Shown here one piece after another: positions 1 through 64,000 of a stretch of 64,000 bases of DNA. Source of the DNA: Plasmodiophora brassicae (Eukaryota; Endomyxa; Phytomyxea; Plasmodiophorida; Plasmodiophoridae); assembly GCA_039704465.1 (NCBI GenBank), contig JASFAU010000002.1:1488001-1552000 (forward strand). Reading direction: 5' to 3'. The notes beneath the pieces were generated by a model. The model did not search any database. It saw nothing but the letters and a program-made list of their open reading frames with translations, and was not told the DNA's origin. The translations under genes and the position numbers were made by a program. Numbering within the stretch: position 1 is the stretch's first letter; every line of letters starts with the position of its first letter.

Positions 1-519
1 CAGCCGCAAAGACGCAGGTGCGCGCTTTCATGGTCGTGACGCCCCAAAGACGCGGGAGCGTGATTGGCGGGATACAACCCGACGACCTTAACGGGTATTT
101 GCTGCACACACCATCGATACCCACTCTAAAACGAAATACGTCCTTGTGATCCACATCACTGACATCAGTGCAAGACTCCACATCTAATTTTGACTGGGTA
201 TGCTTTGGGTTTCTCTGGTCGGTGAAATTTGTTTGTCGGTCCGTGGGTCCGTGGGTCCGTGACAAACAAATTTCACTACAGCCTTGCCCAAGTACAGTTA
301 GGGCAGCGTTCAACCAGCCGCTTTCCTTGTTCGTGCCGGTTAGTCATTATATCGTCAATTCCGTTGTCGTTTAGTCCTCTGACGTCGTGTTCCGTTTCCT
401 TTACGTCGTGTCAGGGCAGGTAGGCGATTCGAGTTCGTTGCCGCGGAGTCCAACAATGATCGCAAAGCTTCCGCCTGAAGGTGGTCACCTCCCAGTCGAT
501 CATACAAATCTCGAACCTG
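1..519. other. No gene recognised
   Basis: Only short open frames on both strands, none resembling a known family and none with a convincing start or splice context. The one structured item is the hairpin listed at 222-276. This is probably repeat-derived flank of the element-rich region. Confidence 0.5.
222..276. repeat. Perfect 16-bp inverted repeat with a tandem-repeat loop
   Basis: GTGAAATTTGTTTGTC at 222-237 is followed by its exact reverse complement at 261-276. The 23-nt loop is made of a repeated GGTCCGT unit. As RNA or extruded DNA this would form a stable stem-loop. No adjacent gene gives it a role. It may be a fragment of a foldback element. Confidence 0.7.
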
Positions 520-546
520 TGAAGACAATAACGAAGTGATTTATTC
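520..546 (-). repeat. Short fragment of a TRIM/copia-type LTR end
   Basis: These 27 bases match the 3' end of the minus-oriented LTRs found elsewhere (compare 21542 onward): the AAGAC..ATAACGAAGTGATTTATT stretch ending at the poly(A) signal region. The match stops abruptly at 547, so this is a truncated remnant. Confidence 0.55.
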
Positions 547-1304
547 TATAATAATCGCTCAAGCGCCCCAGGCGCGGACTCAACCGCCGCAAAATGCGTG
601 GCGGCCGATTCGAAACGCGATCGGGCGTGTGGAGGGTGACGGACTGGAAGAGGTGCGTGTGTTTCCACGTGTTCAGTACCAGCACGGCTTCATTGATACG
701 GCACACCTTCTCGAAGTCGTGGAAGCCGCACGAAGTGCACGTTCCGCACGCTGGCGGCGTTGTTTGATGGCGTTAGTCGACTTTCCCATCGACTTCGCAA
801 CCGCTTGACCGCCTTGGGCGAGTATGATGGAACGGAATTGGTTGATGTCTTCAGTTTCTTTGGTGGCGTCGTGGTCAACACTCATCGTGAACCTTGACGG
901 CGTGTGACGTGGGGCTTTCAAAGTGACAATAAAATACGCGTCTGGCTGGCTCTTGTAGTGAACGGGCGACTCGGGAAATGTGATCTCTCGTAGGCGTTGG
1001 CGGACGCTGTAGTACGTAGAGGGGCCAGAGAAATGAAATGGGGCCCTTCGGATCGGACGTTCAGCTTGGGCAGTGTTCGTCCGGGGTCCGCTGACGGGTC
1101 AGCATGTGGGGACGTATTTCGGCAAACAAATGGGGTAATAGAGCGCCTCATCGGGCACGTGATGGAAAAGAGCGGATTGGGTTCACGATTCTCTCTATTT
1201 TAGTGGGACACCTTCTGAGCGTCGCCGTTTTTTTAATACTCTAATAGAGAGGCTTGGAATTACGAGGCTCTCTAGTTAGATAGCAACGTGATTCCAATGC
1301 TCTC
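547..1304. other. No gene recognised
   Basis: Short ORFs occur on both strands (the longest about 90 aa) but overlap each other and match nothing I know. Near 1236-1275 there is one copy of the short palindromic AGAGAGGCTTG..CTCTCT repeat that recurs at 2270-2710. Confidence 0.45.
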
Positions 1305-2254
1305 TGTCGAGGATCATGTCGTACCACCGGCACACGGTGACGCCGTGACAGTGCGCGACTGCGTAACGTCCACGGCAGAGGCTCCGCCACTGACGCAGTT
1401 GTCGGTAACGGCTTGGCAAGCCCCTGTTACATAGCGTTACGTCGTCGCCGTCTCACGCCGATGTCGGTCGGAATAAATCACATCGTTATCGTCTTCATCA
1501 GATTAACAGTCGTACGCGTTCTACGCGCTTCGAGGCGGCGAGCCCACCGGCGCCCCGCGCGCCGGTGCCATCCAGTGCCAGTCCCGCGTCACTGCGTCTC
1601 TGCCCTGACCCTGCTTCTGCACAACGCGCCACGAACGCCCGCTCGAGTCCGCGTCACGCGCAAGAGAGTCCAGGCAGATCGCGCCAGCAAGGCAGGCCGT
1701 CATTAAGGGGATCCATAACCAGTACCGGGACGTAAGCGCCAGGCGTACGCCGGTCGTACGGGCCTCAATCGCTTGCCTCAATCGCTTCGCAAGATAACGT
1801 TGTCCGTCGGCGCCATCCGCGTCGACGTCGTCCTGAGCCAGATCCAACACCCTGCGTTGTCTCGTCGACCCCGCCTCAGCAATCGTGCCATTCGTGTCAC
1901 CTCTAGCTACACCACGGTCCGTCTCGTGCCGCGTCAACGAGCCAAGGCATATGAGCACGTGCAAGGCAGTGTTGTTCATGATCCAGAGTCAAGGGTCCAG
2001 CCGGGACATATCCGTTCGACCGTCTTCCGCACGCAACCGCGTGCCGTTGGACGGGGCGTGTCGAGGATCATGTCGTACCACCGGCACACGGTGACGCCGT
2101 GACAGTGCGCGACTGCGTAACGTCCACGGCAGAGGCTCCGCCACTGACGCAGTTGTCGGTAACGGCTTGGCAAGCCCCTGTTACATAGCGTTACGTCGTT
2201 GCCGTCTCACGCCGATGTCGGTCGGAATAAATCACATCGTTATCGTCTTCATCA
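1305..2254 (+). mobile_element. TRIM-like non-autonomous LTR element, copy 1
   Basis: Two 196-bp direct LTRs (1305-1500 and 2059-2254) begin TGTCGAGG and end TTCATCA. The primer site GATTAACAGTCGTA follows the first LTR at 1501-1514, and a G-rich tract (TTGGACGGGG) precedes the second. The interior of about 558 bp has no gag or pol. The LTR holds AATAAA (GGTCGGAATAAATCAC), a likely polyadenylation signal. The 5 bases on each side (CTCTC, ACTCC) do not match, so the original target duplication has decayed or the copy recombined. Interior ORFs are not conserved as proteins. Confidence 0.85.
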
Positions 2255-2261
2255 ACTCCCT

Positions 2262-2303
2262 TATATAAAGAGAGAGGCTTGGAATCACGATCCTCTCTGT
2301 CTA
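2262..2303. repeat. Short palindromic repeat cluster, left part
   Basis: The unit AGAGAGGCTTGGAATCACGA-CCTCTCT occurs here and, with changes, near 1243, 2563, 2605 and 2680. Each copy is an imperfect palindrome flanked by TATA/AAATA. The MITE at 2304-2553 is inserted between two copies. Confidence 0.5.
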
Positions 2304-2553
2304 CCCCATACCACACAACCCTGTACACCACACAACCCTGTACACACTCAGCAAAAAAAGCACATCCGTCAGCTGACAGCAGACACTCTCGGCACCACTT
2401 CCATTCAGCCACTCGAAATGGGCGCCCTCGGCTCGGGAAACGGCGACCAGGCGGCAAAAAATGGCTGCGGTCGAGGGAAAGCGTAGGCACGGAAGCCTGT
2501 ACAAATCGCCAAAAAACGTTCACATTGTGTGTACAGGGTTGAGTGGTATGGGG
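2304..2553. mobile_element. MITE with about 25-bp TIRs and TA target duplication
   Basis: The left end (2304-2328, CCCCATACCACACAACCCTG...) and right end (2529-2553) are inverted repeats of 25 bp with one mismatch. TA dinucleotides flank both ends (2302-2303 and 2554-2555). The length is 250 bp with no coding capacity. The inner left arm repeats ACAACCCTGTACAC in tandem. TA duplications and short size suit a mariner/Tc1-driven (Stowaway-like) non-autonomous element. No transposase of that type is in the window. Confidence 0.75.
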
Positions 2554-2555
2554 TA

Positions 2556-2726
2556 TATAAATAGGGAGGCTTGCAATCGCGATGCTCCCTATTTAAATAG
2601 AGGGGATTGCATTCACGAGGCTCTCGGGGCGGTTGAGCAAAACCTGGGGCGGTTTAGCAAAAACTGGGGCGGTTGATAAATAGAGAGGCTTGCATTTGCG
2701 ATCCTCTCGCGCTGGGGCGGTTGAGG
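2556..2726. repeat. Short palindromic repeat cluster, right part
   Basis: Three further copies of the AGGGAGGCTTG..CTCCCT type palindrome (about 2563, 2605 and 2680), separated by repeats of GGGGCGGTTGAG/TTTAGCA. No coding potential. Origin unknown; it may be the remains of a larger non-autonomous element. Confidence 0.45.
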
Positions 2727-2897
2727 TTTATTCCGACCGACATCGGCGCGAGACGGCGGCGACGTAACGCTATGTAACAGGGGCTTGCCAAGCCGTTACC
2801 GACAACGGCGTCAGTGGCGGAGCCTCTGCCGTGGACGTTACGCAGTCGCGCACAGTCACAGAGTCACCGTGCCGGTGGTACGACATTGTCCTCCACA
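2727..2897 (-). repeat. Solo TRIM LTR, 3' end truncated
   Basis: Reverse-oriented copy of the TRIM LTR. It begins TGTGGAGG at 2897 and runs through the AATAAA region to 2727, where the last about 25 bp (CGTTATCGTCTTCATCA) are missing. It abuts the chromodomain end of the gypsy fragment. Confidence 0.7.
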
Positions 2898-4790
2898 GAA
2901 CCATCGTGGGCACGTCTCGATTATGATGTCCGCTGGTTCCCATGTGGCATCTGCTTCTTTGAATCCTTCCCATAGCACCTTGATTTCGACTCGCTTCTCG
3001 TTCGCATTGTATCGGCAATCAGCTAGATCTTCCACCAAGAGCTTGTGACTCGAATGCTGAAGATGCTTCTTCATCGACGCCGTCATGTTCAATTTTCCAT
3101 CAGCGTATCGTCTAATCCGTTGGATATACGCCCGAAACTCCTTCTCGTGAAGAGGATCGTACAGCACGTACCGGATCGTTCAGTCGTTGCAGCACACGGA
3201 ACGGGCCGTTCCACTTGGCAATCAACTTGTTCCCAGGGCCCATGTTCGGTCATGCCACAGGACGTTGTCACCTTGAATGAACGCTTCATCGTCTGCAGGA
3301 CGCAGCTGTCGGTTGCGCTGCTGGACATTGGCTTGATGCCGTTTCTATTTGCCCATCACGACATCCTTGTGTTGAATGGCAAACGCCGGTGCATGACCTC
3401 CACGACGCTTTGAGGGCGTGTGGTTCATGGCATGCTGCACCAGCGAGCATGCGTAGGGCCAGTTGTGCGTGTCGATCTGGTGGTTCTCGTTCAACAGGCT
3501 CCTCAGCATCTCAACGACCGTTCCATTCGCTCGTTCGACAGTTCCATTCGACCATGGACAATACGCCAACGTGATGTGGTGCTCAACGTGACGTAGACGA
3601 CTCAATTCCACCATCACCTCAGCGGTGAAGTGTGAACCACCATCGGTGACCATGATCTATGGCGTCCCGAAGTCGGCGATCCACGTCATCAGGGCATCGG
3701 CTGCAGTCCGGGCCGTCGCGTGTCGAGGATCATGTCGTACTACCGGCACACGGTGACGCCGTGACTGTGCGCGACTGCGTAACGTCCAGGGCACAGGCTA
3801 CGCCACTGACGCCGTTGTCGGTAACGGCTTGGCAAGCCCCTGTTACAAGGCTTACGTCGCCGCCGTCTCGCGCCGATGTCGGTCGGAATAAATCACTTCG
3901 TTATTGTCTTCCTTAGATTAACAGTCGTACGCGTTCTACGCGCTTCGAGGCGGCGAGCCCGCCGGCGCTCCGCGCGCCGGTGCCATCCAGTGCCAGTCCC
4001 GCGTCACTGCGTCTCTGCCCTGACCCTGCTTCTGCACAACGCGCCAGGAACGCCCGCTCGAGTCCGCGCCACGCGCAAGAGAGTCCAGGCAAATCGCGCC
4101 AGCAAGGCAGCCCGTCATTAAGGGGGGTTCCAGAACCAGTACCGGGACGTAAGCGCCAGGCGTACGCCGGTCGTACGGGCCTCAATCGCTTCCCTCAATC
4201 GCTTCGCAAGAAAACGTTGTCCGTCGGGCAATCGCGTCGACATCGTCCTGAGCCGGATCCAACACCCTGCGCGTCATCGTCGCCCCGCCTCAGCAAATTG
4301 CGCCATTCATGTCACCTCTAGCTACGCCACGATCCGTCTCGTGTCGCGTCAACGAGCCAAGGCATGAGCACGTGCAAGGCCGTGTTGTTCATGATCCAGA
4401 GTCAAAGGTCCAGCCGGGACACATCCGTTCGACCGTCTTCCGCATGCAACCGCATGCCGTTGGAGGGGGCGTGTCGAGGATCATGTCGTACCACCGGCAA
4501 ACGGTGACGCCGTGACTGTGCGCGACTGCGTAACGTCCACGGCAGAGGCTCCGCCACTGATGCCGTTGTCGGTAACGGCTTGGCAAGCCCCTGTTACACA
4601 GGCTTGCGTCACCGCCGTCTCGCGCCGATGTCGGTCGGAATAAATCACTTCGTTGTTGTCTTCCCTATCGCGTTCGTGCAAGGAATCAGGCGGACGAGTC
4701 CCGAGAAGTCGTCCTTGAGGAGCAGTATGCACTTGTAGTCGTGGTCGGCTCCGCGAACCGGCTCGACGTACAAGTACCGTATTTTACAAA
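2898..4790 (-). pseudogene. Gypsy/chromovirus integrase-chromodomain fragment, interrupted
   Basis: Read on the minus strand the fragment gives part of an integrase core (about 4790-4673), then after the TRIM copy inserted at 3721-4667 the rest of the core (VTDGGSHF, then AYCPWSNGTVERANG with the catalytic Glu), and finally a chromodomain (YNANEKRVEIKVLWEGF..TWEPAD, about 3020-2900). It is broken by frameshifts and by an in-frame stop just before VTDGG, at about 3660. The TRIM insertion has a clean TCGCG duplication, and removing it restores continuity of the core. This is the 3' part of a chromovirus pol; reverse transcriptase and LTRs are absent here. Confidence 0.75.
3721..4667 (+). mobile_element. 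TRIM-like non-autonomous LTR element, copy 2
   Basis: LTRs at 3721-3915 and 4472-4667, primer site GATTAACAGTCGTA at 3916-3929, polypurine tract GGAGGGGG just before the second LTR. The 5-bp target duplication TCGCG is intact at 3716-3720 and 4668-4672. This shows that the true LTR end is ..CTTCCCTA, and that GATTAACA belongs to the primer site rather than the LTR. The element landed in a gypsy integrase fragment. No protein is encoded. Confidence 0.9.
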
Positions 4791-5074
4791 GAATACGACC
4801 CCCCTAATGTTCTCCGCGGACTTTCCGCTCGCTGTCATTTGGGGGTGCGGGTCTTGCTAAATGTAATATCTGGCAGATATAAGGGTGCGTCTGGCAACCG
4901 GAAAAATCGCAATTTTTGGCCCAAAAATGGCATTTTTCTCAGTAAAATGGCATTTCTTGAAAAATAACATTTTTGTAGCGTCTGGCAAACCATCTTCAGA
5001 TTTTGGAAAATGCCATTTTTCGAGATTGACCTCTGAGCTCAATTTCGAAAAATGGCATTTTGAAGCGAGCGCCA

Positions 5075-5461
5075 ATGCCGGACGCGCACGCCGTGTTGGG
5101 CGACCATGGGGTACTCCCGTTGATGGTGGCGGCGGCATGGTACTCGGTTATGTACCTGTTGAAGACGCCATGCCGCACGTCTAGCCTTTCAGGAAAGGCG
5201 TGGGTTGATGAACTTCTCGCGGGCAATCACAGGCGCTTCCGAGAGGTCATGCGCATGGAGCCTGAAACGTTTCATCAACTCAAGCTTCTGCTACTCGACA
5301 AGGACCTGCTCCGGCCGAGCCGATGGGTGTCGGTCGAAGAAAAATTGGCCATATTCCTGTTCATCGCTGGTCATGCCGCTTCAAATCGCGATGCACAGGA
5401 ACGTTTTCAACGCAGCGGTTGGACTATAACTCGGTACGTACGTACAATGAGCTATGCATAA
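5075..5461 (+). pseudogene. Harbinger (HARBI1-like) transposase, N-terminal part only
   Basis: The first ATG in frame is at 5075. The protein carries the family signature LLAGNHRRFREVMRMEPETF, then SRWVSVEEKLAIFLFIAGH and a GHxxSNRxxQERFQxSGxTITRY-like segment, which match the N-terminal region of PIF/Harbinger nucleases. The DDE catalytic part that should follow is missing: the frame ends at the junction with the copia fragment near 5474, so the gene cannot make an active nuclease. Host-derived HARBI1 homologues are a less likely reading because TIRs and a target duplication enclose it. Confidence 0.75.
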
Positions 5462-5473
5462 CGTGCTATCTTC

Positions 5474-7214
5474 GACGTCGTTGTACGCCAGCAGGCCGTC
5501 ATCGGTGTGCACCGACATGACCATGAACTTGCCATCGCGATCATATCGAAAGACGCACGGGTCCGCGATGATCGGTTCGAAGCCCAGGGACAGCAGCATC
5601 GAGCGAAGCGTCTTGTACCACCGTTCGGCACCTCGCTTCGTACCGTATAGGGCCTTGCGTAGTTGGCGAACGCGATATGGGACGTTGTTATCAGTAAACC
5701 CATCGGGCTGGCGCATGTAGACGTCGTGGAGCATATCGGCGTTGAGGTAGGCGGCCACCCAATCAACCTGTCGAAGATGCAGCCCGTGTTGGGCTGCGAG
5801 CGCAAGGATGATGAGGAATGCGGTGGCGCGAGCTGTCGGTGCGAATGTGTCGTCAAAGTCAATGCCGGGGCGCTGTCGGAAGCCCTGAGCGCAGAGACGA
5901 GCGCTGAACTTACGGATGCCACCGTCGCCACTGAGCGCTGACTTGACCCGGAACACCCACTTGGACCCGACAGCGATCTTACCTTTGGGGAGATCAACGA
6001 GCGGGCCGAATGTGTCCTTGGAATCGAGCGTCCCCATCTGCGAGACGGCGGCGTCCCACCAGTGGCCGGCGAACGGCGATGACAATGCCTCGGCCATCGA
6101 GTCGGGTACAGGGATGTCGGTCGCTTTAAGGCTCGACAGGTCCGGTCGCGGTAGACGGGCTGGATCGATCGGCGCGGGTACTCTAGCACGACATGCCTTG
6201 GCGGCGGCGCCGCGAGCGGGATTGCGGTTGGACCGTATGGCTTGATCGATCAGACGTCGCTCCTCGACCTGTTGCCAATGGCGGATTTGTCGGCGTGATT
6301 GACGAGGAGGGCGCTGCGTCGGTGGCGTTAGGGTCGGACTCTGGAACCAGGCGTCGACTGTCGAGGACCACCGTGTTGACGAACGATTGGCCGCCTCCGG
6401 CGCCTTCCACCATTCACCCGGCGGTTGACGACGACGACTCGATCGGCGAGGGCGTGGCACTTCGATGGCATTGGGATCAACATCAGCTTCGGCGGCATTA
6501 TCGTGGACGACGGGATCGGCAGCTTCGTTGGGAGAGTCGTTGCTGGACGCCGAATCTTCGTAGTCGGGATCATCTTCAGCGTCATCATCGTCTTCGTCGG
6601 TGGATACGTCGTCTATGCGGGCATTCAGAACGTCGGCTGACCGAGAAATGTGGCAGGCGCCGTCAGGCGCACGGGCGTCCGCGTTCTGGGACGCAGGGTC
6701 AGGAGACGGTGAACGTGACGGTCGGACGATCTCGGAAGGCGATGACGCAGCGGGAAGTGAAGGAGGCTCGGGAGGGGCTGTTGCGATAGAGGATGCTAAC
6801 GTCGATGGTAGAGGTGCCATGATGGCGTCGGAAGAGATGGGCGTCGGGACGATCGTGTCAACGTTCGGCGCAGGGCTCGACTCGGGACTGGATGGTGGCG
6901 CTGATGATGAACTGGCCGAGGCCGATCTTCCAAAACCGAATGTGAACGAGTTCTCCAGGAATTCGGCAGTCGTGCTCTCGAACGTGTCTTCGCGGTCCAC
7001 GTCGTAGAACCGCCACGCCTTCATGCCGGGCGTGAAACCGATGAACACAGCGCGAACACGACGAGGCTCCAACTTGCTCGGCTTCTTCGTGGGGGGATGT
7101 GGTCGCATGGCATAGGCATCGCAACCGTAGACACGAAGGGCCGAGACGTCAGGTCGGGCGCGACGAGCTGCCTCGAACGATGTGCGACGTCCGGGAAGGA
7201 CGGATCTCGGGTGG
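5474..7214 (-). pseudogene. Ty1/copia pol fragment (integrase C-term to RT)
   Basis: An open minus-strand frame is closely similar to the pol at 8594-12544. It runs from the end of integrase (RTSFEAARRARPDVSALRVYGC) through an acidic/proline spacer, and into reverse transcriptase (ARLCAQGFRQRPGIDFDD, LRQVDWVAAYLNAD) up to the HTDD catalytic box. It is truncated on both sides with no LTRs. At its right edge a 33-bp piece (7215-7247) is an inverted copy of 6879-6911. It displaced the catalytic part of the Harbinger transposase. Confidence 0.85.
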
Positions 7215-7403
7215 TTCATCATCAGCGCCACCATCCAGTCCCGAGTCCGTATGCGCTATACATAGCCATACAGAAATGCGTGGCGCCAATGGGCCCTCTT
7301 CCGTAGTAGATCCCAGGACAGACACCATCGTCACACCTGGCTACGGATTGAGGGGGCGTGTCAGGAATTACATACATCCAATCCTCACGCCAGTCGGACT
7401 TCA

Positions 7404-7475
7404 GGCGCCGTAGCTGAGTGGTACAGCAGCGGTACGTTCAACCGTTGGCCCTGGGTTCGATTCCCAGCGGCGCCC
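7404..7475 (+). tRNA. tRNA-like gene, apparent anticodon GUU (Asn), atypical
   Basis: A complete cloverleaf can be drawn: acceptor GGCGCCG/CGGCGCC, D stem GCUG/CAGC with a GG-containing loop, anticodon stem GCGGU/ACCGU, a 5-nt variable loop, T stem CUGGG/CCCAG with loop UUCGAUU. A box (TAGCTGAGTGG) and B box (GGTTCGATTCC) fit Pol III promoters, and TTTTT follows at 7479-7483. Odd points: the anticodon loop is ACGUUCA, so base 33 is C rather than U, and the discriminator is C. Read strictly the anticodon is GUU. It may be a tRNA-derived sequence or a divergent tRNA rather than a normal tRNA-Asn. Confidence 0.7.
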
Positions 7476-7545
7476 GCGTTTTTCAACCTTGTGGACAGAT
7501 GTTTTAATGAGGTGCTTCGAGCGTTGGTGGCGATTAGTTCCGATG

Positions 7546-7848
7546 TTATCTCGCTTCCTGACCCTGGACGTATCCAAACTTCGTCTTCAGCTTCGCAACA
7601 CGGTCAGCAACTCCAGACTTTCCACCACAGGTTGAGCTCACCGATTCGAAGTGGGTTTTTACCTGGCTCAGTGAATACTGAACACCGAACTTGGTGTTGA
7701 AATTCGCCCAGGCCGCAGTCCAAGCTTCTTTCTTAAAATTGTTTCCAGCCCGCTTACCGCGATCCGCTTGTTTCTGCAGCTGGCGCAACAAGTACTTGGA
7801 CTTGGTGCCATCTTTCCAGTTGGCCGACACGCTGTCGCTCGCCACCAT
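7546..7848 (-). CDS. Myb/SANT-like protein of the Harbinger element
   Basis: The 100-aa frame starts at the ATG at 7848. It has a tri-helical Myb/SANT-like pattern: NWKDGTKSKYLLRQLQKQ, then KEAWTAAWANFNTKF and YSLSQVKTHFESVSS. Autonomous PIF/Harbinger elements carry such a second ORF, whose product binds DNA and helps the transposase reach the nucleus and the TIRs. Its position at one end of the element and opposite orientation to the transposase fit that layout. The protein may be C-terminally truncated: such proteins are usually longer, and the frame ends in GQEAR. Confidence 0.7.
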   Translation of the reverse strand: MVASDSVSANWKDGTKSKYLLRQLQKQADRGKRAGNNFKKEAWTAAWANFNTKFGVQYSLSQVKTHFESVSSTCGGKSGVADRVAKLKTKFGYVQGQEAR

Positions 7849-8238
7849 TGCAAATGGAAATGCCGGCCCCGGCCGGGCCTGTCCCCTGCGGAGTCCGCGA
7901 CGCCCGTTTCAGCCGTAGGACAAAACGCCATTTTTCTAGCGGGCGTCTGGCAACGCATCTCCATTTTCCGAGATGGGACTGGGAACCAAATGGTAAAAAA
8001 TGGCATTTCGGAAAATGCCATTTTTCGCACTACTTTGCCAGACGCACCCTAAAGTTTTGTACGTCAAAGTTTCGTTCGTTGGATTCCTTCCGGCGATACG
8101 AGTTCGAAACTGCCTTTGTCTCGTTCTTGGCGTTTATCCTTGGCACGCTGCGTTGGGTGACCGTCGGAAGGGAGGGGTTACCCCTGCGCTGTTGAAGTGA
8201 ACGGCGCGCAGACGGCGCGCATTTTTGATTGTAGCTAA

Positions 8239-8484
8239 ATGGGGAAGGACAACGAAGGCGTTGCCCAGCGACGCTGCCTGCACACGGTTAAGCAGAAGCG
8301 GGCCATTGTCCGTTCCGCCACAGCTCGTGGCAACATCAAAGCCACTGCACGTGAGTATGACATCAAACCGTGCCAAATCCGCGATTGGAGACGTAACGTA
8401 ATGGGTCCGACCGACGAAACGTCGAGCGAGAAAAACAGCGATGATGAAGGGAGCATTCGGTTCGAACGGTACGCGAACGTCTAA
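8239..8484 (+). pseudogene. Helix-turn-helix N-terminus of a DDE transposase
   Basis: An 81-aa frame from an ATG at 8239. It contains HTVKQKRAIVRSATARGNIK followed by ATAREYDIKPCQIRDWRRN, a CENP-B/psq-type helix-turn-helix as found at the start of pogo/Tigger-like and related transposases. The frame ends before any catalytic domain, about 55 bp ahead of the copia LTR at 8541, so it looks like a remnant. It lies just outside the Harbinger right end and could belong to another element or a domesticated gene. Confidence 0.5.
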
Positions 8485-8540
8485 GCTAAGGACGCGGTCT
8501 CACGGCAGAGTGTCGACACTACCGGCAGACGTGAAGGAGG

Positions 8541-8724
8541 TGAGAAGGACAATAATGAAGTGGATGTATTACGTACGGCGTGTGCGGCGGACGTTACAGT
8601 GGCGACGTAGTCGCCGACGGTGTAACGGTTGCCAACGCCGGCGGGCACGGAGTCGCGGAGTGCGTGACGGCGTTCACGTGCTGCAGGCATGTGCTGCTGG
8701 TCGTAGTGGATACGTTGTTCGACA
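8541..8724 (-). repeat. Copia I 3' LTR
   Basis: 184 bp, nearly identical to the 5' LTR at 15716-15899, differing at a few bases near 8547-8567. It starts at 8724 with TGTCGAACAACG directly after the polypurine tract and ends in CTCA at 8541. The pol stop codon at 8594 lies inside it. Confidence 0.85.
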
Positions 8725-11700
8725 CGCCCCCTCCAGCAGCACACGGCCTGGGACTTGTGTCGAGGATGCCGGCCAGGAGCAGGTTCGCATGATACGAGGT
8801 GCTGAGAGCGGGCTTCGTGAGGTAGTCTGCAGCCATCTCGGCGGACGGGCACTTGTGGACGACAATCAAACTGGCCTCGACGGCCTCCCGGGTGTAGTGA
8901 AACTGCACCTCGATGTCCTTCGTGCGATCATCCATCCGACGATAGCCAGACCAGGCCTTCGCGCCTTGATTGTCCTCGTATACGATCGTCGGACTGGAGC
9001 GTGCGAAGCCGATTTCGGTCAGGAATGTCCGGATCCAGGCCAGCTGGCGGGTAACAGCACACAGCGACTTGATCTCTGCATGTGTGGACGATAAGCTAAC
9101 TTTGACTGCGCCCAGGTCTTGGCGACGTGACTGCCAGTGCACGGGGCCGCCAGCCAGCAGGATGATGTGGCCGGAGCGCGACCGTCGCGTGTCAGGGTCG
9201 GATGCCCAATCAGCGTCGGCGTATGCGATCAGACGATCTTCGGGCTGGCGTTCGTATCGGATGCCGTGCGTCATGGTGCCGGCGAGGTACTTAAGAACGC
9301 GTTGCCCCGCACGCCAATGCTGGATGCCGGGATTCGAGGAGAATTGGGCCAGTACATTCGTTATGTACGCGATGTCGGGACGGCATCGATGGGCGAGCCA
9401 TGTCAGGCAGCCAATAAGTTTGAGGTACGGCTTGGTCGCCATTTCGTCGCGGTCGAGGTCGCTTTGTGGACTCATTGTCGTTGATAGGTGAACGCCAGGC
9501 TGGTGCGGCGTGTCGACCGGATGACAATGCGACATGTTGAAGTCGCTCAACACCTTCTCGATGTACTCGGCTTGGTCAAGGGTGATGGCGCCGGTGCCAG
9601 GTTCGCGTCGGATGCGCATGCCAAGCAGGGTCGACGGTTCACCTTGATCGGTGATCTCGGCCATCGTGGAGAGCTTCTCGAGAACGGATTCCGCGAACGG
9701 GACGTCATTGTACGCCAGCAGACCGTCGTCGGTGTGCACCGACATGATCATGAACTTTCCATCGCGATCGTACCGGAAGACGCAGGGGTCCGCGATGATC
9801 GATTCGAATCCGAGTGATAACAGCATCTCCCGAAGCGTCTTGTACCAACGTTCGGCGCCTTGTTTCGTTCCATAAAGGGCCTTTTGCAGTTGACGAACTC
9901 GGTACGGGACGTGATGATCGGTGAAGCCATCCGGCTGACGAATGTAAACATCATGGAGCATGTCGGCGTTCAGGTATGCGGCCACCCAGTCGACCTGGCG
10001 AAGATGCAGGCCGTGCTGCGCCGCGAGCGCTAGGATAACGAGGAACGCAGTGGCACGGGCGGTCGGCGCGAACGTATCGTCGAAGTCGATGCCGGGGCGT
10101 TGTCGGAAGCCCTGAGCACAGAGTCGGGCGGTGAACTTGCGGATGCCACCGTTGCCACTGAGCGAGGACTTCACTCGGAACACCCACTTGGCGCCAACAG
10201 CGATCTTACTTTTCGGCAGGTCGATTAGCGGGCCGAACGTGTCCTTGGCGTCCAGTGTTGCCATCTGGGTGACGGCGGCGTCCCACCAGTGGCCAGCGAA
10301 AGGTGATGAGAGGGCATCGGCCATTGAGTTGGGTACGGGAATGTCGGTCGCTTTCAGCTTCGACAGGTCGGGTCGTGGTAGACGGGCTGGGTCGATCGGG
10401 GCGGGTACCTTGGCTCGACATGCCTTGGCAGCGGCGCCGCGAGATGTCGGACGGTTGGACCTGATGGCCTGATCGATCAGACGGCGCTCCTCAACCTGCA
10501 GCCAATGCCGGATCAGTCGGCGGGAGCGACGAGGAGGGCGCTGTGTCGGGGACGTTAGGGTCGGATTCTGGAACCAGGCGTCGACCGTCGAGGACCACCG
10601 TGTCGACGAACGATTGGCCGCCTCCGGCGCCTTCCACCATTCACCAGGCGGTTGACGACGACGATTCGATCGGCGAGGGCGTGGCACGTCGATGACATTG
10701 TGGTCGACGATATCAGCAGCATCGGAATTGTCGTGGACGTCGGGATCGGCAGCTTCGTTGGGAGAGTCGTTGCTGGACGCCGAACCTTCGTAGTCGGGAT
10801 CATCTTCAGCGTCATCATCATCTTCGTCGGTGGATACGTCATCAGGAGACGGTGAGCGCGACGGTCGGACGACCTCGGAAGGCGATGACGCAGCGGCAGG
10901 TGACGGAGGCTCGGGAGGGGATGCTGCGAGAGGGGATGCTGACGTCGATGGTAGAGGTGCCATGACGGCGTCGGAAGAGACGGGCGTCGGGACGATCGTG
11001 TCAACGTTCGGCGCAGAGCTCGACTCGGGACTGGACGGTGGCGCTGATGATGAACTAGCAGGGCTGGATCTTCCAAAGCCGAATGTGAACGAGGTCTCCA
11101 GGAACTCGGCAGTCGTGCTCTCGAACGTGTCTTCCCGGTCCACGTCGTAGAACCGCCAAGCCTTCATGCCGGGCGTGAAACCGATGAACACAGCGCGAAC
11201 ACGACGAGGCTCCAACTTGCTCGGCTTCTTCGTGGCTGGATGTGGTCGCATGGCATAGGCATCGCAACCGTAGACACGAAGGGCCGAGATGTTAGGTAGG
11301 GCGCGACGAGCAGCCTCGAACGATGTGCGACGCCCGGGAAGGACTGATCTCGGGTGGATGTTGTACAGTATCGCAGAGTAGGACAGCGACCAGGGCCACG
11401 TGGAGTCAGGCATGCTAGAGTGGCACCGGATTGAGCTTTCGATACCGCAGAGCGTGTGGTTGACGCTTTCAGCGCGGCCGTTCTGCTCGGGCGTGTACGG
11501 GACAGATTTGCGGTGCAGGATGCCGGACTCGTTGTAGAACAGGACGCACGCCTTGGAGTTGTACTCGCCGCCACCGTCAGTCTGGAACGTCCGGATACCA
11601 CGTCCTTCCTGGTTGCGAAGACGCGCGTCATAGTGCTTGATGACGTCGAGCGCCTCCGATTTGCGACGTAGCAGATAGACGGACAGGTACCGAGAGGAAT

Positions 11701-12538
11701 CGTCAAGCATGGTCTGGTAGTACTCAAAGCCGCCGACACCGACGACAGGCCACCGTCCGGACAGATCGCTATGGACGAGATCGCCAACACGACGCGCGCG
11801 CGGCGTACTGGGAGGGAATGATGACCGATTGCCCTTGGCGAGTAAACATGCAGCGCATGGACATCGATCTTGCGGCCTCGGGATTGGCCCGTCGAACTTC
11901 ATGCCACGACAGCGTTTGTGCAGGATGCGCAGGTTGCCGTAACCCAGGTGGCCGGTTCGAGCGTGCCAGACAGCTGGAGCTGCGGCGGTGACCTTAGCGA
12001 CGCGGCATGAGACGCTGGATGCGATCAAGGAGCAGACTCGGGCGGAATGAAGTGTGCCGGGCGCGGAGGTTGGAGCGGATAATGGAATCCGGTACAGGTT
12101 ATCGTGTCCTCGTTGACTGACGGCCACTGGCTGACCGACGGGCGCCGTCCAGTTGGCCCCCGAGTAGATCTTCGCGGTATCGCCGTCGAACACGATCTTG
12201 TGACCTGATCTGGTGAGCTGGCCAACTGATACTAGCGCTTGGCCAAGTCGGGGAACGTGCAGCGAATCGATACTCGTCGCCTGGACATCCATGCCGAATG
12301 ACGTCACGCCTCGACCGGAAGTGGTCGTACGCAACAGATCGGCTAGCTCAACTTCCGGTCCGGTGCCTTGGCGATAGCAGCTGAGATGTCGGCGCAGGGG
12401 CGTCATCGTCGTGGAACACGCTGAGTCCAGTAGGCCTACTGAGTTCGCGTACACGTCGATGGCGTGGCGTGCCGACAAAGCACGCATCGGCTCGGGCGCC
12501 GGATCGACCGGATGAGCGCCAGACGTTGGATACTCGTT
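8594..12538 (-). CDS. Ty1/copia Pol polyprotein (PR-IN-RT-RH), N-terminus cut
   Basis: An uninterrupted frame of about 1,310 codons. In order: aspartic protease (LLDSACSTTMTPL, Asp-Ser-Ala active site); integrase zinc finger (HARTGHLGYGN..CPCAACLL); integrase core with Asp (HSDLSG), Asp (QTDGGGEYN) and Glu (PEQNGRAE); an acidic Ser/Pro spacer; reverse transcriptase (WVFRVK, DWVAAYLNAD, catalytic HTDD instead of YVDD); RNase H (AYADADWASD). The domain order PR-IN-RT-RH is diagnostic of copia. In this family gag and pol form one frame, but here the frame is split from gag by the element at 12539, so no full polyprotein can be made. The open pol frame suggests recent activity. Confidence 0.9.
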   Translation of the reverse strand, partial: NEYPTSGAHPVDPAPEPMRALSARHAIDVYANSVGLLDSACSTTMTPLRRHLSCYRQGTGPEVELADLLRTTTSGRGVTSFGMDVQATSIDSLHVPRLGQALVSVGQLTRSGHKIVFDGDTAKIYSGANWTAPVGQPVAVSQRGHDNLYRIPLSAPTSAPGTLHSARVCSLIASSVSCRVAKVTAAAPAVWHARTGHLGYGNLRILHKRCRGMKFDGPIPRPQDRCPCAACLLAKGNRSSFPPSTPRARRVGDLVHSDLSGRWPVVGVGGFEYYQTMLDDSSRYLSVYLLRRKSEALDVIKHYDARLRNQEGRGIRTFQTDGGGEYNSKACVLFYNESGILHRKSVPYTPEQNGRAESVNHTLCGIESSIRCHSSMPDSTWPWSLSYSAILYNIHPRSVLPGRRTSFEAARRALPNISALRVYGCDAYAMRPHPATKKPSKLEPRRVRAVFIGFTPGMKAWRFYDVDREDTFESTTAEFLETSFTFGFGRSSPASSSSAPPSSPESSSAPNVDTIVPTPVSSDAVMAPLPSTSASPLAASPPEPPSPAAASSPSEVVRPSRSPSPDDVSTDEDDDDAEDDPDYEGSASSNDSPNEAADPDVHDNSDAADIVDHNVIDVPRPRRSNRRRQPPGEWWKAPEAANRSSTRWSSTVDAWFQNPTLTSPTQRPPRRSRRLIRHWLQVEERRLIDQAIRSNRPTSRGAAAKACRAKVPAPIDPARLPRPDLSKLKATDIPVPNSMADALSSPFAGHWWDAAVTQMATLDAKDTFGPLIDLPKSKIAVGAKWVFRVKSSLSGNGGIRKFTARLCAQGFRQRPGIDFDDTFAPTARATAFLVILALAAQHGLHLRQVDWVAAYLNADMLHDVYIRQPDGFTDHHVPYRVRQLQKALYGTKQGAERWYKTLREMLLSLGFESIIADPCVFRYDRDGKFMIMSVHTDDGLLAYNDVPFAESVLEKLSTMAEITDQGEPSTLLGMRIRREPGTGAITLDQAEYIEKVLSDFNMSHCHPVDTPHQPGVHLSTTMSPQSDLDRDEMATKPYLKLIGCLTWLAHRCRPDIAYITNVLAQFSSNPGIQHWRAGQRVLKYLAGTMTHGIRYERQPEDRLIAYADADWASDPDTRRSRSGHIILLAGGPVHWQSRRQDLGAVKVSLSSTHAEIKSLCAVTRQLAWIRTFLTEIGFARSSPTIVYEDNQGAKAWSGYRRMDDRTKDIEVQFHYTREAVEASLIVVHKCPSAEMAADYLTKPALSTSYHANLLLAGILDTSPRPCAAGGGVSNNVSTTTSSTCLQHVNAVTHSATPCPPALATVTPSATTSPL

Positions 12539-12689
12539 TGTCACGATCAGGCAAGCTGATGCAACGAACGCTTTGACGGACTGGCGAAGTCCGTCGCGGG
12601 GTTCTCGGTTTATTCCGGACAGTCCTCACATAATAGTCCCCTTCTAGCGATGGGCCTCTGACGGGTCCGGGATAGAAGGGCAGACGGAT

Positions 12690-12960
12690 GGCCTCTGATG
12701 GGTCGCAGACGAACGGACAGGCGGATGAGCAGGCAGACGGGCGGACGGACGGACGGACGGACAGACGGAACGGACAGGCGGATGAGACGGGCGGGACGGA
12801 CGGACGGACAGACGAACGATGAGCAGGCAGACGGGCGGGACAGACGGACGGACAGACGGACGAACGGACGGACGGACGGACAGACGGACGAACGGGCAGA
12901 CGGACGGATTAGCAGACGGACGGAGAGACGGGCGGGCGGGCAGACGGACGAACAGGTTTG
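12690..12960. repeat. GACG/GACA microsatellite
   Basis: Degenerate tandem runs of GGACGGAC, GACAGACG and GGCGGGC inside the minisatellite-bearing element. Open frames across it on both strands (Arg/Thr/Asp-rich or Ser/Val/Pro-rich) result only from the 4-bp periodicity. Confidence 0.8.
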
Positions 12961-12976
12961 GTTAGTGACAGCACGT

Positions 12977-14545
12977 CGCAACCGAGGCCTTGACGTTGTG
13001 CAGGAGATGCCGAGGCGGGATCGACACTGGCGGACGGACGGACGGGTAGAGACAGCAAGCGGTCAGGGAAACACCGGCGGCCTGGGAGGCAAACAAACAG
13101 CACGGCGGGACACGCGCACTCTGGAACTTGGACCAGCTGCGACCGAGGCCTTGACGTTGTGCAGGAGATGCCGAGGCGGGATCGGCACGGACGGACGGGA
13201 AGAGACAGCAAGTGGTCAGGGGAACACCGGTGGCCTGAGAGGCATACAGCACGGCGGGACACGTACTCTGGGACTTGGACCAGGTACGACCAAGGCCTTG
13301 ACGTTCTGCGGGGATGCCGAGGCGAGATCGGCACGGACGGACGGACGGGCGGGAAGAGACAGCAAGCGGTCAGGGGAACACCGGTGGCCTGAGAGGCATA
13401 CAGCACGGCGGGACACGCACTCTGGGACTTGGACCAGGTACGACCGAGGCCTTGACGTTCTGCGGGGGATGCCGAGGCGAGATCGGCACGGACGGACGGA
13501 CGGGCGGGAAGAGACAGCAAGCGGTCAGGGGAACACCTGTGGCCTGAGAGGCATACAGCACGGCGGGACACGCACTCTGGGACTTGGACCAGGTACGACC
13601 GAGGCCTTGACGTTCTGCGGGGGATGCCGAGGCGAGATCGGCACGGACGGACGGGAAGAGACAGCAAGCGGTCAGGGGAACACCGGTGGCCTGAGAGGCA
13701 TACAGCACGGCGGGACACGCACTCTGGGACTTGGACCAGGTACGACCGAGGCCTTGACGTTCTGCGGGGGATGCCGAGGCGAGATCGGCACGGACGGACG
13801 GGAAGAGACAGCAAGCGGTCAGGGGAACACCGGTGGCCTGAGAGGCATACAGCACGGCGGGACACGCACTCTGGGACTTGGACCAGGTACGACCGAGGCC
13901 TTGACGTTCTGCGGGGGATGCCGAGGCGAGATCGGCACGGACGGACGGACGGGCGGGAAGAGACAGCAAGCGGTCAGGGGAACACCTGTGGCCTGAGAGG
14001 CATACAGCACGGCGGGACACGCACTCTGGGACTTGGACCAGGTACGACCGAGGCCTTGACGTTCTGCGGGGGATGCCGAGGCGAGATCGGCACGGACGGA
14101 CGGGAAGAGACAGCAAGCGGTCAGGGGAACACCGGTGGCCTGAGAGGCATACAGCACGGCGGGACACGCACTCTGGGACTTGGACCAGGTACGACCGAGG
14201 CCTTGACGTTCTGCGGGGGATGCCGAGGCGAGATCGGCACGGACGGACGGGAAGAGACAGCAAGCGGTCAGGGGAACACCGGTGGCCTGAGAGGCATACA
14301 GCACGGCGGGACACGCACTCTGGGACTTGGACCAGGTACGACCGAGGCCTTGACGTTCTGCGGGAGATGCCGAGGCGAGATCGGCACGGACGGACGGGAA
14401 GAGACAGCAAGCGGTCAGGGGAACACCGGTGGCCTGAGAGGCATACAGCACGGCGGGACACGTACTCTGGGACTTCGACCAGGTACCACCGAGGCCTTGA
14501 CGTTCTGCAGGAGATGCCGAGGCGGGATCGACAGGAGGGTGGTGG
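12977..14545. repeat. 147/155-bp minisatellite, about eleven units
   Basis: The anchor CCTTGACG recurs at 12988, 13149, 13296, 13450, 13605, 13752, 13899, 14054, 14201, 14348 and 14495. Spacings are 147 bp or 154-155 bp, with 161 for the first; the longer units carry one extra GGACGGAC-type octamer. Inner units are almost identical and outer ones diverged, as expected for unequal exchange. Since 147 is divisible by three, long open frames appear on both strands; these are not genes. Confidence 0.9.
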
Positions 14546-14661
14546 GATAGGTAGTCCGTCAAAATGTCACGATCAGGCAAGCTGATGCAACGAACGCTTT
14601 GACGGACTGGCGAAGTCCGTCGCGGGGTTCTCGGTTTATTCCGGACAGTCCTCACATCGTT

Positions 14662-15672
14662 GGACGTTGGTGAGGATGTATTGGTTTTCGCGTTGCTGTC
14701 GCGGTACCAGATGTGTCGTTGCAGCGTGCATTCGCCGTTAGTGTGCTTGGATCCGGGATGGAAGACGCAGGACTCGTTGCGTCGTGGTCCACGGGGACGC
14801 GTCGATGTGGCGCAACTGGAGCGGTTGGCCGTTTGGAACGCGTCGTGTCGGTCCCGCACGTCTTGGACCCTGATCTCCTCGCTTGTCAACGACCCGACGA
14901 CCTCGGAGACACTGGGCAGCGTGTCCAGAGCACGATTGTGCAGGCCAGCGACGACGGCGTCGAAATCGGATGATGCGTTGGCCAAGATGAGGACGGCGAC
15001 CAATGCGTCGGTGAGGGACAGCATCTCCGTCGGTACCGTCGACCGGACGCGATGAGCCGCTGCTTGAACTCGGGCGGCGTACGTGGCGACCGACTCGCCG
15101 GACATGTGCTGGACCGTGACGAGGTCGCGGACGGCGCGCACGACCGATGCCAGCGACGATGGGCTGTACGCCTGGAACAGCACGCGCCAGCACTTGGCAG
15201 CCGAGCCTGCCTGAAACAAAGACAACGCGGACGCGATCTTGTGGTCCAGCATGTGGACGAGTAGAATCTCGCGCGCGGCTGCCTCGAGAGGTGGGTCGTG
15301 TGCCGTACCGGTTGTCGCATTCGGTGAGCCATCTTCGTTGATCCCGATGACGTCCGCGTACCCACGATTGCGAAACCAGAGTGCAGCTGTCTGAACCCAG
15401 GACGTGAACGAGTCGGGAGTACCGTCGAACTTGGGCATGGGCAGTCGGCCTGCGTCGCTTCGGCTGTGCGCCTCGGCGATGATCGGCATGGCCGGGGTCG
15501 ATGGACAGCTGGTCGGACGCGCCAGCTGCTGCTGCAGGACGCGGAGGCGGTCGATCTTCTCCTGCCTGGCGATCGTTGCCTCCGCTTCGGCAATTCGGGT
15601 GTCGATCTCCTCGAGCGACAGATGACACAGCGGGTCGTCATCCGTGTTAGGCGTCGCCTGGCGCTCGGCCAT
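14662..15672 (-). pseudogene. Copia I Gag, cut by insertion
   Basis: Starts at the ATG at 15672 (MAERQAT). Acidic helical N-terminus, then the copia Gag core (LPMPKFDGTPDSFTSWVQTA, SLFQAGSAAKCWRVLFQAYS, VATYAARVQAAAHRV). The usual zinc knuckle is altered: only a CVFHPGSKHTNGEC-like remnant (C-x2-H..H..C) is visible. The frame then runs into the inserted element at 14661 and reads through its LTR and minisatellite. Copies II and III have the same Gag. Confidence 0.85.
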
Positions 15673-15715
15673 GGCGAGTAGAGGCTCAGCGCCTGCGTCT
15701 ATACGACTGTTAATC

Positions 15716-15899
15716 TGAGAAAGACAATAATGGAGTGGATATATTACGTACGGCGTGTGCGGCGGACGTTACAGTGGCGACGTAGTCGCCGACGGTGTAA
15801 CGGTTGCCAACGCCGGCGGGCACGGAGTCGCGGAGTGCGTGACGGCGTTCACGTGCTGCAGGCATGTGCTGCTGGTCGTAGTGGATACGTTGTTCGACA
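15716..15899 (-). repeat. Copia I 5' LTR
   Basis: 184 bp from TGTCGAACAACG at 15899 to CTTTCTCA at 15716. It is followed on the minus strand by the 14-nt primer site and about 30 nt later by the gag ATG. Its outer end abuts the interior of copia II with no target duplication. Confidence 0.85.
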
Positions 15900-18590
15900 T
15901 CCGGCGCCTTCCACCATTCGCCCGGCGGTTGACGGCGACGATCCGATCGGCGAGGGCGTGGCACATCGATTACATTGGGATCAACATCAGCGTCGGCGGC
16001 ATTATCGAGGACAGCGGGATCGGCAGCTTCGTTGGAAGAGTCGCTGCCGGACGCCGAATCTTCGTAGTCGGGATCATCTTCAGCGTCATCATCGTCTTCG
16101 TCGGTGGATACGTCGTCTATGCGGGCATTCAGAACGTCGGCTGACCGAGAAATGTGACAGGCGCCGTCAGGCGCACCGGCGTCCGCGTTCTGGGACGCAG
16201 GGTCAGGAGACGGTGAACGTGACGGTCGGACGATCTCGGAAGGCGATGACGCAGCGGAAGGTGAAGGAGGTTCAGGAGGGGCTGTTGCGATTGAGGATGC
16301 TAACGTCGATGGTAGAGGTGCCATGATGGCGTCGGAAGAGATGGGCGTCGGGACGATCGTGTCAACGTTCGACGCAGGGCTCGACTCGGGACTGGATGGT
16401 GGCGCTGATGATGAACTGGCCGAGGTCGATCTTCCAAAGCCGAATGTGAACGAGTTCTCCAAGAATTCGGCAGTCGTGCTCTCGAACGTGTCTTCGCGGT
16501 CCACGTCGTAGAACCGCCACGCCTTCATGCCGGGCGTGGACCGACAACGGGCCACCGACCGGATAAGTCGCTGTGCACGAGATCGCCGACACGAAGTGCC
16601 CGCGACTTACTCTGAGGAAATGAGGAACGCTTACCTTTGACGAGGAGGCAGGCTTCGCATGGGCACCGGTCCGAACGCTTGGGAATGGGGCCGTCGAATT
16701 TCATACCACGACAGCGGTTCCGCAGGATGTGCAGATTGCCATAACCGAGATGGCCGATTCGTGCGTGCCACAGATCGGGAGATGCAGCGGTGATCTTTGC
16801 GGCGCGACAGGCGATGTCGGATACGATCAGGGAACAGGCTGGTACAGTCGGTTGCGTGTTGTTGGTGGATGGAGCTGATAGTGCGATCCGGTACAGGTTG
16901 TCTTGCCCACGGGTGCTGATCGCCACTGGCTGCCCGGTGGGTGCCGTCCAGCTGTCCTTCGAGTAGATGGTGGCGGTGGCGCCGTCGAATACGATCTTGT
17001 GGCCTGATCGGGTGAGTTGTCCGACTGAAACAAGCGCTTGACCAAGTCGTGGGACGTGCAGTGAGTCGATACTCATCGCCCGGGCATCCTTGCCGAACGA
17101 CATCACGCCCCGACCGGACGTAGTCGTTCGCGACAAATCAGCTAGTTCGACTTCTGGTCCAGAGACGCGTCGATAACGTCTGAGATGCTGGCGCAGGGGT
17201 GTCATCGTTGTGGAACAGGCCGAGTCCAATAGTCCCATTGAGCTCGCGCTCGCGTCAATGGAGTGGCGTGCCGACAATGCATGCGTTGGCTCGGATGCCG
17301 GATCTGTCAGGAGAGCACCAGACGATGGATACTCGTGGGACGTTGGTGACGATGTATTGCTGTTGTTGTTGTTGTTGTTGTCGCGATGCCAGATGTGCCG
17401 CTGCAGGCTGCATTCGCCATTCGTGTGCTTCGATCCCGAATGAAAGACGCAGGACTCGTTACGTCGAGGTCCACGGGTATGTGTCGACGTATTGCAGCTG
17501 GATCGGTTGGCCGTCTGGAACGATTCTTGTCGGTCCCGCACGTCTCGGATGCGAATCTCTTCGCTCGTCAGTGACACAACGACCTCGGAGACACTGAGCA
17601 GCGTGTCCAGTGCACGGTTGTGGAGGCCGGCGACGACCGCGTCCAGGTCGGATGATGCATTGGCCAGAATGAGGACGGCAACCATAGCGTCAGTAAGGGA
17701 CAGCATTTCGGTCGGTACCGTTGCGCGGACGCGATGAGCTGCTGCTTGAACTCTGGCCGCGTAAGTGGGGACTGATTCGCCGGGCGTGTGCTGGATCGTG
17801 ACGAGGTCGCGGATGGCGCGCACGACCGATGCCAGCGACGACGGGCTGTACGCCTGGAACAGCACGCGCCAGCACTTGGCAGCCGATCCTGCTTGAAACA
17901 AGGACAACGCAGACGCGATCTTGTGATCCAGCATGTGGACGAGTAGAATCTCGCGCGCGGCCGCCTCCAGAGCTGGGTCGTCCGTCGTACCGGTTGTAGC
18001 GGTCGGCGAGCCATCTTCGTTGATCCCGATGACGTTCGCGTATCCACGGTTGCGGAGCCAGAAGGCCGCGGTCTGAATCCAGGACGTGAACGAGTCGGGC
18101 GTCCCATCGAACTTGGGCGGCGGTAGCCGACCTGCGTCGCTTCGGGTGTGCGCCTCGGCGACCATCGGCACGGGCGGGATCGGTGGACAGCTGGGCGGGC
18201 GCGCCAGCTGCTGCTGCAGGATTCGAAGACGGTCGATCTTCTCCTGCCTTGCGACCTTTGCCTCCGCCTCGGCTAGGCGGATGTCGATCTCGTCGATCGT
18301 CAGGAGATTCAACGGGTCGTTATCCGCGTTCGGCGTCGGCGTCGCCTGGCGCTCGGCCATGACGAGTAGGGGTAAAGCGCCTGCGCCTACGACTGTTAAT
18401 CTAAGGAAGACAATAACGAAGTAAAGTGTATTACGTGCGGCGTTTGCGCAACGGCACGGTGGACGTTACAGTGGCGACGTAGTCGCCGACGACGTAACGG
18501 CTACCAACGGCGGCGAGCGCGGAGTTTCGGAGTGCGTGACGGCGTGCTGCAGGCATGTGCTGCTCGTTGTACTGGACATGTTGTTTGACA
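15900..18590 (-). mobile_element. Copia element II, internally deleted and truncated
   Basis: 5' LTR at 18402-18590 (189 bp), primer site at 18401-18388, gag-pol from the ATG at 18360. The continuous frame covers Gag (PPPKFDGTPDSFTSWIQTA), protease (LLDSACSTTMTPL), and the integrase zinc finger (HARIGHLGYGN..CPCEACLL), to HSDLSGRWPVVG at about 16550. A deletion then removes the rest of the integrase and joins GMKAWRFYDVDRED, the spacer before RT. The element stops at 15900 against the LTR of copia I. RT, RNase H and 3' LTR are missing. A CAA/TTG triplet run lies at about 17358-17381. Confidence 0.85.
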
Positions 18591-19944
18591 GCAGGGGTGT
18601 CATCGTTGTGGAACAGGCGGAATCCAGTAGGCCAACTAAGGTCGTGTCTACGACGGGATGACGGGCTGATATTGCTCGAACAGAGGGGTACGCGTCCGAC
18701 GGTGTCTTTGTATTCGTGTGCCACAGATGACGCTGGGCGCGACACTTGCCGTTCGTGTGCTTCGGATTGGCATCCGGGTGCAGCATGCACGGATCGTGGC
18801 GCGAATGATGTGGTGTCCGGGTCCGCCTGGTTCGTCGCGACTCGATTCGCCGTTTCGAAGGACGTCTGCTCGCGGCCGCGCGCTTAACAAATACGAGCCT
18901 CCTCGCTTGTTAATGAGGCCACGATGTCGGCGACTATTGGCCGTGTCTCCAGGTCACGGCTGTGCAGGCTGGCGGTGACGGCATCCAGTTCCGGCGACGC
19001 ATTGGCCACGAGCAGGGTGGTGACGAACGCGTCGGTGTTCACGAAGAGGTCTGGCGGGACTGTAGCACGAACGCGATGAGCAGCGGCCTGCAGCCTAGCA
19101 GCGTAGTTGACCACCGACTCGCCAGACTCTTGAGGGACGCCCATGAGGTCGCGCACGGCTCGGACAACTGATGCCAGGGTTGACGGACGGTATGCTTGGT
19201 AGAGGACTCGCCAGCACTGCGCCACCGATCCAGCATGCAAGAGCGCCAGAGCCTGGACGGTCTTCATGTCCAGCATGTTACTCAACAGGATCTCCCGCGC
19301 CAACGCCTCAGCCTTGGCGTCCACGGCGGTCGGCAGCGTGTCCGACGGTGTTCCATCCATCCTGATCCCGATCACGTCTCCATACCCTCGGTTCGTGAAG
19401 AACATGGCCGCGAATGGCGCCCACGTCGAAAACGCGTCCTGCGTGCCGTCGAACTTCGGGAACTGCGGTCGACCGGCGTTTGCACGACCAGACATGTCCA
19501 CGATCGGCGCGTGGATCGGGCTGGCGAATGTCGACGTGGTTGTCGATGGCGGCTGCGGCGTTTCGGGATGAGCCATCTGGTGCTGCATCGACCGGATTAA
19601 TGTTATCTTGCGGTGCCGGTCGTGGGCTGCCTTGGTTTCCGCCAGCACGGTGTCTAGATCGAGGTCTGATAGGGATGCGAAGTCGTCATCGACTGTCTGC
19701 GCCGACTGGCCCACGGCCATGACGCGGAGCGCGGCTGGGCGCTACGACTGTTAATCTGATGAAGCCGATAACGAAGTGAGTGTATTACGTACGGCGTTCG
19801 CGCAACGGCACGGTGGACGTTACAGTGGCGACGTAGTCGCCGACGACGACACGGTTGCCAACGACGGCGAGCACGGAATTTCGGAGTGCGTGACGGCGTG
19901 CTGCAGGCATGTGCTGCTGGTTGAACTGGACATGTTGTTTGACA
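18591..19944 (-). mobile_element. Copia element III, 5' part only
   Basis: 5' LTR at 19757-19944 (188 bp), primer site GATTAACAGTCGTA at 19756-19743, gag from the ATG at 19720 (MAVGQSAQ). The Gag frame (PKFDGTQDAFSTWAPFAAMF, LALLHAGSVAQCWRVLYQAY) runs to about 18884. After a frameshift the protease start (LLDSACSTTMTPL) follows, and the sequence stops at 18591 where the LTR of copia II begins. The Gag differs clearly from I and II, so this is a separate subfamily. Confidence 0.82.
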
Positions 19945-21541
19945 CCTTGCATGCCCTGCACTACAGTTCGCAGTCTGTTCAAATGGACATATGTTTCCTG
20001 CGGATAAGACAGGCATTGGAGAAATGCCGTCTTGTTGCCGGGGCAAGACCGAACGGTTCTATTATCTGCCGCGATTGTTACAGGTAGAATAATGTTAAAA
20101 TGTTATGCTGACGACTATTTTTCGCTAACTATAATGTAGATTCAACAGACTTTGAGCGTGATGATACTTCGTGCCGAGATCTCCCATCTGGAAGATATTG
20201 CCGAAAAGCCTAAAGCTTTCTATGGGGATTCGTCTGACGGAAGTATATTCCGCGACGTTTTCGTTCCCTTCGCACGGCGATGCAAACAGTATTCATAATC
20301 GTACTGCTCTACGTACCATGCACTGATTGTCGACGTGCTTCAATGTCCTTAGGAACAAATGTATCCCAATTGCGACCTCTACAGGCGTCGATGCCGCCCG
20401 CGTGACCAAATGGATGACCAAATCCCGGACGCCCATGCTGTCCGTAAATCTCTGCTTGCCTGAGGAGCTTCGCTGCAACGCAAGCCTTTTAATGCTGTAT
20501 GGTTTAATGCCTGAGATACGGGGTCCTCAAGCAGGTCGTGTTCGACAAGCCATTCAATGGTATTTCTTCATAGGTAGAACTTTTGAAGTCTACTTTATCA
20601 GCCGTTACATGGTACAGTCTTGACGTATTCGAGTTGAATCTTGGCTACTTGTACGGTGTCCCATACTGGGATGGGGATCTGCAGGAAATTCGACACTTTC
20701 GTGTTATCCACCTGCACCAGGTACGTACGTCCTATCGTTTCAGGGAACAGAAGTTGTATTCAACGGTAGATTTGTTTTTCCGATAGACCCATGATTACGT
20801 TGAATTCCCGAAACACGCCAAGTGTGTATTCCGAGGAAAACGCGATGCATGTAACCGCTGTCATGTCCAAGGACAGACTGTCGGGCATCAAACTATATGC
20901 CTGAACAGTACGGGTATGTTATAAAAATGTTGCAAATGTTGTTGTCGCTTTCTGGTGTCACCCCTAAGTATGACGTGCGTGTACCATTTAGATTGTCTCT
21001 TAAAAAGGGATTCGGACACCTTGCGGCGCATGGAAGCGAGGGACAGTTCCTCCCAAGGCGTATCCGACCAGCAAACCGCCCTTGACCCGGACATTGATTC
21101 CACTGGGTTGGTATGCGTTCGGAAACGCCACGCAATTCGTCCTGTGTGCGATGCACAGTTTCCTTTTAAACACACTGCCCCGGCTGTGGTCAATCATTAG
21201 CCCGAGGACTGGTTCGAAGTCTTGCGTTCTCTATATGCCCAGAAGGTTGCTTGTTGATGTGGCATTGACCGAACACGATGAAATACTGATGCAATGCAAA
21301 CAGATCGAAGAGGCTCTCGGCAAGACATTCGACAGGTCGCCATGATGGGCGGTTCCTGCTGACAAATATAGACCAGATTCTCGCACCGGCAGGACCGCAC
21401 TCGCCGTCAAAATGGATGAGCTTCTCCATTCGGTTCGCTGGTGCACAGGAAATTTGGAACGCTAGAATTACGGGAATATTAATTGACAGTACGTATGTTG
21501 TTTTGAAAGGGAACAGTATGAAGCCTGGAAACTGTCTCTTC
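19945..21541 (+). pseudogene. Decayed tnp2-type (CACTA-like) transposase, upstream part
   Basis: GC content drops here. At about 20380-20520 the plus strand reads GVDAARVTKWMTKSRTPML then SVNLCLPEELRCNASLL and LYGLMPEIRGPQ. This resembles the region of tnp2/Transposase_21 proteins in which a fixed stretch ends in LPxxLR, followed by a small-residue/GP motif. The rest is broken by frame changes, some perhaps introns. The DUF4218-like part of the same gene resumes at 23633 beyond the TRIM array. A CACTACAG octamer at 19959 may mark an end, but no partner was found. Assignment is by motif only. Confidence 0.45.
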
Positions 21542-23632
21542 TGATGAAGACGATAACGAAGTGATTTATTCCGACCGACATCGGCGCGAGACGGCGGCGA
21601 CGTAACGCTGTGTAACAGGGGCTTGCCAGCCGTTACCGACAACGGCGTCAGTGGCGGAGCCTCTGCCGTGGACGTTACACAGTCGCGCACAGTCACAGAG
21701 TCACCGTGTGCCGGTGGTACTGATGAAGACGATAACGAAGTGATTTATTCCGACCGACATCGGCGCGAGACGGCGGCGACGTAACGCTGTGTAACAGGGG
21801 CTTGCCAAGCCGCTACCGACAACGGCGCCAGTGGCGGAGCCTCTGCCGTGGACGTTACGCAGTCGCGCACAGTCACGGTGTCACCGTTTGCCGGTGGTAC
21901 GACATGGTCCTTGACACGCCCCCTCCAACGGCACGCGGTTGCATGCGGAAGACGGTCGAACGGATGTGTCCCGGCTTGACCTTTGACTCTGGATCATGAA
22001 CAACACCGCCTTGCACGTGCTCATATGCCTTGGCTCGTTGACGCGGCACGAGACGGATTGTGGCGTAGCTAGAGGTGACATGAATGGCGCAATTTGCTGA
22101 GGCGGGTTCGACGATGACGCGCAGGGTGTTGGATCTGGCTCAGGACGACGTCGACGCAGATTGCGCCGACGGACAACGTTATCTTGCGAAGCGATTGAGG
22201 GAAGCGATTGAGGCCCGTACGACCGGCGTACGCCTGGCGCTTACGTCCCGGTACTGGTTCTGGATCCCCTTAATGACGGCCTGCCTTGCTGGCGCGATCT
22301 GCCTGGACACTCTTGCGCGTGGCGCGGACTCGAGCGGGCGTTCGTGGCGCGTTGTGCAGAAGCAGGGTCAGGGCAGAGACGCAGTGACGCGGGACTGGCA
22401 CTGGATGGCACCGGCGCGCGGGGCGCCGGCGGGCTCCCCGCCTCGAAGCGCGTAGAGCGCGTACGACTGTTAATCTGATGAAGACGATAACGAAGTGATT
22501 TATTCCACTGACATCGACACGAGACGATGGCGACGTAACGCAGTGTAACAGGGCTTGCCAAAGCCGTTACCGGCAACGGCGACGGTGGCGGAGCCTCTGT
22601 TGTGGACGTGACACAGCCGCGCACAGTCACAGCGTCATCGTGTGCCGGTGGTAGGACATGGTCCTCGACACGCCCCCTCAACGGCACGCGGTTGCATGCG
22701 GAAGGCGGTCGAACGGACGTGTCCCGGCTGGACCTTCGACTCTGGATCATGTACAACACGACCTTGCTCGTGCTCGTATGTCTTGGCTTGTGATAACGAA
22801 GTGATTTATTCCGACCGACATCGGCGCGAGACGGCGGCGACGTAACGCTGTGTAACAGGGGCTTGCCAAGCCGCTACCGACAACGGCGCCAGTGGCGGAG
22901 CCTCTGCCATGGACGTTACGCAGTCGCGCACAGTCACGGTGTCACCGTTTGCCGGTGGTACGACATGGTCCTTGACAGGTACGACATTGTCCTCGACACG
23001 CCCCCTCCAACGGCACGCGGTTGCATGCGGAAGACGGTCGAACGGACGTGTCCCGGCTCGACCGTTGGCTCTGGATCATGAACAACACGGCCTTGCACGT
23101 GCACATATGTCTTGGCTCGTTGACGCGGCACGAGACGGATCGTGGCGTAGCTAGAGGTGACATGGACGGCGCGATTTGCTGAGGCTGCTGTCGACGATGA
23201 CAACGCAGGGCTCCTGGTCTGGCTCAGGACGAAATCGACGCTGAGCGCGCCGGCGGACAACGTTATCTTGAAAGACGAGTGTGGCAAGCGATTGAGGCCC
23301 GTACGACTGGCGTACGCCTGGCGCTTACGTCCCGGTACTGGTTCTGGATCCCCGTAGGACGACCTGCCTTGCTAGCGCGATCTGCCTTGGCTCTCTGGCG
23401 CGTGGCGCGGACTCGAGCGGGCAATCGTGGCGCGTTGTGCAGAAACAGGGTCAGGGTAGAGACGCAGTGACGCGGGACTGGCACTGGATGGCACCGGCGC
23501 GCGGGGCGCCGGTGGGCTCGCCGCCTCGAAGTAACGAGTGATTTATTCCGACCGACATCGGCGCGAGACGGCGGCGACGTAACGCTGTGTTACAGGGGCT
23601 TGCCAAGCCGTTACCGTGGCGGAGCCTCCGCC
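21542..23632 (-). mobile_element. TRIM tandem array, minus orientation, rearranged
   Basis: At least five TRIM LTRs alternate with interiors: a truncated LTR 21542-21720; LTR 21721-21916; a full interior to 22475; LTR 22476-22671; a shortened interior; LTR about 22793-22999 with a 21-bp internal duplication (GTACGACAT..TCCT..GACA); interior to about 23530; and a truncated LTR to 23632. Each interior begins with the primer site or ends with the polypurine tract of the TRIM family (GATTAACAGTCGTA visible at 22475-22462). Copies are diverged, so this array is older than the one at 26529-30421. It splits the tnp2/DUF4218 gene. Confidence 0.82.
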
Positions 23633-25010
23633 AAATTTGGAAGGCGCACGATTCGCTTCTGTGGGCCAGCGACTTCGGTTTAGCGGTGTTTCACAACCTG
23701 GCGAACGAATGTTTGAGAAAATCAGGAACGCGTATTTCTCATTCGTTGACACGTGCAATCGCCTGCTTTCGAAGTGCATTCTTAAAAAACGACTTACCAA
23801 AGCTTAAAGATCAACTGTTCCAAGCTTGCAATGAACTCGAACGCGTCGCGCCATCAACGTTGATGACAATCTCAGTAGGTGTTGTACTATGCTGTCGCAA
23901 ATTAAAGCTAACCCCTGTCTTTGAAGGTACACTCGGTTGTTCATCTACCCGAAATAATCGAACTCTTTGGCCCCTTCGCAGGGTTTGTGTGGGCCTTCCT
24001 GATGGAACGGTTCACGTTGCGAATGAAAAATTTCGTAATGTCTACTGTTGGATTTTCAGCGAATATCGTGAAGAATTATCAGCTATGCTCGGCATCCATC
24101 AAGCTGAGGTACTTTCATCATGTCTATGCGAGATCACGGGACTGACCATTGCTTCCAGGTTTGCCTATCCTGGTCGCTTCAAGCACTCCACTCTCTCGAG
24201 TCGCAAACTTTCCTGCATGGACACTCCTTGCACTGGAACAATGCTGTTACAACTTTCTTGAGCTCGCCCCTTCAAGGAAAGGACCATGACATTATCTGAT
24301 GATGATAGATGCCACTTGCATCAGAACTTATGCACCGATGACTGGCAGCATTACCACAACTCGCCTGTCGTTCAGCACTACCGCAAGGTGTGCCGATTGT
24401 TTCGAAGGGAAGTGGACTCCCCAATCGAGCGCTTCAGCGAGATGCGACTTCACATCGGCTCATTCGACGCATTCTGCGGACACTGTCACGGTCGAGTCGC
24501 TGCCTTGGCGACTCAGCCAGCACCTAATTGGGATCCTCCGCAGCGCACTAGTACATAAACGTCCACGGCGTTGGACCGACCTCAGTCGGTCAATCCGTGT
24601 GGTTGACACATCTTGCTCTGTCGTCACAAACACGTTGCCGGAATGCGTCTGCTGCCATCAACGTGCGAGGTTTTCAACGAAGCATGCTTTGGTAATTTCA
24701 CAGGCATGTAGTTCAATCACTTCTTAAATTACTAACCAACGGGTTACAGGCAACTGCCTCTGGAAGGCAAACCTGGCGGAGAATGGCGACGAGCCAACGA
24801 CGAACAACCACTTGGTCGTGACGGTCGGTGAAGGCTGGCGATATTTGGGCGCCATTCGCCGGTTGGCGCGCGTATCCCTTCCGTCCCAGAACCAGCTGCG
24901 AACGTTCAACGTTCCAACTGGAATGTTTTTATTGCTACAAGTAAGGCACTTGGTGTGCATACCCGACTCGGAAGTCTTATTTGAGCATAAGGTGGTGGGA
25001 AATTGGCAAC
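23633..25010 (+). pseudogene. DUF4218-like C-terminal part of tnp2-type transposase
   Basis: Plus-strand frames read GERMFEKIRNAYFSFVDTCN, then KLKDQLFQACNELERVAPST, and after a probable 52-nt intron (about 23876-23926) VHSVVHLPEIIELFGPF and MERFTLRMKNFV. This follows the DUF4218 pattern: a paired Leu/Glu helix, Pro-Ser, HLxxHLPE..GP, then ER..L..L/MK. DUF4218 follows Transposase_21 in CACTA/En-Spm proteins. A frame change near 23790 and a solo LTR at 24484 break it. A further stretch at 24812-24940 (VTVGEGWRYLGAIRRLARVS) may be its C-terminus. Confidence 0.55.
24484..24628 (+). repeat. Solo LTR of the gypsy B family
   Basis: 145 bp, TGTCACGG..GTCACA, matching the 5' LTR at 30773-30918 with scattered changes. 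The hairpin GACCGAC-CTCA-GTCGGTC is preserved. Flanks are GACAC and AACAC, a near but imperfect 5-bp duplication, consistent with an old insertion reduced by LTR-LTR recombination. Confidence 0.8.
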
Positions 25011-25299
25011 GCTGACCCTGACTTGGAAGCCGGAGGACCCTGTGGTCTGACGCTTCCAGGATACATTACTCTTGAATCGACCTCTTCTTTCAGCCCTTGG
25101 TTCCCCGTTGAGCAAGCCGTACCGAATAACGTCGTCCTGGTGCCCAGCGTCCTGAATCTGAGATCTCACGATACCGGAAGTCGTAAACGTCGACGTGTCA
25201 GCGTCGACATTCAATTCGTCTATATGCTTGGCCGTTTCCAACATGGTTCCCGGCTCATTAATTTCGGCAAGTTTATTCGATTAAGGCACAGTTAGTTCT

Positions 25300-26180
25300 T
25301 GAGAGCAAGGCGTCGAAACCGTGGATGTCTCACCGTCACCATCTACCAGCGACTCTCTCATTATTCGACGTTAGCTCGTGATTACCAGCATGTGAGGAGC
25401 ACAGTGGCTGCAAAAACGTCGTCTGCAGTCGCTTTGCATCTACAAGGTGATCCGGATTGAATGCGGGTGACGTTTCTGCAGCCTACCTGCATCCTAAAGG
25501 GATGCAGATTGAATGCGGATGACGTTTCCGCAGCCTACCTGCATCCTAAAGGAGATGCAGGTAGGATGCAGAAACGTCCACCTGCATCCAACCAACCGGG
25601 GGGCGCTGCCCCAGTGACCTAGCTGGTCAGGAGTACCAGCAGCAGGTCAGCAAGCAGTTGTGGGACCGCAAGGTCCCCAGTTCGAGGCACGATCTCCCCC
25701 AAAAAGGTCCCGGTGACCAACAGCCGTAAATGTTGAAGGGGTGTTTAGTGATCAGGCAGCCCAAAGTGCCAGAGCTTTAGGGGTCTCGCTTGAGCGTCTG
25801 GGAGGTAAAGGAACGGCCCGTAACAAGTGTATGTCGGCGCCCCGGCGTAGGCAGTATGGCGAAGAGGTCCGACAAGAGTGCAGTCGACAGGTCCGAGCGA
25901 ATCACGTCCCGTTCCGATATCGTTCAAGGCGCGATGAACCCAGTACAAAGGTGATGGGCCGGCACTGCCAGGCCGTGGGATGTTGGCGTTCTGCTGCTGA
26001 ACCTTCGATCCTCGGACTCGAGACCGAGGCGCCTGCGTGAAAAGCGCGAAACCAAACCAAACCTGCATCCAACCTGCAGCCGGTCTGCAGTCATTTCGCA
26101 TCCGATCTGACGCCAGTGGACGGAGCTCATTTTGGATGACTGGAACACCTCCAAATAAGAAACAAGGCCGACATGGAACG
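25300..26180. other. No gene recognised; foldback repeat at one end
   Basis: A 100-aa plus-strand frame (25741-26040, Arg-rich) has no recognisable domain. Repeated CTGCATC/GATGCAG motifs occur at both ends (25425-25590 and 26062-26105), so the whole interval might be a non-autonomous DNA element. Confidence 0.4.
25455..25580. repeat. 52-bp direct repeat plus inverted copy (foldback)
   Basis: A unit starting GATTGAATGCGG at 25455 repeats at 25507. Then an inverted copy of its second half follows (25553-25577), giving CTACCTGCATC/GATGCAGGTAG perfect arms within a longer 25-bp arm pair with one mismatch. Confidence 0.7.
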
Positions 26181-26189
26181 CTTACCCGA

Positions 26190-26528
26190 ACTTACAGATT
26201 TTGATTTCTTCGAAAGGAAACGTCTCGGCAACGACCTGTTCGATCTGGTGTTCCTCCACAAGCCATTGCTGTACCCGTCTTAGCAACTCCTTCTTGGTGG
26301 ACAAGGCCACAAAATCTGCCAGCTTGTGGTCCGGGACCAACCTGCCAACGGGACATGTCAAACTTGTTGCAAACGAGATATAGATTATACATACTGCTTC
26401 AAAGTTTCCTTGCAAAAGAGGAGAAGTTGAAAGCGCGCCGAGTCTGTCCTCTGGCGGACACCTTTGCCGAGAAACGACAGCAGGTGAGCGTGGAACAACA
26501 GATCCCGCGAACGCTTGAACATCTCCTT
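26190..26528 (-). pseudogene. Unidentified exon pair beside the TRIM array
   Basis: The minus strand holds a protein-like stretch (VPDHKLADFVALSTKKELLR, then VQQWLVEEHQIEQVVAET) bounded by AG at about 26387 and GTAAGCG at about 26190. Upstream of a short intron (GTATGTATAATC..TTGGCAG) is another open stretch that continues across the TRIM array into 30427-30480 if the array and one TCCTT are removed. I do not recognise the family. It may be a host gene or an old transposon gene broken by the array. Confidence 0.4.
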
Positions 26529-29500
26529 TGTCGAGGATCATGTCGTACCACCGGCACACGGTGACGCCGTGACTGTGCGCGACTGCGTAACGTCCACGGC
26601 AGAGGCTCCGCCACTGACGCCGTTGTCGGTAACGGATTGGCAAGCCCCTGTTACACAGCGTTACGTCGCCGCCGTCTCGCGCCGATGTCGGTCGGAATAA
26701 ATCACTTCGTTATCGTCTTCATTAGATTAACAGTCGTACGCGTTCTACGCGCTTCGAGGCGGCGAGCCCGCCGGTGCCATCCAGTGCCAGTCCCGCGTCA
26801 CCGCGTCTCTGCCCTGACCCTGCTTCTGCACAACGCGCCACGAACGCCCACTCCAGTCGCGCCACGCGCCAGAGAGCCGAGGCAGATCGCGCAAGCAAGG
26901 CAGGCCGTCATTACGGGAATCCAGAACCAGTACCGGAACGTAAGCGCCAGGCGTACGCCGGTCGTACGGGCCTCAATCGCTTGCCTCAACCTCTTCTCGA
27001 TATAACGTTGTCCGCCGGCGCCTTCGGCGTCGGTGTCGTCCCGAGCCAGGTCCTCCTCTCTGTGTCGTCATTGACGACTCCGCCCCAGCATATCGCGCCA
27101 TACATGTCAGCTCTAGCTACGCCACGATCCGTCTCGTGTCGCGTCAACAAGCCAAGACATACGAGCACGAGCAAGGTCGTGTTGTTCATGATCCAGAGTC
27201 AAAGGTCCAGCCGGGACACATCCGTTCGACCGTCTTCCGCATGCAACCGCGTGCCGTTGTTGGGGGCGTGTCGAGGATCATGTCGTACCACCGGCACACG
27301 GTGACGCCGTGACTGTGCGCGACTGCGTAACGTCCACGGCAGAGGCTCCGCCACTGACGCCGTTGTCGGTAACGGATTGGCAAGCCCCTGTTACACAGCG
27401 TTACGTCGCCGCCGTCTCGCGCCGATGTCGGTCGGAATAAATCACTTCGTTATCGTCTTCATTAGATTAACAGTCGTACGCGTTCTACGCGCTTCGAGGC
27501 GGCGAGCCCGCCGGTGCCATCCAGTGCCAGTCCCGCGTCACCGCGTCTCTGCCCTGACCCTGCTTCTGCACAACGCGCCACGAACGCCCACTCCAGTCGC
27601 GCCACGCGCCAGAGAGCCGAGGCAGATCGCGCAAGCAAGGCAGGCCGTCATTACGGGAATCCAGAACCAGTACCGGAACGTAAGCGCCAGGCGTACGCCG
27701 GTCGTACGGGCCTCAATCGCTTGCCTCAACCTCTTCTCGATATAACGTTGTCCGCCGGCGCCTTCGGCGTCGGTGTCGTCCCGAGCCAGGTCCTCCTCTC
27801 TGTGTCGTCATTGACGACTCCGCCCCAGCATATCGCGCCATACATGTCAGCTCTAGCTACGCCACGATCCGTCTCGTGTCGCGTCAACAAGCCAAGACAT
27901 ACGAGCACGAGCAAGGTCGTGTTGTTCATGATCCAGAGTCAAAGGTCCAGCCGGGACACATCCGTTCGACCGTCTTCCGCATGCAACCGCGTGCCGTTGG
28001 AGGGGGCGTGTCGAGGATCATGTCGTACCACCGGCACACGGTGACGCCGTGACTGTGCGCGACTGCGTAACGTCCACGGCAGAGGCTCCGCCACTGACGC
28101 CGTTGTCGGTAACGGATTGGCAAGCCCCTGTTACACAGCGTTACGTCGCCGCCGTCTCGCGCCGATGTCGGTCGGAATAAATCACTTCGTTATCGTCTTC
28201 ATTAGATTAACAGTCGTACGCGTTCTACGCGCTTCGAGGCGGCGAGCCCGCCGGTGCCATCCAGTGCCAGTCCCGCGTCACCGCGTCTCTGCCCTGACCC
28301 TGCTTCTGCACAACGCGCCACGAACGCCCACTCCAGTCGCGCCACGCGCCAGAGAGCCGAGGCAGATCGCGCAAGCAAGGCAGGCCGTCATTACGGGAAT
28401 CCAGAACCAGTACCGGAACGTAAGCGCCAGGCGTACGCCGGTCGTACGGGCCTCAATCGCTTGCCTCAACCTCTTCTCGATATAACGTTGTCCGCCGGCG
28501 CCTTCGGCGTCGGTGTCGTCCCGAGCCAGGTCCTCCTCTCTGTGTCGTCATTGACGACTCCGCCCCAGCATATCGCGCCATACATGTCAGCTCTAGTACG
28601 CGCCACGATCCGTCTCGTGTCGCGTCAACAAGCCAAGACATACGAGCACGAGCAAGGTCGTGTTGTTCATGATCCAGAGTCAAAGGTCCAGCCGGGACAC
28701 ATCCGTTCGACCGTCTTCCGCATGCAACCGCGTGCCGTTGGAGGGGGCGTGTCGAGGATCATGTCGTACCACCGGCACACGGTGACGCCGTGACTGTGCG
28801 CGACTGCGTAACGTCCACGGCAGAGGCTCCGCCACTGACGCCGTTGTCGGTAACGGATTGGCAAGCCCCTGTTACACAGCGTTACGTCGCCGCCGTCTCG
28901 CGCCGATGTCGGTCGGAATAAATCACTTCGTTATCGTCTTCATTAGATTAACAGTCGTACGCGTTCTACGCGCTTCGAGGCGGCGAGCCCGCCGGTGCCA
29001 TCCAGTGCCAGTCCCGCGTCACCGCGTCTCTGCCCTGACCCTGCTTCTGCACAACGCGCCACGAACGCCCACTCCAGTCGCGCCACGCGCCAGAGAGCCG
29101 AGGCAGATCGCGCAAGCAAGGCAGGCCGTCATTACGGGAATCCAGAACCAGTACCGGAACGTAAGCGCCAGGCGTACGCCGGTCGTACGGGCCTCAATCG
29201 CTTGCCTCAACCTCTTCTCGATATAACGTTGTCCGCCGGCGCCTTCGGCGTCGGTGTCGTCCCGAGCCAGGTCCTCCTCTCTGTGTCGTCATTGACGACT
29301 CCGCCCCAGCATATCGCGCCATACATGTCAGCTCTAGCTACGCCACGATCCGTCTCGTGTCGCGTCAACAAGCCAAGACATACGAGCACGAGCAAGGTCG
29401 TGTTGTTCATGATCCAGAGTCAAAGGTCCAGCCGGGACACATCCGTTCGACCGTCTTCCGCATGCAACCGCGTGCCGTTGGGGGCGTGTCGAGGATCATG

Positions 29501-30421
29501 TCGTACCACCGGCACACGGTGACGCCGTGACTGTGCGCGACTGCGTAACGTCCACGGCAGAGGCTCCGCCACTGACGCCGTTGTCGGTAACGGATTGGCA
29601 AGCCCCTGTTACACAGCGTTACGTCGCCGCCGTCTCGCGCCGATGTCGGTCGGAATAAATCACTTCGTTATCGTCTTCATTAGATTAACAGTCGTACGCG
29701 TTCTACGCGCTTCGAGGCGGCGAGCCCGCCGGTGCCATCCAGTGCCAGTCCCGCGTCACCGCGTCTCTGCCCTGACCCTGCTTCTGCACAACGCGCCACG
29801 AACGCCCACTCCAGTCGCGCCACGCGCCAGAGAGCCGAGGCAGATCGCGCAAGCAAGGCAGGCCGTCATTACGGGAATCCAGAACCAGTACCGGAACGTA
29901 AGCGCCAGGCGTACGCCGGTCGTACGGGCCTCAATCGCTTGCCTCAACCTCTTCTCGATATAACGTTGTCCGCCGGCGCCTTCGGCGTCGGTGTCGTCCC
30001 GAGCCAGGTCCTCCTCTCTGTGTCGTCATTGACGACTCCGCCCCAGCATATCGCGCCATACATGTCAGCTCTAGCTACGCCACGATCCGTCTCGTTCGCG
30101 TCAACAAGCCAAGACATACGAGCACGAGCAAGGTCGTGTTGTTCATGATCCAGAGTCAAAGGTCCAGCCGGGACACATCCGTTCGACCGTCTTCCGCATG
30201 CAACCGCGTGCCGTTGGAGGGGGCGTGTCGAGGATCATGTCGTACCACCGGCACACGGTGACGCCGTGACTGTGCGCGACTGCGTAACGTCCACGGCAGA
30301 GGCTCCGCCACTGACGCCGTTGTCGGTAACGGATTGGCAAGCCCCTGTTACACAGCGTTACGTCGCCGCCGTCTCGCGCCGATGTCGGTCGGAATAAATC
30401 ACTTCGTTATCGTCTTCATTA
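26529..30421 (+). mobile_element. TRIM tandem array: six LTRs, five interiors, one TSD pair
   Basis: LTR starts lie at 26529, 27269, 28009, 28750, 29487 and 30226, giving periods of 740, 740, 741, 737 and 739 bp. Each interior (about 545 bp) begins with the primer site GATTAACAGTCGTA and ends with a polypurine tract (GGAGGGGG or variants such as TGTTGGGGG) before the next TGTCGAGG. The units are almost identical. The 5-bp duplication TCCTT flanks the array as a whole (26524-26528, 30422-30426), and the last LTR ends TTCATTA exactly at it. ORFs of 63-179 codons recur on both strands but hold no known domain. Confidence 0.93.
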
Positions 30422-30426
30422 TCCTT

Positions 30427-30772
30427 AACGTTCCAGTCTTTGCACCGCCGCTGCCCCCCTTCCATGTTTTTTCCTCACAGCTAATGGGAGACCATTCAGA
30501 CGAATGATAGTGCGGACTAGCGTCATCGGTGCAACCTTTCTTCCCGGTCGGACACGGCTGGTGAAGAAGACAGTTGATTCGGAGGAGACGTGTCCAGGCC
30601 ATGACGACGAGACTGCTCGTCTTCATCTTCCAGCGACGCGATTGACGAAGACGGAACCACGGCTGGCGCGGCTCGAGCGCGTCTCCGCGAACGTTCCTGC
30701 CGGCGAGAAGATGCGGGCGCCATCGATGTCGTACGGTAGTCCTTTCAAATAATGCGCCTCCGCCGCCCCCTC
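30427..30772 (-). pseudogene. Upstream part of the gene split by the TRIM array (unidentified)
   Basis: The minus strand has open frames (about 30770-30430), including KGLPYDIDGARIFSPAGTFA and, in another frame, a basic RTIIRLNGLPLAVRKKHGRG stretch. One frame would join 26528 after removal of the array. No family recognised, and frame changes prevent a confident model. Confidence 0.3.
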
Positions 30773-32460
30773 TGTCACGGTCGAGTCGCTGTCTTCGCGA
30801 CTCAACCGGCACCTAATCGGGCTCCTCCGCCGCGCAATACCTACAATAAACGTCCACGGCGCGGACCGACCTCAGTCGGTCAATCCGTGTGGTTGACACA
30901 TCTTGCTCTGTCCTCACATTTTGACAGACTAACCTCTTCGGTCGGCGCGCGCGTATCGTATCGTCTTGGATCGTGTATCGTATCGTCTTGGATCGTGTAT
31001 CGTATCGTCTTGGGTCGTGTATCGTATCGTCTTGGATCGTGTTTCGTATCTGTAAGCATCGCAGCCATGGCTGGAGGCGATGGGTTGGTTCCGGCGTCGG
31101 CGGACCCCTCACCGTCCGCTAATCCGGACATTGCGGCTGCATCGGATGTTGCTGGTGCCATCGAGCTGCGCGACCTGAAGGCGGAGATCCTCGATATCTT
31201 ATCGCAGTTGAAGTTCGCGCATGGCTCCCTGCCTAGGAACAGCTCTCCCGCAGCGCCACCCGATTCGTCGAATTCGGTCGCCCCGTCGACGCCGGAGCCG
31301 TCGTCCCTGCCGCCGTCGCCGCCTTTCGTTGCCCAATCCAATGATATCCCGGGTTTCTCGGGAGCGGACGGTCTGTCGACGACGCGTTGGTTGACTGCCT
31401 TCGCGCGCATCACCCAGACACCGTTAACGTCAACTAGCCCGCTGTCCGATGCTGTGCAATGCATCTTGACGACGGCCTTGAAAGGATACGCCCTGGAGAC
31501 TTATCTTGACCTGCCTGAGGATGCGTCCATGGCGGACGTGCGTCCGCCCTGCTTCGGGATTTTCCTGAACCTTCGTTAAAACAGGTCGACTTTGACAATT
31601 GGAAACAGACTTCCCGTATGGTCCACCATGCGCGGGAGTTCCAGCGTTTGTACAACAAGGTCCAACAACTCGACCCCCTATACAGGCTGAGTCCGTCCCG
31701 CTTGTCGGAAAAGTTCCTCTTATCCTTGCATCCTGCGCTTTCAGACGCACTCTTTATTTACAACTACACCGAGTACGACAAGATGCTCGAGATGTCGATT
31801 CACCTCGAACCGAAGTATCCGATCGCCGCCGTTAACGCTATCGAGGTCGGAGGGGCGCAACCGTTGGTCTGCCACTATTGTCGCGAGGCTGGACATTTTA
31901 TTGCGTCCTGCCCCAAGCGACCCCCGCGTCAGCACTGTCACAAGGTTGGTCACCGCTCCTCGCTGTGTCCTGAGCGGCCTGCCGCTGCTGGTCCTCCGAC
32001 GTCGCCCCCAATCAGCGTCAGCGCGCAGCAGCATGATCTTCCGGGAAATGTTCCCGGGCGTCTATGAACGGGTTCCCCAGTCGCCCAGTAAACATTCCTT
32101 TTGGTTCCGAACCCGACTTCCTTCATGTTACTGATTTATTCTTTACGTCGGCTACATCTATACCACATCTATAACCGGTACCGTTGGACAACGTGGACAC
32201 GGGCGGACCCACGGCCTTGGCAACGGCCGAGCGTGGGGGTAGGGCGGGGAAAGGGGTACCTGCTTAACAGTCATGTGCACCACGTTCCACGAACCCCAGC
32301 TGAACGTCATGGGCGTCTGCAATCTAAGCTGTGGGAAGGTCAAGCAAGAGTGCCGGGCGATTGTTGCCAAGGGCGTCGACGACGTCACCGTTCCCGCGGA
32401 TACCGAAACCTTGTCGTCAATTGACTTTATCAGTTGTGACCTGGTTGGATTCTAAATGAC
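30773..32460 (+). mobile_element. Gypsy-type element B: 5' LTR and gag remnant
   Basis: 5' LTR 30773-30918 (146 bp, TGTCACGG..CCTCACA) with AATAAA and the hairpin GACCGAC-CTCA-GTCGGTC (30864-30881), followed at once by the putative priming site TTTTGACAGACTAACC (30919-30934). A four-fold 22-23-bp repeat (GTATCGTCTTGGATCGT) lies at about 30953-31045. Gag follows. No protease, RT or 3' LTR is recognisable beyond about 32460. Confidence 0.7.
31067..32066 (+). pseudogene. Gypsy B Gag with zinc knuckle, frameshifted
   Basis: Begins at ATG 31067 (MAGGDGLVPAS). N-terminal Pro/Ser-rich region, then a Gag core (IPGFSGADGLSTTRWLTAFA) to about 31560, where a frame change occurs. The second frame carries FDNWKQTSRMVHHAREFQ, LSPSRLSEKFLLSLHPAL and a complete CCHC knuckle CHYCREAGHFIASC (about 31870-31911). 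A second knuckle has lost its first Cys (RQHCHKVGHRSSLC). The layout matches the Gag of element A at 34018, though the sequences differ widely. Confidence 0.7.
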
Positions 32461-32944
32461 GTCGTTGCCATTAAAGATAGCGCCTTTGCTGGGATGCGCC
32501 GCCATTGCTGGGATGCGCCTCGACCGTGACGCCATCACGGCCGTTGCTGCAACCAATCCGCGCGCCTGGGCGGGTTTCGAAGGGAAGCGCGTCAGCGGCG
32601 TTTCAAAGGCGAAGACCATTCAGGAATGCGACCTGATTCAGTACTGCTATGATCAGGACCGAACATCGTCGCGATCCACTAACCGATCCGAAAAGTTTAT
32701 CCTGGTCGACCGACAAGCGGATTCGGACACTCTAGCGGAAGCTTTCATTCGGTATGAGAAAGGTCGGCTGGGGAACGAACGAGCGCTCTGTACATGGAGA
32801 TGTGGCGACTGACCGGCATCGGAATGAGGAGAGGCGCAACGGGATTGACTCGGGGTTTGGAGAAGCACTTTGGGTTGACGTTGAGTAAAACTGCAACTGC
32901 TTCTAAATCGGTCCCAGGGTGGCCAAAGGGTAGGTAATAGACGT
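32461..32944 (+). other. Unidentified ORF region
   Basis: A plus-strand frame of about 118 codons ends at 32812 and includes AGMRLDRDAITAVAATNPRA and SEKFILVDRQADSDTLAEAF. It has a protein-like composition but no motif I can name. It may be diverged element B sequence or part of another mobile element. Confidence 0.3.
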
Positions 32945-33545
32945 TGTCGACGGAAATAGGCGTTATGTCATGTACACCGTTTGGAGCGGCGCCTGCGGTG
33001 GGCCCTTCTGGTCGGGCTCCCCAGCCGGTCGCCCTCGGTTTCATCACAGACGAATGCCTTCCTTATCGTCGACTGGTACGCCGTGCACTAAGCCAGCCAC
33101 CGAGGGCCCAACCTATTAAGAAATAGACGCTATATCGTGTACACCGTTTGGAGCGGCGCCTGCGGCGGGCCCTTTAGTCGGGCTCCCGAGCCGGTCGCCC
33201 TCGGTTTCGTCGCAGACGAATATATGTCTACCTCACCGTCGACTGGTACGCCGTGCGCGGGTACTCAGGCGGCGACCGAAGGGCCCAACCTGTTAAGAAA
33301 TCGGCGTTATATCGTGTACACCGTTTGGAGCGGCGCCTGCGGCGGGCCCTTTGGTCGGGCTCCCGAGCCGGTCGCCCTCGGTTTCGTCGCAGACGAATGT
33401 CTACCTCATCGTCGACTACGCCGCGCACGGGTACTAAGCCGGTCACCGAAGGGCCCAACCTGTTAAGAAACGGGCGTTATATCGTGTATACCGTTTGGAG
33501 CGGCGCCCCTGCGGCGGGCCCCTTTTGGTCGGGCTCCCCCGCCGG
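32945..33545. repeat. About 175-bp tandem repeat, four units
   Basis: The anchor GTACACCGTTTGGAGCGGCG recurs at about 32970, 33137, 33315 and 33487. Each unit also holds GGGCCCTT.TGGTCGGGCTCCC, GTCGCAGACGAAT and AGGGCCCAACCTGTTAAGAAA. Units vary by short indels and diverge toward the right end, where the array passes into the foldback region. Confidence 0.8.
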
Positions 33546-33599
33546 TCGCCCTCGTCGTCGCCGGGGGGCCGACACCCGATGCAGCGTCCCCCTGAGCAG

Positions 33600-33890
33600 G
33601 GCAGCAGACGGCGTTTTGGGCGGCGCCCTTGTCCAACGGTTTCCGGCGCCCACTGTCCAAAACGTCCAAAGTTACCGTGACATACGTATATCTGTATGTC
33701 ACCGGTAACCGCCGGTGCGATCCGTCATATCGTGCGGTAACTTTGGACAACGGCGCCTGGGGTATCTTTGGACAACGGGCGGCGGGGTGCGCCCACAAAC
33801 AGGCGCAACAAACTGCGTGGCCGACAATGCCGTCATACAGATAGCGGTCCCGGGGGGTCCCGTTGTCCAAAGCTTTGTCCACAAGTAGGT
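33600..33890. repeat. Foldback structure with GTTGTCCAAA motifs
   Basis: GTCCAAAGTTACCG (33664-33677) is inverted at 33735-33748. Inside it, GTGACATAC (33677-33685) pairs with GTATGTCAC (33694-33702), and the arms extend with one bulge to 33671-33709. TTGTCCAA/TTGGACAA motifs occur at least six times between 33628 and 33880 on both strands. Non-coding; it may be a MITE or foldback element immediately upstream of gypsy A. Confidence 0.65.
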
Positions 33891-34017
33891 ATGTATTCAT
33901 CTATGTCAGGCGTCGACATAGCAGGTCGGCGCCGGAATAAAGTCCGTGCGAGCGGGGACCGACGGCAGTCGGTCAACGCGTCGTCGTATAGTCGTGACAG
34001 TTTGACCGACCTTCACC

Positions 34018-34948
34018 ATGGACACTCGTGGAACCCAACGCAACCGCGATCACCAGGACCCCGACGAGGAGCCATTGAACACACCCTTATCGGCGCTGAC
34101 CAGCACGATCGCGGCGATCGTAGCGGAGGCGCTCCAGGCACAGCGCGCCGACATCGACGCCATGCTCCGGCAGCAGCGCGCAGAGATCTTGGCGCAGGTC
34201 GCCGCCAGCCCGTCCATCGTCCCCAAGACCGAAACCATTGATCCTGATCGACCGCCGACTCCCTTGTCGACCATATCGTACTCCACACCAGTTCGGCTGC
34301 ACACGTTCACGGGCGATGACTCGGTCGGTCCAATGTCTGCGACGACGTGGTTCGACGAGTTTTGCCGCTTCGCTGACGCGGATCCGACGTCAACGGCACC
34401 GCTGTCGAATGCGGCCAGGAGCCTGTTGGCGTCGAGCCTGGACGGCGTGGCGCTGAAGCTGTACGTGGCTATCAAGCCATCGTCCCCGCAGGCCCTCAAG
34501 ACAATGTTCCTGGAGAACTTTCCGGAGATCACTGCCGCGCGCGCCAAGTCTGAATTCGACGCCTGCGCCAGACGGGCCCGTTTGCCGGGCATCTCGTGGA
34601 GTTTCGCCGCCGCTACTTTGTCGCTGTCGCCCGCGACCCGGACTGCCGTCTAAGCGACTCCTCGCTGGCCGAGAAGCTGCGCACATCGCTGACCCCTGCG
34701 CTGGCCGAGGAGCTGTACAAGTGGCAGCTGCGCAGCTTCTCCGCCATGGTGGATACGGCGGTCCATCTGGCGCCGCTGTTCCCGGTGCCGTCGACTGCGA
34801 TTTTGAACGTGGCCACAAGCGCGCTGCAGCCGCTGACCGACGAGGAGCGGGACCGTTGTCGCCGCGAAGGCCGCTGTTTTCGCTGTCGCGAACCGGGACA
34901 CATGGCGAACCAGTGCCCCCGGTCCCAGCCGGGAAATGTTCGCGGGTG
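34018..34948 (+). pseudogene. Gypsy A Gag, frameshifted
   Basis: From ATG 34018 (MDTRGTQ). It has an amphipathic coiled segment (LTSTIAAIVAEALQAQRADI), the Gag core (SATTWFDEFCRFADADPTST), and a frame change near 34600. The second frame carries FRRRYFVAVARDPDCRLSDS, LAEKLRTSLTPALAEELYK and one CCHC knuckle CFRCREPGHMANQC at about 34878-34919. The intact structure would be roughly 310 residues. Confidence 0.8.
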
Positions 34949-34951
34949 ATC

Positions 34952-36940
34952 CGAGCCGGGTTCGCGGATCGCCCACTACATGACGACATTCTTGAACCCG
35001 ATTGCCTCTTTATCTCTTCTATTTATTCCAGCGTACGATTCGTCCCGTCTGTCACTGTCCCCATTCAGCTATTTATCGCATCACGTGTCATCTCGACTAA
35101 GGCCCTTATCGATTGTGGCGCTACGTCTTCGTTCGTCGACTGGTCCTTCGCTCGGTCGAACGACATTCCCTGCGTTGCGAAGCATCAGGCGATTGCTGTC
35201 AAAGTGGTTGATGGCAGGGCCCTACCGCCGGTGTCGCAGGAGACGCTACCCATGGCTGTGAGGGTCGACGGTCAGTTCCAGGACAGCAACTTGATTTTGA
35301 ATGTGATCCGCGCTCCCAACCATCCCATCATTCTCGGGATGCCGTGGCTCGAACACCATAATCCGGTGATCGACTGGCGTCAGCGATCTGCTGCCCGCCG
35401 TGACTCGGCGACCCCGACATCGACACCGGCTCCGCCACGTCGCTCACCTCTTACAGTATCGACGCTAGACAAGGTCAACCCCATGATTCCGGTAGGCGAG
35501 AGCCGAGTCGCTGAAGGAGCTTCTCGCCCGTCGGATCCTCCTGCGTTCACCTTGGACCAGCGCTCCGATGCCTGCTCTCCGCGTCAACAGCGAACTGATG
35601 GCGGTCCCGTCTTGTCGGCCGTGACCCACACCCCAGCCTCTGTGGCGGCTGAATCGTGGGTCACATCTGGCCTTCGATTATGTTTTGTGGGCCTGTGGCT
35701 GGTTTGCATAGCGCTACTGCCTCTCCTTGTCTGTCTCTGCTCCGGCGCCCTTGTCGCCTGGATCTTTCGGCTCGCGCTACTGGGATGCGGTTTCGGCGCT
35801 TGTTTCGCCTGGATTTCCTTGTCCGCACCCCTGAACGGTTGCCGACCCACCGTCCGCGATGGGCCTGTCAACCCAGCCGCGACCGAGGGCCCCGCGTCTG
35901 CAAACGTGGCCATGTCGTCGACTTCTGCCGCGAGTCTATCTCCAGTTCGATCCGGTCATTCGTGCCATCGCCGGCCAGCCGAATGGCGTGGTGGGTGCCG
36001 CCGCCCACCCCTTAGCCGGCGCAGCATGGCAACCGTTACCACCGAGGCCGCAACCCCGACTACATCTCCCGATGCGTTATGGGTTCGGCGCGGTGTCGTC
36101 TTATGGGGTCTGCTTCGCGATGCTCGCCAGCAACTTTCCGAACGGCAAGCGGCTACTCAGATCCTCGCCTCGGCAGCCCTCCTGCGCGCATGGGAAACCA
36201 GGCGAGACGCTGCCTTTGAGGCCTGGCTGGACACTTCTCCTTGTGACCGGACACCTTGGCCGCCTTTCGACGAACCTACGTCCGCGACCGGGGTGGATTC
36301 CGACGCCGACGACGACGAAGTCGTTGGTGCTGCAGCCGTGCCGCAAGACCCCGCATGCATCGACGTTTGCGCGCTCGATATCGATGCATTCCTGGATCCG
36401 GCTGCGGAGGACGGTTCGGCGTGTTACGCGGTCCACACGATGTGGACACCGCTCGAAGAACCAGACGACTCGCCCCATCTTCCAGACAAGTACGCTGAGT
36501 TTACGGATGTCTTCGACGCAACCGGGGCCACGTCCTTACCTGCTCATCGCCCATACGACTGTTGTATCGACCTGAAACCGGGCATGGAACCCCCGTTTGG
36601 TCGCTTGTACGGGCTATCTCCGAGGGAACAAGTTGCACTCAAACAGTACCTGAAGGCAAACTTGGAATCGGGGTTCATTCGTCCATCGAAGTCGTCAGCG
36701 GGGGCACCGATCCTCTTCGCAACAAAGAAGGATGGCTCTCTCCGCCTCTGTGTCGACTATCGGGGCCTGAATGCGGCTACCGTGAAGAACCGCTACCCGA
36801 TACCTCTCATCGACCAGATCCTGGCGCAACTGAGCGCGGCGCGCATGTTCACGAAGATTGACCTTGGTGGCGCTTACAACCAGATCCGTATCCGTGACGG
36901 TGACGAACGGAAACCTCCGCATCTTCGAATCCGTCAGCGG
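34952..36940 (+). pseudogene. Gypsy A Pol: protease and first part of RT
   Basis: The frame that includes the protease (KALIDCGATSSFVDWSFA, with DCGA at the active site, and IILGMPWLEHHNPVIDW) continues through a Ser/Pro-rich spacer with a hydrophobic stretch (about 35690-35830). It then enters RT: PFGRLYGLSPREQVALKQYL, LFATKKDGSLRLCVDYRGL and FTKIDLGGAYNQIRI. It is cut before the YxDD box. The Asp-Cys-Gly active site and RT motifs are typical of Ty3/gypsy. Confidence 0.85.
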
Positions 36941-36975
36941 ATGAGCGCGCGGAGTACCTGCACACGCTACGCACA

Positions 36976-37533
36976 GTGCTGAAGCAGAACCTGTCCAACG
37001 CGATCCACGCGATGAAGCGGTTCGCCGATGCTCGTCGCAGCCCGCACCCGTCCTACATGCCCGGCGATCTGGTCATGCTACGGAAGGGGGCCTTACGAAC
37101 GGGCCGACCTTGTGACAAACTCGACGTCCGTATGTTAGGCCCATATCCCGTAGCGAAAGTCATCAACGCCGTTGCGTACGAGCTCGAGTTGCCGCCGACC
37201 TGTCGGATCCACAATGTGTTCCATGCGTCCCTTCTGGAACCGTACGTCGCCAGCGTCATACCCGGCCGCCACCAGCCGCCACCAGATCCTATCGTGGTCG
37301 ATGGGGAGGCGGAACCCCTCTACCTAGTCAACAACATCCTGGACTCAAGGTACCGACGGGGGCGTCTTCAGTATTTGACCGATTGGGAGGGCTACCCGCC
37401 GTCCGAGAGGACATGGGAACCGGCCGGAACGCTTTGTGGCACGGGAGGGATGGATCAAGCAATCGCAGAGTTCCACACTCTCCACCCGGCGAAACCTGGA
37501 CCCGCACAACGGCGCCGGAAAACGTCCCGTTAA
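36976..37533 (+). pseudogene. Gypsy A integrase C-terminus and chromodomain
   Basis: After the deletion the frame resumes at the end of the integrase (HPSYMPGDLVMLRKGALRTG, MLGPYPVAKVINAVAYELEL, NVFHASLLEPY). It ends with a chromodomain (YLVNNILDSRYRRGRLQYLT, then DWEGYPPSERTWEPA). Such a chromodomain marks chromoviruses and directs integration to particular chromatin. The stop is at 37533, just ahead of the 3' LTR. Confidence 0.88.
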
Positions 37534-37632
37534 CAGGACAGTCGTAGTGTCAGGCGTCGACATAGCAGGTCGGCGCCGGAGTAAAGTCCGTGCGAGCGGG
37601 GACCGACGACGCGTCGTCGTATAGTCGTGACA

Positions 37633-37964
37633 CACTGGTGTTGCTGCAGAAATGGGCCTCGCCCTGTCCCTGTTGCAGGGTTCTAGAACACGTTCAACCA
37701 CGAGCGGGCCAACTGAGCATATTCCGCATCAATTAAGTTGTGCCTCGCTGCGAACGCTTCGCCTCGCCGTCCTGACGGTTCCCAGCGGGCTCCATCGTTT
37801 TGGCGATGCAGTCGCGGAGCGAGGCCTGAAAACCCGACAGATATGCAGTCGCCGAGGGCCAAAATTGCGTCGCCTGCAAGACCGTGTATGTACAGAATGA
37901 AGTATTATTGTCAGAAGACGCTTAGCGAAAACGGTGATATGGCTAAACCGCAGGCTATTGCTGG
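37633..37964. other. Transition region, no gene recognised
   Basis: No convincing ORF, repeat or element end. It separates the element-rich left part from the compact gene region. Confidence 0.4.
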
Positions 37965-39696
37965 TTAAGAGTTCTTCCCGATACTAGAGTTGCTGTCCAC
38001 ATTGAAGTACTGGAACTGGTATGTGCTGAATGACGGCGCACTTATCGCGCTGCTCGGATGACTGCTTAAGGTCGGTCGGACAAGAACGGAGTCAGTCGAG
38101 CTAGGCCTTGGCGCCTCCAGCCAGTCGTCCAAGAGGCTGTCGCCATTCGTGGCGAAGTTTGCATACGGGCCTGCAGCATTCCCATCCCCATCGGCAATAT
38201 TTGCATTGTGGACGGGAGACCCGCCTGGCTGAACTCCATGTCCATCGATAGCCATGGAGGCCTGTGTCGTATGTTGCATCGGCATGCCGTTGTACGTGCC
38301 CACCCGCGCATTCAAGAAGCATAGCACGCCGAACACGATTGCACCCGCGATGGCAGCGCCGACGGCATAGACGTAATGCTCCTTCAGAAATTGCCACGCC
38401 ATCCTGCCATCTTCCATAGCCGTACCCTCCAGCGCCTCTCGCAGCGGGCGAGTCGATGCAGACGGCATGTTCGGAACCATTTCGACAGGCGGTACGGTTC
38501 CCTGCGGACCTGGTCCACCTGCTGCAGGTCGACGCGCTGACGTTGGCCTTGGCCGCTGCATGCTTGTTCGAGTGGTCGTGACAAATGTACGTGATAAACG
38601 CCGCGATTGCGTCCGTGCAAGCCGAGCTGTGATCATTCTTGCCGCAGCCGTGCTACTACTTGTGCCGAGTCGAGGCACTTTCGCAACTGGCGATGACGAC
38701 GTTCGCGAGCGCCGTCGACGTGCAGATGACATCGTCGATGGTGCAGTACTGCTGACGCCATGGGCGACTTGGCACCGGGGCATTGCCGATGCGGGCGGAT
38801 AGGATTTCAGGAACGACGCCGACGATGTGGGTGGTGGCGCAGGAATGCATGACAGCGTTACTCCAGGATTCATGGTCCAGATCCTAGAATGGTGCGATTC
38901 CCTCAGTTCACAGCATAGCTGCCCAGAAGCCTATAAGGGTCTTCACATGGAGTTGTTGATGGATGTCAGCGGGTCGAATAGATCGCCCGGCATTGATGTG
39001 AGGTTGTTGTAATACAGCTGGAGGTCCTGCAGATGGGACAGGCTTCGGAAGGATCCCGACTGCACCGTTGCCAAACTGTTGCGCTGCAAGGCCCTGTCCC
39101 GGATGGTCGCATCGTTCATGAGAATATGTCGCTGTCATGCATGCGGACAACGTATGAGAACGCACAGGGTCACCAACTCGGATAGGCCATCGAACGCGCC
39201 CGCTGAGATCAACGTCAACGCGTTGCCGTTCAGGTACCTGGACGGATGGTCATGCACAACCGCCAACGGGGACCTGACACGCCAGCACTGCTGGCCACGT
39301 ACAATGCCCTGAGCGATGACAACGCCACAAAGGTGCCGCTGGGTATTGTCGTGATTGCATTCCCCGATAGGTTCCTAAAATACAGGTTTGATCCCGCTCG
39401 CATGAGCCATACCAGCTCCGCATAGCCCGGAGCATGAAACACCTACAGGGTCCGGATGCCTGTCAGGCCCGCGAACCATGTCGAATTGATGGCGACCAGA
39501 CGGGGCTGACCGCTTAGTGCTCTGAAACAATCGTGACCGCCGGCCTGTCAGTATATCCAGATCGAGCAGATACATCGATCGAGTGTTACATGGTGGCCGT
39601 CGTGTTCGCAGCACGACAGGCGGTCGGGTACCAAGAGCACATGTTCGCCTGGACGCCGGCGCAACGCAGAAGCAGGCCGACGAACGTCGCCCGCAT
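37965..39696 (-). CDS. LRR type I membrane protein, six-exon model
   Basis: Proposed exons (minus): 39696-39590, 39521-39447, 39374-39303, 39237-39166, 39093-38947, 38901-37965; sum 1,410 nt, 469 aa. Exon 1 encodes a signal-peptide-like start (MRATFVGLLLRCAGVQA). Exons 2-5 encode extracellular-type LRRs (LNLSGNAITTIPSGTF, LYLNGNALTLISAGAF, LALQRNSLATVQSGSF, LQLYYNNLTSMPGDLF). Every intron here (45-72 nt) is phase 2, and the first four split the same Leu codon. The last exon has a membrane span (YAVGAAIAGAIVFGVLCFL, about 38400-38330) and a polar tail. Its Arg/Ser-rich part (about 38800-38500) is doubtful: another frame there is Cys-rich (CTIDDVICTS) like an LRR C-cap, so one more intron may exist. 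Ligand unknown. Confidence 0.65.
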
Positions 39697-40048
39697 AATC
39701 AGACGGCCGGGCGCGAAACGCATCATGACGCCCATGGCCATAAGCGGCCCCAAGATATGGTACAGCCGGATGGTATCTTCCGCCGAGATATTGGATTCAC
39801 GACGTACACTGGTGGACGCATGCCCCCTGCGGGTGCCATTGAACCTACCGGCTGGCTCGTGTGATGTATTGACGTTACACAATGGGGCGCTGGCCACGAA
39901 ACATGCGACGGATGGTGTAGACACGCCTGTGAGGGGTTCGCCATGGACAACAACAACAAGAACAACAATGGACTGACGACTGTCGAACAGGCAGGGACCG
40001 ATGGTGAGCGTTGCCGATGAAGGAATGCCCCACCATTGTGCGGGAGGA

Positions 40049-40357
40049 TCATCCCCAGATGGACGCGATATGGTCGTACTGCCCGATGCGCGCCGACGTC
40101 GGCGAATGCGACGGGCGATTCGTGAGGACCAGCTCGTCCTGCCGGATCTTGGTCAACAACGCCTTCAGGGCTAGGTTCGGGTAGACCGCCGTCAGGTCCA
40201 GCGGCAGACCGGTCAGCGGCGAGAACCCACGGTTCGCCTGGCGGAGCATCTCCAGCGACGACCGATCGTAGGTGACCCCATCCTGGGCGACCACTGGGTC
40301 CCGCATGAGCGCCCCCGTTATCGGACAATGGAATTCCTCTGGCAGCGTCGACGACAT
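40049..40357 (-). CDS. U-box domain protein (E3 ubiquitin ligase type)
   Basis: From the ATG at 40357 the protein has 102 aa and starts almost directly with a U-box: PEEFHCPITGALMRDPVVAQ, DGVTYDRSSLEMLRQANRGF, SPLTGLPLDLTAVYPNLALK. The conserved core residues of U-boxes (FxCPIT, DPVV, GxTYDR, PxTG, PNxxLK) are all present. U-boxes recruit E2 enzymes and confer ubiquitin ligase activity. The frame is open upstream to about 40429 without an ATG, so a longer form with an upstream exon is possible. No substrate-binding repeats are visible. Confidence 0.8.
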   Translation of the reverse strand: MSSTLPEEFHCPITGALMRDPVVAQDGVTYDRSSLEMLRQANRGFSPLTGLPLDLTAVYPNLALKALLTKIRQDELVLTNRPSHSPTSARIGQYDHIASIWG

Positions 40358-40565
40358 CCAGGCCGATGGCGACGGAACCGCCGGGATGGACCAGACCGGG
40401 TCGGAGGTCCACGATGGCGTCACGGGCACCGATGCGGGCCGCGGCGGCAGCAGCGACGTCGACGACCCTCGACCCGACGATGTGTTCTGCGATCCCGGAC
40501 GCGCCCATATATTACCTAGCAGAGAGCAGCACCCACCGGTCAGTCAGGCAGCGCATCGAGCGCGG

Positions 40566-42386
40566 TCATTCGTCACCTAGCAGAGATGACGACGCAGGTG
40601 TCAGCGGGGTCGGTGCACACATGGTCGGCACAGGCGACGGGCACGGCGACGACGGCAGCGACACGGACGCTGCCGGCGGCGGCGGGGTCCACATGTGCAG
40701 GGCGGTCTCGTACCCGGGCAGCAACATGACGTGCGGGTTGTGCGGGTGGTCGGCCGCCAGCGCGAAGATGTTCTCGTGTCGCCTCAGCAGCTTCTTCAGG
40801 CCGCCGTACCGCGTCTTCAGCATCGCCGGCAGCGAGTGGTTGTTCGTCGCGCTGTGCATCAGTGATCCCATCTTGCCGACCGTCACGACGCCATCGTTCT
40901 CGCGCAGGATCTGCACGACCAGCTCGACCAGGTCGCGTTCGCTGATGTCGGGCATGTCGAACTCGCCCGCCTGCAGAATGTGCCGCGTCATCAGCGACAG
41001 GTCACCGGTCAGGCTGTACGACGCGGGCACATGGACGGTCAGACGCGGCGTCGCCGTCGTCGTCGTCGACGCTCCGTACTTGGCCATGGTGCCGGGTATG
41101 AGACGGACGAGTAGGTCGGCGACGGCGGCGGCCGAGGCGGCGGCGTCCCGCAGGATGGTGACCGCCAGACGCGACTGTTCGGTCAGCTGCGAGCGAATGT
41201 GGGCGGCCGACCGGCGCGACAACGACGCTGTCAAGTTGTGCGACGGGTTCGTCGGGTCGATGACGTTCAGCAGGCGGCCCGTGAAGACGGCATCGGCCGG
41301 CGACGACGACGACGTGCCGTACCGGGCGGCGAGCTGCTTGCTGACCAGCGGCTGCACGTTGCTGGGGAACGCGGTCGGATGCTGGCGCACGGGTTCGCTC
41401 GTCCTGGGCAGGCCATGCAGGTAGACGGGGCCGTACAGGTCCCAGGCGTGCCTGTCCCAGTCGAACGCGGCCAGGTACTGCCAGAGCATGACCAGGGCGT
41501 CCATCGGTTGCCGTATGACGTCATGGTACGCGTTGAAGACGGTCAGGACCAGGCAGCGCACGACGTACGACGTCAGCATACCGTGCTGGGCGTCAATGAT
41601 ACGGGCGTCGTGGCGGGCCCAGGCCTTGCACAGCAGGATGGAGCGCTTGAACAGGTGCTGCTGGTCGACGAGACGGTCGACCTCCTCGAACAGGGCGCAG
41701 GTCGACAACCCGTGCGACACGTTGGCGCTGATCTCGAAGGTGAGGTCGGCGACGCGCGCCCGTATGACCTTGGCGGCATCGGGCGTGTTCCCAGAGACCA
41801 GGTCGGCATGCGACACGTGCAGGCCGGCGTGGGCGGGAGAGTCGGGCGTACCAGGGCGGGTCAGGGCCTTCAGGGCGCGCTGTCCCCACGTCTTCTGGTG
41901 GTTGTGCGTGAAGAACGCGCACACGTTGATGTCGGCATCGGGCAAGTACGTCTTCAGCGCCAGGGACCCGTACGGGAAAATCTTGGCGCCCAGCGACTTG
42001 CGGATCAACGATTCGATATACGACAGGACCTGCATGCGGTGCGCGTCCGAGGCGGGCGTCGGTGTGATCTCAGACATTAGCTGATGGAGCGGCGCGGCAC
42101 ACCACCTGGATATCGGCGCCGACAGCGACGAATCGATGGTGGCGTCATAGGTCGACGACGTCGCGGCCGCAGTTGATACTGGACTGGAATCGGCCCAGCA
42201 GCAGCCGTTGCTCGACAATTCCGGCGGCGTTGGGGACAGGGGTGCCGGCGAGGTGGGCGGTGAGGGTGCGGGTGGTCCGCCCGACATTGATGAGAGCGGG
42301 ACGAGCTGGGAGACGAACTCGGGCGCGCCGACATGCAGGTCATGGTAGACGGCGGCCGCATCGGGGCCGTGTAGGTCGGTGCCCAT
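40566..42386 (-). CDS. PAP/OAS1-type nucleotidyltransferase (TUTase/poly(A) polymerase-like)
   Basis: Single-exon frame; the first ATG is at 42386 (MGTDLHGP), giving 606 aa. Ser/Pro-rich N-terminus, then the polymerase-beta-type core: GS motif with two Asp (FPYGSLALKTYLPDADINV, about residues 137-155) and a third acidic strand (VADLTFEISANVSHG). A PAP-associated helical region follows (KRSILLCKAWARHDARIID), with NVIDPTNPSHNLTASLSRRS, a stretch typical of plant and protist members. The C-terminal part (RDLVELVVQILRENDGVVTV, KTRYGGLKKLLRRH) resembles a winged-helix/LOTUS fold, which could bind RNA. It probably adds nucleotides to RNA 3' ends; the substrate is unknown. Confidence 0.8.
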   Translation of the reverse strand: MGTDLHGPDAAAVYHDLHVGAPEFVSQLVPLSSMSGGPPAPSPPTSPAPLSPTPPELSSNGCCWADSSPVSTAAATSSTYDATIDSSLSAPISRWCAAPLHQLMSEITPTPASDAHRMQVLSYIESLIRKSLGAKIFPYGSLALKTYLPDADINVCAFFTHNHQKTWGQRALKALTRPGTPDSPAHAGLHVSHADLVSGNTPDAAKVIRARVADLTFEISANVSHGLSTCALFEEVDRLVDQQHLFKRSILLCKAWARHDARIIDAQHGMLTSYVVRCLVLTVFNAYHDVIRQPMDALVMLWQYLAAFDWDRHAWDLYGPVYLHGLPRTSEPVRQHPTAFPSNVQPLVSKQLAARYGTSSSSPADAVFTGRLLNVIDPTNPSHNLTASLSRRSAAHIRSQLTEQSRLAVTILRDAAASAAAVADLLVRLIPGTMAKYGASTTTTATPRLTVHVPASYSLTGDLSLMTRHILQAGEFDMPDISERDLVELVVQILRENDGVVTVGKMGSLMHSATNNHSLPAMLKTRYGGLKKLLRRHENIFALAADHPHNPHVMLLPGYETALHMWTPPPPAASVSLPSSPCPSPVPTMCAPTPLTPASSSLLGDE

Positions 42387-43571
42387 ATGGGGCGACGACG
42401 TCGACGACGACAGCGCTGGACTGCAGTGGCAGTTCAAGGACCACCGGTGGTATCAATGACGGAGTCCCGCGGCGGCGTCGGCATGCAATGGCCACGGCGG
42501 CACCGCCTAACCCTGCTGCATCTATTATTAGGTGGCCCCCCGTCCAGCCCCGGGTTACCAATGCTGCACTGTGTGACGGCGGCGCAGTCGGCGGCAGTCC
42601 CCCCACGCTCTTTTATGCCCCCCGGGCCCCCAGTCGCGGTGCCGATTCCCGACCCTACGGCACAACCTGCAGTTCCGTCCCGTCGCCGTCGCACCCGCTA
42701 TACAACTGTGGAATACGCGGTCGCCAATGACGCTGCTGAGTTCCACGAGCACCCGGTGCGTTCGTTCAGCAACGTCCCGATCTGCCCCAACGTTGTGTAT
42801 GTGATCGTGCATGCACAGCGTCGACGACGTCGTGCATCCAGCCTGCAAATGCCCCTAGTCGGCAGGGACGGCGGCCATGGGCTGCGCCGCACGGGTACAT
42901 CGCTAGCTCGTTGGGCAACCCGCGCCACATACCTATGCAATACAGAGTTTATCGCCATGTTAGCCACATTCAAATTGTACTGGAGGCTGTGACTAAACTA
43001 AGTCACATGTGACTAAAGTGTGAGCAAATAGGAATAATCGTCCCAGGACAGAGTTGCCCGACACTGATAGGGGCGACCTTGTCTGGTGTGGTCATCTGCA
43101 CCTTACAGGACCTTTTCGTTTCGTTTCGAGACGCAACAATCAACTGTCAGTACTGTGGTTCATGACCTATTTAATGACCTCCGGTTATAAATTAAACGGT
43201 CTCGGTGAGGCCAGTTTGCTGCACTGAAGCGAACCTTCGTCAGAAGAGTCGTGGTAAAGACGACGACGATGCTAGGAGTATGAGCCCATGTCCACTGCCG
43301 AAGCTCTGACGGCGGCAAGTTCCTTGCAAGAGTTCGTCGACAGCGTTGATACCTCGAAAGCCGTAAACAGGAGTGTTAGGACGTACTTCTATCGGCGTAC
43401 GTTGGCATAGTTGTTCCTGGCTTCGTGTGAATACAGCGGGGTTTGGGAATTCGAGGATCGGAGTACCTACATGCATGGGTCCCTCCCTCCCTCCGTCCCT
43501 CCCTCGCGAGGGCTGTCGGCGTATATTTTTTGCGCTGGCCGGGGTGTGTCGCGGCTTCAGACCGAGGCGGG
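42387..43571. other. Intergenic, about 1.2 kb
   Basis: Short ORFs (up to 201 codons, 42387-42992) partly overlap the preceding gene antisense and look like GC-driven frames. A CCCTCCCTCC run lies at about 43482-43505, some 70 bp upstream of the OST5 start. It may contain promoters for the divergent flanking genes. Confidence 0.4.
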
Positions 43572-43879
43572 ATGTTGCGCGTCGTTGACCTGGATGTGTA
43601 CACGGGGCCGGTGCCGCCGTCCCTGTTCGCCCCATTGTTCATGGTGTCTCTCGTATTCGGCATTGGCCTGCTCGCCTATTTCTTCGTGTACGTCCTGCTG
43701 AACATGGCCCGCATCTGAACTTCCGTGTCCTGACGTTTTGGCCCTGGCACAGGTATGAGACAACGGTGAAGGCGAGCCGCCGGTCATTGATCCGCGAGGT
43801 TGGCCTGGCCACGGTCGCGTCGTTTGCGCTCAGCACCGGCACTCTGTTCCTGTCCCTGTGGTTCGGCGTCTGGCTATGA
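43572..43879 (+). CDS. TMEM258/OST5, oligosaccharyltransferase subunit
   Basis: Two exons, 43572-43687 and 43753-43879, with an intron GTACGT..GGCACAG of 65 nt, encode 80 aa. The product starts MLRVVDLDVYTGPVPPSLFA, has a first membrane helix (FMVSLVFGIGLLAYFF) followed by VYE, and a second helix (ASFALSTGTLFLSLWFGVWL). Length, YTxPVxP motif, FFVYE at the loop and the LLWxGxxL-like end match TMEM258/OST5, a small subunit of the N-glycosylation complex in the ER membrane. Without splicing the first exon would end at MARI, so the splice decides the call. Confidence 0.9.
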
Positions 43880-43951
43880 AGGCAATAATCCCAGTATACT
43901 CGGCATGCCTCCTCTCCCCCCACGCCTGATTCGGTCCCAACGTTTCGTCCG

Positions 43952-44849
43952 CTAGCGCATGGCCATCTGTGTATTGATGTACTGCACGAATGCGCGCGCC
44001 ATGTCATTGTCGCGCAGGGCGCCGACTGCGCCCTTGCAATGTGCCAGGAAGTCGCGTCGCATGCGGTGCAATTCTTGGATGCTGACTGGACGGCACAGCC
44101 GTACCGGCACCGTGCAGGCACCCGTGGCAATCGGCATGTCATACCGACCGGACGTGCACGCCTCATGGATGACCTTCACGATGGTCATCGTCGTGTCGGC
44201 AACGCTGGTCAGGTACCCAACGGGCTCAATGCGCGATACGTCCGTGCAGACCGTTGTCTTGAACGACCCCGGCGTCTCCATCAGTGTCTTGTAGACCGAC
44301 TCGACCGGGACGTCGTCGACGTCGTCCACCGTAAACAACGGCCGATCCCATCGTACGGAGGCGTTGGGAACCTCCAGCCGCCCGCACAGGTCGTCGAACG
44401 CGGCTTGCGGGTACTGTTCCGAAGGGTGACGCTCGGATTCCCATTCGCGGCATCGCTCTACACTGGTATTCACGAAGACGGTGCACTGTGTCGTGCGCAG
44501 GGCTCGCGCGCGGCAGTGCAACTCGTAGCGGAACCCTTTGATCGTATTCAGCGCATCAACAATGACAACCGTGCTCGCCGATAAGACTCGTTCAACAGCG
44601 GCGCGCAGGGCACTTCGTGCCTCACGCTCAGACGTGGATGACAGATATGCCGACCGCGTGATATGGGCGGATTCGTCCGTGACAACCTCGACGGCGCAGC
44701 CGCGTGCGATCAGGTCGTCCCGGATACGGCGAGTAACTCGGCTGAACAGCGGCATTCAGCAAACGGGGCAGGCGACATCATGTCTGTTCGAGGCGCCGGG
44801 CGTACCTCTTTCCGCTGGAAGGGTGGCCAACAATGACGACCAGAGGCAT
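43952..44849 (-). CDS. KTI12: KTI12-like ATPase of the Elongator pathway
   Basis: Exons 44849-44806 and 44741-43952 (intron 64 nt, GTACGC..TTCAG); 277 aa. The first exon encodes MPLVVIVGHPSSGKS, with the P-loop completed across the splice site. The second has VVTDESAHITRSAYLSSTSE, TVVIVDALNTIKGFRYELHC and the C-terminal conserved HRMRRDFLAH. KTI12 proteins are P-loop ATPases that bind tRNA and support Elongator, which modifies wobble uridines. The gene is head-to-head with RPP40, only 84 bp apart. Confidence 0.92.
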
Positions 44850-44933
44850 GGCTGGATCGGGAGCGCCGCGTAACGCCTGGGCTGCACTTCACGGAGTCCG
44901 ACACGGCGTCCGTGATGGGCCCGCCCCTGCACA
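44850..44933. promoter_or_regulatory. Probable shared bidirectional promoter, 84 bp
   Basis: KTI12 (minus) and RPP40 (plus) start codons are separated by only these bases, so both promoters must overlap here or extend into the coding regions. No TATA box is visible. Both genes act on tRNA. Confidence 0.4.
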
Positions 44934-45962
44934 ATGGAGGCCTTGCTGGGCATCCCGCCGCCGACCACCTCCCCGCCTCAACTGCAATGCACTATCAGGA
45001 ATGCGCTCCCCGACCTCCAGCAATGCCCGCGCATAGCATTCCCACATGCCGTGCAAATGATCGCTCCTGTCCCGCACTATCCCGCCGATGTCCATGAGAA
45101 TGACGACACGTTTTACTATCATGCCCAGCTACCGCTATCCGTATTGATCGCGGCACAGTTCCTGGACGAGTATGTGCGCCGCGGCACACTTGTTGCAATC
45201 TCGCATCCAGCCGCAATCGACCACGGCAACGTGGTTGCCGTTGCTCCAGGCGGCCGTCTTCTTCTATCCGTCGACGAGGCGACATTCACGACTGTGGGAC
45301 TCCCTGGCCGTCGATCCCGATCACACCCGGATAGGTACGACATCTCGATTGACATCGGGGCGGAGTCGTTTCGCCCTGGCAAACCGCTGTATACACGCGT
45401 GCAGTGGTGCCTGAAGCACCGGTACCCGGACCCAATAGGTCTGCTGCTGTCTTATGCTGTCGACGGCCGATGCTCTCCGATATCGCTGCCCGACGGCTAC
45501 TCTGCCGTTCGCCTGCCCGCATCGACACGCGTCTCATCGTCCGCGTATAACGGTGTCCCGGACGCGCTTCTGCTCCCGTCTAGTGCGATCAGCAGCGACT
45601 GCCTCGCCGACCTGTCCGACTGGATCGGGCATGTGACGCTCGGCGTCGGCACAGCACATGATACGGGCGCATCCGGCCAGTGCGCCACCCTGAAGCAGGT
45701 CGGTCTCCTGCCACCGGACCTGCTTCTTCGTCGCCTGGCGGACGGCCGTGCACTGGTCGACTCCGGCCTATGCGACTGGGCCATCGTATCCGCCATCGGG
45801 TTCGAGGACGCCCCCGTCTCCTGGATCACAAGCAGGGGCGGCCCGCTGGCCATCCATTCCTACGAATACGCCGGCGATCACCATTGCACGATCGTCATCC
45901 GTCGCCGCGACCCGTCCTGCATCATCATGCAAGGCAGTGCGGCGCATGACCAATACAAATAG
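44934..45962 (+). CDS. RPP40-like RNase P/MRP protein subunit
   Basis: Single exon from ATG 44934, 342 aa; the start could be the later ATG at 45057 (MIAPVPHY), since the first 40 residues look unordered. The RPP40 signature is present: LPLSVLIAAQFLDEYVRRG, LLSVDEATFTTVGLPGRRS, IDIGAESFRPGKPLYTRVQW and CLKHRYPDPIGLLLSY, then a mixed alpha/beta C-terminal half. RPP40 is a protein subunit of nuclear RNase P and RNase MRP, which mature tRNA 5' ends and rRNA. Confidence 0.82.
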   Translation: MEALLGIPPPTTSPPQLQCTIRNALPDLQQCPRIAFPHAVQMIAPVPHYPADVHENDDTFYYHAQLPLSVLIAAQFLDEYVRRGTLVAISHPAAIDHGNVVAVAPGGRLLLSVDEATFTTVGLPGRRSRSHPDRYDISIDIGAESFRPGKPLYTRVQWCLKHRYPDPIGLLLSYAVDGRCSPISLPDGYSAVRLPASTRVSSSAYNGVPDALLLPSSAISSDCLADLSDWIGHVTLGVGTAHDTGASGQCATLKQVGLLPPDLLLRRLADGRALVDSGLCDWAIVSAIGFEDAPVSWITSRGGPLAIHSYEYAGDHHCTIVIRRRDPSCIIMQGSAAHDQYK

Positions 45963-46132
45963 CGACACTTTGTATGCCACTACAACTGTACCAGTAGGGC
46001 AGGCAGGCGGGAACCTTCCCCTTCCCGGCCGCCGGCCACTGCAGTGCGACTGACGCTGGTCGACGTCGCGTTCCCCCCTGGGGTTCAATTAAAAATAGGT
46101 CCACGGCGTCCATCAGTCTGCCGCCGCGCGTT

Positions 46133-46896
46133 ATGTTGCGATTCGTCGCTGTCGTTGCCATCGGCGTCCTCGTCGCTGGCGTCGCCAGTGCCGGGGGCCC
46201 GTTGCTGGCCGTCCGCAAACACGTCGAACACGACGAGATCATGGGGATTGGCCGCCCGATGCACGTCACGATAACCGTGTACAACCTGGACGCGGCCGCG
46301 ACGGTCTCGACCGTCACCGTCGACGACACGTCCGCCTGGCCAGCGTCGACCTACACCGTATCGAACGGGACGACGCGGGGCACGATTGCGTCCGTGGCCC
46401 CGTCGTCGTCCGCGGCGTTCTCCTTCACGGTGACGAGCAATGCGGAAACGACGTTGGGCCCGGTGGCCGCCGTCGTATCGTACTCCGTCGGCGGCGACGC
46501 CATTCGCGTGCAATCCACGCCCGCACCACGCCGGCCCGTCGTCATACATTCTGAATCCGGGTACCACGGTAGGCTGGCGGCGGTCCAATGGTGTCCTCGT
46601 GGTGCTAAGCCCGCGTCGTAGATCTAACGTACGCACACCATTTGGAGTACGGCATCTTCGCTATCGTCGCCATCCTCATGTGCGGCATGCCCGCCTCCTA
46701 CATCGTCTACGACCGACTCGTCATGACGCACGGTGCGGCCGCCCATCGCGCTGCTGCCCGCCTATCGTCCACCGTCCTGACTGGGGTCCAACAGGCATCC
46801 CGACCAAGGTCCTGCAGGCTCAGCAGGTCCGCCCCAAGGCATTGTGAGGAAACGCGGCACCAGTATACACCGCAGACGTTCACATATGCATCGTGA
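46133..46896 (+). CDS. TRAP-beta (SSR2) translocon-associated protein
   Basis: Exons 46133-46568 and 46622-46896 (intron GTAGGC..GTCGTAG, 53 nt), 236 aa. Signal peptide (MLRFVAVVAIGVLVAGVASA), a lumenal beta-sandwich (VHVTITVYNLDAAATVSTVT-like, PMHVTITVYNLD, DDTSAWPASTYTV, VAPSSSAAFSFTV, VVSYSVGG), and a single membrane helix in exon 2 (IFAIVAILMCGMPASYIVY). This layout is that of the TRAP complex beta subunit beside the Sec61 channel. The C-terminal tail after the helix is longer than usual and Arg/Ser-rich, so a further intron near 46800 is possible. Its 3' end overlaps the end of CFAP206. Confidence 0.82.
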
Positions 46897-48775
46897 CGAA
46901 GCGCACGTCGCGCTGCGCCTCGCCGCGTAGCCCCTGGACGTAGGCGCGCCTGACGAGCGTGTTCGTCTGCCGGTCGATACCCGTCTGCGTCGCCGCGTCC
47001 TTGTTGCTGTCGTACTTTTGCGTCTCGGCCGACCGCTTCGAATACGTCGACGTCGTCTGCGTGCTGGACGTGGACTTGCGCCTCAGCGCCACCAACTGCA
47101 GCGCCTGTCGCCTGCGATCCCAGTGGTTCCACGCGTACGACTTGTCGATGGCCTCCTCGACGAAATGGACGGGCGTCTCCGTGCCGACGTCGGCGGTCGC
47201 GTTCCGCTCGCCGTACAGCGTCACGTCGTTCCGGTCGGATTCGTCCAGGCCGGTCACGTTCGGGTACTGGTCGTCCAGGTGCAGCAGGTGGATCAGCTCG
47301 GTCGCCGACCGCACCTTGGCGTGCACCTTGCCGAGATGCGTCTCCGGTGACGCCATGAACGCGCTGAGGGCGGCCTGATCCACGCAGGCGTAGTACTTCT
47401 GCCTGTAGTGCACCAGGCCGAGGTGCGGGTCGCCCGGCAGCAGCAGGCCATCGCGCCAGGCGATCGTCCACGGGCAGTACCCGTCGAACTCGATACGATG
47501 CTCCTGCGACGCCTGCACGAGGTCGGGCGCGTGCACCGCCTCGCCTGCCGAAGCCGCCTGCGGTTCGGCGGCGCCGGCAGGTGCCGACCCGGCCTGTGCA
47601 CTGCTGCTGCTGCTGCTGCTGCTCAGGATCTGCTCGACGCGCGCCTGATCCTGCAGCAGGTGCAGGTCGTCACTGGCAATGTTCACGGTGAAGTTGCACT
47701 TGAACTTGACGAGCTCGCTCAGGACGGTGCGCTTGGCGGCCAGGTGCGCCTGCTCGACCTGCAGGGCGCGCCACAGGCGCCCCAGGGCGGCGAACCGCGG
47801 GAACACGGCCCGCTTCGGCAGCGATGTCCTCGAGTTGACCATCGACTTGAGCTGCTCGATCTCGGTGTCGATGTGGGCGACCGCGTCCTGCGCCAGCGCG
47901 CCCGTCTGCTGCACGTCCTGGAGCAGGCGCCCGATGAACGACGCGTACTGCTGCCTGTTACGCGCCTCGTCCTGCAGGCGAGCCTGCGGCGACGCGATCG
48001 TGCCGGGGCGCGCGAACTCGACCCGAAGCAGGGTGGCGTACCGTTGGCACATGCCGTCGACCTCGATGCGCTCGGCGTCCAGGTCGGCGGTCAGCGCCGT
48101 GATGGCAGCGAACACCTGGTCGGGTACGTCGGGGATGGCGGCGCCCCCTTTCCCCAGGTACCGGTTCAACAAGCGAATGCCCAGCGTGATGTCGATCAAC
48201 GTGGCCAGCTGCTGGCGCTTCTCGTCGACGGGCATCTGGGCGAACATCAGGACGCGATCCTTGGGCAGGGCCGACTGCATGGCGGCGGCCATCTCCCGCT
48301 CCGTCTGCCGGTCCAGCGCAGGCGTGCCGGCGTGCAGCGACAAGACGTCGAAGACGAGCTTGTAGATGGTCGGCAGCTGGCCATCGCTGCGCAGGCGGGC
48401 AGCGAACTCGACGACCTTCTCGATGGCGGCGTCGGTGTCGGCGGTCAGCTTGGCGGCCGCATCGCGCAGCTGGCCCTCGGTCTGCACCTGGATCCCATCG
48501 ATGGCCGCCTGCATCTTGATGGTCTCCATGGCCGGCGAATCCGGGTGCAGGACCCGGGCGGCCGTCATCTCCACGATCGACTGCATCTGCTTGGCCGTCA
48601 GCGGCGCCTCGAACGCCAGGCCACAGGCCGGGTCCAGCGTCACCGCCCGCAGCGTGTACGCGGCGACCCGTTCCGAGCACGGGCGATGCTGGCGCTGGCA
48701 TCGCTCCGTGATGCGATCCGTGATCTCCTTGAAATGGTCCAGGATCGTGCCGACCGTCGCGATCGGCGACGCCAT
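46880..48775 (-). CDS. CFAP206: CFAP206-like cilia/flagella-associated protein
   Basis: Single-exon frame; the first ATG is at 48775 (MASPIATVG), 631 aa. Helical throughout: N-terminal CSERVAAYTLRAVTLDPACG and LTAKQMQSIVEMTAARVLHP, the middle LATLIDITLGIRLLNRYLGK, and C-terminal EFDGYCPWTIAWRDGLLLPG followed by LGLVHYRQKYYACVDQAAL. The FDGYCPW..GLLLPG..LG....KYY block is characteristic of CFAP206, a radial spoke/axoneme component. A Ser run (CAG/CTG-like codons, about 47594-47622) interrupts the middle. Presence of this gene implies a motile flagellated stage. It converges with TRAP-beta with a 17-bp overlap of coding ends. Confidence 0.88.
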   Translation of the reverse strand: MASPIATVGTILDHFKEITDRITERCQRQHRPCSERVAAYTLRAVTLDPACGLAFEAPLTAKQMQSIVEMTAARVLHPDSPAMETIKMQAAIDGIQVQTEGQLRDAAAKLTADTDAAIEKVVEFAARLRSDGQLPTIYKLVFDVLSLHAGTPALDRQTEREMAAAMQSALPKDRVLMFAQMPVDEKRQQLATLIDITLGIRLLNRYLGKGGAAIPDVPDQVFAAITALTADLDAERIEVDGMCQRYATLLRVEFARPGTIASPQARLQDEARNRQQYASFIGRLLQDVQQTGALAQDAVAHIDTEIEQLKSMVNSRTSLPKRAVFPRFAALGRLWRALQVEQAHLAAKRTVLSELVKFKCNFTVNIASDDLHLLQDQARVEQILSSSSSSSSAQAGSAPAGAAEPQAASAGEAVHAPDLVQASQEHRIEFDGYCPWTIAWRDGLLLPGDPHLGLVHYRQKYYACVDQAALSAFMASPETHLGKVHAKVRSATELIHLLHLDDQYPNVTGLDESDRNDVTLYGERNATADVGTETPVHFVEEAIDKSYAWNHWDRRRQALQLVALRRKSTSSTQTTSTYSKRSAETQKYDSNKDAATQTGIDRQTNTLVRRAYVQGLRGEAQRDVRFVTMHM

Positions 48776-49168
48776 GGCCGGCGATCCTCTCGACGCCGGA
48801 TAGTGGGTACCCCACAAACGATCTCACTGCGCACGCGCCCTACCGGGTGGTGGCCCACACCACGTCGTTCCATGCTGCAGCTGCTGACGGTGCGGTGGCG
48901 CGCGAAAACGGCTGCCCAGTGGCCGACGGGTAGAGCTGCCTCGCCGGCAAGCAGTGACCCCCGGCCCGCGGTCAGCAGGACGTTTTGTACCTACTCCGAC
49001 CTGACACGGCTGGTGTTGGTGAGGGGAGGCCCGCGCGACTGATCCGGAATCGCCGTTTTTGGGGCAACACATTGCGAAGTTCAGACCAGCGACGTCGTTT
49101 GTTGCTGTGGGCGGTCCACTCCCCCTTCCGGACGCAGTCGACTGCCAGTCGTCGGCGCCGGGGCAATC
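48776..49168. other. Intergenic region between divergent CFAP206 and WDR44-like genes
   Basis: 393 bp without a supported gene. Antisense frames running in from CFAP206 are not credible. It should hold both promoters. Confidence 0.5.
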
Positions 49169-51275
49169 ATGGCCGATGATGATGGCGCGGCCAGGCTGTC
49201 GTCATCGGCCGTCGCCGCCCGTCCGGATGACCTGTCGGGGTCCAACTGGGACGACGGTACCGAACCCGGGCCTGCCAGCGCCGCATGCCCGACCTCAGTG
49301 TGCGCCACCGCAGATAACGACGACGACGACGAGAAGTTTTTCGACGCCGCCGACAACATTGTCGACGACGCGGAGGGCGCCACGCATCCGGCGTCGCCGA
49401 CCAACCCGACGTCGTTCGTCAATCGCAGTATGCAGGTTGCAGCAGGTCTCGTCGTGCGCGACCGTATCATCGTCTCCGGTCGCCGATAACTGACCCAGCG
49501 CCCCGTCAGACGATTCCGAGTCGGACGGTCTGAGCGATACCGACGACGATGTCAATCCTGCCAATGTCGTCCGGGTACGGTGCCCTGTTCTGCTGCGGCC
49601 AGGAACGACGCCGACCTTGCACGCGCCTGGGCTAAATCGACGATCGGACAGGACGCCGTGGATCCCGTCGCTGAGAGCGCCGCCATTGTCGCCGACGAGC
49701 AGCGCAACCAGCGGGTGAACCTGGAGACGGGCGAGGTGTTCCCCATCGATGACGACCTGCCCGAGTTCGACACGTTCGACACGATCCGCAGCGCCGACCC
49801 GCCACCCGACGTCGACGAGCAGGAGATCAGGGAGAAGAAGATTCGAACGGGGTTCTTTGCGAAAATGCTGCACAGGTACCTGCTGGCACTCGTTGTTGTG
49901 CTGCCCGCACCCGGCCACCCGTTCTTGACTGACTGGATGGCGCACGCGCAGAGCGACCGTCTCTGACGTCCAGGGGTCGAACCAGGTCAAGGTCAAGTCG
50001 CACAAGAAGTCGGAGCTGGACATGTCGGCGCTGAAGCAGCTCCAGGTGCTGAACTTCCACAACGGCCCCGTCTGGACCATGAAGTGGAGCCCGTGCGGCA
50101 ACTACCTGGCAACGGCCGGCCAGGACGCCATCATTCGGATATGGCTGGTCTGCGGTGGCGATGCCAAGATCGAGGATTCGACACTGGTGCCGTCCGCACC
50201 GTCCATGAGCGCGTTCGGCCAGCGCGTACTGCACCCGTCGCCCTACCGGGAGTTCGCCGGCCACAAGTCCGACATCATCGACCTGGCTTGGTCCCGTTCG
50301 TCGTTCCTGCTGTCTGCGGTAAACCCCAGGGCGCGCCTTGCGCTGCTCGGCACTGATCACGAATCACCTGGGTCTGTGTAGTCAATGGACAAGTCGGTAC
50401 GCCTGTGGCACGTGTCGCGGACGCAGTGCCTGTCGTCGTTCCAGCATGCCGACTTCGTGACGGCCGTGGCGTTCCACCCGACGGAATCGCGGCGGTTCCT
50501 GTCGGCGTCGTTCGACAAGAAGCTGCGCATGTGGGACATCCTGGACCATCGTGTCGTCGACTGGGCGCAGACGCCACTCATGATCACGGCGGCGGCGTTC
50601 AACCCGAGCGGTCGCCTGACGGCCGCCGGCCTGTACAACGGCCAGGTCGTGTTCTACCAGAGCGACGGCCTGAAGTACTTCACGCAGATCGATTGCCGGA
50701 ACCGGCACGGCAAGCACAAACGTGGGCGCAAGGTCACCGGCCTACAGTTCACCGGCGACGGCAAGCAGATCCTGATCAGCACGAACGATTCGCGCGTCCG
50801 CCTCTACGACATGGACGACTACTCGATGACGATGAAGTTCAAGGGCCACGAGAACGAGTCGCTGCAGATCCGGGCGCACTTCAGCGAAGACTACCAGTAC
50901 ATCATCAGCGGCAGCGACAATTCCGACATCTACGTCTGGTCCACCAGCAAGGACTACACGTCCGCCATTAAGGTACGCATGCGCCCTCCCGGTCGGGAAC
51001 GCCCAGCGTGCAATAACGGGGGAATGCCAATGCCGTCGTTGTCGTTTCAGGGTCCCAGCATCATGCGCAAGTCCAACGACCGCAACGACTCGTACGAGTA
51101 CTTCAAGGCGCACAGCGGGATCGTGACGGTGGCGTTGCTGGCGCCGGAGCGGACGCTGCTGTTTGCGACGCGCGCGGCACCGGCAGGCGGCCCCATCAGG
51201 CATATCATTGTATCGTCCGGGTACGACGGGCGCATAAAGGTGTTCGAGAACAGAGGCGACCCGGTCAAGATCTAA
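49169..51275 (+). CDS. WDR44-like WD40-repeat protein
   Basis: Starts at ATG 49169 (MADDDGAARL). The acidic N-terminal exon contains DDDDEKFFDAADNIVDDAEG, similar to the start of WDR44/rabphilin-11 proteins. A second exon carries VNLETGEVFPIDDDLPEFDT and ends about 49875. WD40 exons follow: 49974-50318 (VWTMKWSPCGNYLATAGQD), 50382-50972 (SMDKSVRLWHVSRTQCLSSF, FTGDGKQILISTNDSRVRLY) and 51051-51275 (stop). Introns 50319-50381 and 50973-51050 keep frame. The 49876-49973 intron does not join in phase as I read it, and the junction near 49490-49580 is unresolved. WDR44 binds Rab11 and acts in endosome recycling. Confidence 0.82.
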
Positions 51276-51394
51276 ACCAGAAACGACAGCGCTGTGTACA
51301 CTACCACTAAACTACAACGTTCGAGATCATCCTGCCCATCGCGTCCCCGTCGGCGCCCTTCACCCCCATACATGCATCCCTGCTCTGTACCCAA

Positions 51395-52633
51395 TCATAA
51401 CGGGTCGAACTCCATGATCAGGACCTGCCTTGTCATGCGCGTCGGCAGGGCGACCGAGTCGTCGGAATCGGTGGCGGATTCGTCCGGGTCCTCGGCGGTC
51501 AGCTCGGATCGCCACTGCGAGCGCGCCTCGACCAGCGTGCCGTTCTTGGCCACGTAGACGAGACGGGCGAAGTGCATGGTCGTGCTCCCTTGCACCCAGC
51601 AGCGTATGAAGTGATGGGCAATGTCGCGCCAGCTGACCGGATGGAACAGCTTCCAGAAGTTGGGCAGAAACATGCCGAGCATGGACTCCTGGTGCACGGT
51701 CGATCGGCTCTGCAGGTCGTCGTTCGTGTACCCCAGCAGGGCGCGGGCAGCGCCGTTCAGCGTCGCCCGGGCATCGTTGGACTGCCCCGTCGAGCAGATG
51801 TAATAGGTCAGGGTCGGCACCGACTGCTGCTGCTGCTGGCACGGGGACATCGGCGACGCCACGAGGCCATTATACTCGGCGCTGGGCGTCGGCACCGTAA
51901 CGGGCCAGTCGGCGCGGCTGCGCCGGACGTCGTTGTAGATCCAGCGGACGTCAGCGGGTGTCAGCACGCACCGGACGATTCGCAGGTAGGCGTTGAGCAT
52001 GTCGGGCGGCAGGCTGCGTACGAGATCGGGTGGGAACGCGCGGTGCCCGTACTTGATGGCCTTGGTCAGCATCTCCGGGATGCAGGTCGGCGTGCCGACC
52101 GGCGTCAGCACGGGCAGCACGGGATCGGGCGCCGGCTGCCAGTACCTGCCGACCTGGGCGACGACCTGCCCGCAGTGGCCCTGCATGTGCCATGAGTTCC
52201 AGGGGTCACCGCAGGGTCTACCGGTCGAGCGCCGACTCACAGCGGATGCCGGGTCGCCCCGGCTGGCGATGCACATGTCGTCCAGGTGCAGGCGCACGCA
52301 TCGGGAGCAGGGCGTCGCCGCCTCACAGCGCACCTTGCTGCGCGCGCACGGGCCACACGCGGCGGACAGGCGTGGGCCGAGCGGGCGCCGCCGAACGCAC
52401 GGCGCAGGGTCGGCGCAGATGGCGCCCCGACGCTCGCACCGATCGCAGGGACGGTTGCGATCGCACGCCGCCTTATGCCGCTTACACAGGGCGCAGGCTG
52501 GACGGCGCCCGGCAGCGACCTGGGCGGCATCGTCGCCCCCCGGCAGGACAAGCGCTGTCATGCCCTTCGGTGAGGCGGGGCGGCGCGCTATGCAGCAGAG
52601 ATGAGGAGCGCCAATGACCACGGCAGTCTGCAT
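51395..52633 (-). CDS. Transcription factor with two Zn2Cys6 clusters and a PAS-like domain
   Basis: From ATG 52633 (MQTAVVIG), 412 aa, one exon. Two adjacent binuclear zinc clusters: CALCKRHKAACDRNRPCDRC..C (CX2CX6CX5CX2CX6C) and CGPCARSKVRCEAATPCSRC..C (CX2CX6CX5CX2CX7C), about residues 41-112. The C-terminal half has a PAS-like region (LNGAARALLGYTNDDL, FWKLFHPVSWRDIAHHF, ARLVYVAKNGTLVEARS), as in the ERT1/AcuK regulators of gluconeogenesis. Ordinary family members have one zinc cluster; two in tandem is unusual. Targets cannot be inferred. It converges on the WDR44-like gene 119 bp away. Confidence 0.85.
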   Translation of the reverse strand: MQTAVVIGAPHLCCIARRPASPKGMTALVLPGGDDAAQVAAGRRPACALCKRHKAACDRNRPCDRCERRGAICADPAPCVRRRPLGPRLSAACGPCARSKVRCEAATPCSRCVRLHLDDMCIASRGDPASAVSRRSTGRPCGDPWNSWHMQGHCGQVVAQVGRYWQPAPDPVLPVLTPVGTPTCIPEMLTKAIKYGHRAFPPDLVRSLPPDMLNAYLRIVRCVLTPADVRWIYNDVRRSRADWPVTVPTPSAEYNGLVASPMSPCQQQQQSVPTLTYYICSTGQSNDARATLNGAARALLGYTNDDLQSRSTVHQESMLGMFLPNFWKLFHPVSWRDIAHHFIRCWVQGSTTMHFARLVYVAKNGTLVEARSQWRSELTAEDPDESATDSDDSVALPTRMTRQVLIMEFDPL

Positions 52634-53147
52634 GATGGCGAAAGTGCGCAGGGCCCCAGGGTCGAGCCTGGGCGCCGGATTTAGATCAGCGCGAAACCCC
52701 GGATCGGGTTGGCCAACCGGCCACGCTGTCCGTCAGCGGGGCCGGCTCGGCCAATGGCACTTCCACCCCCAATGGCCCCTGGGGGTCTGGCAGGGGGGCG
52801 GCGGCCTAAATATGGAGCTGCGCCTGACCACCGCCCTGTCGGAAGGTTCCCAGCGGTGCCGCCGCGCGAACCATCCATAGCAACACAGGCCAAGCGCGCG
52901 CCCTTTCGCATCGGGCCGTATACACCGGTCCGACTCCCTCGGAACGGTGGCCGCCTCGTCACACACAGGGGACAAATGATCATTCGGTCCCCTGTATCCG
53001 ACAGCAGTTGTGCAACCTTATGGGCATGGTCAACCTGTCCAGAAGTCGCTGGCGGCGAACGGCTGGCAGGCCAGCGCGAACAGGTGACGGGCGATTGTCG
53101 CGGCGGCCGGGTTCACCGGATACTACGACGACGGAGTGCGTGGCTGA
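52634..53147. other. Intergenic, no gene recognised
   Basis: About 510 bp of GC-rich sequence between divergent genes. Frames here are overlapping and anonymous. Probable promoters of the zinc-cluster gene and Derlin. Confidence 0.45.
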
Positions 53148-53910
53148 ATGGCGCCGTCGATCGAGGAATGGTGGGCCGAGATCCCGCCGGTCACCAAGGC
53201 GCTCATGATCGCAGCGATAGGGACGACGGCCGTCGTATCGCTCGGTATTGTGCACCCGGCCGACCTGTACCTGGACACGCACGCCGTCGTCAGGCACGTG
53301 CAGGTGTGGCGCCTGCTGACCTGCTTCTCGTTCCTGGGTACCATCGGCATCGGATGGTTCCTGCAACTCTACATAATGTATGCGCACGGCCAGGACGACG
53401 TTATCAATTTCCATCCCGGCTGATTCGCCTGCTCGTGTCAGATCGAAATACGGTGCAACGTTGGAGAAGGAGTATTTCCGCGGGGCGACGTCCCGCGCCG
53501 ATTTCGTATTCATGCTGGTGTTTAGCGCCAGCGTGCTCGTCCTGGCATCATTGGTCGTACCCGGCCTGTACTTCCTGGGGCCCTCGCTCGTCACCGTCCT
53601 CATCTACGTCTGGAGCCGGTCCGACCCGCACATCCCCGTGACGTTCTTCGGGTTCCGGTTCCAGGCCTGGCAGGTCCCGTTCCTTCTGATGGTGTTCCAC
53701 GTCCTGATGGGCGGGTCCGCCCTGCCCGACATTGTCGGCATCCTGGCCGGACACGCCTACTACTTCAGCACGACCGTCGTCCCCAGGGCGTACGGCGTAA
53801 CGCTGGTCAAGACGCCCGCGTTCCTGATCGGCCAGCTGGCGCAGGAGGGCCCGGCACGAGCGGGCATGTCGTGGCGGCGCACTGGCCAGGGCCACCGGCT
53901 CGCCGACTGA
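53148..53910 (+). CDS. Derlin family ER membrane protein
   Basis: Exons 53148-53377 and 53442-53910 (intron GTATGC..GTGTCAG, 64 nt), 232 aa. The N-terminus IEEWWAEIPPVTKALMIAAI and VWRLLTCFSFLGTIGIGWF, across the splice LEKEYFRGATSRADFVFMLV, then LVVPGLYFLGPSLVTVLIYV-type helices and HVLMGGSALPDIVGILAGHA with YYF. This is the Derlin pattern (rhomboid-like fold without the catalytic Ser-His pair). Derlins help extract misfolded proteins from the ER for degradation (ERAD). The tail is short and basic. Confidence 0.9.
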
Positions 53911-54268
53911 TACAGGGGCCGGCCCGCCCGACGACCGCCCGGGGGGTACCTGTACCGACATAAAAAACATCGCGGGGGCGATCCGCAGATTTTAGGTGCG
54001 ATTTTTTGCGGTGTGCCCAGTGTTCTAAATTTGTCGACCGGGCCCGCCGGGTAGACAGAGCGGGGTGGTGTTGTTGGTGGGTCACTCACACCGTGTCATC
54101 ACGATCGCCGATCGGGATCAGGCGGCAGCGGCGCATCGGGGGCGACTGGTGCGCGCGCGCGCAGCATTGTCGTCGCCCGTGGGCTGCTCCGTCGCCCCCC
54201 TCGTAGCCCCTAGCGCGAATCGGCAGCAACGTTGATCGTCGCGTGTTGCTGACGACGGCCTCCGAGAC
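53911..54268. other. Intergenic, no gene recognised
   Basis: About 360 bp. Contains an AT-rich patch (ACATAAAAAACATCG..GATTTTTTGCGG, 53958-54009) and a GCGCGCGCGC run at 54150-54161. Likely holds the Derlin terminator and the kinase promoter. Confidence 0.4.
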
Positions 54269-56759
54269 ATGGCCATGGCGGCGCCCGATGCGCCGTCGTC
54301 CATGCCGCCCGCCGAACGGTACCAAAAGCTGGCCAAGATCGGCAAGGGGTCGTTCGGCGACGTCTTCAAGGGGTACCGCACGCCCCGCTCCGATGTACTG
54401 CTTGTATACCGGGCGGCACTGATACTCGGGATTCCACCGTAGTCTGGATCGGGTGACACAGGGCATCGTCGCCATCAAGGTGATCGACCTGGAGGCCGCC
54501 GAGGACGAGATCGAGGACATCCAGCAGGAGATCACGGTCCTGTCGCAATGCCATTCGCCCTACATCACGCAGTACTACGGGTCGCACCTGTCCAATTCGG
54601 AGCTGTGGATCGTCATGGAATACCTGGGCGGCGGGTCCATACTCGACCTGATGGAGGAGGCCCCCCTGGAGGAGGTCTACATTGCCATCATATTGCGGGA
54701 GATCCTCAGAGGCCTCGAGTACCTGCACGACAACGGGAAGATCCATCGGGACATCAAAGGTCCGTTGGCGACGATCCCAATCCACAGTGTCCGCGCCCCC
54801 CACGTCCTCTAACCGTTCGACGTGCGGCAGCCGCCAACGTTCTCCTGTCGTCCAAGGGCGAGGTCAAGCTCGCCGACTTTGGCGTCGTTGGCCAGCTGTC
54901 CAACACGGTTGGCGACTCGCGGGCGCGGTTGATTGCTCCCGGCGGCGCTGACCGCCCGGATGCCTGCAGATGCGGAAGCGGAACACGTTCGTGGGGACGC
55001 CGTTCTGGATGGCCCCCGAGGTCATCCAGCAGTCGGACTACGACGAGAAGGCGGACATCTGGTCGCTGGGCATCACGGCGATTGAGATGGCGACCGGCGA
55101 GCCGCCGTTCGCCAACATCCACCCGATGCGCGTGCTCTTCATCATCCCGAAGCAGAAACCCGCCCGCCTCGAGGGCAACTTCTCCAAGCACTTCAAGGAC
55201 TTTGTCGAGAAGTGCCTGCAGAAGGAGCCGGCGAAGCGGCCGTCCGCCAAGGAATTGCTGCGTCATAAGTTCGTCCGCAATGCCAAGAAGATCTCGTGCC
55301 TCGTCGACTTGCTCGAGCGCGTCTCGCAGGACCGCACCGTTGGCGTAAGTCGGACCTAGGACGTCGGCGAAGGCGCCCGCCCCCCTGACTCTGTTCGTTG
55401 TAGGTCGACCGCGACGACCAGCAGTACGGGACGTTACGGGAGCAGAACGCGCCCGACGACACGTGGCTGTTCAACACGATCAAGGCGGCGCCCAGTGAGG
55501 ACAACGCGGACGTCGACGATGACAAGGACGACGACGGCACCGAGGATGTGTTCGCGTCCGCCCACGAGGGCGAGCTCGGCGACGGCCTCGGGACGGTGCG
55601 CATGCGACCGTCGGCCATCAGCGCGTCCACGGCCCCGTCTCACGTCGAATCAACGGAAAGCATGGCGACGGGAAGCACCGTGTACCACGGTGAGGGATAA
55701 CCTGGACCCTCGCGGCAACCGACCTGCGTTCCTGACCCGTGTCATGTAGCGAATGCCGCCAGCGGTGACGAGAGCTTCGAACCGTTCGCCAGCGACGACG
55801 ACCCGTACGGGACCATCAGACGCGTCCCGGGGCCGAAAGGTAACGTTCTGCTGCGCTGCGTTTCGATGCTGGCCATCACTGATGCTGTGTGTGTCTTCTC
55901 TCCCCCTGTCCGTTTCCTCGTTAGGCCAGTTCGACCCGAACGACCCGTTTGCGTACGCAGGCGACAGCGATGGCGAAGACGGTCCATCGATGTACGGGAC
56001 CGTCCGGGCGACGCCTGCCGACAAGCAGGGTACGGTGCGCGGCGCCCCATCGGATGCCTCGGCGGCGAAGAAGGGCCTGCTGTCGAGCAGCAAGCAGGCG
56101 GCGGCCGCGGCCAACGCCCGATATCGTGACGATGCGCCTCCGGACGACGCCGAGCCTGACATCGACGTGTCGTTCGTCGTCAGTGGAGCCGCGGCCGACG
56201 AGAAGGTCACCGAGGCCGTCGACGACGACGACGAGTCGTTCCTCGACGCGGTCATCGGGCCAGCCATATCGTCGATCGCGTCCGGCTCCAGCGGCAGACT
56301 GGCGCGTGCGCTCGACGACCTTCGAGCAGCATTCGACGAGCTGGAGGACGCGAAGCCCGGTGCCTGCAAGGGGTTCCTGGACCGGGCCGCCCGGCTGACG
56401 ACGAGGACGACGACGCCGCCCCAGAAAGCGCCACAGCAACATCTACCGCCGCCATCAAAGTCGTTACCGCGGGGAGGCACATCGCCGCCGTCTGCCTCGG
56501 CGACGCTGTCGCCGCAGAAGGCGTCGCCAGCGCCTGCGGTCGCCCGCCTGGCGCATGCCATATCGGACGGGGGCCAGGGATCGGCCCAGCAGGCCGACGT
56601 GGACGAGCACACGACGACCCAGTCGGTGCGAAGCCCCGAGCCCGGCATGTTCAACGCCCTTTTAAACAGGTATGGTCCCGGCGGCGGCGCTGCTGTTGTG
56701 ATGCCCGTCCCGCCAACCGCTGACACTGCCCTGCTGCTAGATGGAAGAACGTAAGCTAA
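54269..56759 (+). CDS. Ste20/GCK-III (MST3/STK25-type) protein kinase
   Basis: Exons: 54269-54372, 54443-54759, 54831-54907, 54970-55344, 55404-55689, 55750-55839, 55925-about 56677 and 56741-56759; introns 59-85 nt, all GT..AG and in frame. Kinase domain: glycine loop [43 protein letters not shown], catalytic [18 protein letters not shown], activation loop [19 protein letters not shown] and [20 protein letters not shown]. These identify germinal-centre kinase group III, which acts in polarity, cytokinesis and STRIPAK signalling. The long acidic C-terminal tail ([21 protein letters not shown]) is low complexity. The last intron (56678-56740) is inferred; without it the frame ends at 56754. 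Confidence 0.9.
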
Positions 56760-56918
56760 GTCTCTGAAAATGTGTTGTCTGGCAATACAAAACCCTATCC
56801 AATGTCAGTCGGGGCAGCGATCGCGGGGTCGGCTGACGACCGCGACCCGGAGAAGGTCGGACGTTTGGGCAGCGCCAGTCCTGAAATAAACAGGCGCGCC
56901 GCTTGGAGCCATTTACAA

Positions 56919-59900
56919 TCAGGACTGGTTGTAATAATAGATGCCTTGCTGCAGGTACTGGATGGAGTCGTACGTGTTCGTCCTGAAGTTGTTGTACGAG
57001 TCGAGCACGACGTTGATCATGTGCTGGGCGGCGTCCCGCTCGTTCTTGTCGGGCGCGAACCTCTGCTTCAGGTTCGCCACCGAGTCGGCCTTGAAGCAGC
57101 CCAGGGCGCTGGCCGACATCAGGTCGGCGATGGACAGGAAGTCGTCGCGGTGGGCGCGCACGGCCAGGTACCCGCGGGCGCAGAGCTCGACGAACCAGTT
57201 CCACAGGTCCGAGTCGTAGTTGTCCATGACCTCGACCATCTCCAGCGTCAGCTTGAACCCGCCCGGCTCGAACTTCATGTCCTTGGCCGGCGAGATGTCA
57301 AAGATGAAGCCGAAGTCGATGTGGACGACGTGGCCGTCGTCGTCCAGCAGGATGTTGCCGTTGTGTCGGTCCTTGACCTGCAGCAGGTAGCAGCAGACGG
57401 CGTAGCCGGCCATGGACAGGACAAAGTTCCGCTGCGCCTGCTTGAAGGCGGCGCCCTCGGCCCGCCCGTACTTGGACAGGAAGTAGTCGCGCAGGCTCAG
57501 CCCGTTGCTCTTGCCGAGCTCGTCGCGCGACGCCGACCGGCGAACGCACTCGATGACGCCGCCCAGGTCGCGCGTCGGCCCCGTCCGGTTCGGGATCACC
57601 AGGTACGGGTAGACGAACAGGGGCAGGCCGACGGACGCGAACACGTCCTTGGCCAGGCGGATGAACTGTAGCGCCAGGCAGTCCTGGCGGCAGTCGTCGC
57701 CCGCCTTGAAGATCACCTGCTTCGTGGAGACGGCGGCGGCGGGAGTGGTGGTGGTGGTGGTGGTGGCGGAGCGCACCAGGAACTCGACGAGGAACGGGAC
57801 GCGCGCCGCCGACTGCAGCGGCTTGGCCGTCGGCACGAGGATGTCGACGACCTGCGCCGTGTGATCCGTCGGCAGGTACAGCGGGTGCCGGGCGCTCTCC
57901 AGCGCCTCGGCCCGCACCCGCTGCAGCTGGCGCTGGAGCTCGGCCCGCCGCTCCTCCTTCATCGGCTTCGGGATCTCCAGCAGGTCCGACGACAGCCTCG
58001 TGATCGACGCGATGAACGCGAACTCGGCGCGGTAGAAGTCGGCGGCGGCGTCGGGCAGCGACGCGACGACCTACGGTGGTGCAGGAGTCAGCGGACGAGC
58101 ACGCGAACCACCACGACCACCACCACCCGACGACGTACCTGCTGCTCGAGCTGGGCGCAGATCGCCGGCAGCGGGTCGTTGGGGGCCTGACGCGACCGGG
58201 GCGACTCGTCGACGACCGCCTCGGTCTGCAGCGCCCAGATCAGCTGGTGGGCCAGGTGCGGCGACAGCGTGCCGGCGCGCAGCAGGAACCGGGCCAGGCT
58301 GCCGAACCGGTCGTGCCGGAGCGCCTGGATGATCTCCGACATGTAGAAGATGACGCCGGTGAACGCGTGCCGCCCCAGCGACCGCATCGTGTACTGCGTC
58401 ACCGTCTCACAGTCGGCGTACGGCTGGCAGAGCAGGCGCAGGGCCGTCGGCAGCGAGCACGACTCGAACAGGGCCAGGTGCTTCAGCTGCGGCGCGTTCC
58501 CCTTGCAATTCTTGGCGTTGGCCAGCAGGCGCACGGATTCGGCGACGTTGGCAAACGCCAGCGGGTGCGTCTGGATGCGGGCGCGTATCAGCGTGCGCAG
58601 CTGGGGCACCCAGGACAGGCGCTGCGCCAGGCGGTAGGCCAGGCGCGGGTCAATGTGCCACGCCAGGTGGAAGTACCGGCGCGCCTCCTCGCTGCCGACC
58701 GCCCCGATGTTGTACGCGTACAGGTTCTCGTCGCGCAGGGCCAGGTCGGGCGACCGGCGCGGGTTGTGCCACGCGACCAGCCGGTGGAACTCGTGCGACA
58801 GCAGCAGGATCAGCAGGTCGGCGTTCGACGAATGCCGACGGACGCCCACGGTCACCTGGACGAAACGGGCACACGCCCATCAGAGCAACGCACAGGCACG
58901 GTCGCCCCCCGATTACCTGGTCGTTGACGGCGCTGGTTCGCAGGCCCCACGGCGCGTCCGAGTACTCGCTGGCCTGCCGGTTCGGTGTGGGGACGTTGCC
59001 ATACCCGGGTCCCGGGTCGGTGACGAGCGACGCCGCCTTGTGCGGCGCCTCGCTGCGAACCGTCTGACGAACGGACCCGCCGTGCACGCTCGACGTGTCG
59101 CGGATCGAGCTGGACGACGCCGCGTACGCGGTGGCCACACGCCCCGTGCTGGCAGCGGAAGGCGTCGTCGCGGGCGCCGCACTTCGCGTCGTCGCGGCCG
59201 ACCCAGCACAGGCCCGGACCGATTCAATGAACGTGGCGATCGTGGCGGCGTCCCGGACGACGTCGGCCCAGTTGGTGTGGGGCGACCAGCGCGGCCCGTC
59301 GTAGAACCAGGCGAAGGCGCAGGCCATGACCCGGTCGTGGAGCAGCGTCAGGTCGGTGTGCCGGACGGAGCCGACCATGCGCAGGCCCAGGTACAGGAGG
59401 CGGAACCGCGGGCCGAACGCGAACGGCGCGCAGGACAGGCGGTCGGGCCTCGACAGCGCCTTGTGCAGCATGGACTCGACGGCGCGCAGGCTGCCCAGGC
59501 TCCTGTCCGACAGCGTGTCGAACCGGTCGATCAGGAACTGGATCCACAGGTCGTGGCAGGCGGCGACGCGCTCGTCCGGCTGCAAGGCGCCAGCCCCATG
59601 TCAGACCGCGCATGGGACGTGCAGGCGGGGGGCCGGCAGCGGCGAACCAACCCGGAAGTAGGACCCGATCCTCGTGAACAGGCAGCCGTCGAACTGGGCG
59701 GACGCGTCCTTCGTCCCGCTGAACAGGCCGAGCTGGGAGTCCACCGTGTGCGACCAGGCGGGGACCATGGTGACCAGCAGGCCGACGGAGAAGGCGTGCG
59801 ACACGGCGAACAGCCAGGACCAGGTGGCCGTGGCCACCTGCATGGCCGCCTCGGTGAACATGTACACGGGGGCCATGCAGACCAGGTGCATCAGCTCACG

Positions 59901-62900
59901 GGGATCCACCTGAACGCACTCGTTCCGTCAGGGGGGCACGGTCCACCCAGGCGTTGCTCCCTCGGATACGAACCTCGCGGTGAACGGCCAGGGGCGTGTC
60001 GCTGAACGCGGCAGCGTCTTCGTCCTCGGGCACGGGCGCCTGCACGGACCAGACGAGCAGGGCGGCCGACAGGAACATGCCCCGTTCGAACTGTGCCAGG
60101 ACAGCGCGCGTCACCGCGCCCGTGCGCCGGTACTTGGCCAGCACGTCGTGGAACTCGTCCAGCAGGCCACGGGCCATCACCTCGCCGAAGGGCGTGCCGG
60201 GCACCGTCTTGTTCCTCGACCGGCAGTGCGCGTGGAACTGCCCGCGAACCTGGCCCAGGTACCGCTGCCGGGTCGCTAGCGACTGGAGCAGGTTGGCCGA
60301 CGCCGGATCCGCGTCCGCCGGGCAGACCAGCGCCCGCACGACGTTGCGCTTGCCGGCCAGGATCGACCGCAACGACGACGTGATGCCGAACGACGGCGAC
60401 ACGTCGTCAGGGGCCGCGTACTGCAACTCCTGGACGTATATCTGCAGCAGGGACGACAGGTGCGATGGGACGACGAACGCGGCGTTGTCCAGCCAGCGCT
60501 GCAGCGTCTTCTGCATTGTCTGGCTGATCAACAGGCGCGATTTGGCGTCGTCCGGCAGGTCCAGCGGGGGGACGCGCAGGGTCGTCCAACCCGTCGACGA
60601 CCGGCCGTCGGCAGCAATCAGGTCCAGGCCAGCCGTCGTCGACTGGACGGCGGCGACGGCGTCGAACAGCGCAAACAGGCACGGCCTGGACCACTGCAGG
60701 AACGGGAACCGCGTCACGAGCTCCTTCAGGTACTCGCTGGCCTTCACACTGACGCGACGATATCGGCTGCAGCAGGCGCCGAACAGGAAGACGGCGTGCG
60801 ACTCCAGGTTCAGCCGACGAGGCGATCCGGCCGGCCACGAGGACAGCGCCTGCGACGTACCCGTCAGTTAAGGATCGGCGGGATCTGGAAACAGCGCCGC
60901 ACCTCAAGGAACAACTGGAAGACGTTGTCGGCGACGGCGTCGACCATCTTGCTGACCGTGGCCGACGTCTGATCGTGCAGGTAGTCGAACATGTTCGTGA
61001 ACGTGCCCGTCGAGGCGCGCAGCGATTCCAGGGCCTCGATCGTCATCACGTAGGACACGGCGCCAACGGAGAGCGTCGTGGACGCGGTCGCGTGCGCAGG
61101 GAGGAGAGCGGCGAGGCGGGCGCGCAGGTCTGCCAGCCCGACCTGGCTCAGACCGGATTCTGAGAACCGGTCCAGGTCGTGCGACCCGGTACTGGCGGAG
61201 CTGGGTGAGCACGACGACAGAGCGAGGCTGGGCGTCCTGGACGCAATGGTCTTGACGGCGACGGCCCATGCGGGCGGCCACAGGTTCGGCTGGCCGCAGT
61301 CGGCGAACTTGTACAGGACGAGGTAATTCCACAGCGAGCGGAACCATTTCACGTCAGCGTCGACGGCATCGAACAGCGTGACGGTCGTCGGCCTCGATGC
61401 GATGTCCGATTCCCAGGGCGACCGCGAATGTGCACGGTCGGCGAGCCTCGACGACGGGCGCGGGTCCATCAGGGCGGACAGCGACGGCAGGAGGAAACCG
61501 AGGGCGCCGGCCATCGACGAGAAATTGTAGATGGCGGACTGCTCCATGCGTTCCTGGATCTGACGCCCCAGCGTCTTGAACAGCTTCAGCAGCGACTTCA
61601 GCAACCCGCTTCGCAGCTCAGCCGACGTCACGCGCGTGGCCAGTTGCAGGAGCGCATCGGGGATCTCCTTGCGGTTCCACTTGTTGTCCGGTATGAACGG
61701 CTTGCTGTAGATGTTCGTCAGGAGCGAGACGACATCGTTGAAGATCCTGGGCTCGGACACCAGCGCGATGCTCGTCAGGTGCGGAATCTGGCGGCGACAG
61801 CACACGATTCAGAAGCGGGGCGCCGTCAGACGATTTACCAGAGCGCGCGCGTCACGTACGACGATATGCAGCAGCTTCGGCGAGTTGGAGAACTTGTTGA
61901 TCAGCATGGGCAGGACGTGCTCGGTCACTTTGGGATGGTTCACCATGGAGGTGACGCGACCGAGAAGCAGGAGCAGGGACTGTTCGGTGCCGGACGCCGT
62001 ATCGTCCTGATCGGACGTTGACATCAGCAGCGTGTTGTCGAGGGAAAACACGAGCTTCCTGGCGATCATGTCGGTGAAGTTCCGATTGGGCATCTGAAGC
62101 TCGGCGCGCAGAATCGTGGCGAGCGCCGAGCTGACGTCCTCGTGCAACTCCTCGTGGTCGGGATGCGCGATGACGTCGGGCGTCTCCAGCAGCGCCTTCA
62201 GCTGCTCGACGGCCTGCGCAATCAGGGCGACATCGTTGACAACGAGCCGGGTGATGCCTTGTAGCATGGCGCGCCAGACGGGCTTGCACTTCCGCATCGA
62301 CGAGTCGCTTCCAGGTCGTACCGCCGAGCGCATCAGTTTGAACAAGCACTGGAGCAGGTCGGCGGCCCGGTCGGGGACCGGAATTGCACACGATACCGTC
62401 AGCCCGACACAGGCCACCATCATCGGGACCGTCAGGTGCCCCGACTGCGTTCGCAATGCGGACAGGTCGGACGGCAGGCCATCAATCTGTTCGGCGGCGC
62501 CCTCGCCGTTGCCACTGCGAGTGAACCCCAGGACGTGCAGGCCCATCTGGTACAGGCGGCCGACGACCTTTGCATCCAGGATGTCGTCGCGAACCAGCTG
62601 CAGCGAAATCGACGAGATCGCCAGCGTCTGCGTCGCCGTCCACCGTTCGTACGATCGCCGGGCGGGGCCACGTTCGCTTCGACTCGTCACCGACGCCTTC
62701 AGTTTCGCGGCCAGCTCCACCTGCTGGATGCAGGCGGCCAGCGCCGCGAACAACAGCGGCCTCAGCGCAGGGCCGGCCCCGGACACCACCTGCCAGGCAA
62801 GTTCAACACGACGATACGCAACGACGGCAGTGGCAGCGAGACTACCTGTTCGGACAGGGCCTCCAGGACGCCGTGCAGGATGGCGTGATGGTCGGCGGGT

Positions 62901-63331
62901 GCCGCCAGGGCCGACTGCAGGGCGACCACAATGGCCTGGGCCGACGTCGGATGCGCCGTCTGCTGCGCGACCGATAAGCACAGGCGATAGACGGTGTGGG
63001 AATCCGGGGCTGGATTGTACAGCGCGATGGACGACAGGTAGGCGAGCACCGACGGCAGTAACGTGGCCCCTTGCGTCGCAGATAGGTCCGACAGCGCCAG
63101 CAGCGCGCCCTGCGACCGCTTATCGAGCGGTTGCGACCCGCACGTCTGCTCGTCGAGGCGCAGGTCAATCGACGCGCTGACGGCGTTCACGTACGGCGAC
63201 GCGTGGCGGAGCGGCGCCGACGGCAGCCGCGGGCACAGGTCGCACAGCCGCTCCGTGTGCACGACGTCGCCACCGCCCTGCGATATGCAGCTGGTCAGCA
63301 GGTTCAGCGCGCGCACGTACATGACCGTCAT
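56919..63331 (-). CDS. Phosphatidylinositol 4-kinase type III alpha
   Basis: A multi-exon gene read on the minus strand; likely start at ATG 63331 (MTVMYVRALNLL), stop at 56919. The last exon (58070-56919) is the kinase: VIFKAGDDCRQDCLALQFIR, catalytic loop KDRHNGNILLDDDGHVVHID followed by FGFIF, and a C-terminus with YNNFRTNTYDSIQYLQQG. The exon before it (about 58859-58139) is the PIK helical domain (LAYRLAQRLSWVPQLRTLIR, SEIIQALRHD). Upstream exons give the long alpha-solenoid (IPDALLQLATRVTSAELRSG, FVELCARGYL type helices). Splice sites such as GTACGTCG at 58138 and GTAATC at about 58916 are clear; several others were not fixed. PI4KA makes PI4P at the plasma membrane and is essential in most eukaryotes. 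Confidence 0.9.
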
Positions 63332-63676
63332 CGTCCTGCGCCGCGCGCTCCCAGTGCGCGCCCCGCGACAGACGCCAACTACACGGCGCGCGCTCCCGCC
63401 CGGCCGAACAGGCACCCGGTGGGCAGCCTGCACCCACACACGAAACCCCCCGGGCCCCGGCCCGCCCCAAAAAAAGCACCGGGCCAGCACCGTTTTTGTT
63501 TTGCGTCCACAGGAGCAGTCGCCGACTGCTCCGGCGACGAGCTGCTCCCGGCGATCGTCGCTCTAAACCGCCTACACTGCCGCGATACTGGAGCAATACA
63601 TTGCAGGATTGGTTGCCGAACGTTGACGGCGGATCAGTTTTCAGGTTGTGCACACGGCGCTGTTAGCAGGGCAGGA
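63332..63676. other. Intergenic, no gene recognised
   Basis: About 345 bp between PI4KA and the next minus-strand gene. Contains a short CCCCGGGCCCCGGCCCGCCCC-like GC block followed by AAAAAA (about 63447-63476). Likely PI4KA promoter. Confidence 0.4.
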
Positions 63677-64000
63677 TCAGGGGGTGTAGGGACGGAAGGC
63701 GTCGGCGATGGCGATGACGGAGCCGGCGAAGGCGAGGGACGCGACCGCTAGCGTGGGCGACGCGTACTTGGGGAAGAACCGCAGCGTGCCGATGAGCGAT
63801 GCGATGATGTCCAGGGCGAACAGGCGGGCGCAGATGTTGGTCGAGGACGGGCGGAATCGGTGCAGGGCGCGACCGATTGAGTCGAGCAGGATGAACACGC
63901 CAGTGGATAGCGACATGAGCACAACCGACCTGAACGACGACGGCGCCCCGGACGACGCCGACGCGATCTGGATTCGCAATGGAGCGCTGACGCCGAGGAC
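63677..64000 (-). CDS. Membrane protein, 5' end beyond the window
   Basis: The open minus-strand frame runs from the window edge to a stop at 63677, with no ATG seen near the edge (the first candidate start is non-ATG; MSLSTGVF at about 63918 is internal). It has three hydrophobic segments: VLMSLSTGVFILLDSIGRAL, ARLFALDIIASLIGTLRFF and LAVASLAFAGSVIAIADAF. The pattern loosely recalls the C-terminal part of PEX11-type peroxisome proteins, but no diagnostic motif is present, so the family is left open. Confidence 0.5.
   Translation of the reverse strand, partial: VLGVSAPLRIQIASASSGAPSSFRSVVLMSLSTGVFILLDSIGRALHRFRPSSTNICARLFALDIIASLIGTLRFFPKYASPTLAVASLAFAGSVIAIADAFRPYTP

Follow-up and report, generated by a model that had tools for sequence, protein, structure and literature searches.

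The stretch of DNA analysed here, referred to as the window, comprises 64,000 nucleotides of contig JASFAU010000002.1 of Plasmodiophora brassicae, a plant-root parasite belonging to the Rhizaria. It holds members of three families of LTR elements, gypsy A, gypsy B and element C (Table 1; coordinates were compared letter by letter with the sequence). In all three, a predicted primer binding site (PBS) lies 1 or 2 nucleotides inside the 5' LTR and is complementary to an arm of an LTR hairpin. An earlier note on this DNA had described the hairpins and priming sites of gypsy A and element C, had seen one mismatch in the gypsy B site and had remarked that no site begins with TGG; each of these observations holds. 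The B mismatch is private to the window copy: in 19 of the 21 B units examined the site reads TTGACCGACT and is paired over all 10 nucleotides. Element C, in which no reverse transcriptase (RT) was found, is a non-autonomous relative of an RT-bearing element, L069.

Table 1. Features of gypsy A, gypsy B and element C in the window
Feature	Position	Strand	Remarks
Element C	12539-14656	-	Short LTR element with internal tandem repeats; identical 92-bp LTRs and target duplication
C target duplication TCGTT	12534-12538 and 14657-14661		5 bp
C 3' LTR	12539-12630	-	92 bp, same sequence as 5' LTR
C predicted PBS TTTGACGGACT	14553-14563	-	11-nt complement of AGTCCGTCAAA, 1 nt inside LTR
C 5' LTR	14565-14656	-	92 bp
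C predicted self-primer AGTCCGTCAAA	14598-14608	-	Expected RNA 5' end
C upstream hairpin arm GACGGACT	14614-14621	-	In U3
C AATAAA	14635-14640	-	32 nt upstream of expected RNA start
Solo B LTR	24484-24628	+	Without PBS
Gypsy B LTR	30773-30918	+	146 bp
B AATAAA	30845-30850	+	29 nt upstream of expected RNA start
B upstream hairpin arm GACCGAC	30864-30870	+	
B predicted self-primer AGTCGGTCAA	30874-30883	+	
B predicted PBS TTGACAGACT	30921-30930	+	One mismatch (C-to-A)
B open frame	31519-32067	+	CCHC zinc knuckle, gag-like
Gypsy A 5' LTR	33904-33999	+	96 bp
A AATAAA	33936-33941	+	31 nt upstream of expected RNA start
A upstream hairpin arm GACCGAC	33957-33963	+	
A predicted self-primer AGTCGGTCAA	33967-33976	+	Contains arm GTCGGTC
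A predicted PBS TTGACCGACC	34002-34011	+	C or T as final base, depending on the copy
A paired part of PBS TTGACCGAC	34002-34010	+	9 nt
A open frame	34457-36982	+	Protease and truncated RT; copy internally deleted
A open frame	36904-37533	+	SH3_Tf2-1 and chromodomain (integrase C-terminus)
A 3' LTR	37548-37632	+	85 bp, without self-primer segment

Three further families of the same genome, D, K and M, present the same LTR:PBS pattern, and in all six families the PBS lies 1 to 2 nucleotides from the LTR end and lacks TGG. Judging from identical LTRs and flanking 4-5-bp duplications, compared in one pair per family, A, B, C, D and M appear to have moved recently. The genome has 150 listed RT places; the copies we examined are a minority of these and represent part of the families. 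Among 13 further 5' regions, five belong to K and two to M; the other six (L120, L124, L125, L126, L128 and L130) presented no LTR boundary, and no LTRs were found in the regions examined of the contrast families F and H. L125 and L128 contain only repeat-rich inverted repeats, and L124 a single 8-nucleotide pair. A search of viral contigs for relatives with readable LTRs gave 211 pattern matches and no relative.

Can such complementarity arise by chance? Ten-nucleotide inverted repeats at this spacing are common (26 in the window, versus 7-17 in ten Markov shuffles), and for this reason we rejected isolated inverted repeats as evidence. Unlike these, the position beside the LTR and the recurrence of the pairing exceed chance. 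The pattern AGTCNNTCAA-N15-45-TTGANNGACT occurs at 58 genomic sites, versus none for the reversed pattern, and among the 50 sites listed of these 58 the NN dinucleotides are complementary in 47 and mismatched in 3. A second pattern gave 68 matches versus 4 in the control; at least four of the 68 (C1:809540, C2:90776, C5:352984 and C6:694692) fit no family described here, a number equal to the control. In 40 whole units of A, B, C, D and K, LTR:PBS pairing is complete in 27, lacks only the first nucleotide in 9 and is mismatched in 4. Shuffled versions of the 22 nucleotides inside the LTR (1000 per family) reached the observed match length 2 times for A, 10 for B, 7 for C, 3 for D, 2 for K and never for M, the results for A, B, C, D and K coming from related families. 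Interior 22-mers match their own LTR at the same length in 30 of 1218 cases for A and 14 of 1094 for K, so that A alone would not be convincing.

A further argument comes from covariation, of which two kinds have to be distinguished that the earlier note had left unseparated: that between LTR segment and PBS, and that between upstream arm and LTR segment. The expected self-primer segment is AGTCGGTCAA in A, B and D, AGTCCGTCAAA in C and AGTCGGTTAA in K. Hairpin arms and PBS do change together between A and C, as the note had claimed, but this amounts to a single base-pair change. A second base-pair change is present in K, again in three places, namely both hairpin arms and the PBS. Since A/B/D, C and K are separated by one base pair each, covariation in this clade rests on two changes. 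Family M adds further copies: its LTR:PBS match is 17 nucleotides long and perfect in L121 and L127, while a 75%-identical relative, L136, carries five substitutions that are all compensated, leaving 17 of 17 positions paired. In another relative, L137, the LTR segment is incomplete, with 9 nucleotides remaining. The earlier note had named a lack of covariation in additional copies as a ground for refuting self-priming; in K and M the covariation is present. The genome has eight M-LTR matches, comprising two 5' LTRs, two 3' LTRs and four relatives, three of which were examined.

Covariation by itself demonstrates pairing, not priming, and the duplex could be a conserved RNA structure acting in packaging, dimerisation or translation. 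The predicted folds, which are stable, would suit such a role: in minimum-energy folds of the leader, the LTR:PBS duplex encloses a further stem in all six representatives, one per family. We nevertheless consider this explanation very unlikely, because the duplex is located where a primer must lie to give the LTR end, within 1-2 nucleotides, and no other PBS was seen there. Its position also agrees with the self-priming that a passage of PMC4600332 describes as proposed for Tj1 after Tf1.

The upstream arm raises a different possibility. In A, B, C, D and K this arm covaries too, it nearly copies the PBS and it is complementary in 38 of the 40 whole units; the hairpin could then be the functional object, as a promoter palindrome or a terminator, with the PBS match a by-product of arm duplication. 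This seems extremely unlikely: the match in A-K reaches 2-3 nucleotides past the hairpin (AA/TT), and the M junction folds without a hairpin of this type, yet has the LTR:PBS match.

Could a host tRNA 3' end, an internal tRNA fragment or another small RNA be the primer, and the LTR match incidental? According to a passage in PMC6317226, most LTR elements of plants have tRNA-type sites. In the same P. brassicae genome, the distant gypsy family E carries TGG one nucleotide inside its LTR, with a 7-nucleotide 3'-end run to a trimmed tRNA-Thr, and its longest complement to its own LTR is 5 nucleotides, equalled by 985 of 1000 shuffles. Internal tRNA matches also occur: 9 nucleotides between the A site region and tRNA-Val(tac), 8 to other tRNAs for K and M, and 6-7 for B, C and D. 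The tRNA-Val match, however, takes in no more than the final part of the A PBS before running beyond it. We compared the sites with 59 distinct predicted tRNA sequences from 40 stretches, an incomplete set in which many nuclear isotypes are missing (63 of 482 candidates were scored, of which all 46 nuclear ones and 13 of 17 from C21 were used). Within this set the longest 3'-end run is 2 nucleotides for A-D, 1 for K and 0 for M. The earlier note had counted a host tRNA whose 3' end matches the sites over 12 or more nucleotides as evidence against self-priming, and none appeared among these 59 sequences. On the basis of this incomplete set we rejected tRNA priming of the six families, all of which lack TGG. 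Neither the five compensated changes of M nor the K change would be expected with a tRNA or small-RNA primer, which makes this alternative very unlikely as a whole.

Self-priming, as read in the earlier note, is thus supported by covariation in K and M and by the lack of a tRNA 3'-end match in the incomplete set: very probably, A, B, C, D, K and M are Ty3/gypsy elements that prime minus-strand DNA with the 5' end of their own RNA, as Tf1 does. The analysis shows the anatomy, its recurrence, the covariation, the predicted folds and the phylogenetic split, and from these we infer the RNA start, the nicking, the priming and the role of the hairpin. Two features would fit an RNA beginning at the complementary segment: a C|A dinucleotide at the expected start and, in A, B, C, D and K, an AATAAA 29-32 nucleotides upstream of it. 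This AATAAA may serve as a poly(A) signal, as a TATA-like box or as both. In each family the first nucleotide of the RNA would be the A of the complementary segment (17 nucleotides long in M), and the RNA 5' end would fold back onto the PBS; the folded end would then be nicked at its 3' side, as RNase H does to the Tf1 primer, and extended through U5. As a new copy would derive part of its PBS from the primer, the PBS would change along with the LTR segment, their covariation being enforced by copying. This yields a testable rule, that every new copy takes its PBS sequence afresh from the RNA 5' end, and the changes seen in natural copies, two single ones in A-K and five in M, point to the length and ends of the primer.

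Unlike the PBS, the upstream arm is no copy of the primer and calls for a separate explanation. In A, B, C, D and K it immediately precedes the expected RNA start and makes a hairpin that would be possible only at the RNA 3' end, where it may hide the second primer copy or set the poly(A) site. This raises a question common to any self-primer, that of keeping the identical 3' R copy from competing. We tentatively propose, with some doubt, that within a single rhizarian genome two distinct Ty3/gypsy lineages acquired or have retained self-priming, the first with a 17-nucleotide self-primer and no detected chromodomain, and that in the other a hairpin formed with the U3 arm only at the RNA 3' end hides the second primer copy and brings AAUAAA near the poly(A) site, leaving only the 5' copy to prime. 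If true, the presence of two such lineages in a rhizarian would imply that elements escape from tRNA priming more easily, or began to do so earlier, than has been assumed.

The phylogenetic split itself is seen in the RT-RNaseH sequences. M falls outside the A/C/D clade (p-AU 2.2e-66 against a single clade of M, A, C and D; two trees, with long branches elsewhere) and groups with gypsy lineages from Trichinella, Dicrocoelium, Trichuris and Lampetra. These have no chromodomain listed and many have a p58-type integrase end; we compared them by RT-RNaseH rather than by priming, and M carries a 17-nucleotide self-complementary PBS. No chromodomain was detected near the two M copies (among 147 chromodomain matches in the genome, the end of the M frame lying outside the Pfam scan). 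The other families resemble the Tf1/sushi group. D has a single 1658-amino-acid frame with the Ty3/gypsy order protease, RT, RNase H and integrase (A, B, C and K were scanned in part), and a chromodomain was found at the integrase end, by Pfam in A and by matches inside the elements in B, C-type, D and K. In trees that contain no curated Tf1 or sushi reference, the RTs of A, C and D fall with those of fungi and vertebrates and away from those of plants and green algae (100/94 and 100/99). The PBSs of A, B, C, D and K are complementary to their own LTR, without a tRNA site in the incomplete set.

The mechanism of self-priming is itself known; the lineages and the host group are new. As in Tf1, Tf2, Tj1 and the moss element Tcn1, the PBS complements an LTR stretch at the RNA 5' end (here predicted), the integrase carries a chromodomain and the complement is about 10-11 nucleotides long (11 in Tf1). 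The present elements differ by their rhizarian host and LTRs of 92-146 bp; their U3 arm, which pairs and covaries with the primer segment, may be a further difference. As far as PMC6317226 treats the subject, self-priming is mostly discussed for fungal and vertebrate Tf1/sushi elements, with predicted cases in mosses and in the TAR lineage of plant Ty1/copia. TAR resembles our families in being a sequence-based prediction outside Tf1/sushi, but A-K and M are Ty3/gypsy. Dictyostelid Skipper elements are likewise protist chromoviruses mostly without TGG; the relevant passage of PMC5006619 reports no complementary LTR region for them, whereas the P. brassicae elements do have one.

The LTR families gypsy A, gypsy B and element C of the window, and families D, K and M found elsewhere in the genome, are very probably self-primed. 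The anatomy of hairpin and primer binding site (PBS) given for A, B and C in the earlier note agrees with the window sequence. Throughout the genome (25.3 Mb in 21 contigs, including the window), the palindromic pattern AGTCNNTCAA-N15-45-TTGANNGACT occurs at 58 sites and its reversed form at none, the free NN pair being complementary in 47 of 50 among the matches listed; a looser pattern anchored at the LTR end gave 68 genome matches versus 4. We counted pairing in 40 whole units (A 11, B 21, C 2, D 1, K 5), excluding 32 partial matches. The LTR segment predicted to act as primer pairs with the PBS fully in 27, at all except the first nucleotide in nine and with mismatches in four, and the upstream arm, the U3 hairpin arm just before the expected RNA start, pairs in 38. 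The single mismatch described for gypsy B is present in the window copy but private to it, 19 of the 21 B units pairing fully. One LTR pair each of A, B, C, D and M is identical and flanked by 4-5-bp duplications, so that elements carrying these signals moved recently. At the PBS position that faces nucleotide 1 of the RNA, all 21 B units have T, A units have C (eight) or T (three; n=11), and K units C (three) or T (two; n=5); a shifted RNA start, cap copying or plain mutation could account for this variation.

The earlier note also held that no site in A, B or C starts with TGG, unlike tRNA 3'-end sites. In an incomplete set of 59 predicted tRNA sequences, the longest run shared with a tRNA 3' end is 2 nt in A-D, 1 in K and 0 in M. 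Internal matches to the same incomplete set reach 9 nt in A, 8 in K and M and 6-7 in B, C and D. Contig C21 (114,743 bases) holds 17 of 63 tRNA matches, for many amino acids, and from its size and content is probably the mitochondrial genome.

Covariation, sought in further copies, is present. A single base-pair change, made in the PBS and both hairpin arms, sets C apart from A, B and D, and K carries another, likewise in all three places. By sequence comparison, the strongest case is M, whose 17-nt PBS, one nucleotide past the 179-bp LTR, is the perfect complement of LTR positions 77-93; the 3' LTR in L131 is identical. Three of its four relatives were examined: L136 (75% identity) has five segment changes and five matching PBS changes and still pairs 17/17 within the same limits, L137 has lost part of the segment, 9 nt remaining, and L138 has no PBS.

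Tf1 is known to self-prime. If the RNA 5' end is the primer and gets copied into the PBS of the new element, the reaction itself would keep segment and PBS alike, by analogy with the Tf1 scheme as it appears in part of PMC4600332. The upstream arm would not be copied from the primer, so the arm changes that match in C and K suggest that the hairpin is under selection. This hairpin could form only at the RNA 3' end, because the RNA 5' end would begin with the hairpin's 3' arm. In the copies measured, AATAAA precedes the expected RNA start by 31 nt in A, 30 and 29 in B, and 32 in C, D and K; the M LTR has no AATAAA, and the M fold no such hairpin. A masking or poly(A) role at the RNA 3' end may be suggested; of all the parts of the system, this U3 hairpin with its covariation is the least well accounted for and holds the most interest. 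In minimum-energy folds from the expected RNA start (one leader per family), the LTR:PBS duplex encloses a further stem in 6/6 families; this predicted fold is reminiscent of a structure that Lin and Levin reportedly found, in 1998, to be required in Tf1.

By reverse transcriptase (RT), families A, B, C, D and K fall into a single clade (98/88), their relatives being fungal, vertebrate and metagenomic. Sequences on the trees bear their database names, none of them being a curated Tf1 or sushi reference. In the RT-RNaseH tree, M joins three metagenomic relatives (100/100), then a set with Lampetra, Dicrocoelium, Trichinella and Trichuris (95/94). Grouping M with A, C and D was rejected (p-AU 2.2e-66, in a tree with long branches where Cordylochernes falls with E and F). 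With M, the known self-priming mechanism very probably extends to a lineage separate from the clade of A, C and D. The contrast families E and F stand far off, as does H in the RT tree. In E, a chromodomain gypsy, TGG stands one nt inside the LTR; GTGGCCAC follows the LTR, and the longest complement there, 5 nt, is no better than in shuffles. Seventeen RVT_1 genome matches have one common score, 42.1 bits, possibly a young family.

Published papers describe self-priming in Tf1/sushi, moss Tcn1 and TAR copia (PMC6317226), treat Tj1 (PMC4600332) and Skipper (PMC5006619), and give for SM-Tcn1 evidence neither for tRNA priming nor for self-priming (PMC2864245). Among the listed titles and abstract openings on self-priming in chromoviruses, gypsy elements, protists or Rhizaria and on Plasmodiophora retrotransposons, a coverage outside which most subscription papers fall, none reports such self-priming in Rhizaria. 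The mechanism is already known; the host group, P. brassicae being a rhizarian, looks new. Database proteins named for this species match elements L020 (P0008, 100% over 433 aa), L069 (P0010, 99.7% over 369 aa) and M (P0121, 100%, covering 60% of the query).

Element C, with two identical 92-bp LTRs and target duplication TCGTT, is a recent insertion; we found no RT in it, and to judge from the duplication it appears nested between Ty1/copia frames. L069, a relative that does carry an RT, shares the hairpin and PBS of C, behind a different U3. The window A copy is internally deleted: its RT is cut short, the reading frame picks up again in the integrase C-terminus (SH3_Tf2-1 and chromodomain), and its 3' LTR lacks the self-primer segment. 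A tandem array sits in a transposon-rich stretch, its six copies near-identical across most of the unit.

Locations of repeats and LTRs, and stretches bearing the copies compared
Feature	Location	Details
Ty1/copia open frames	window 8594-12625 and 13819-15768	minus strand; RVT_2, integrase; gag
Tandem repeats making up most of element C	window 13186-14530	spacings 147 and 155 bp
Tandem array	window 26529-30525	six copies of ~740-bp unit
Pieces of the array unit	window, near 21541-23605	opposite strand
M LTR	L121:925-1103	
E LTR	L071:2287-2502	216 bp
K copies (5)	L118, L119, L122, L123, L129	
Mismatched units	L010, L035, L045, window B	
A LTR pair compared	L012/L024	
B LTR pair compared	L040/L046
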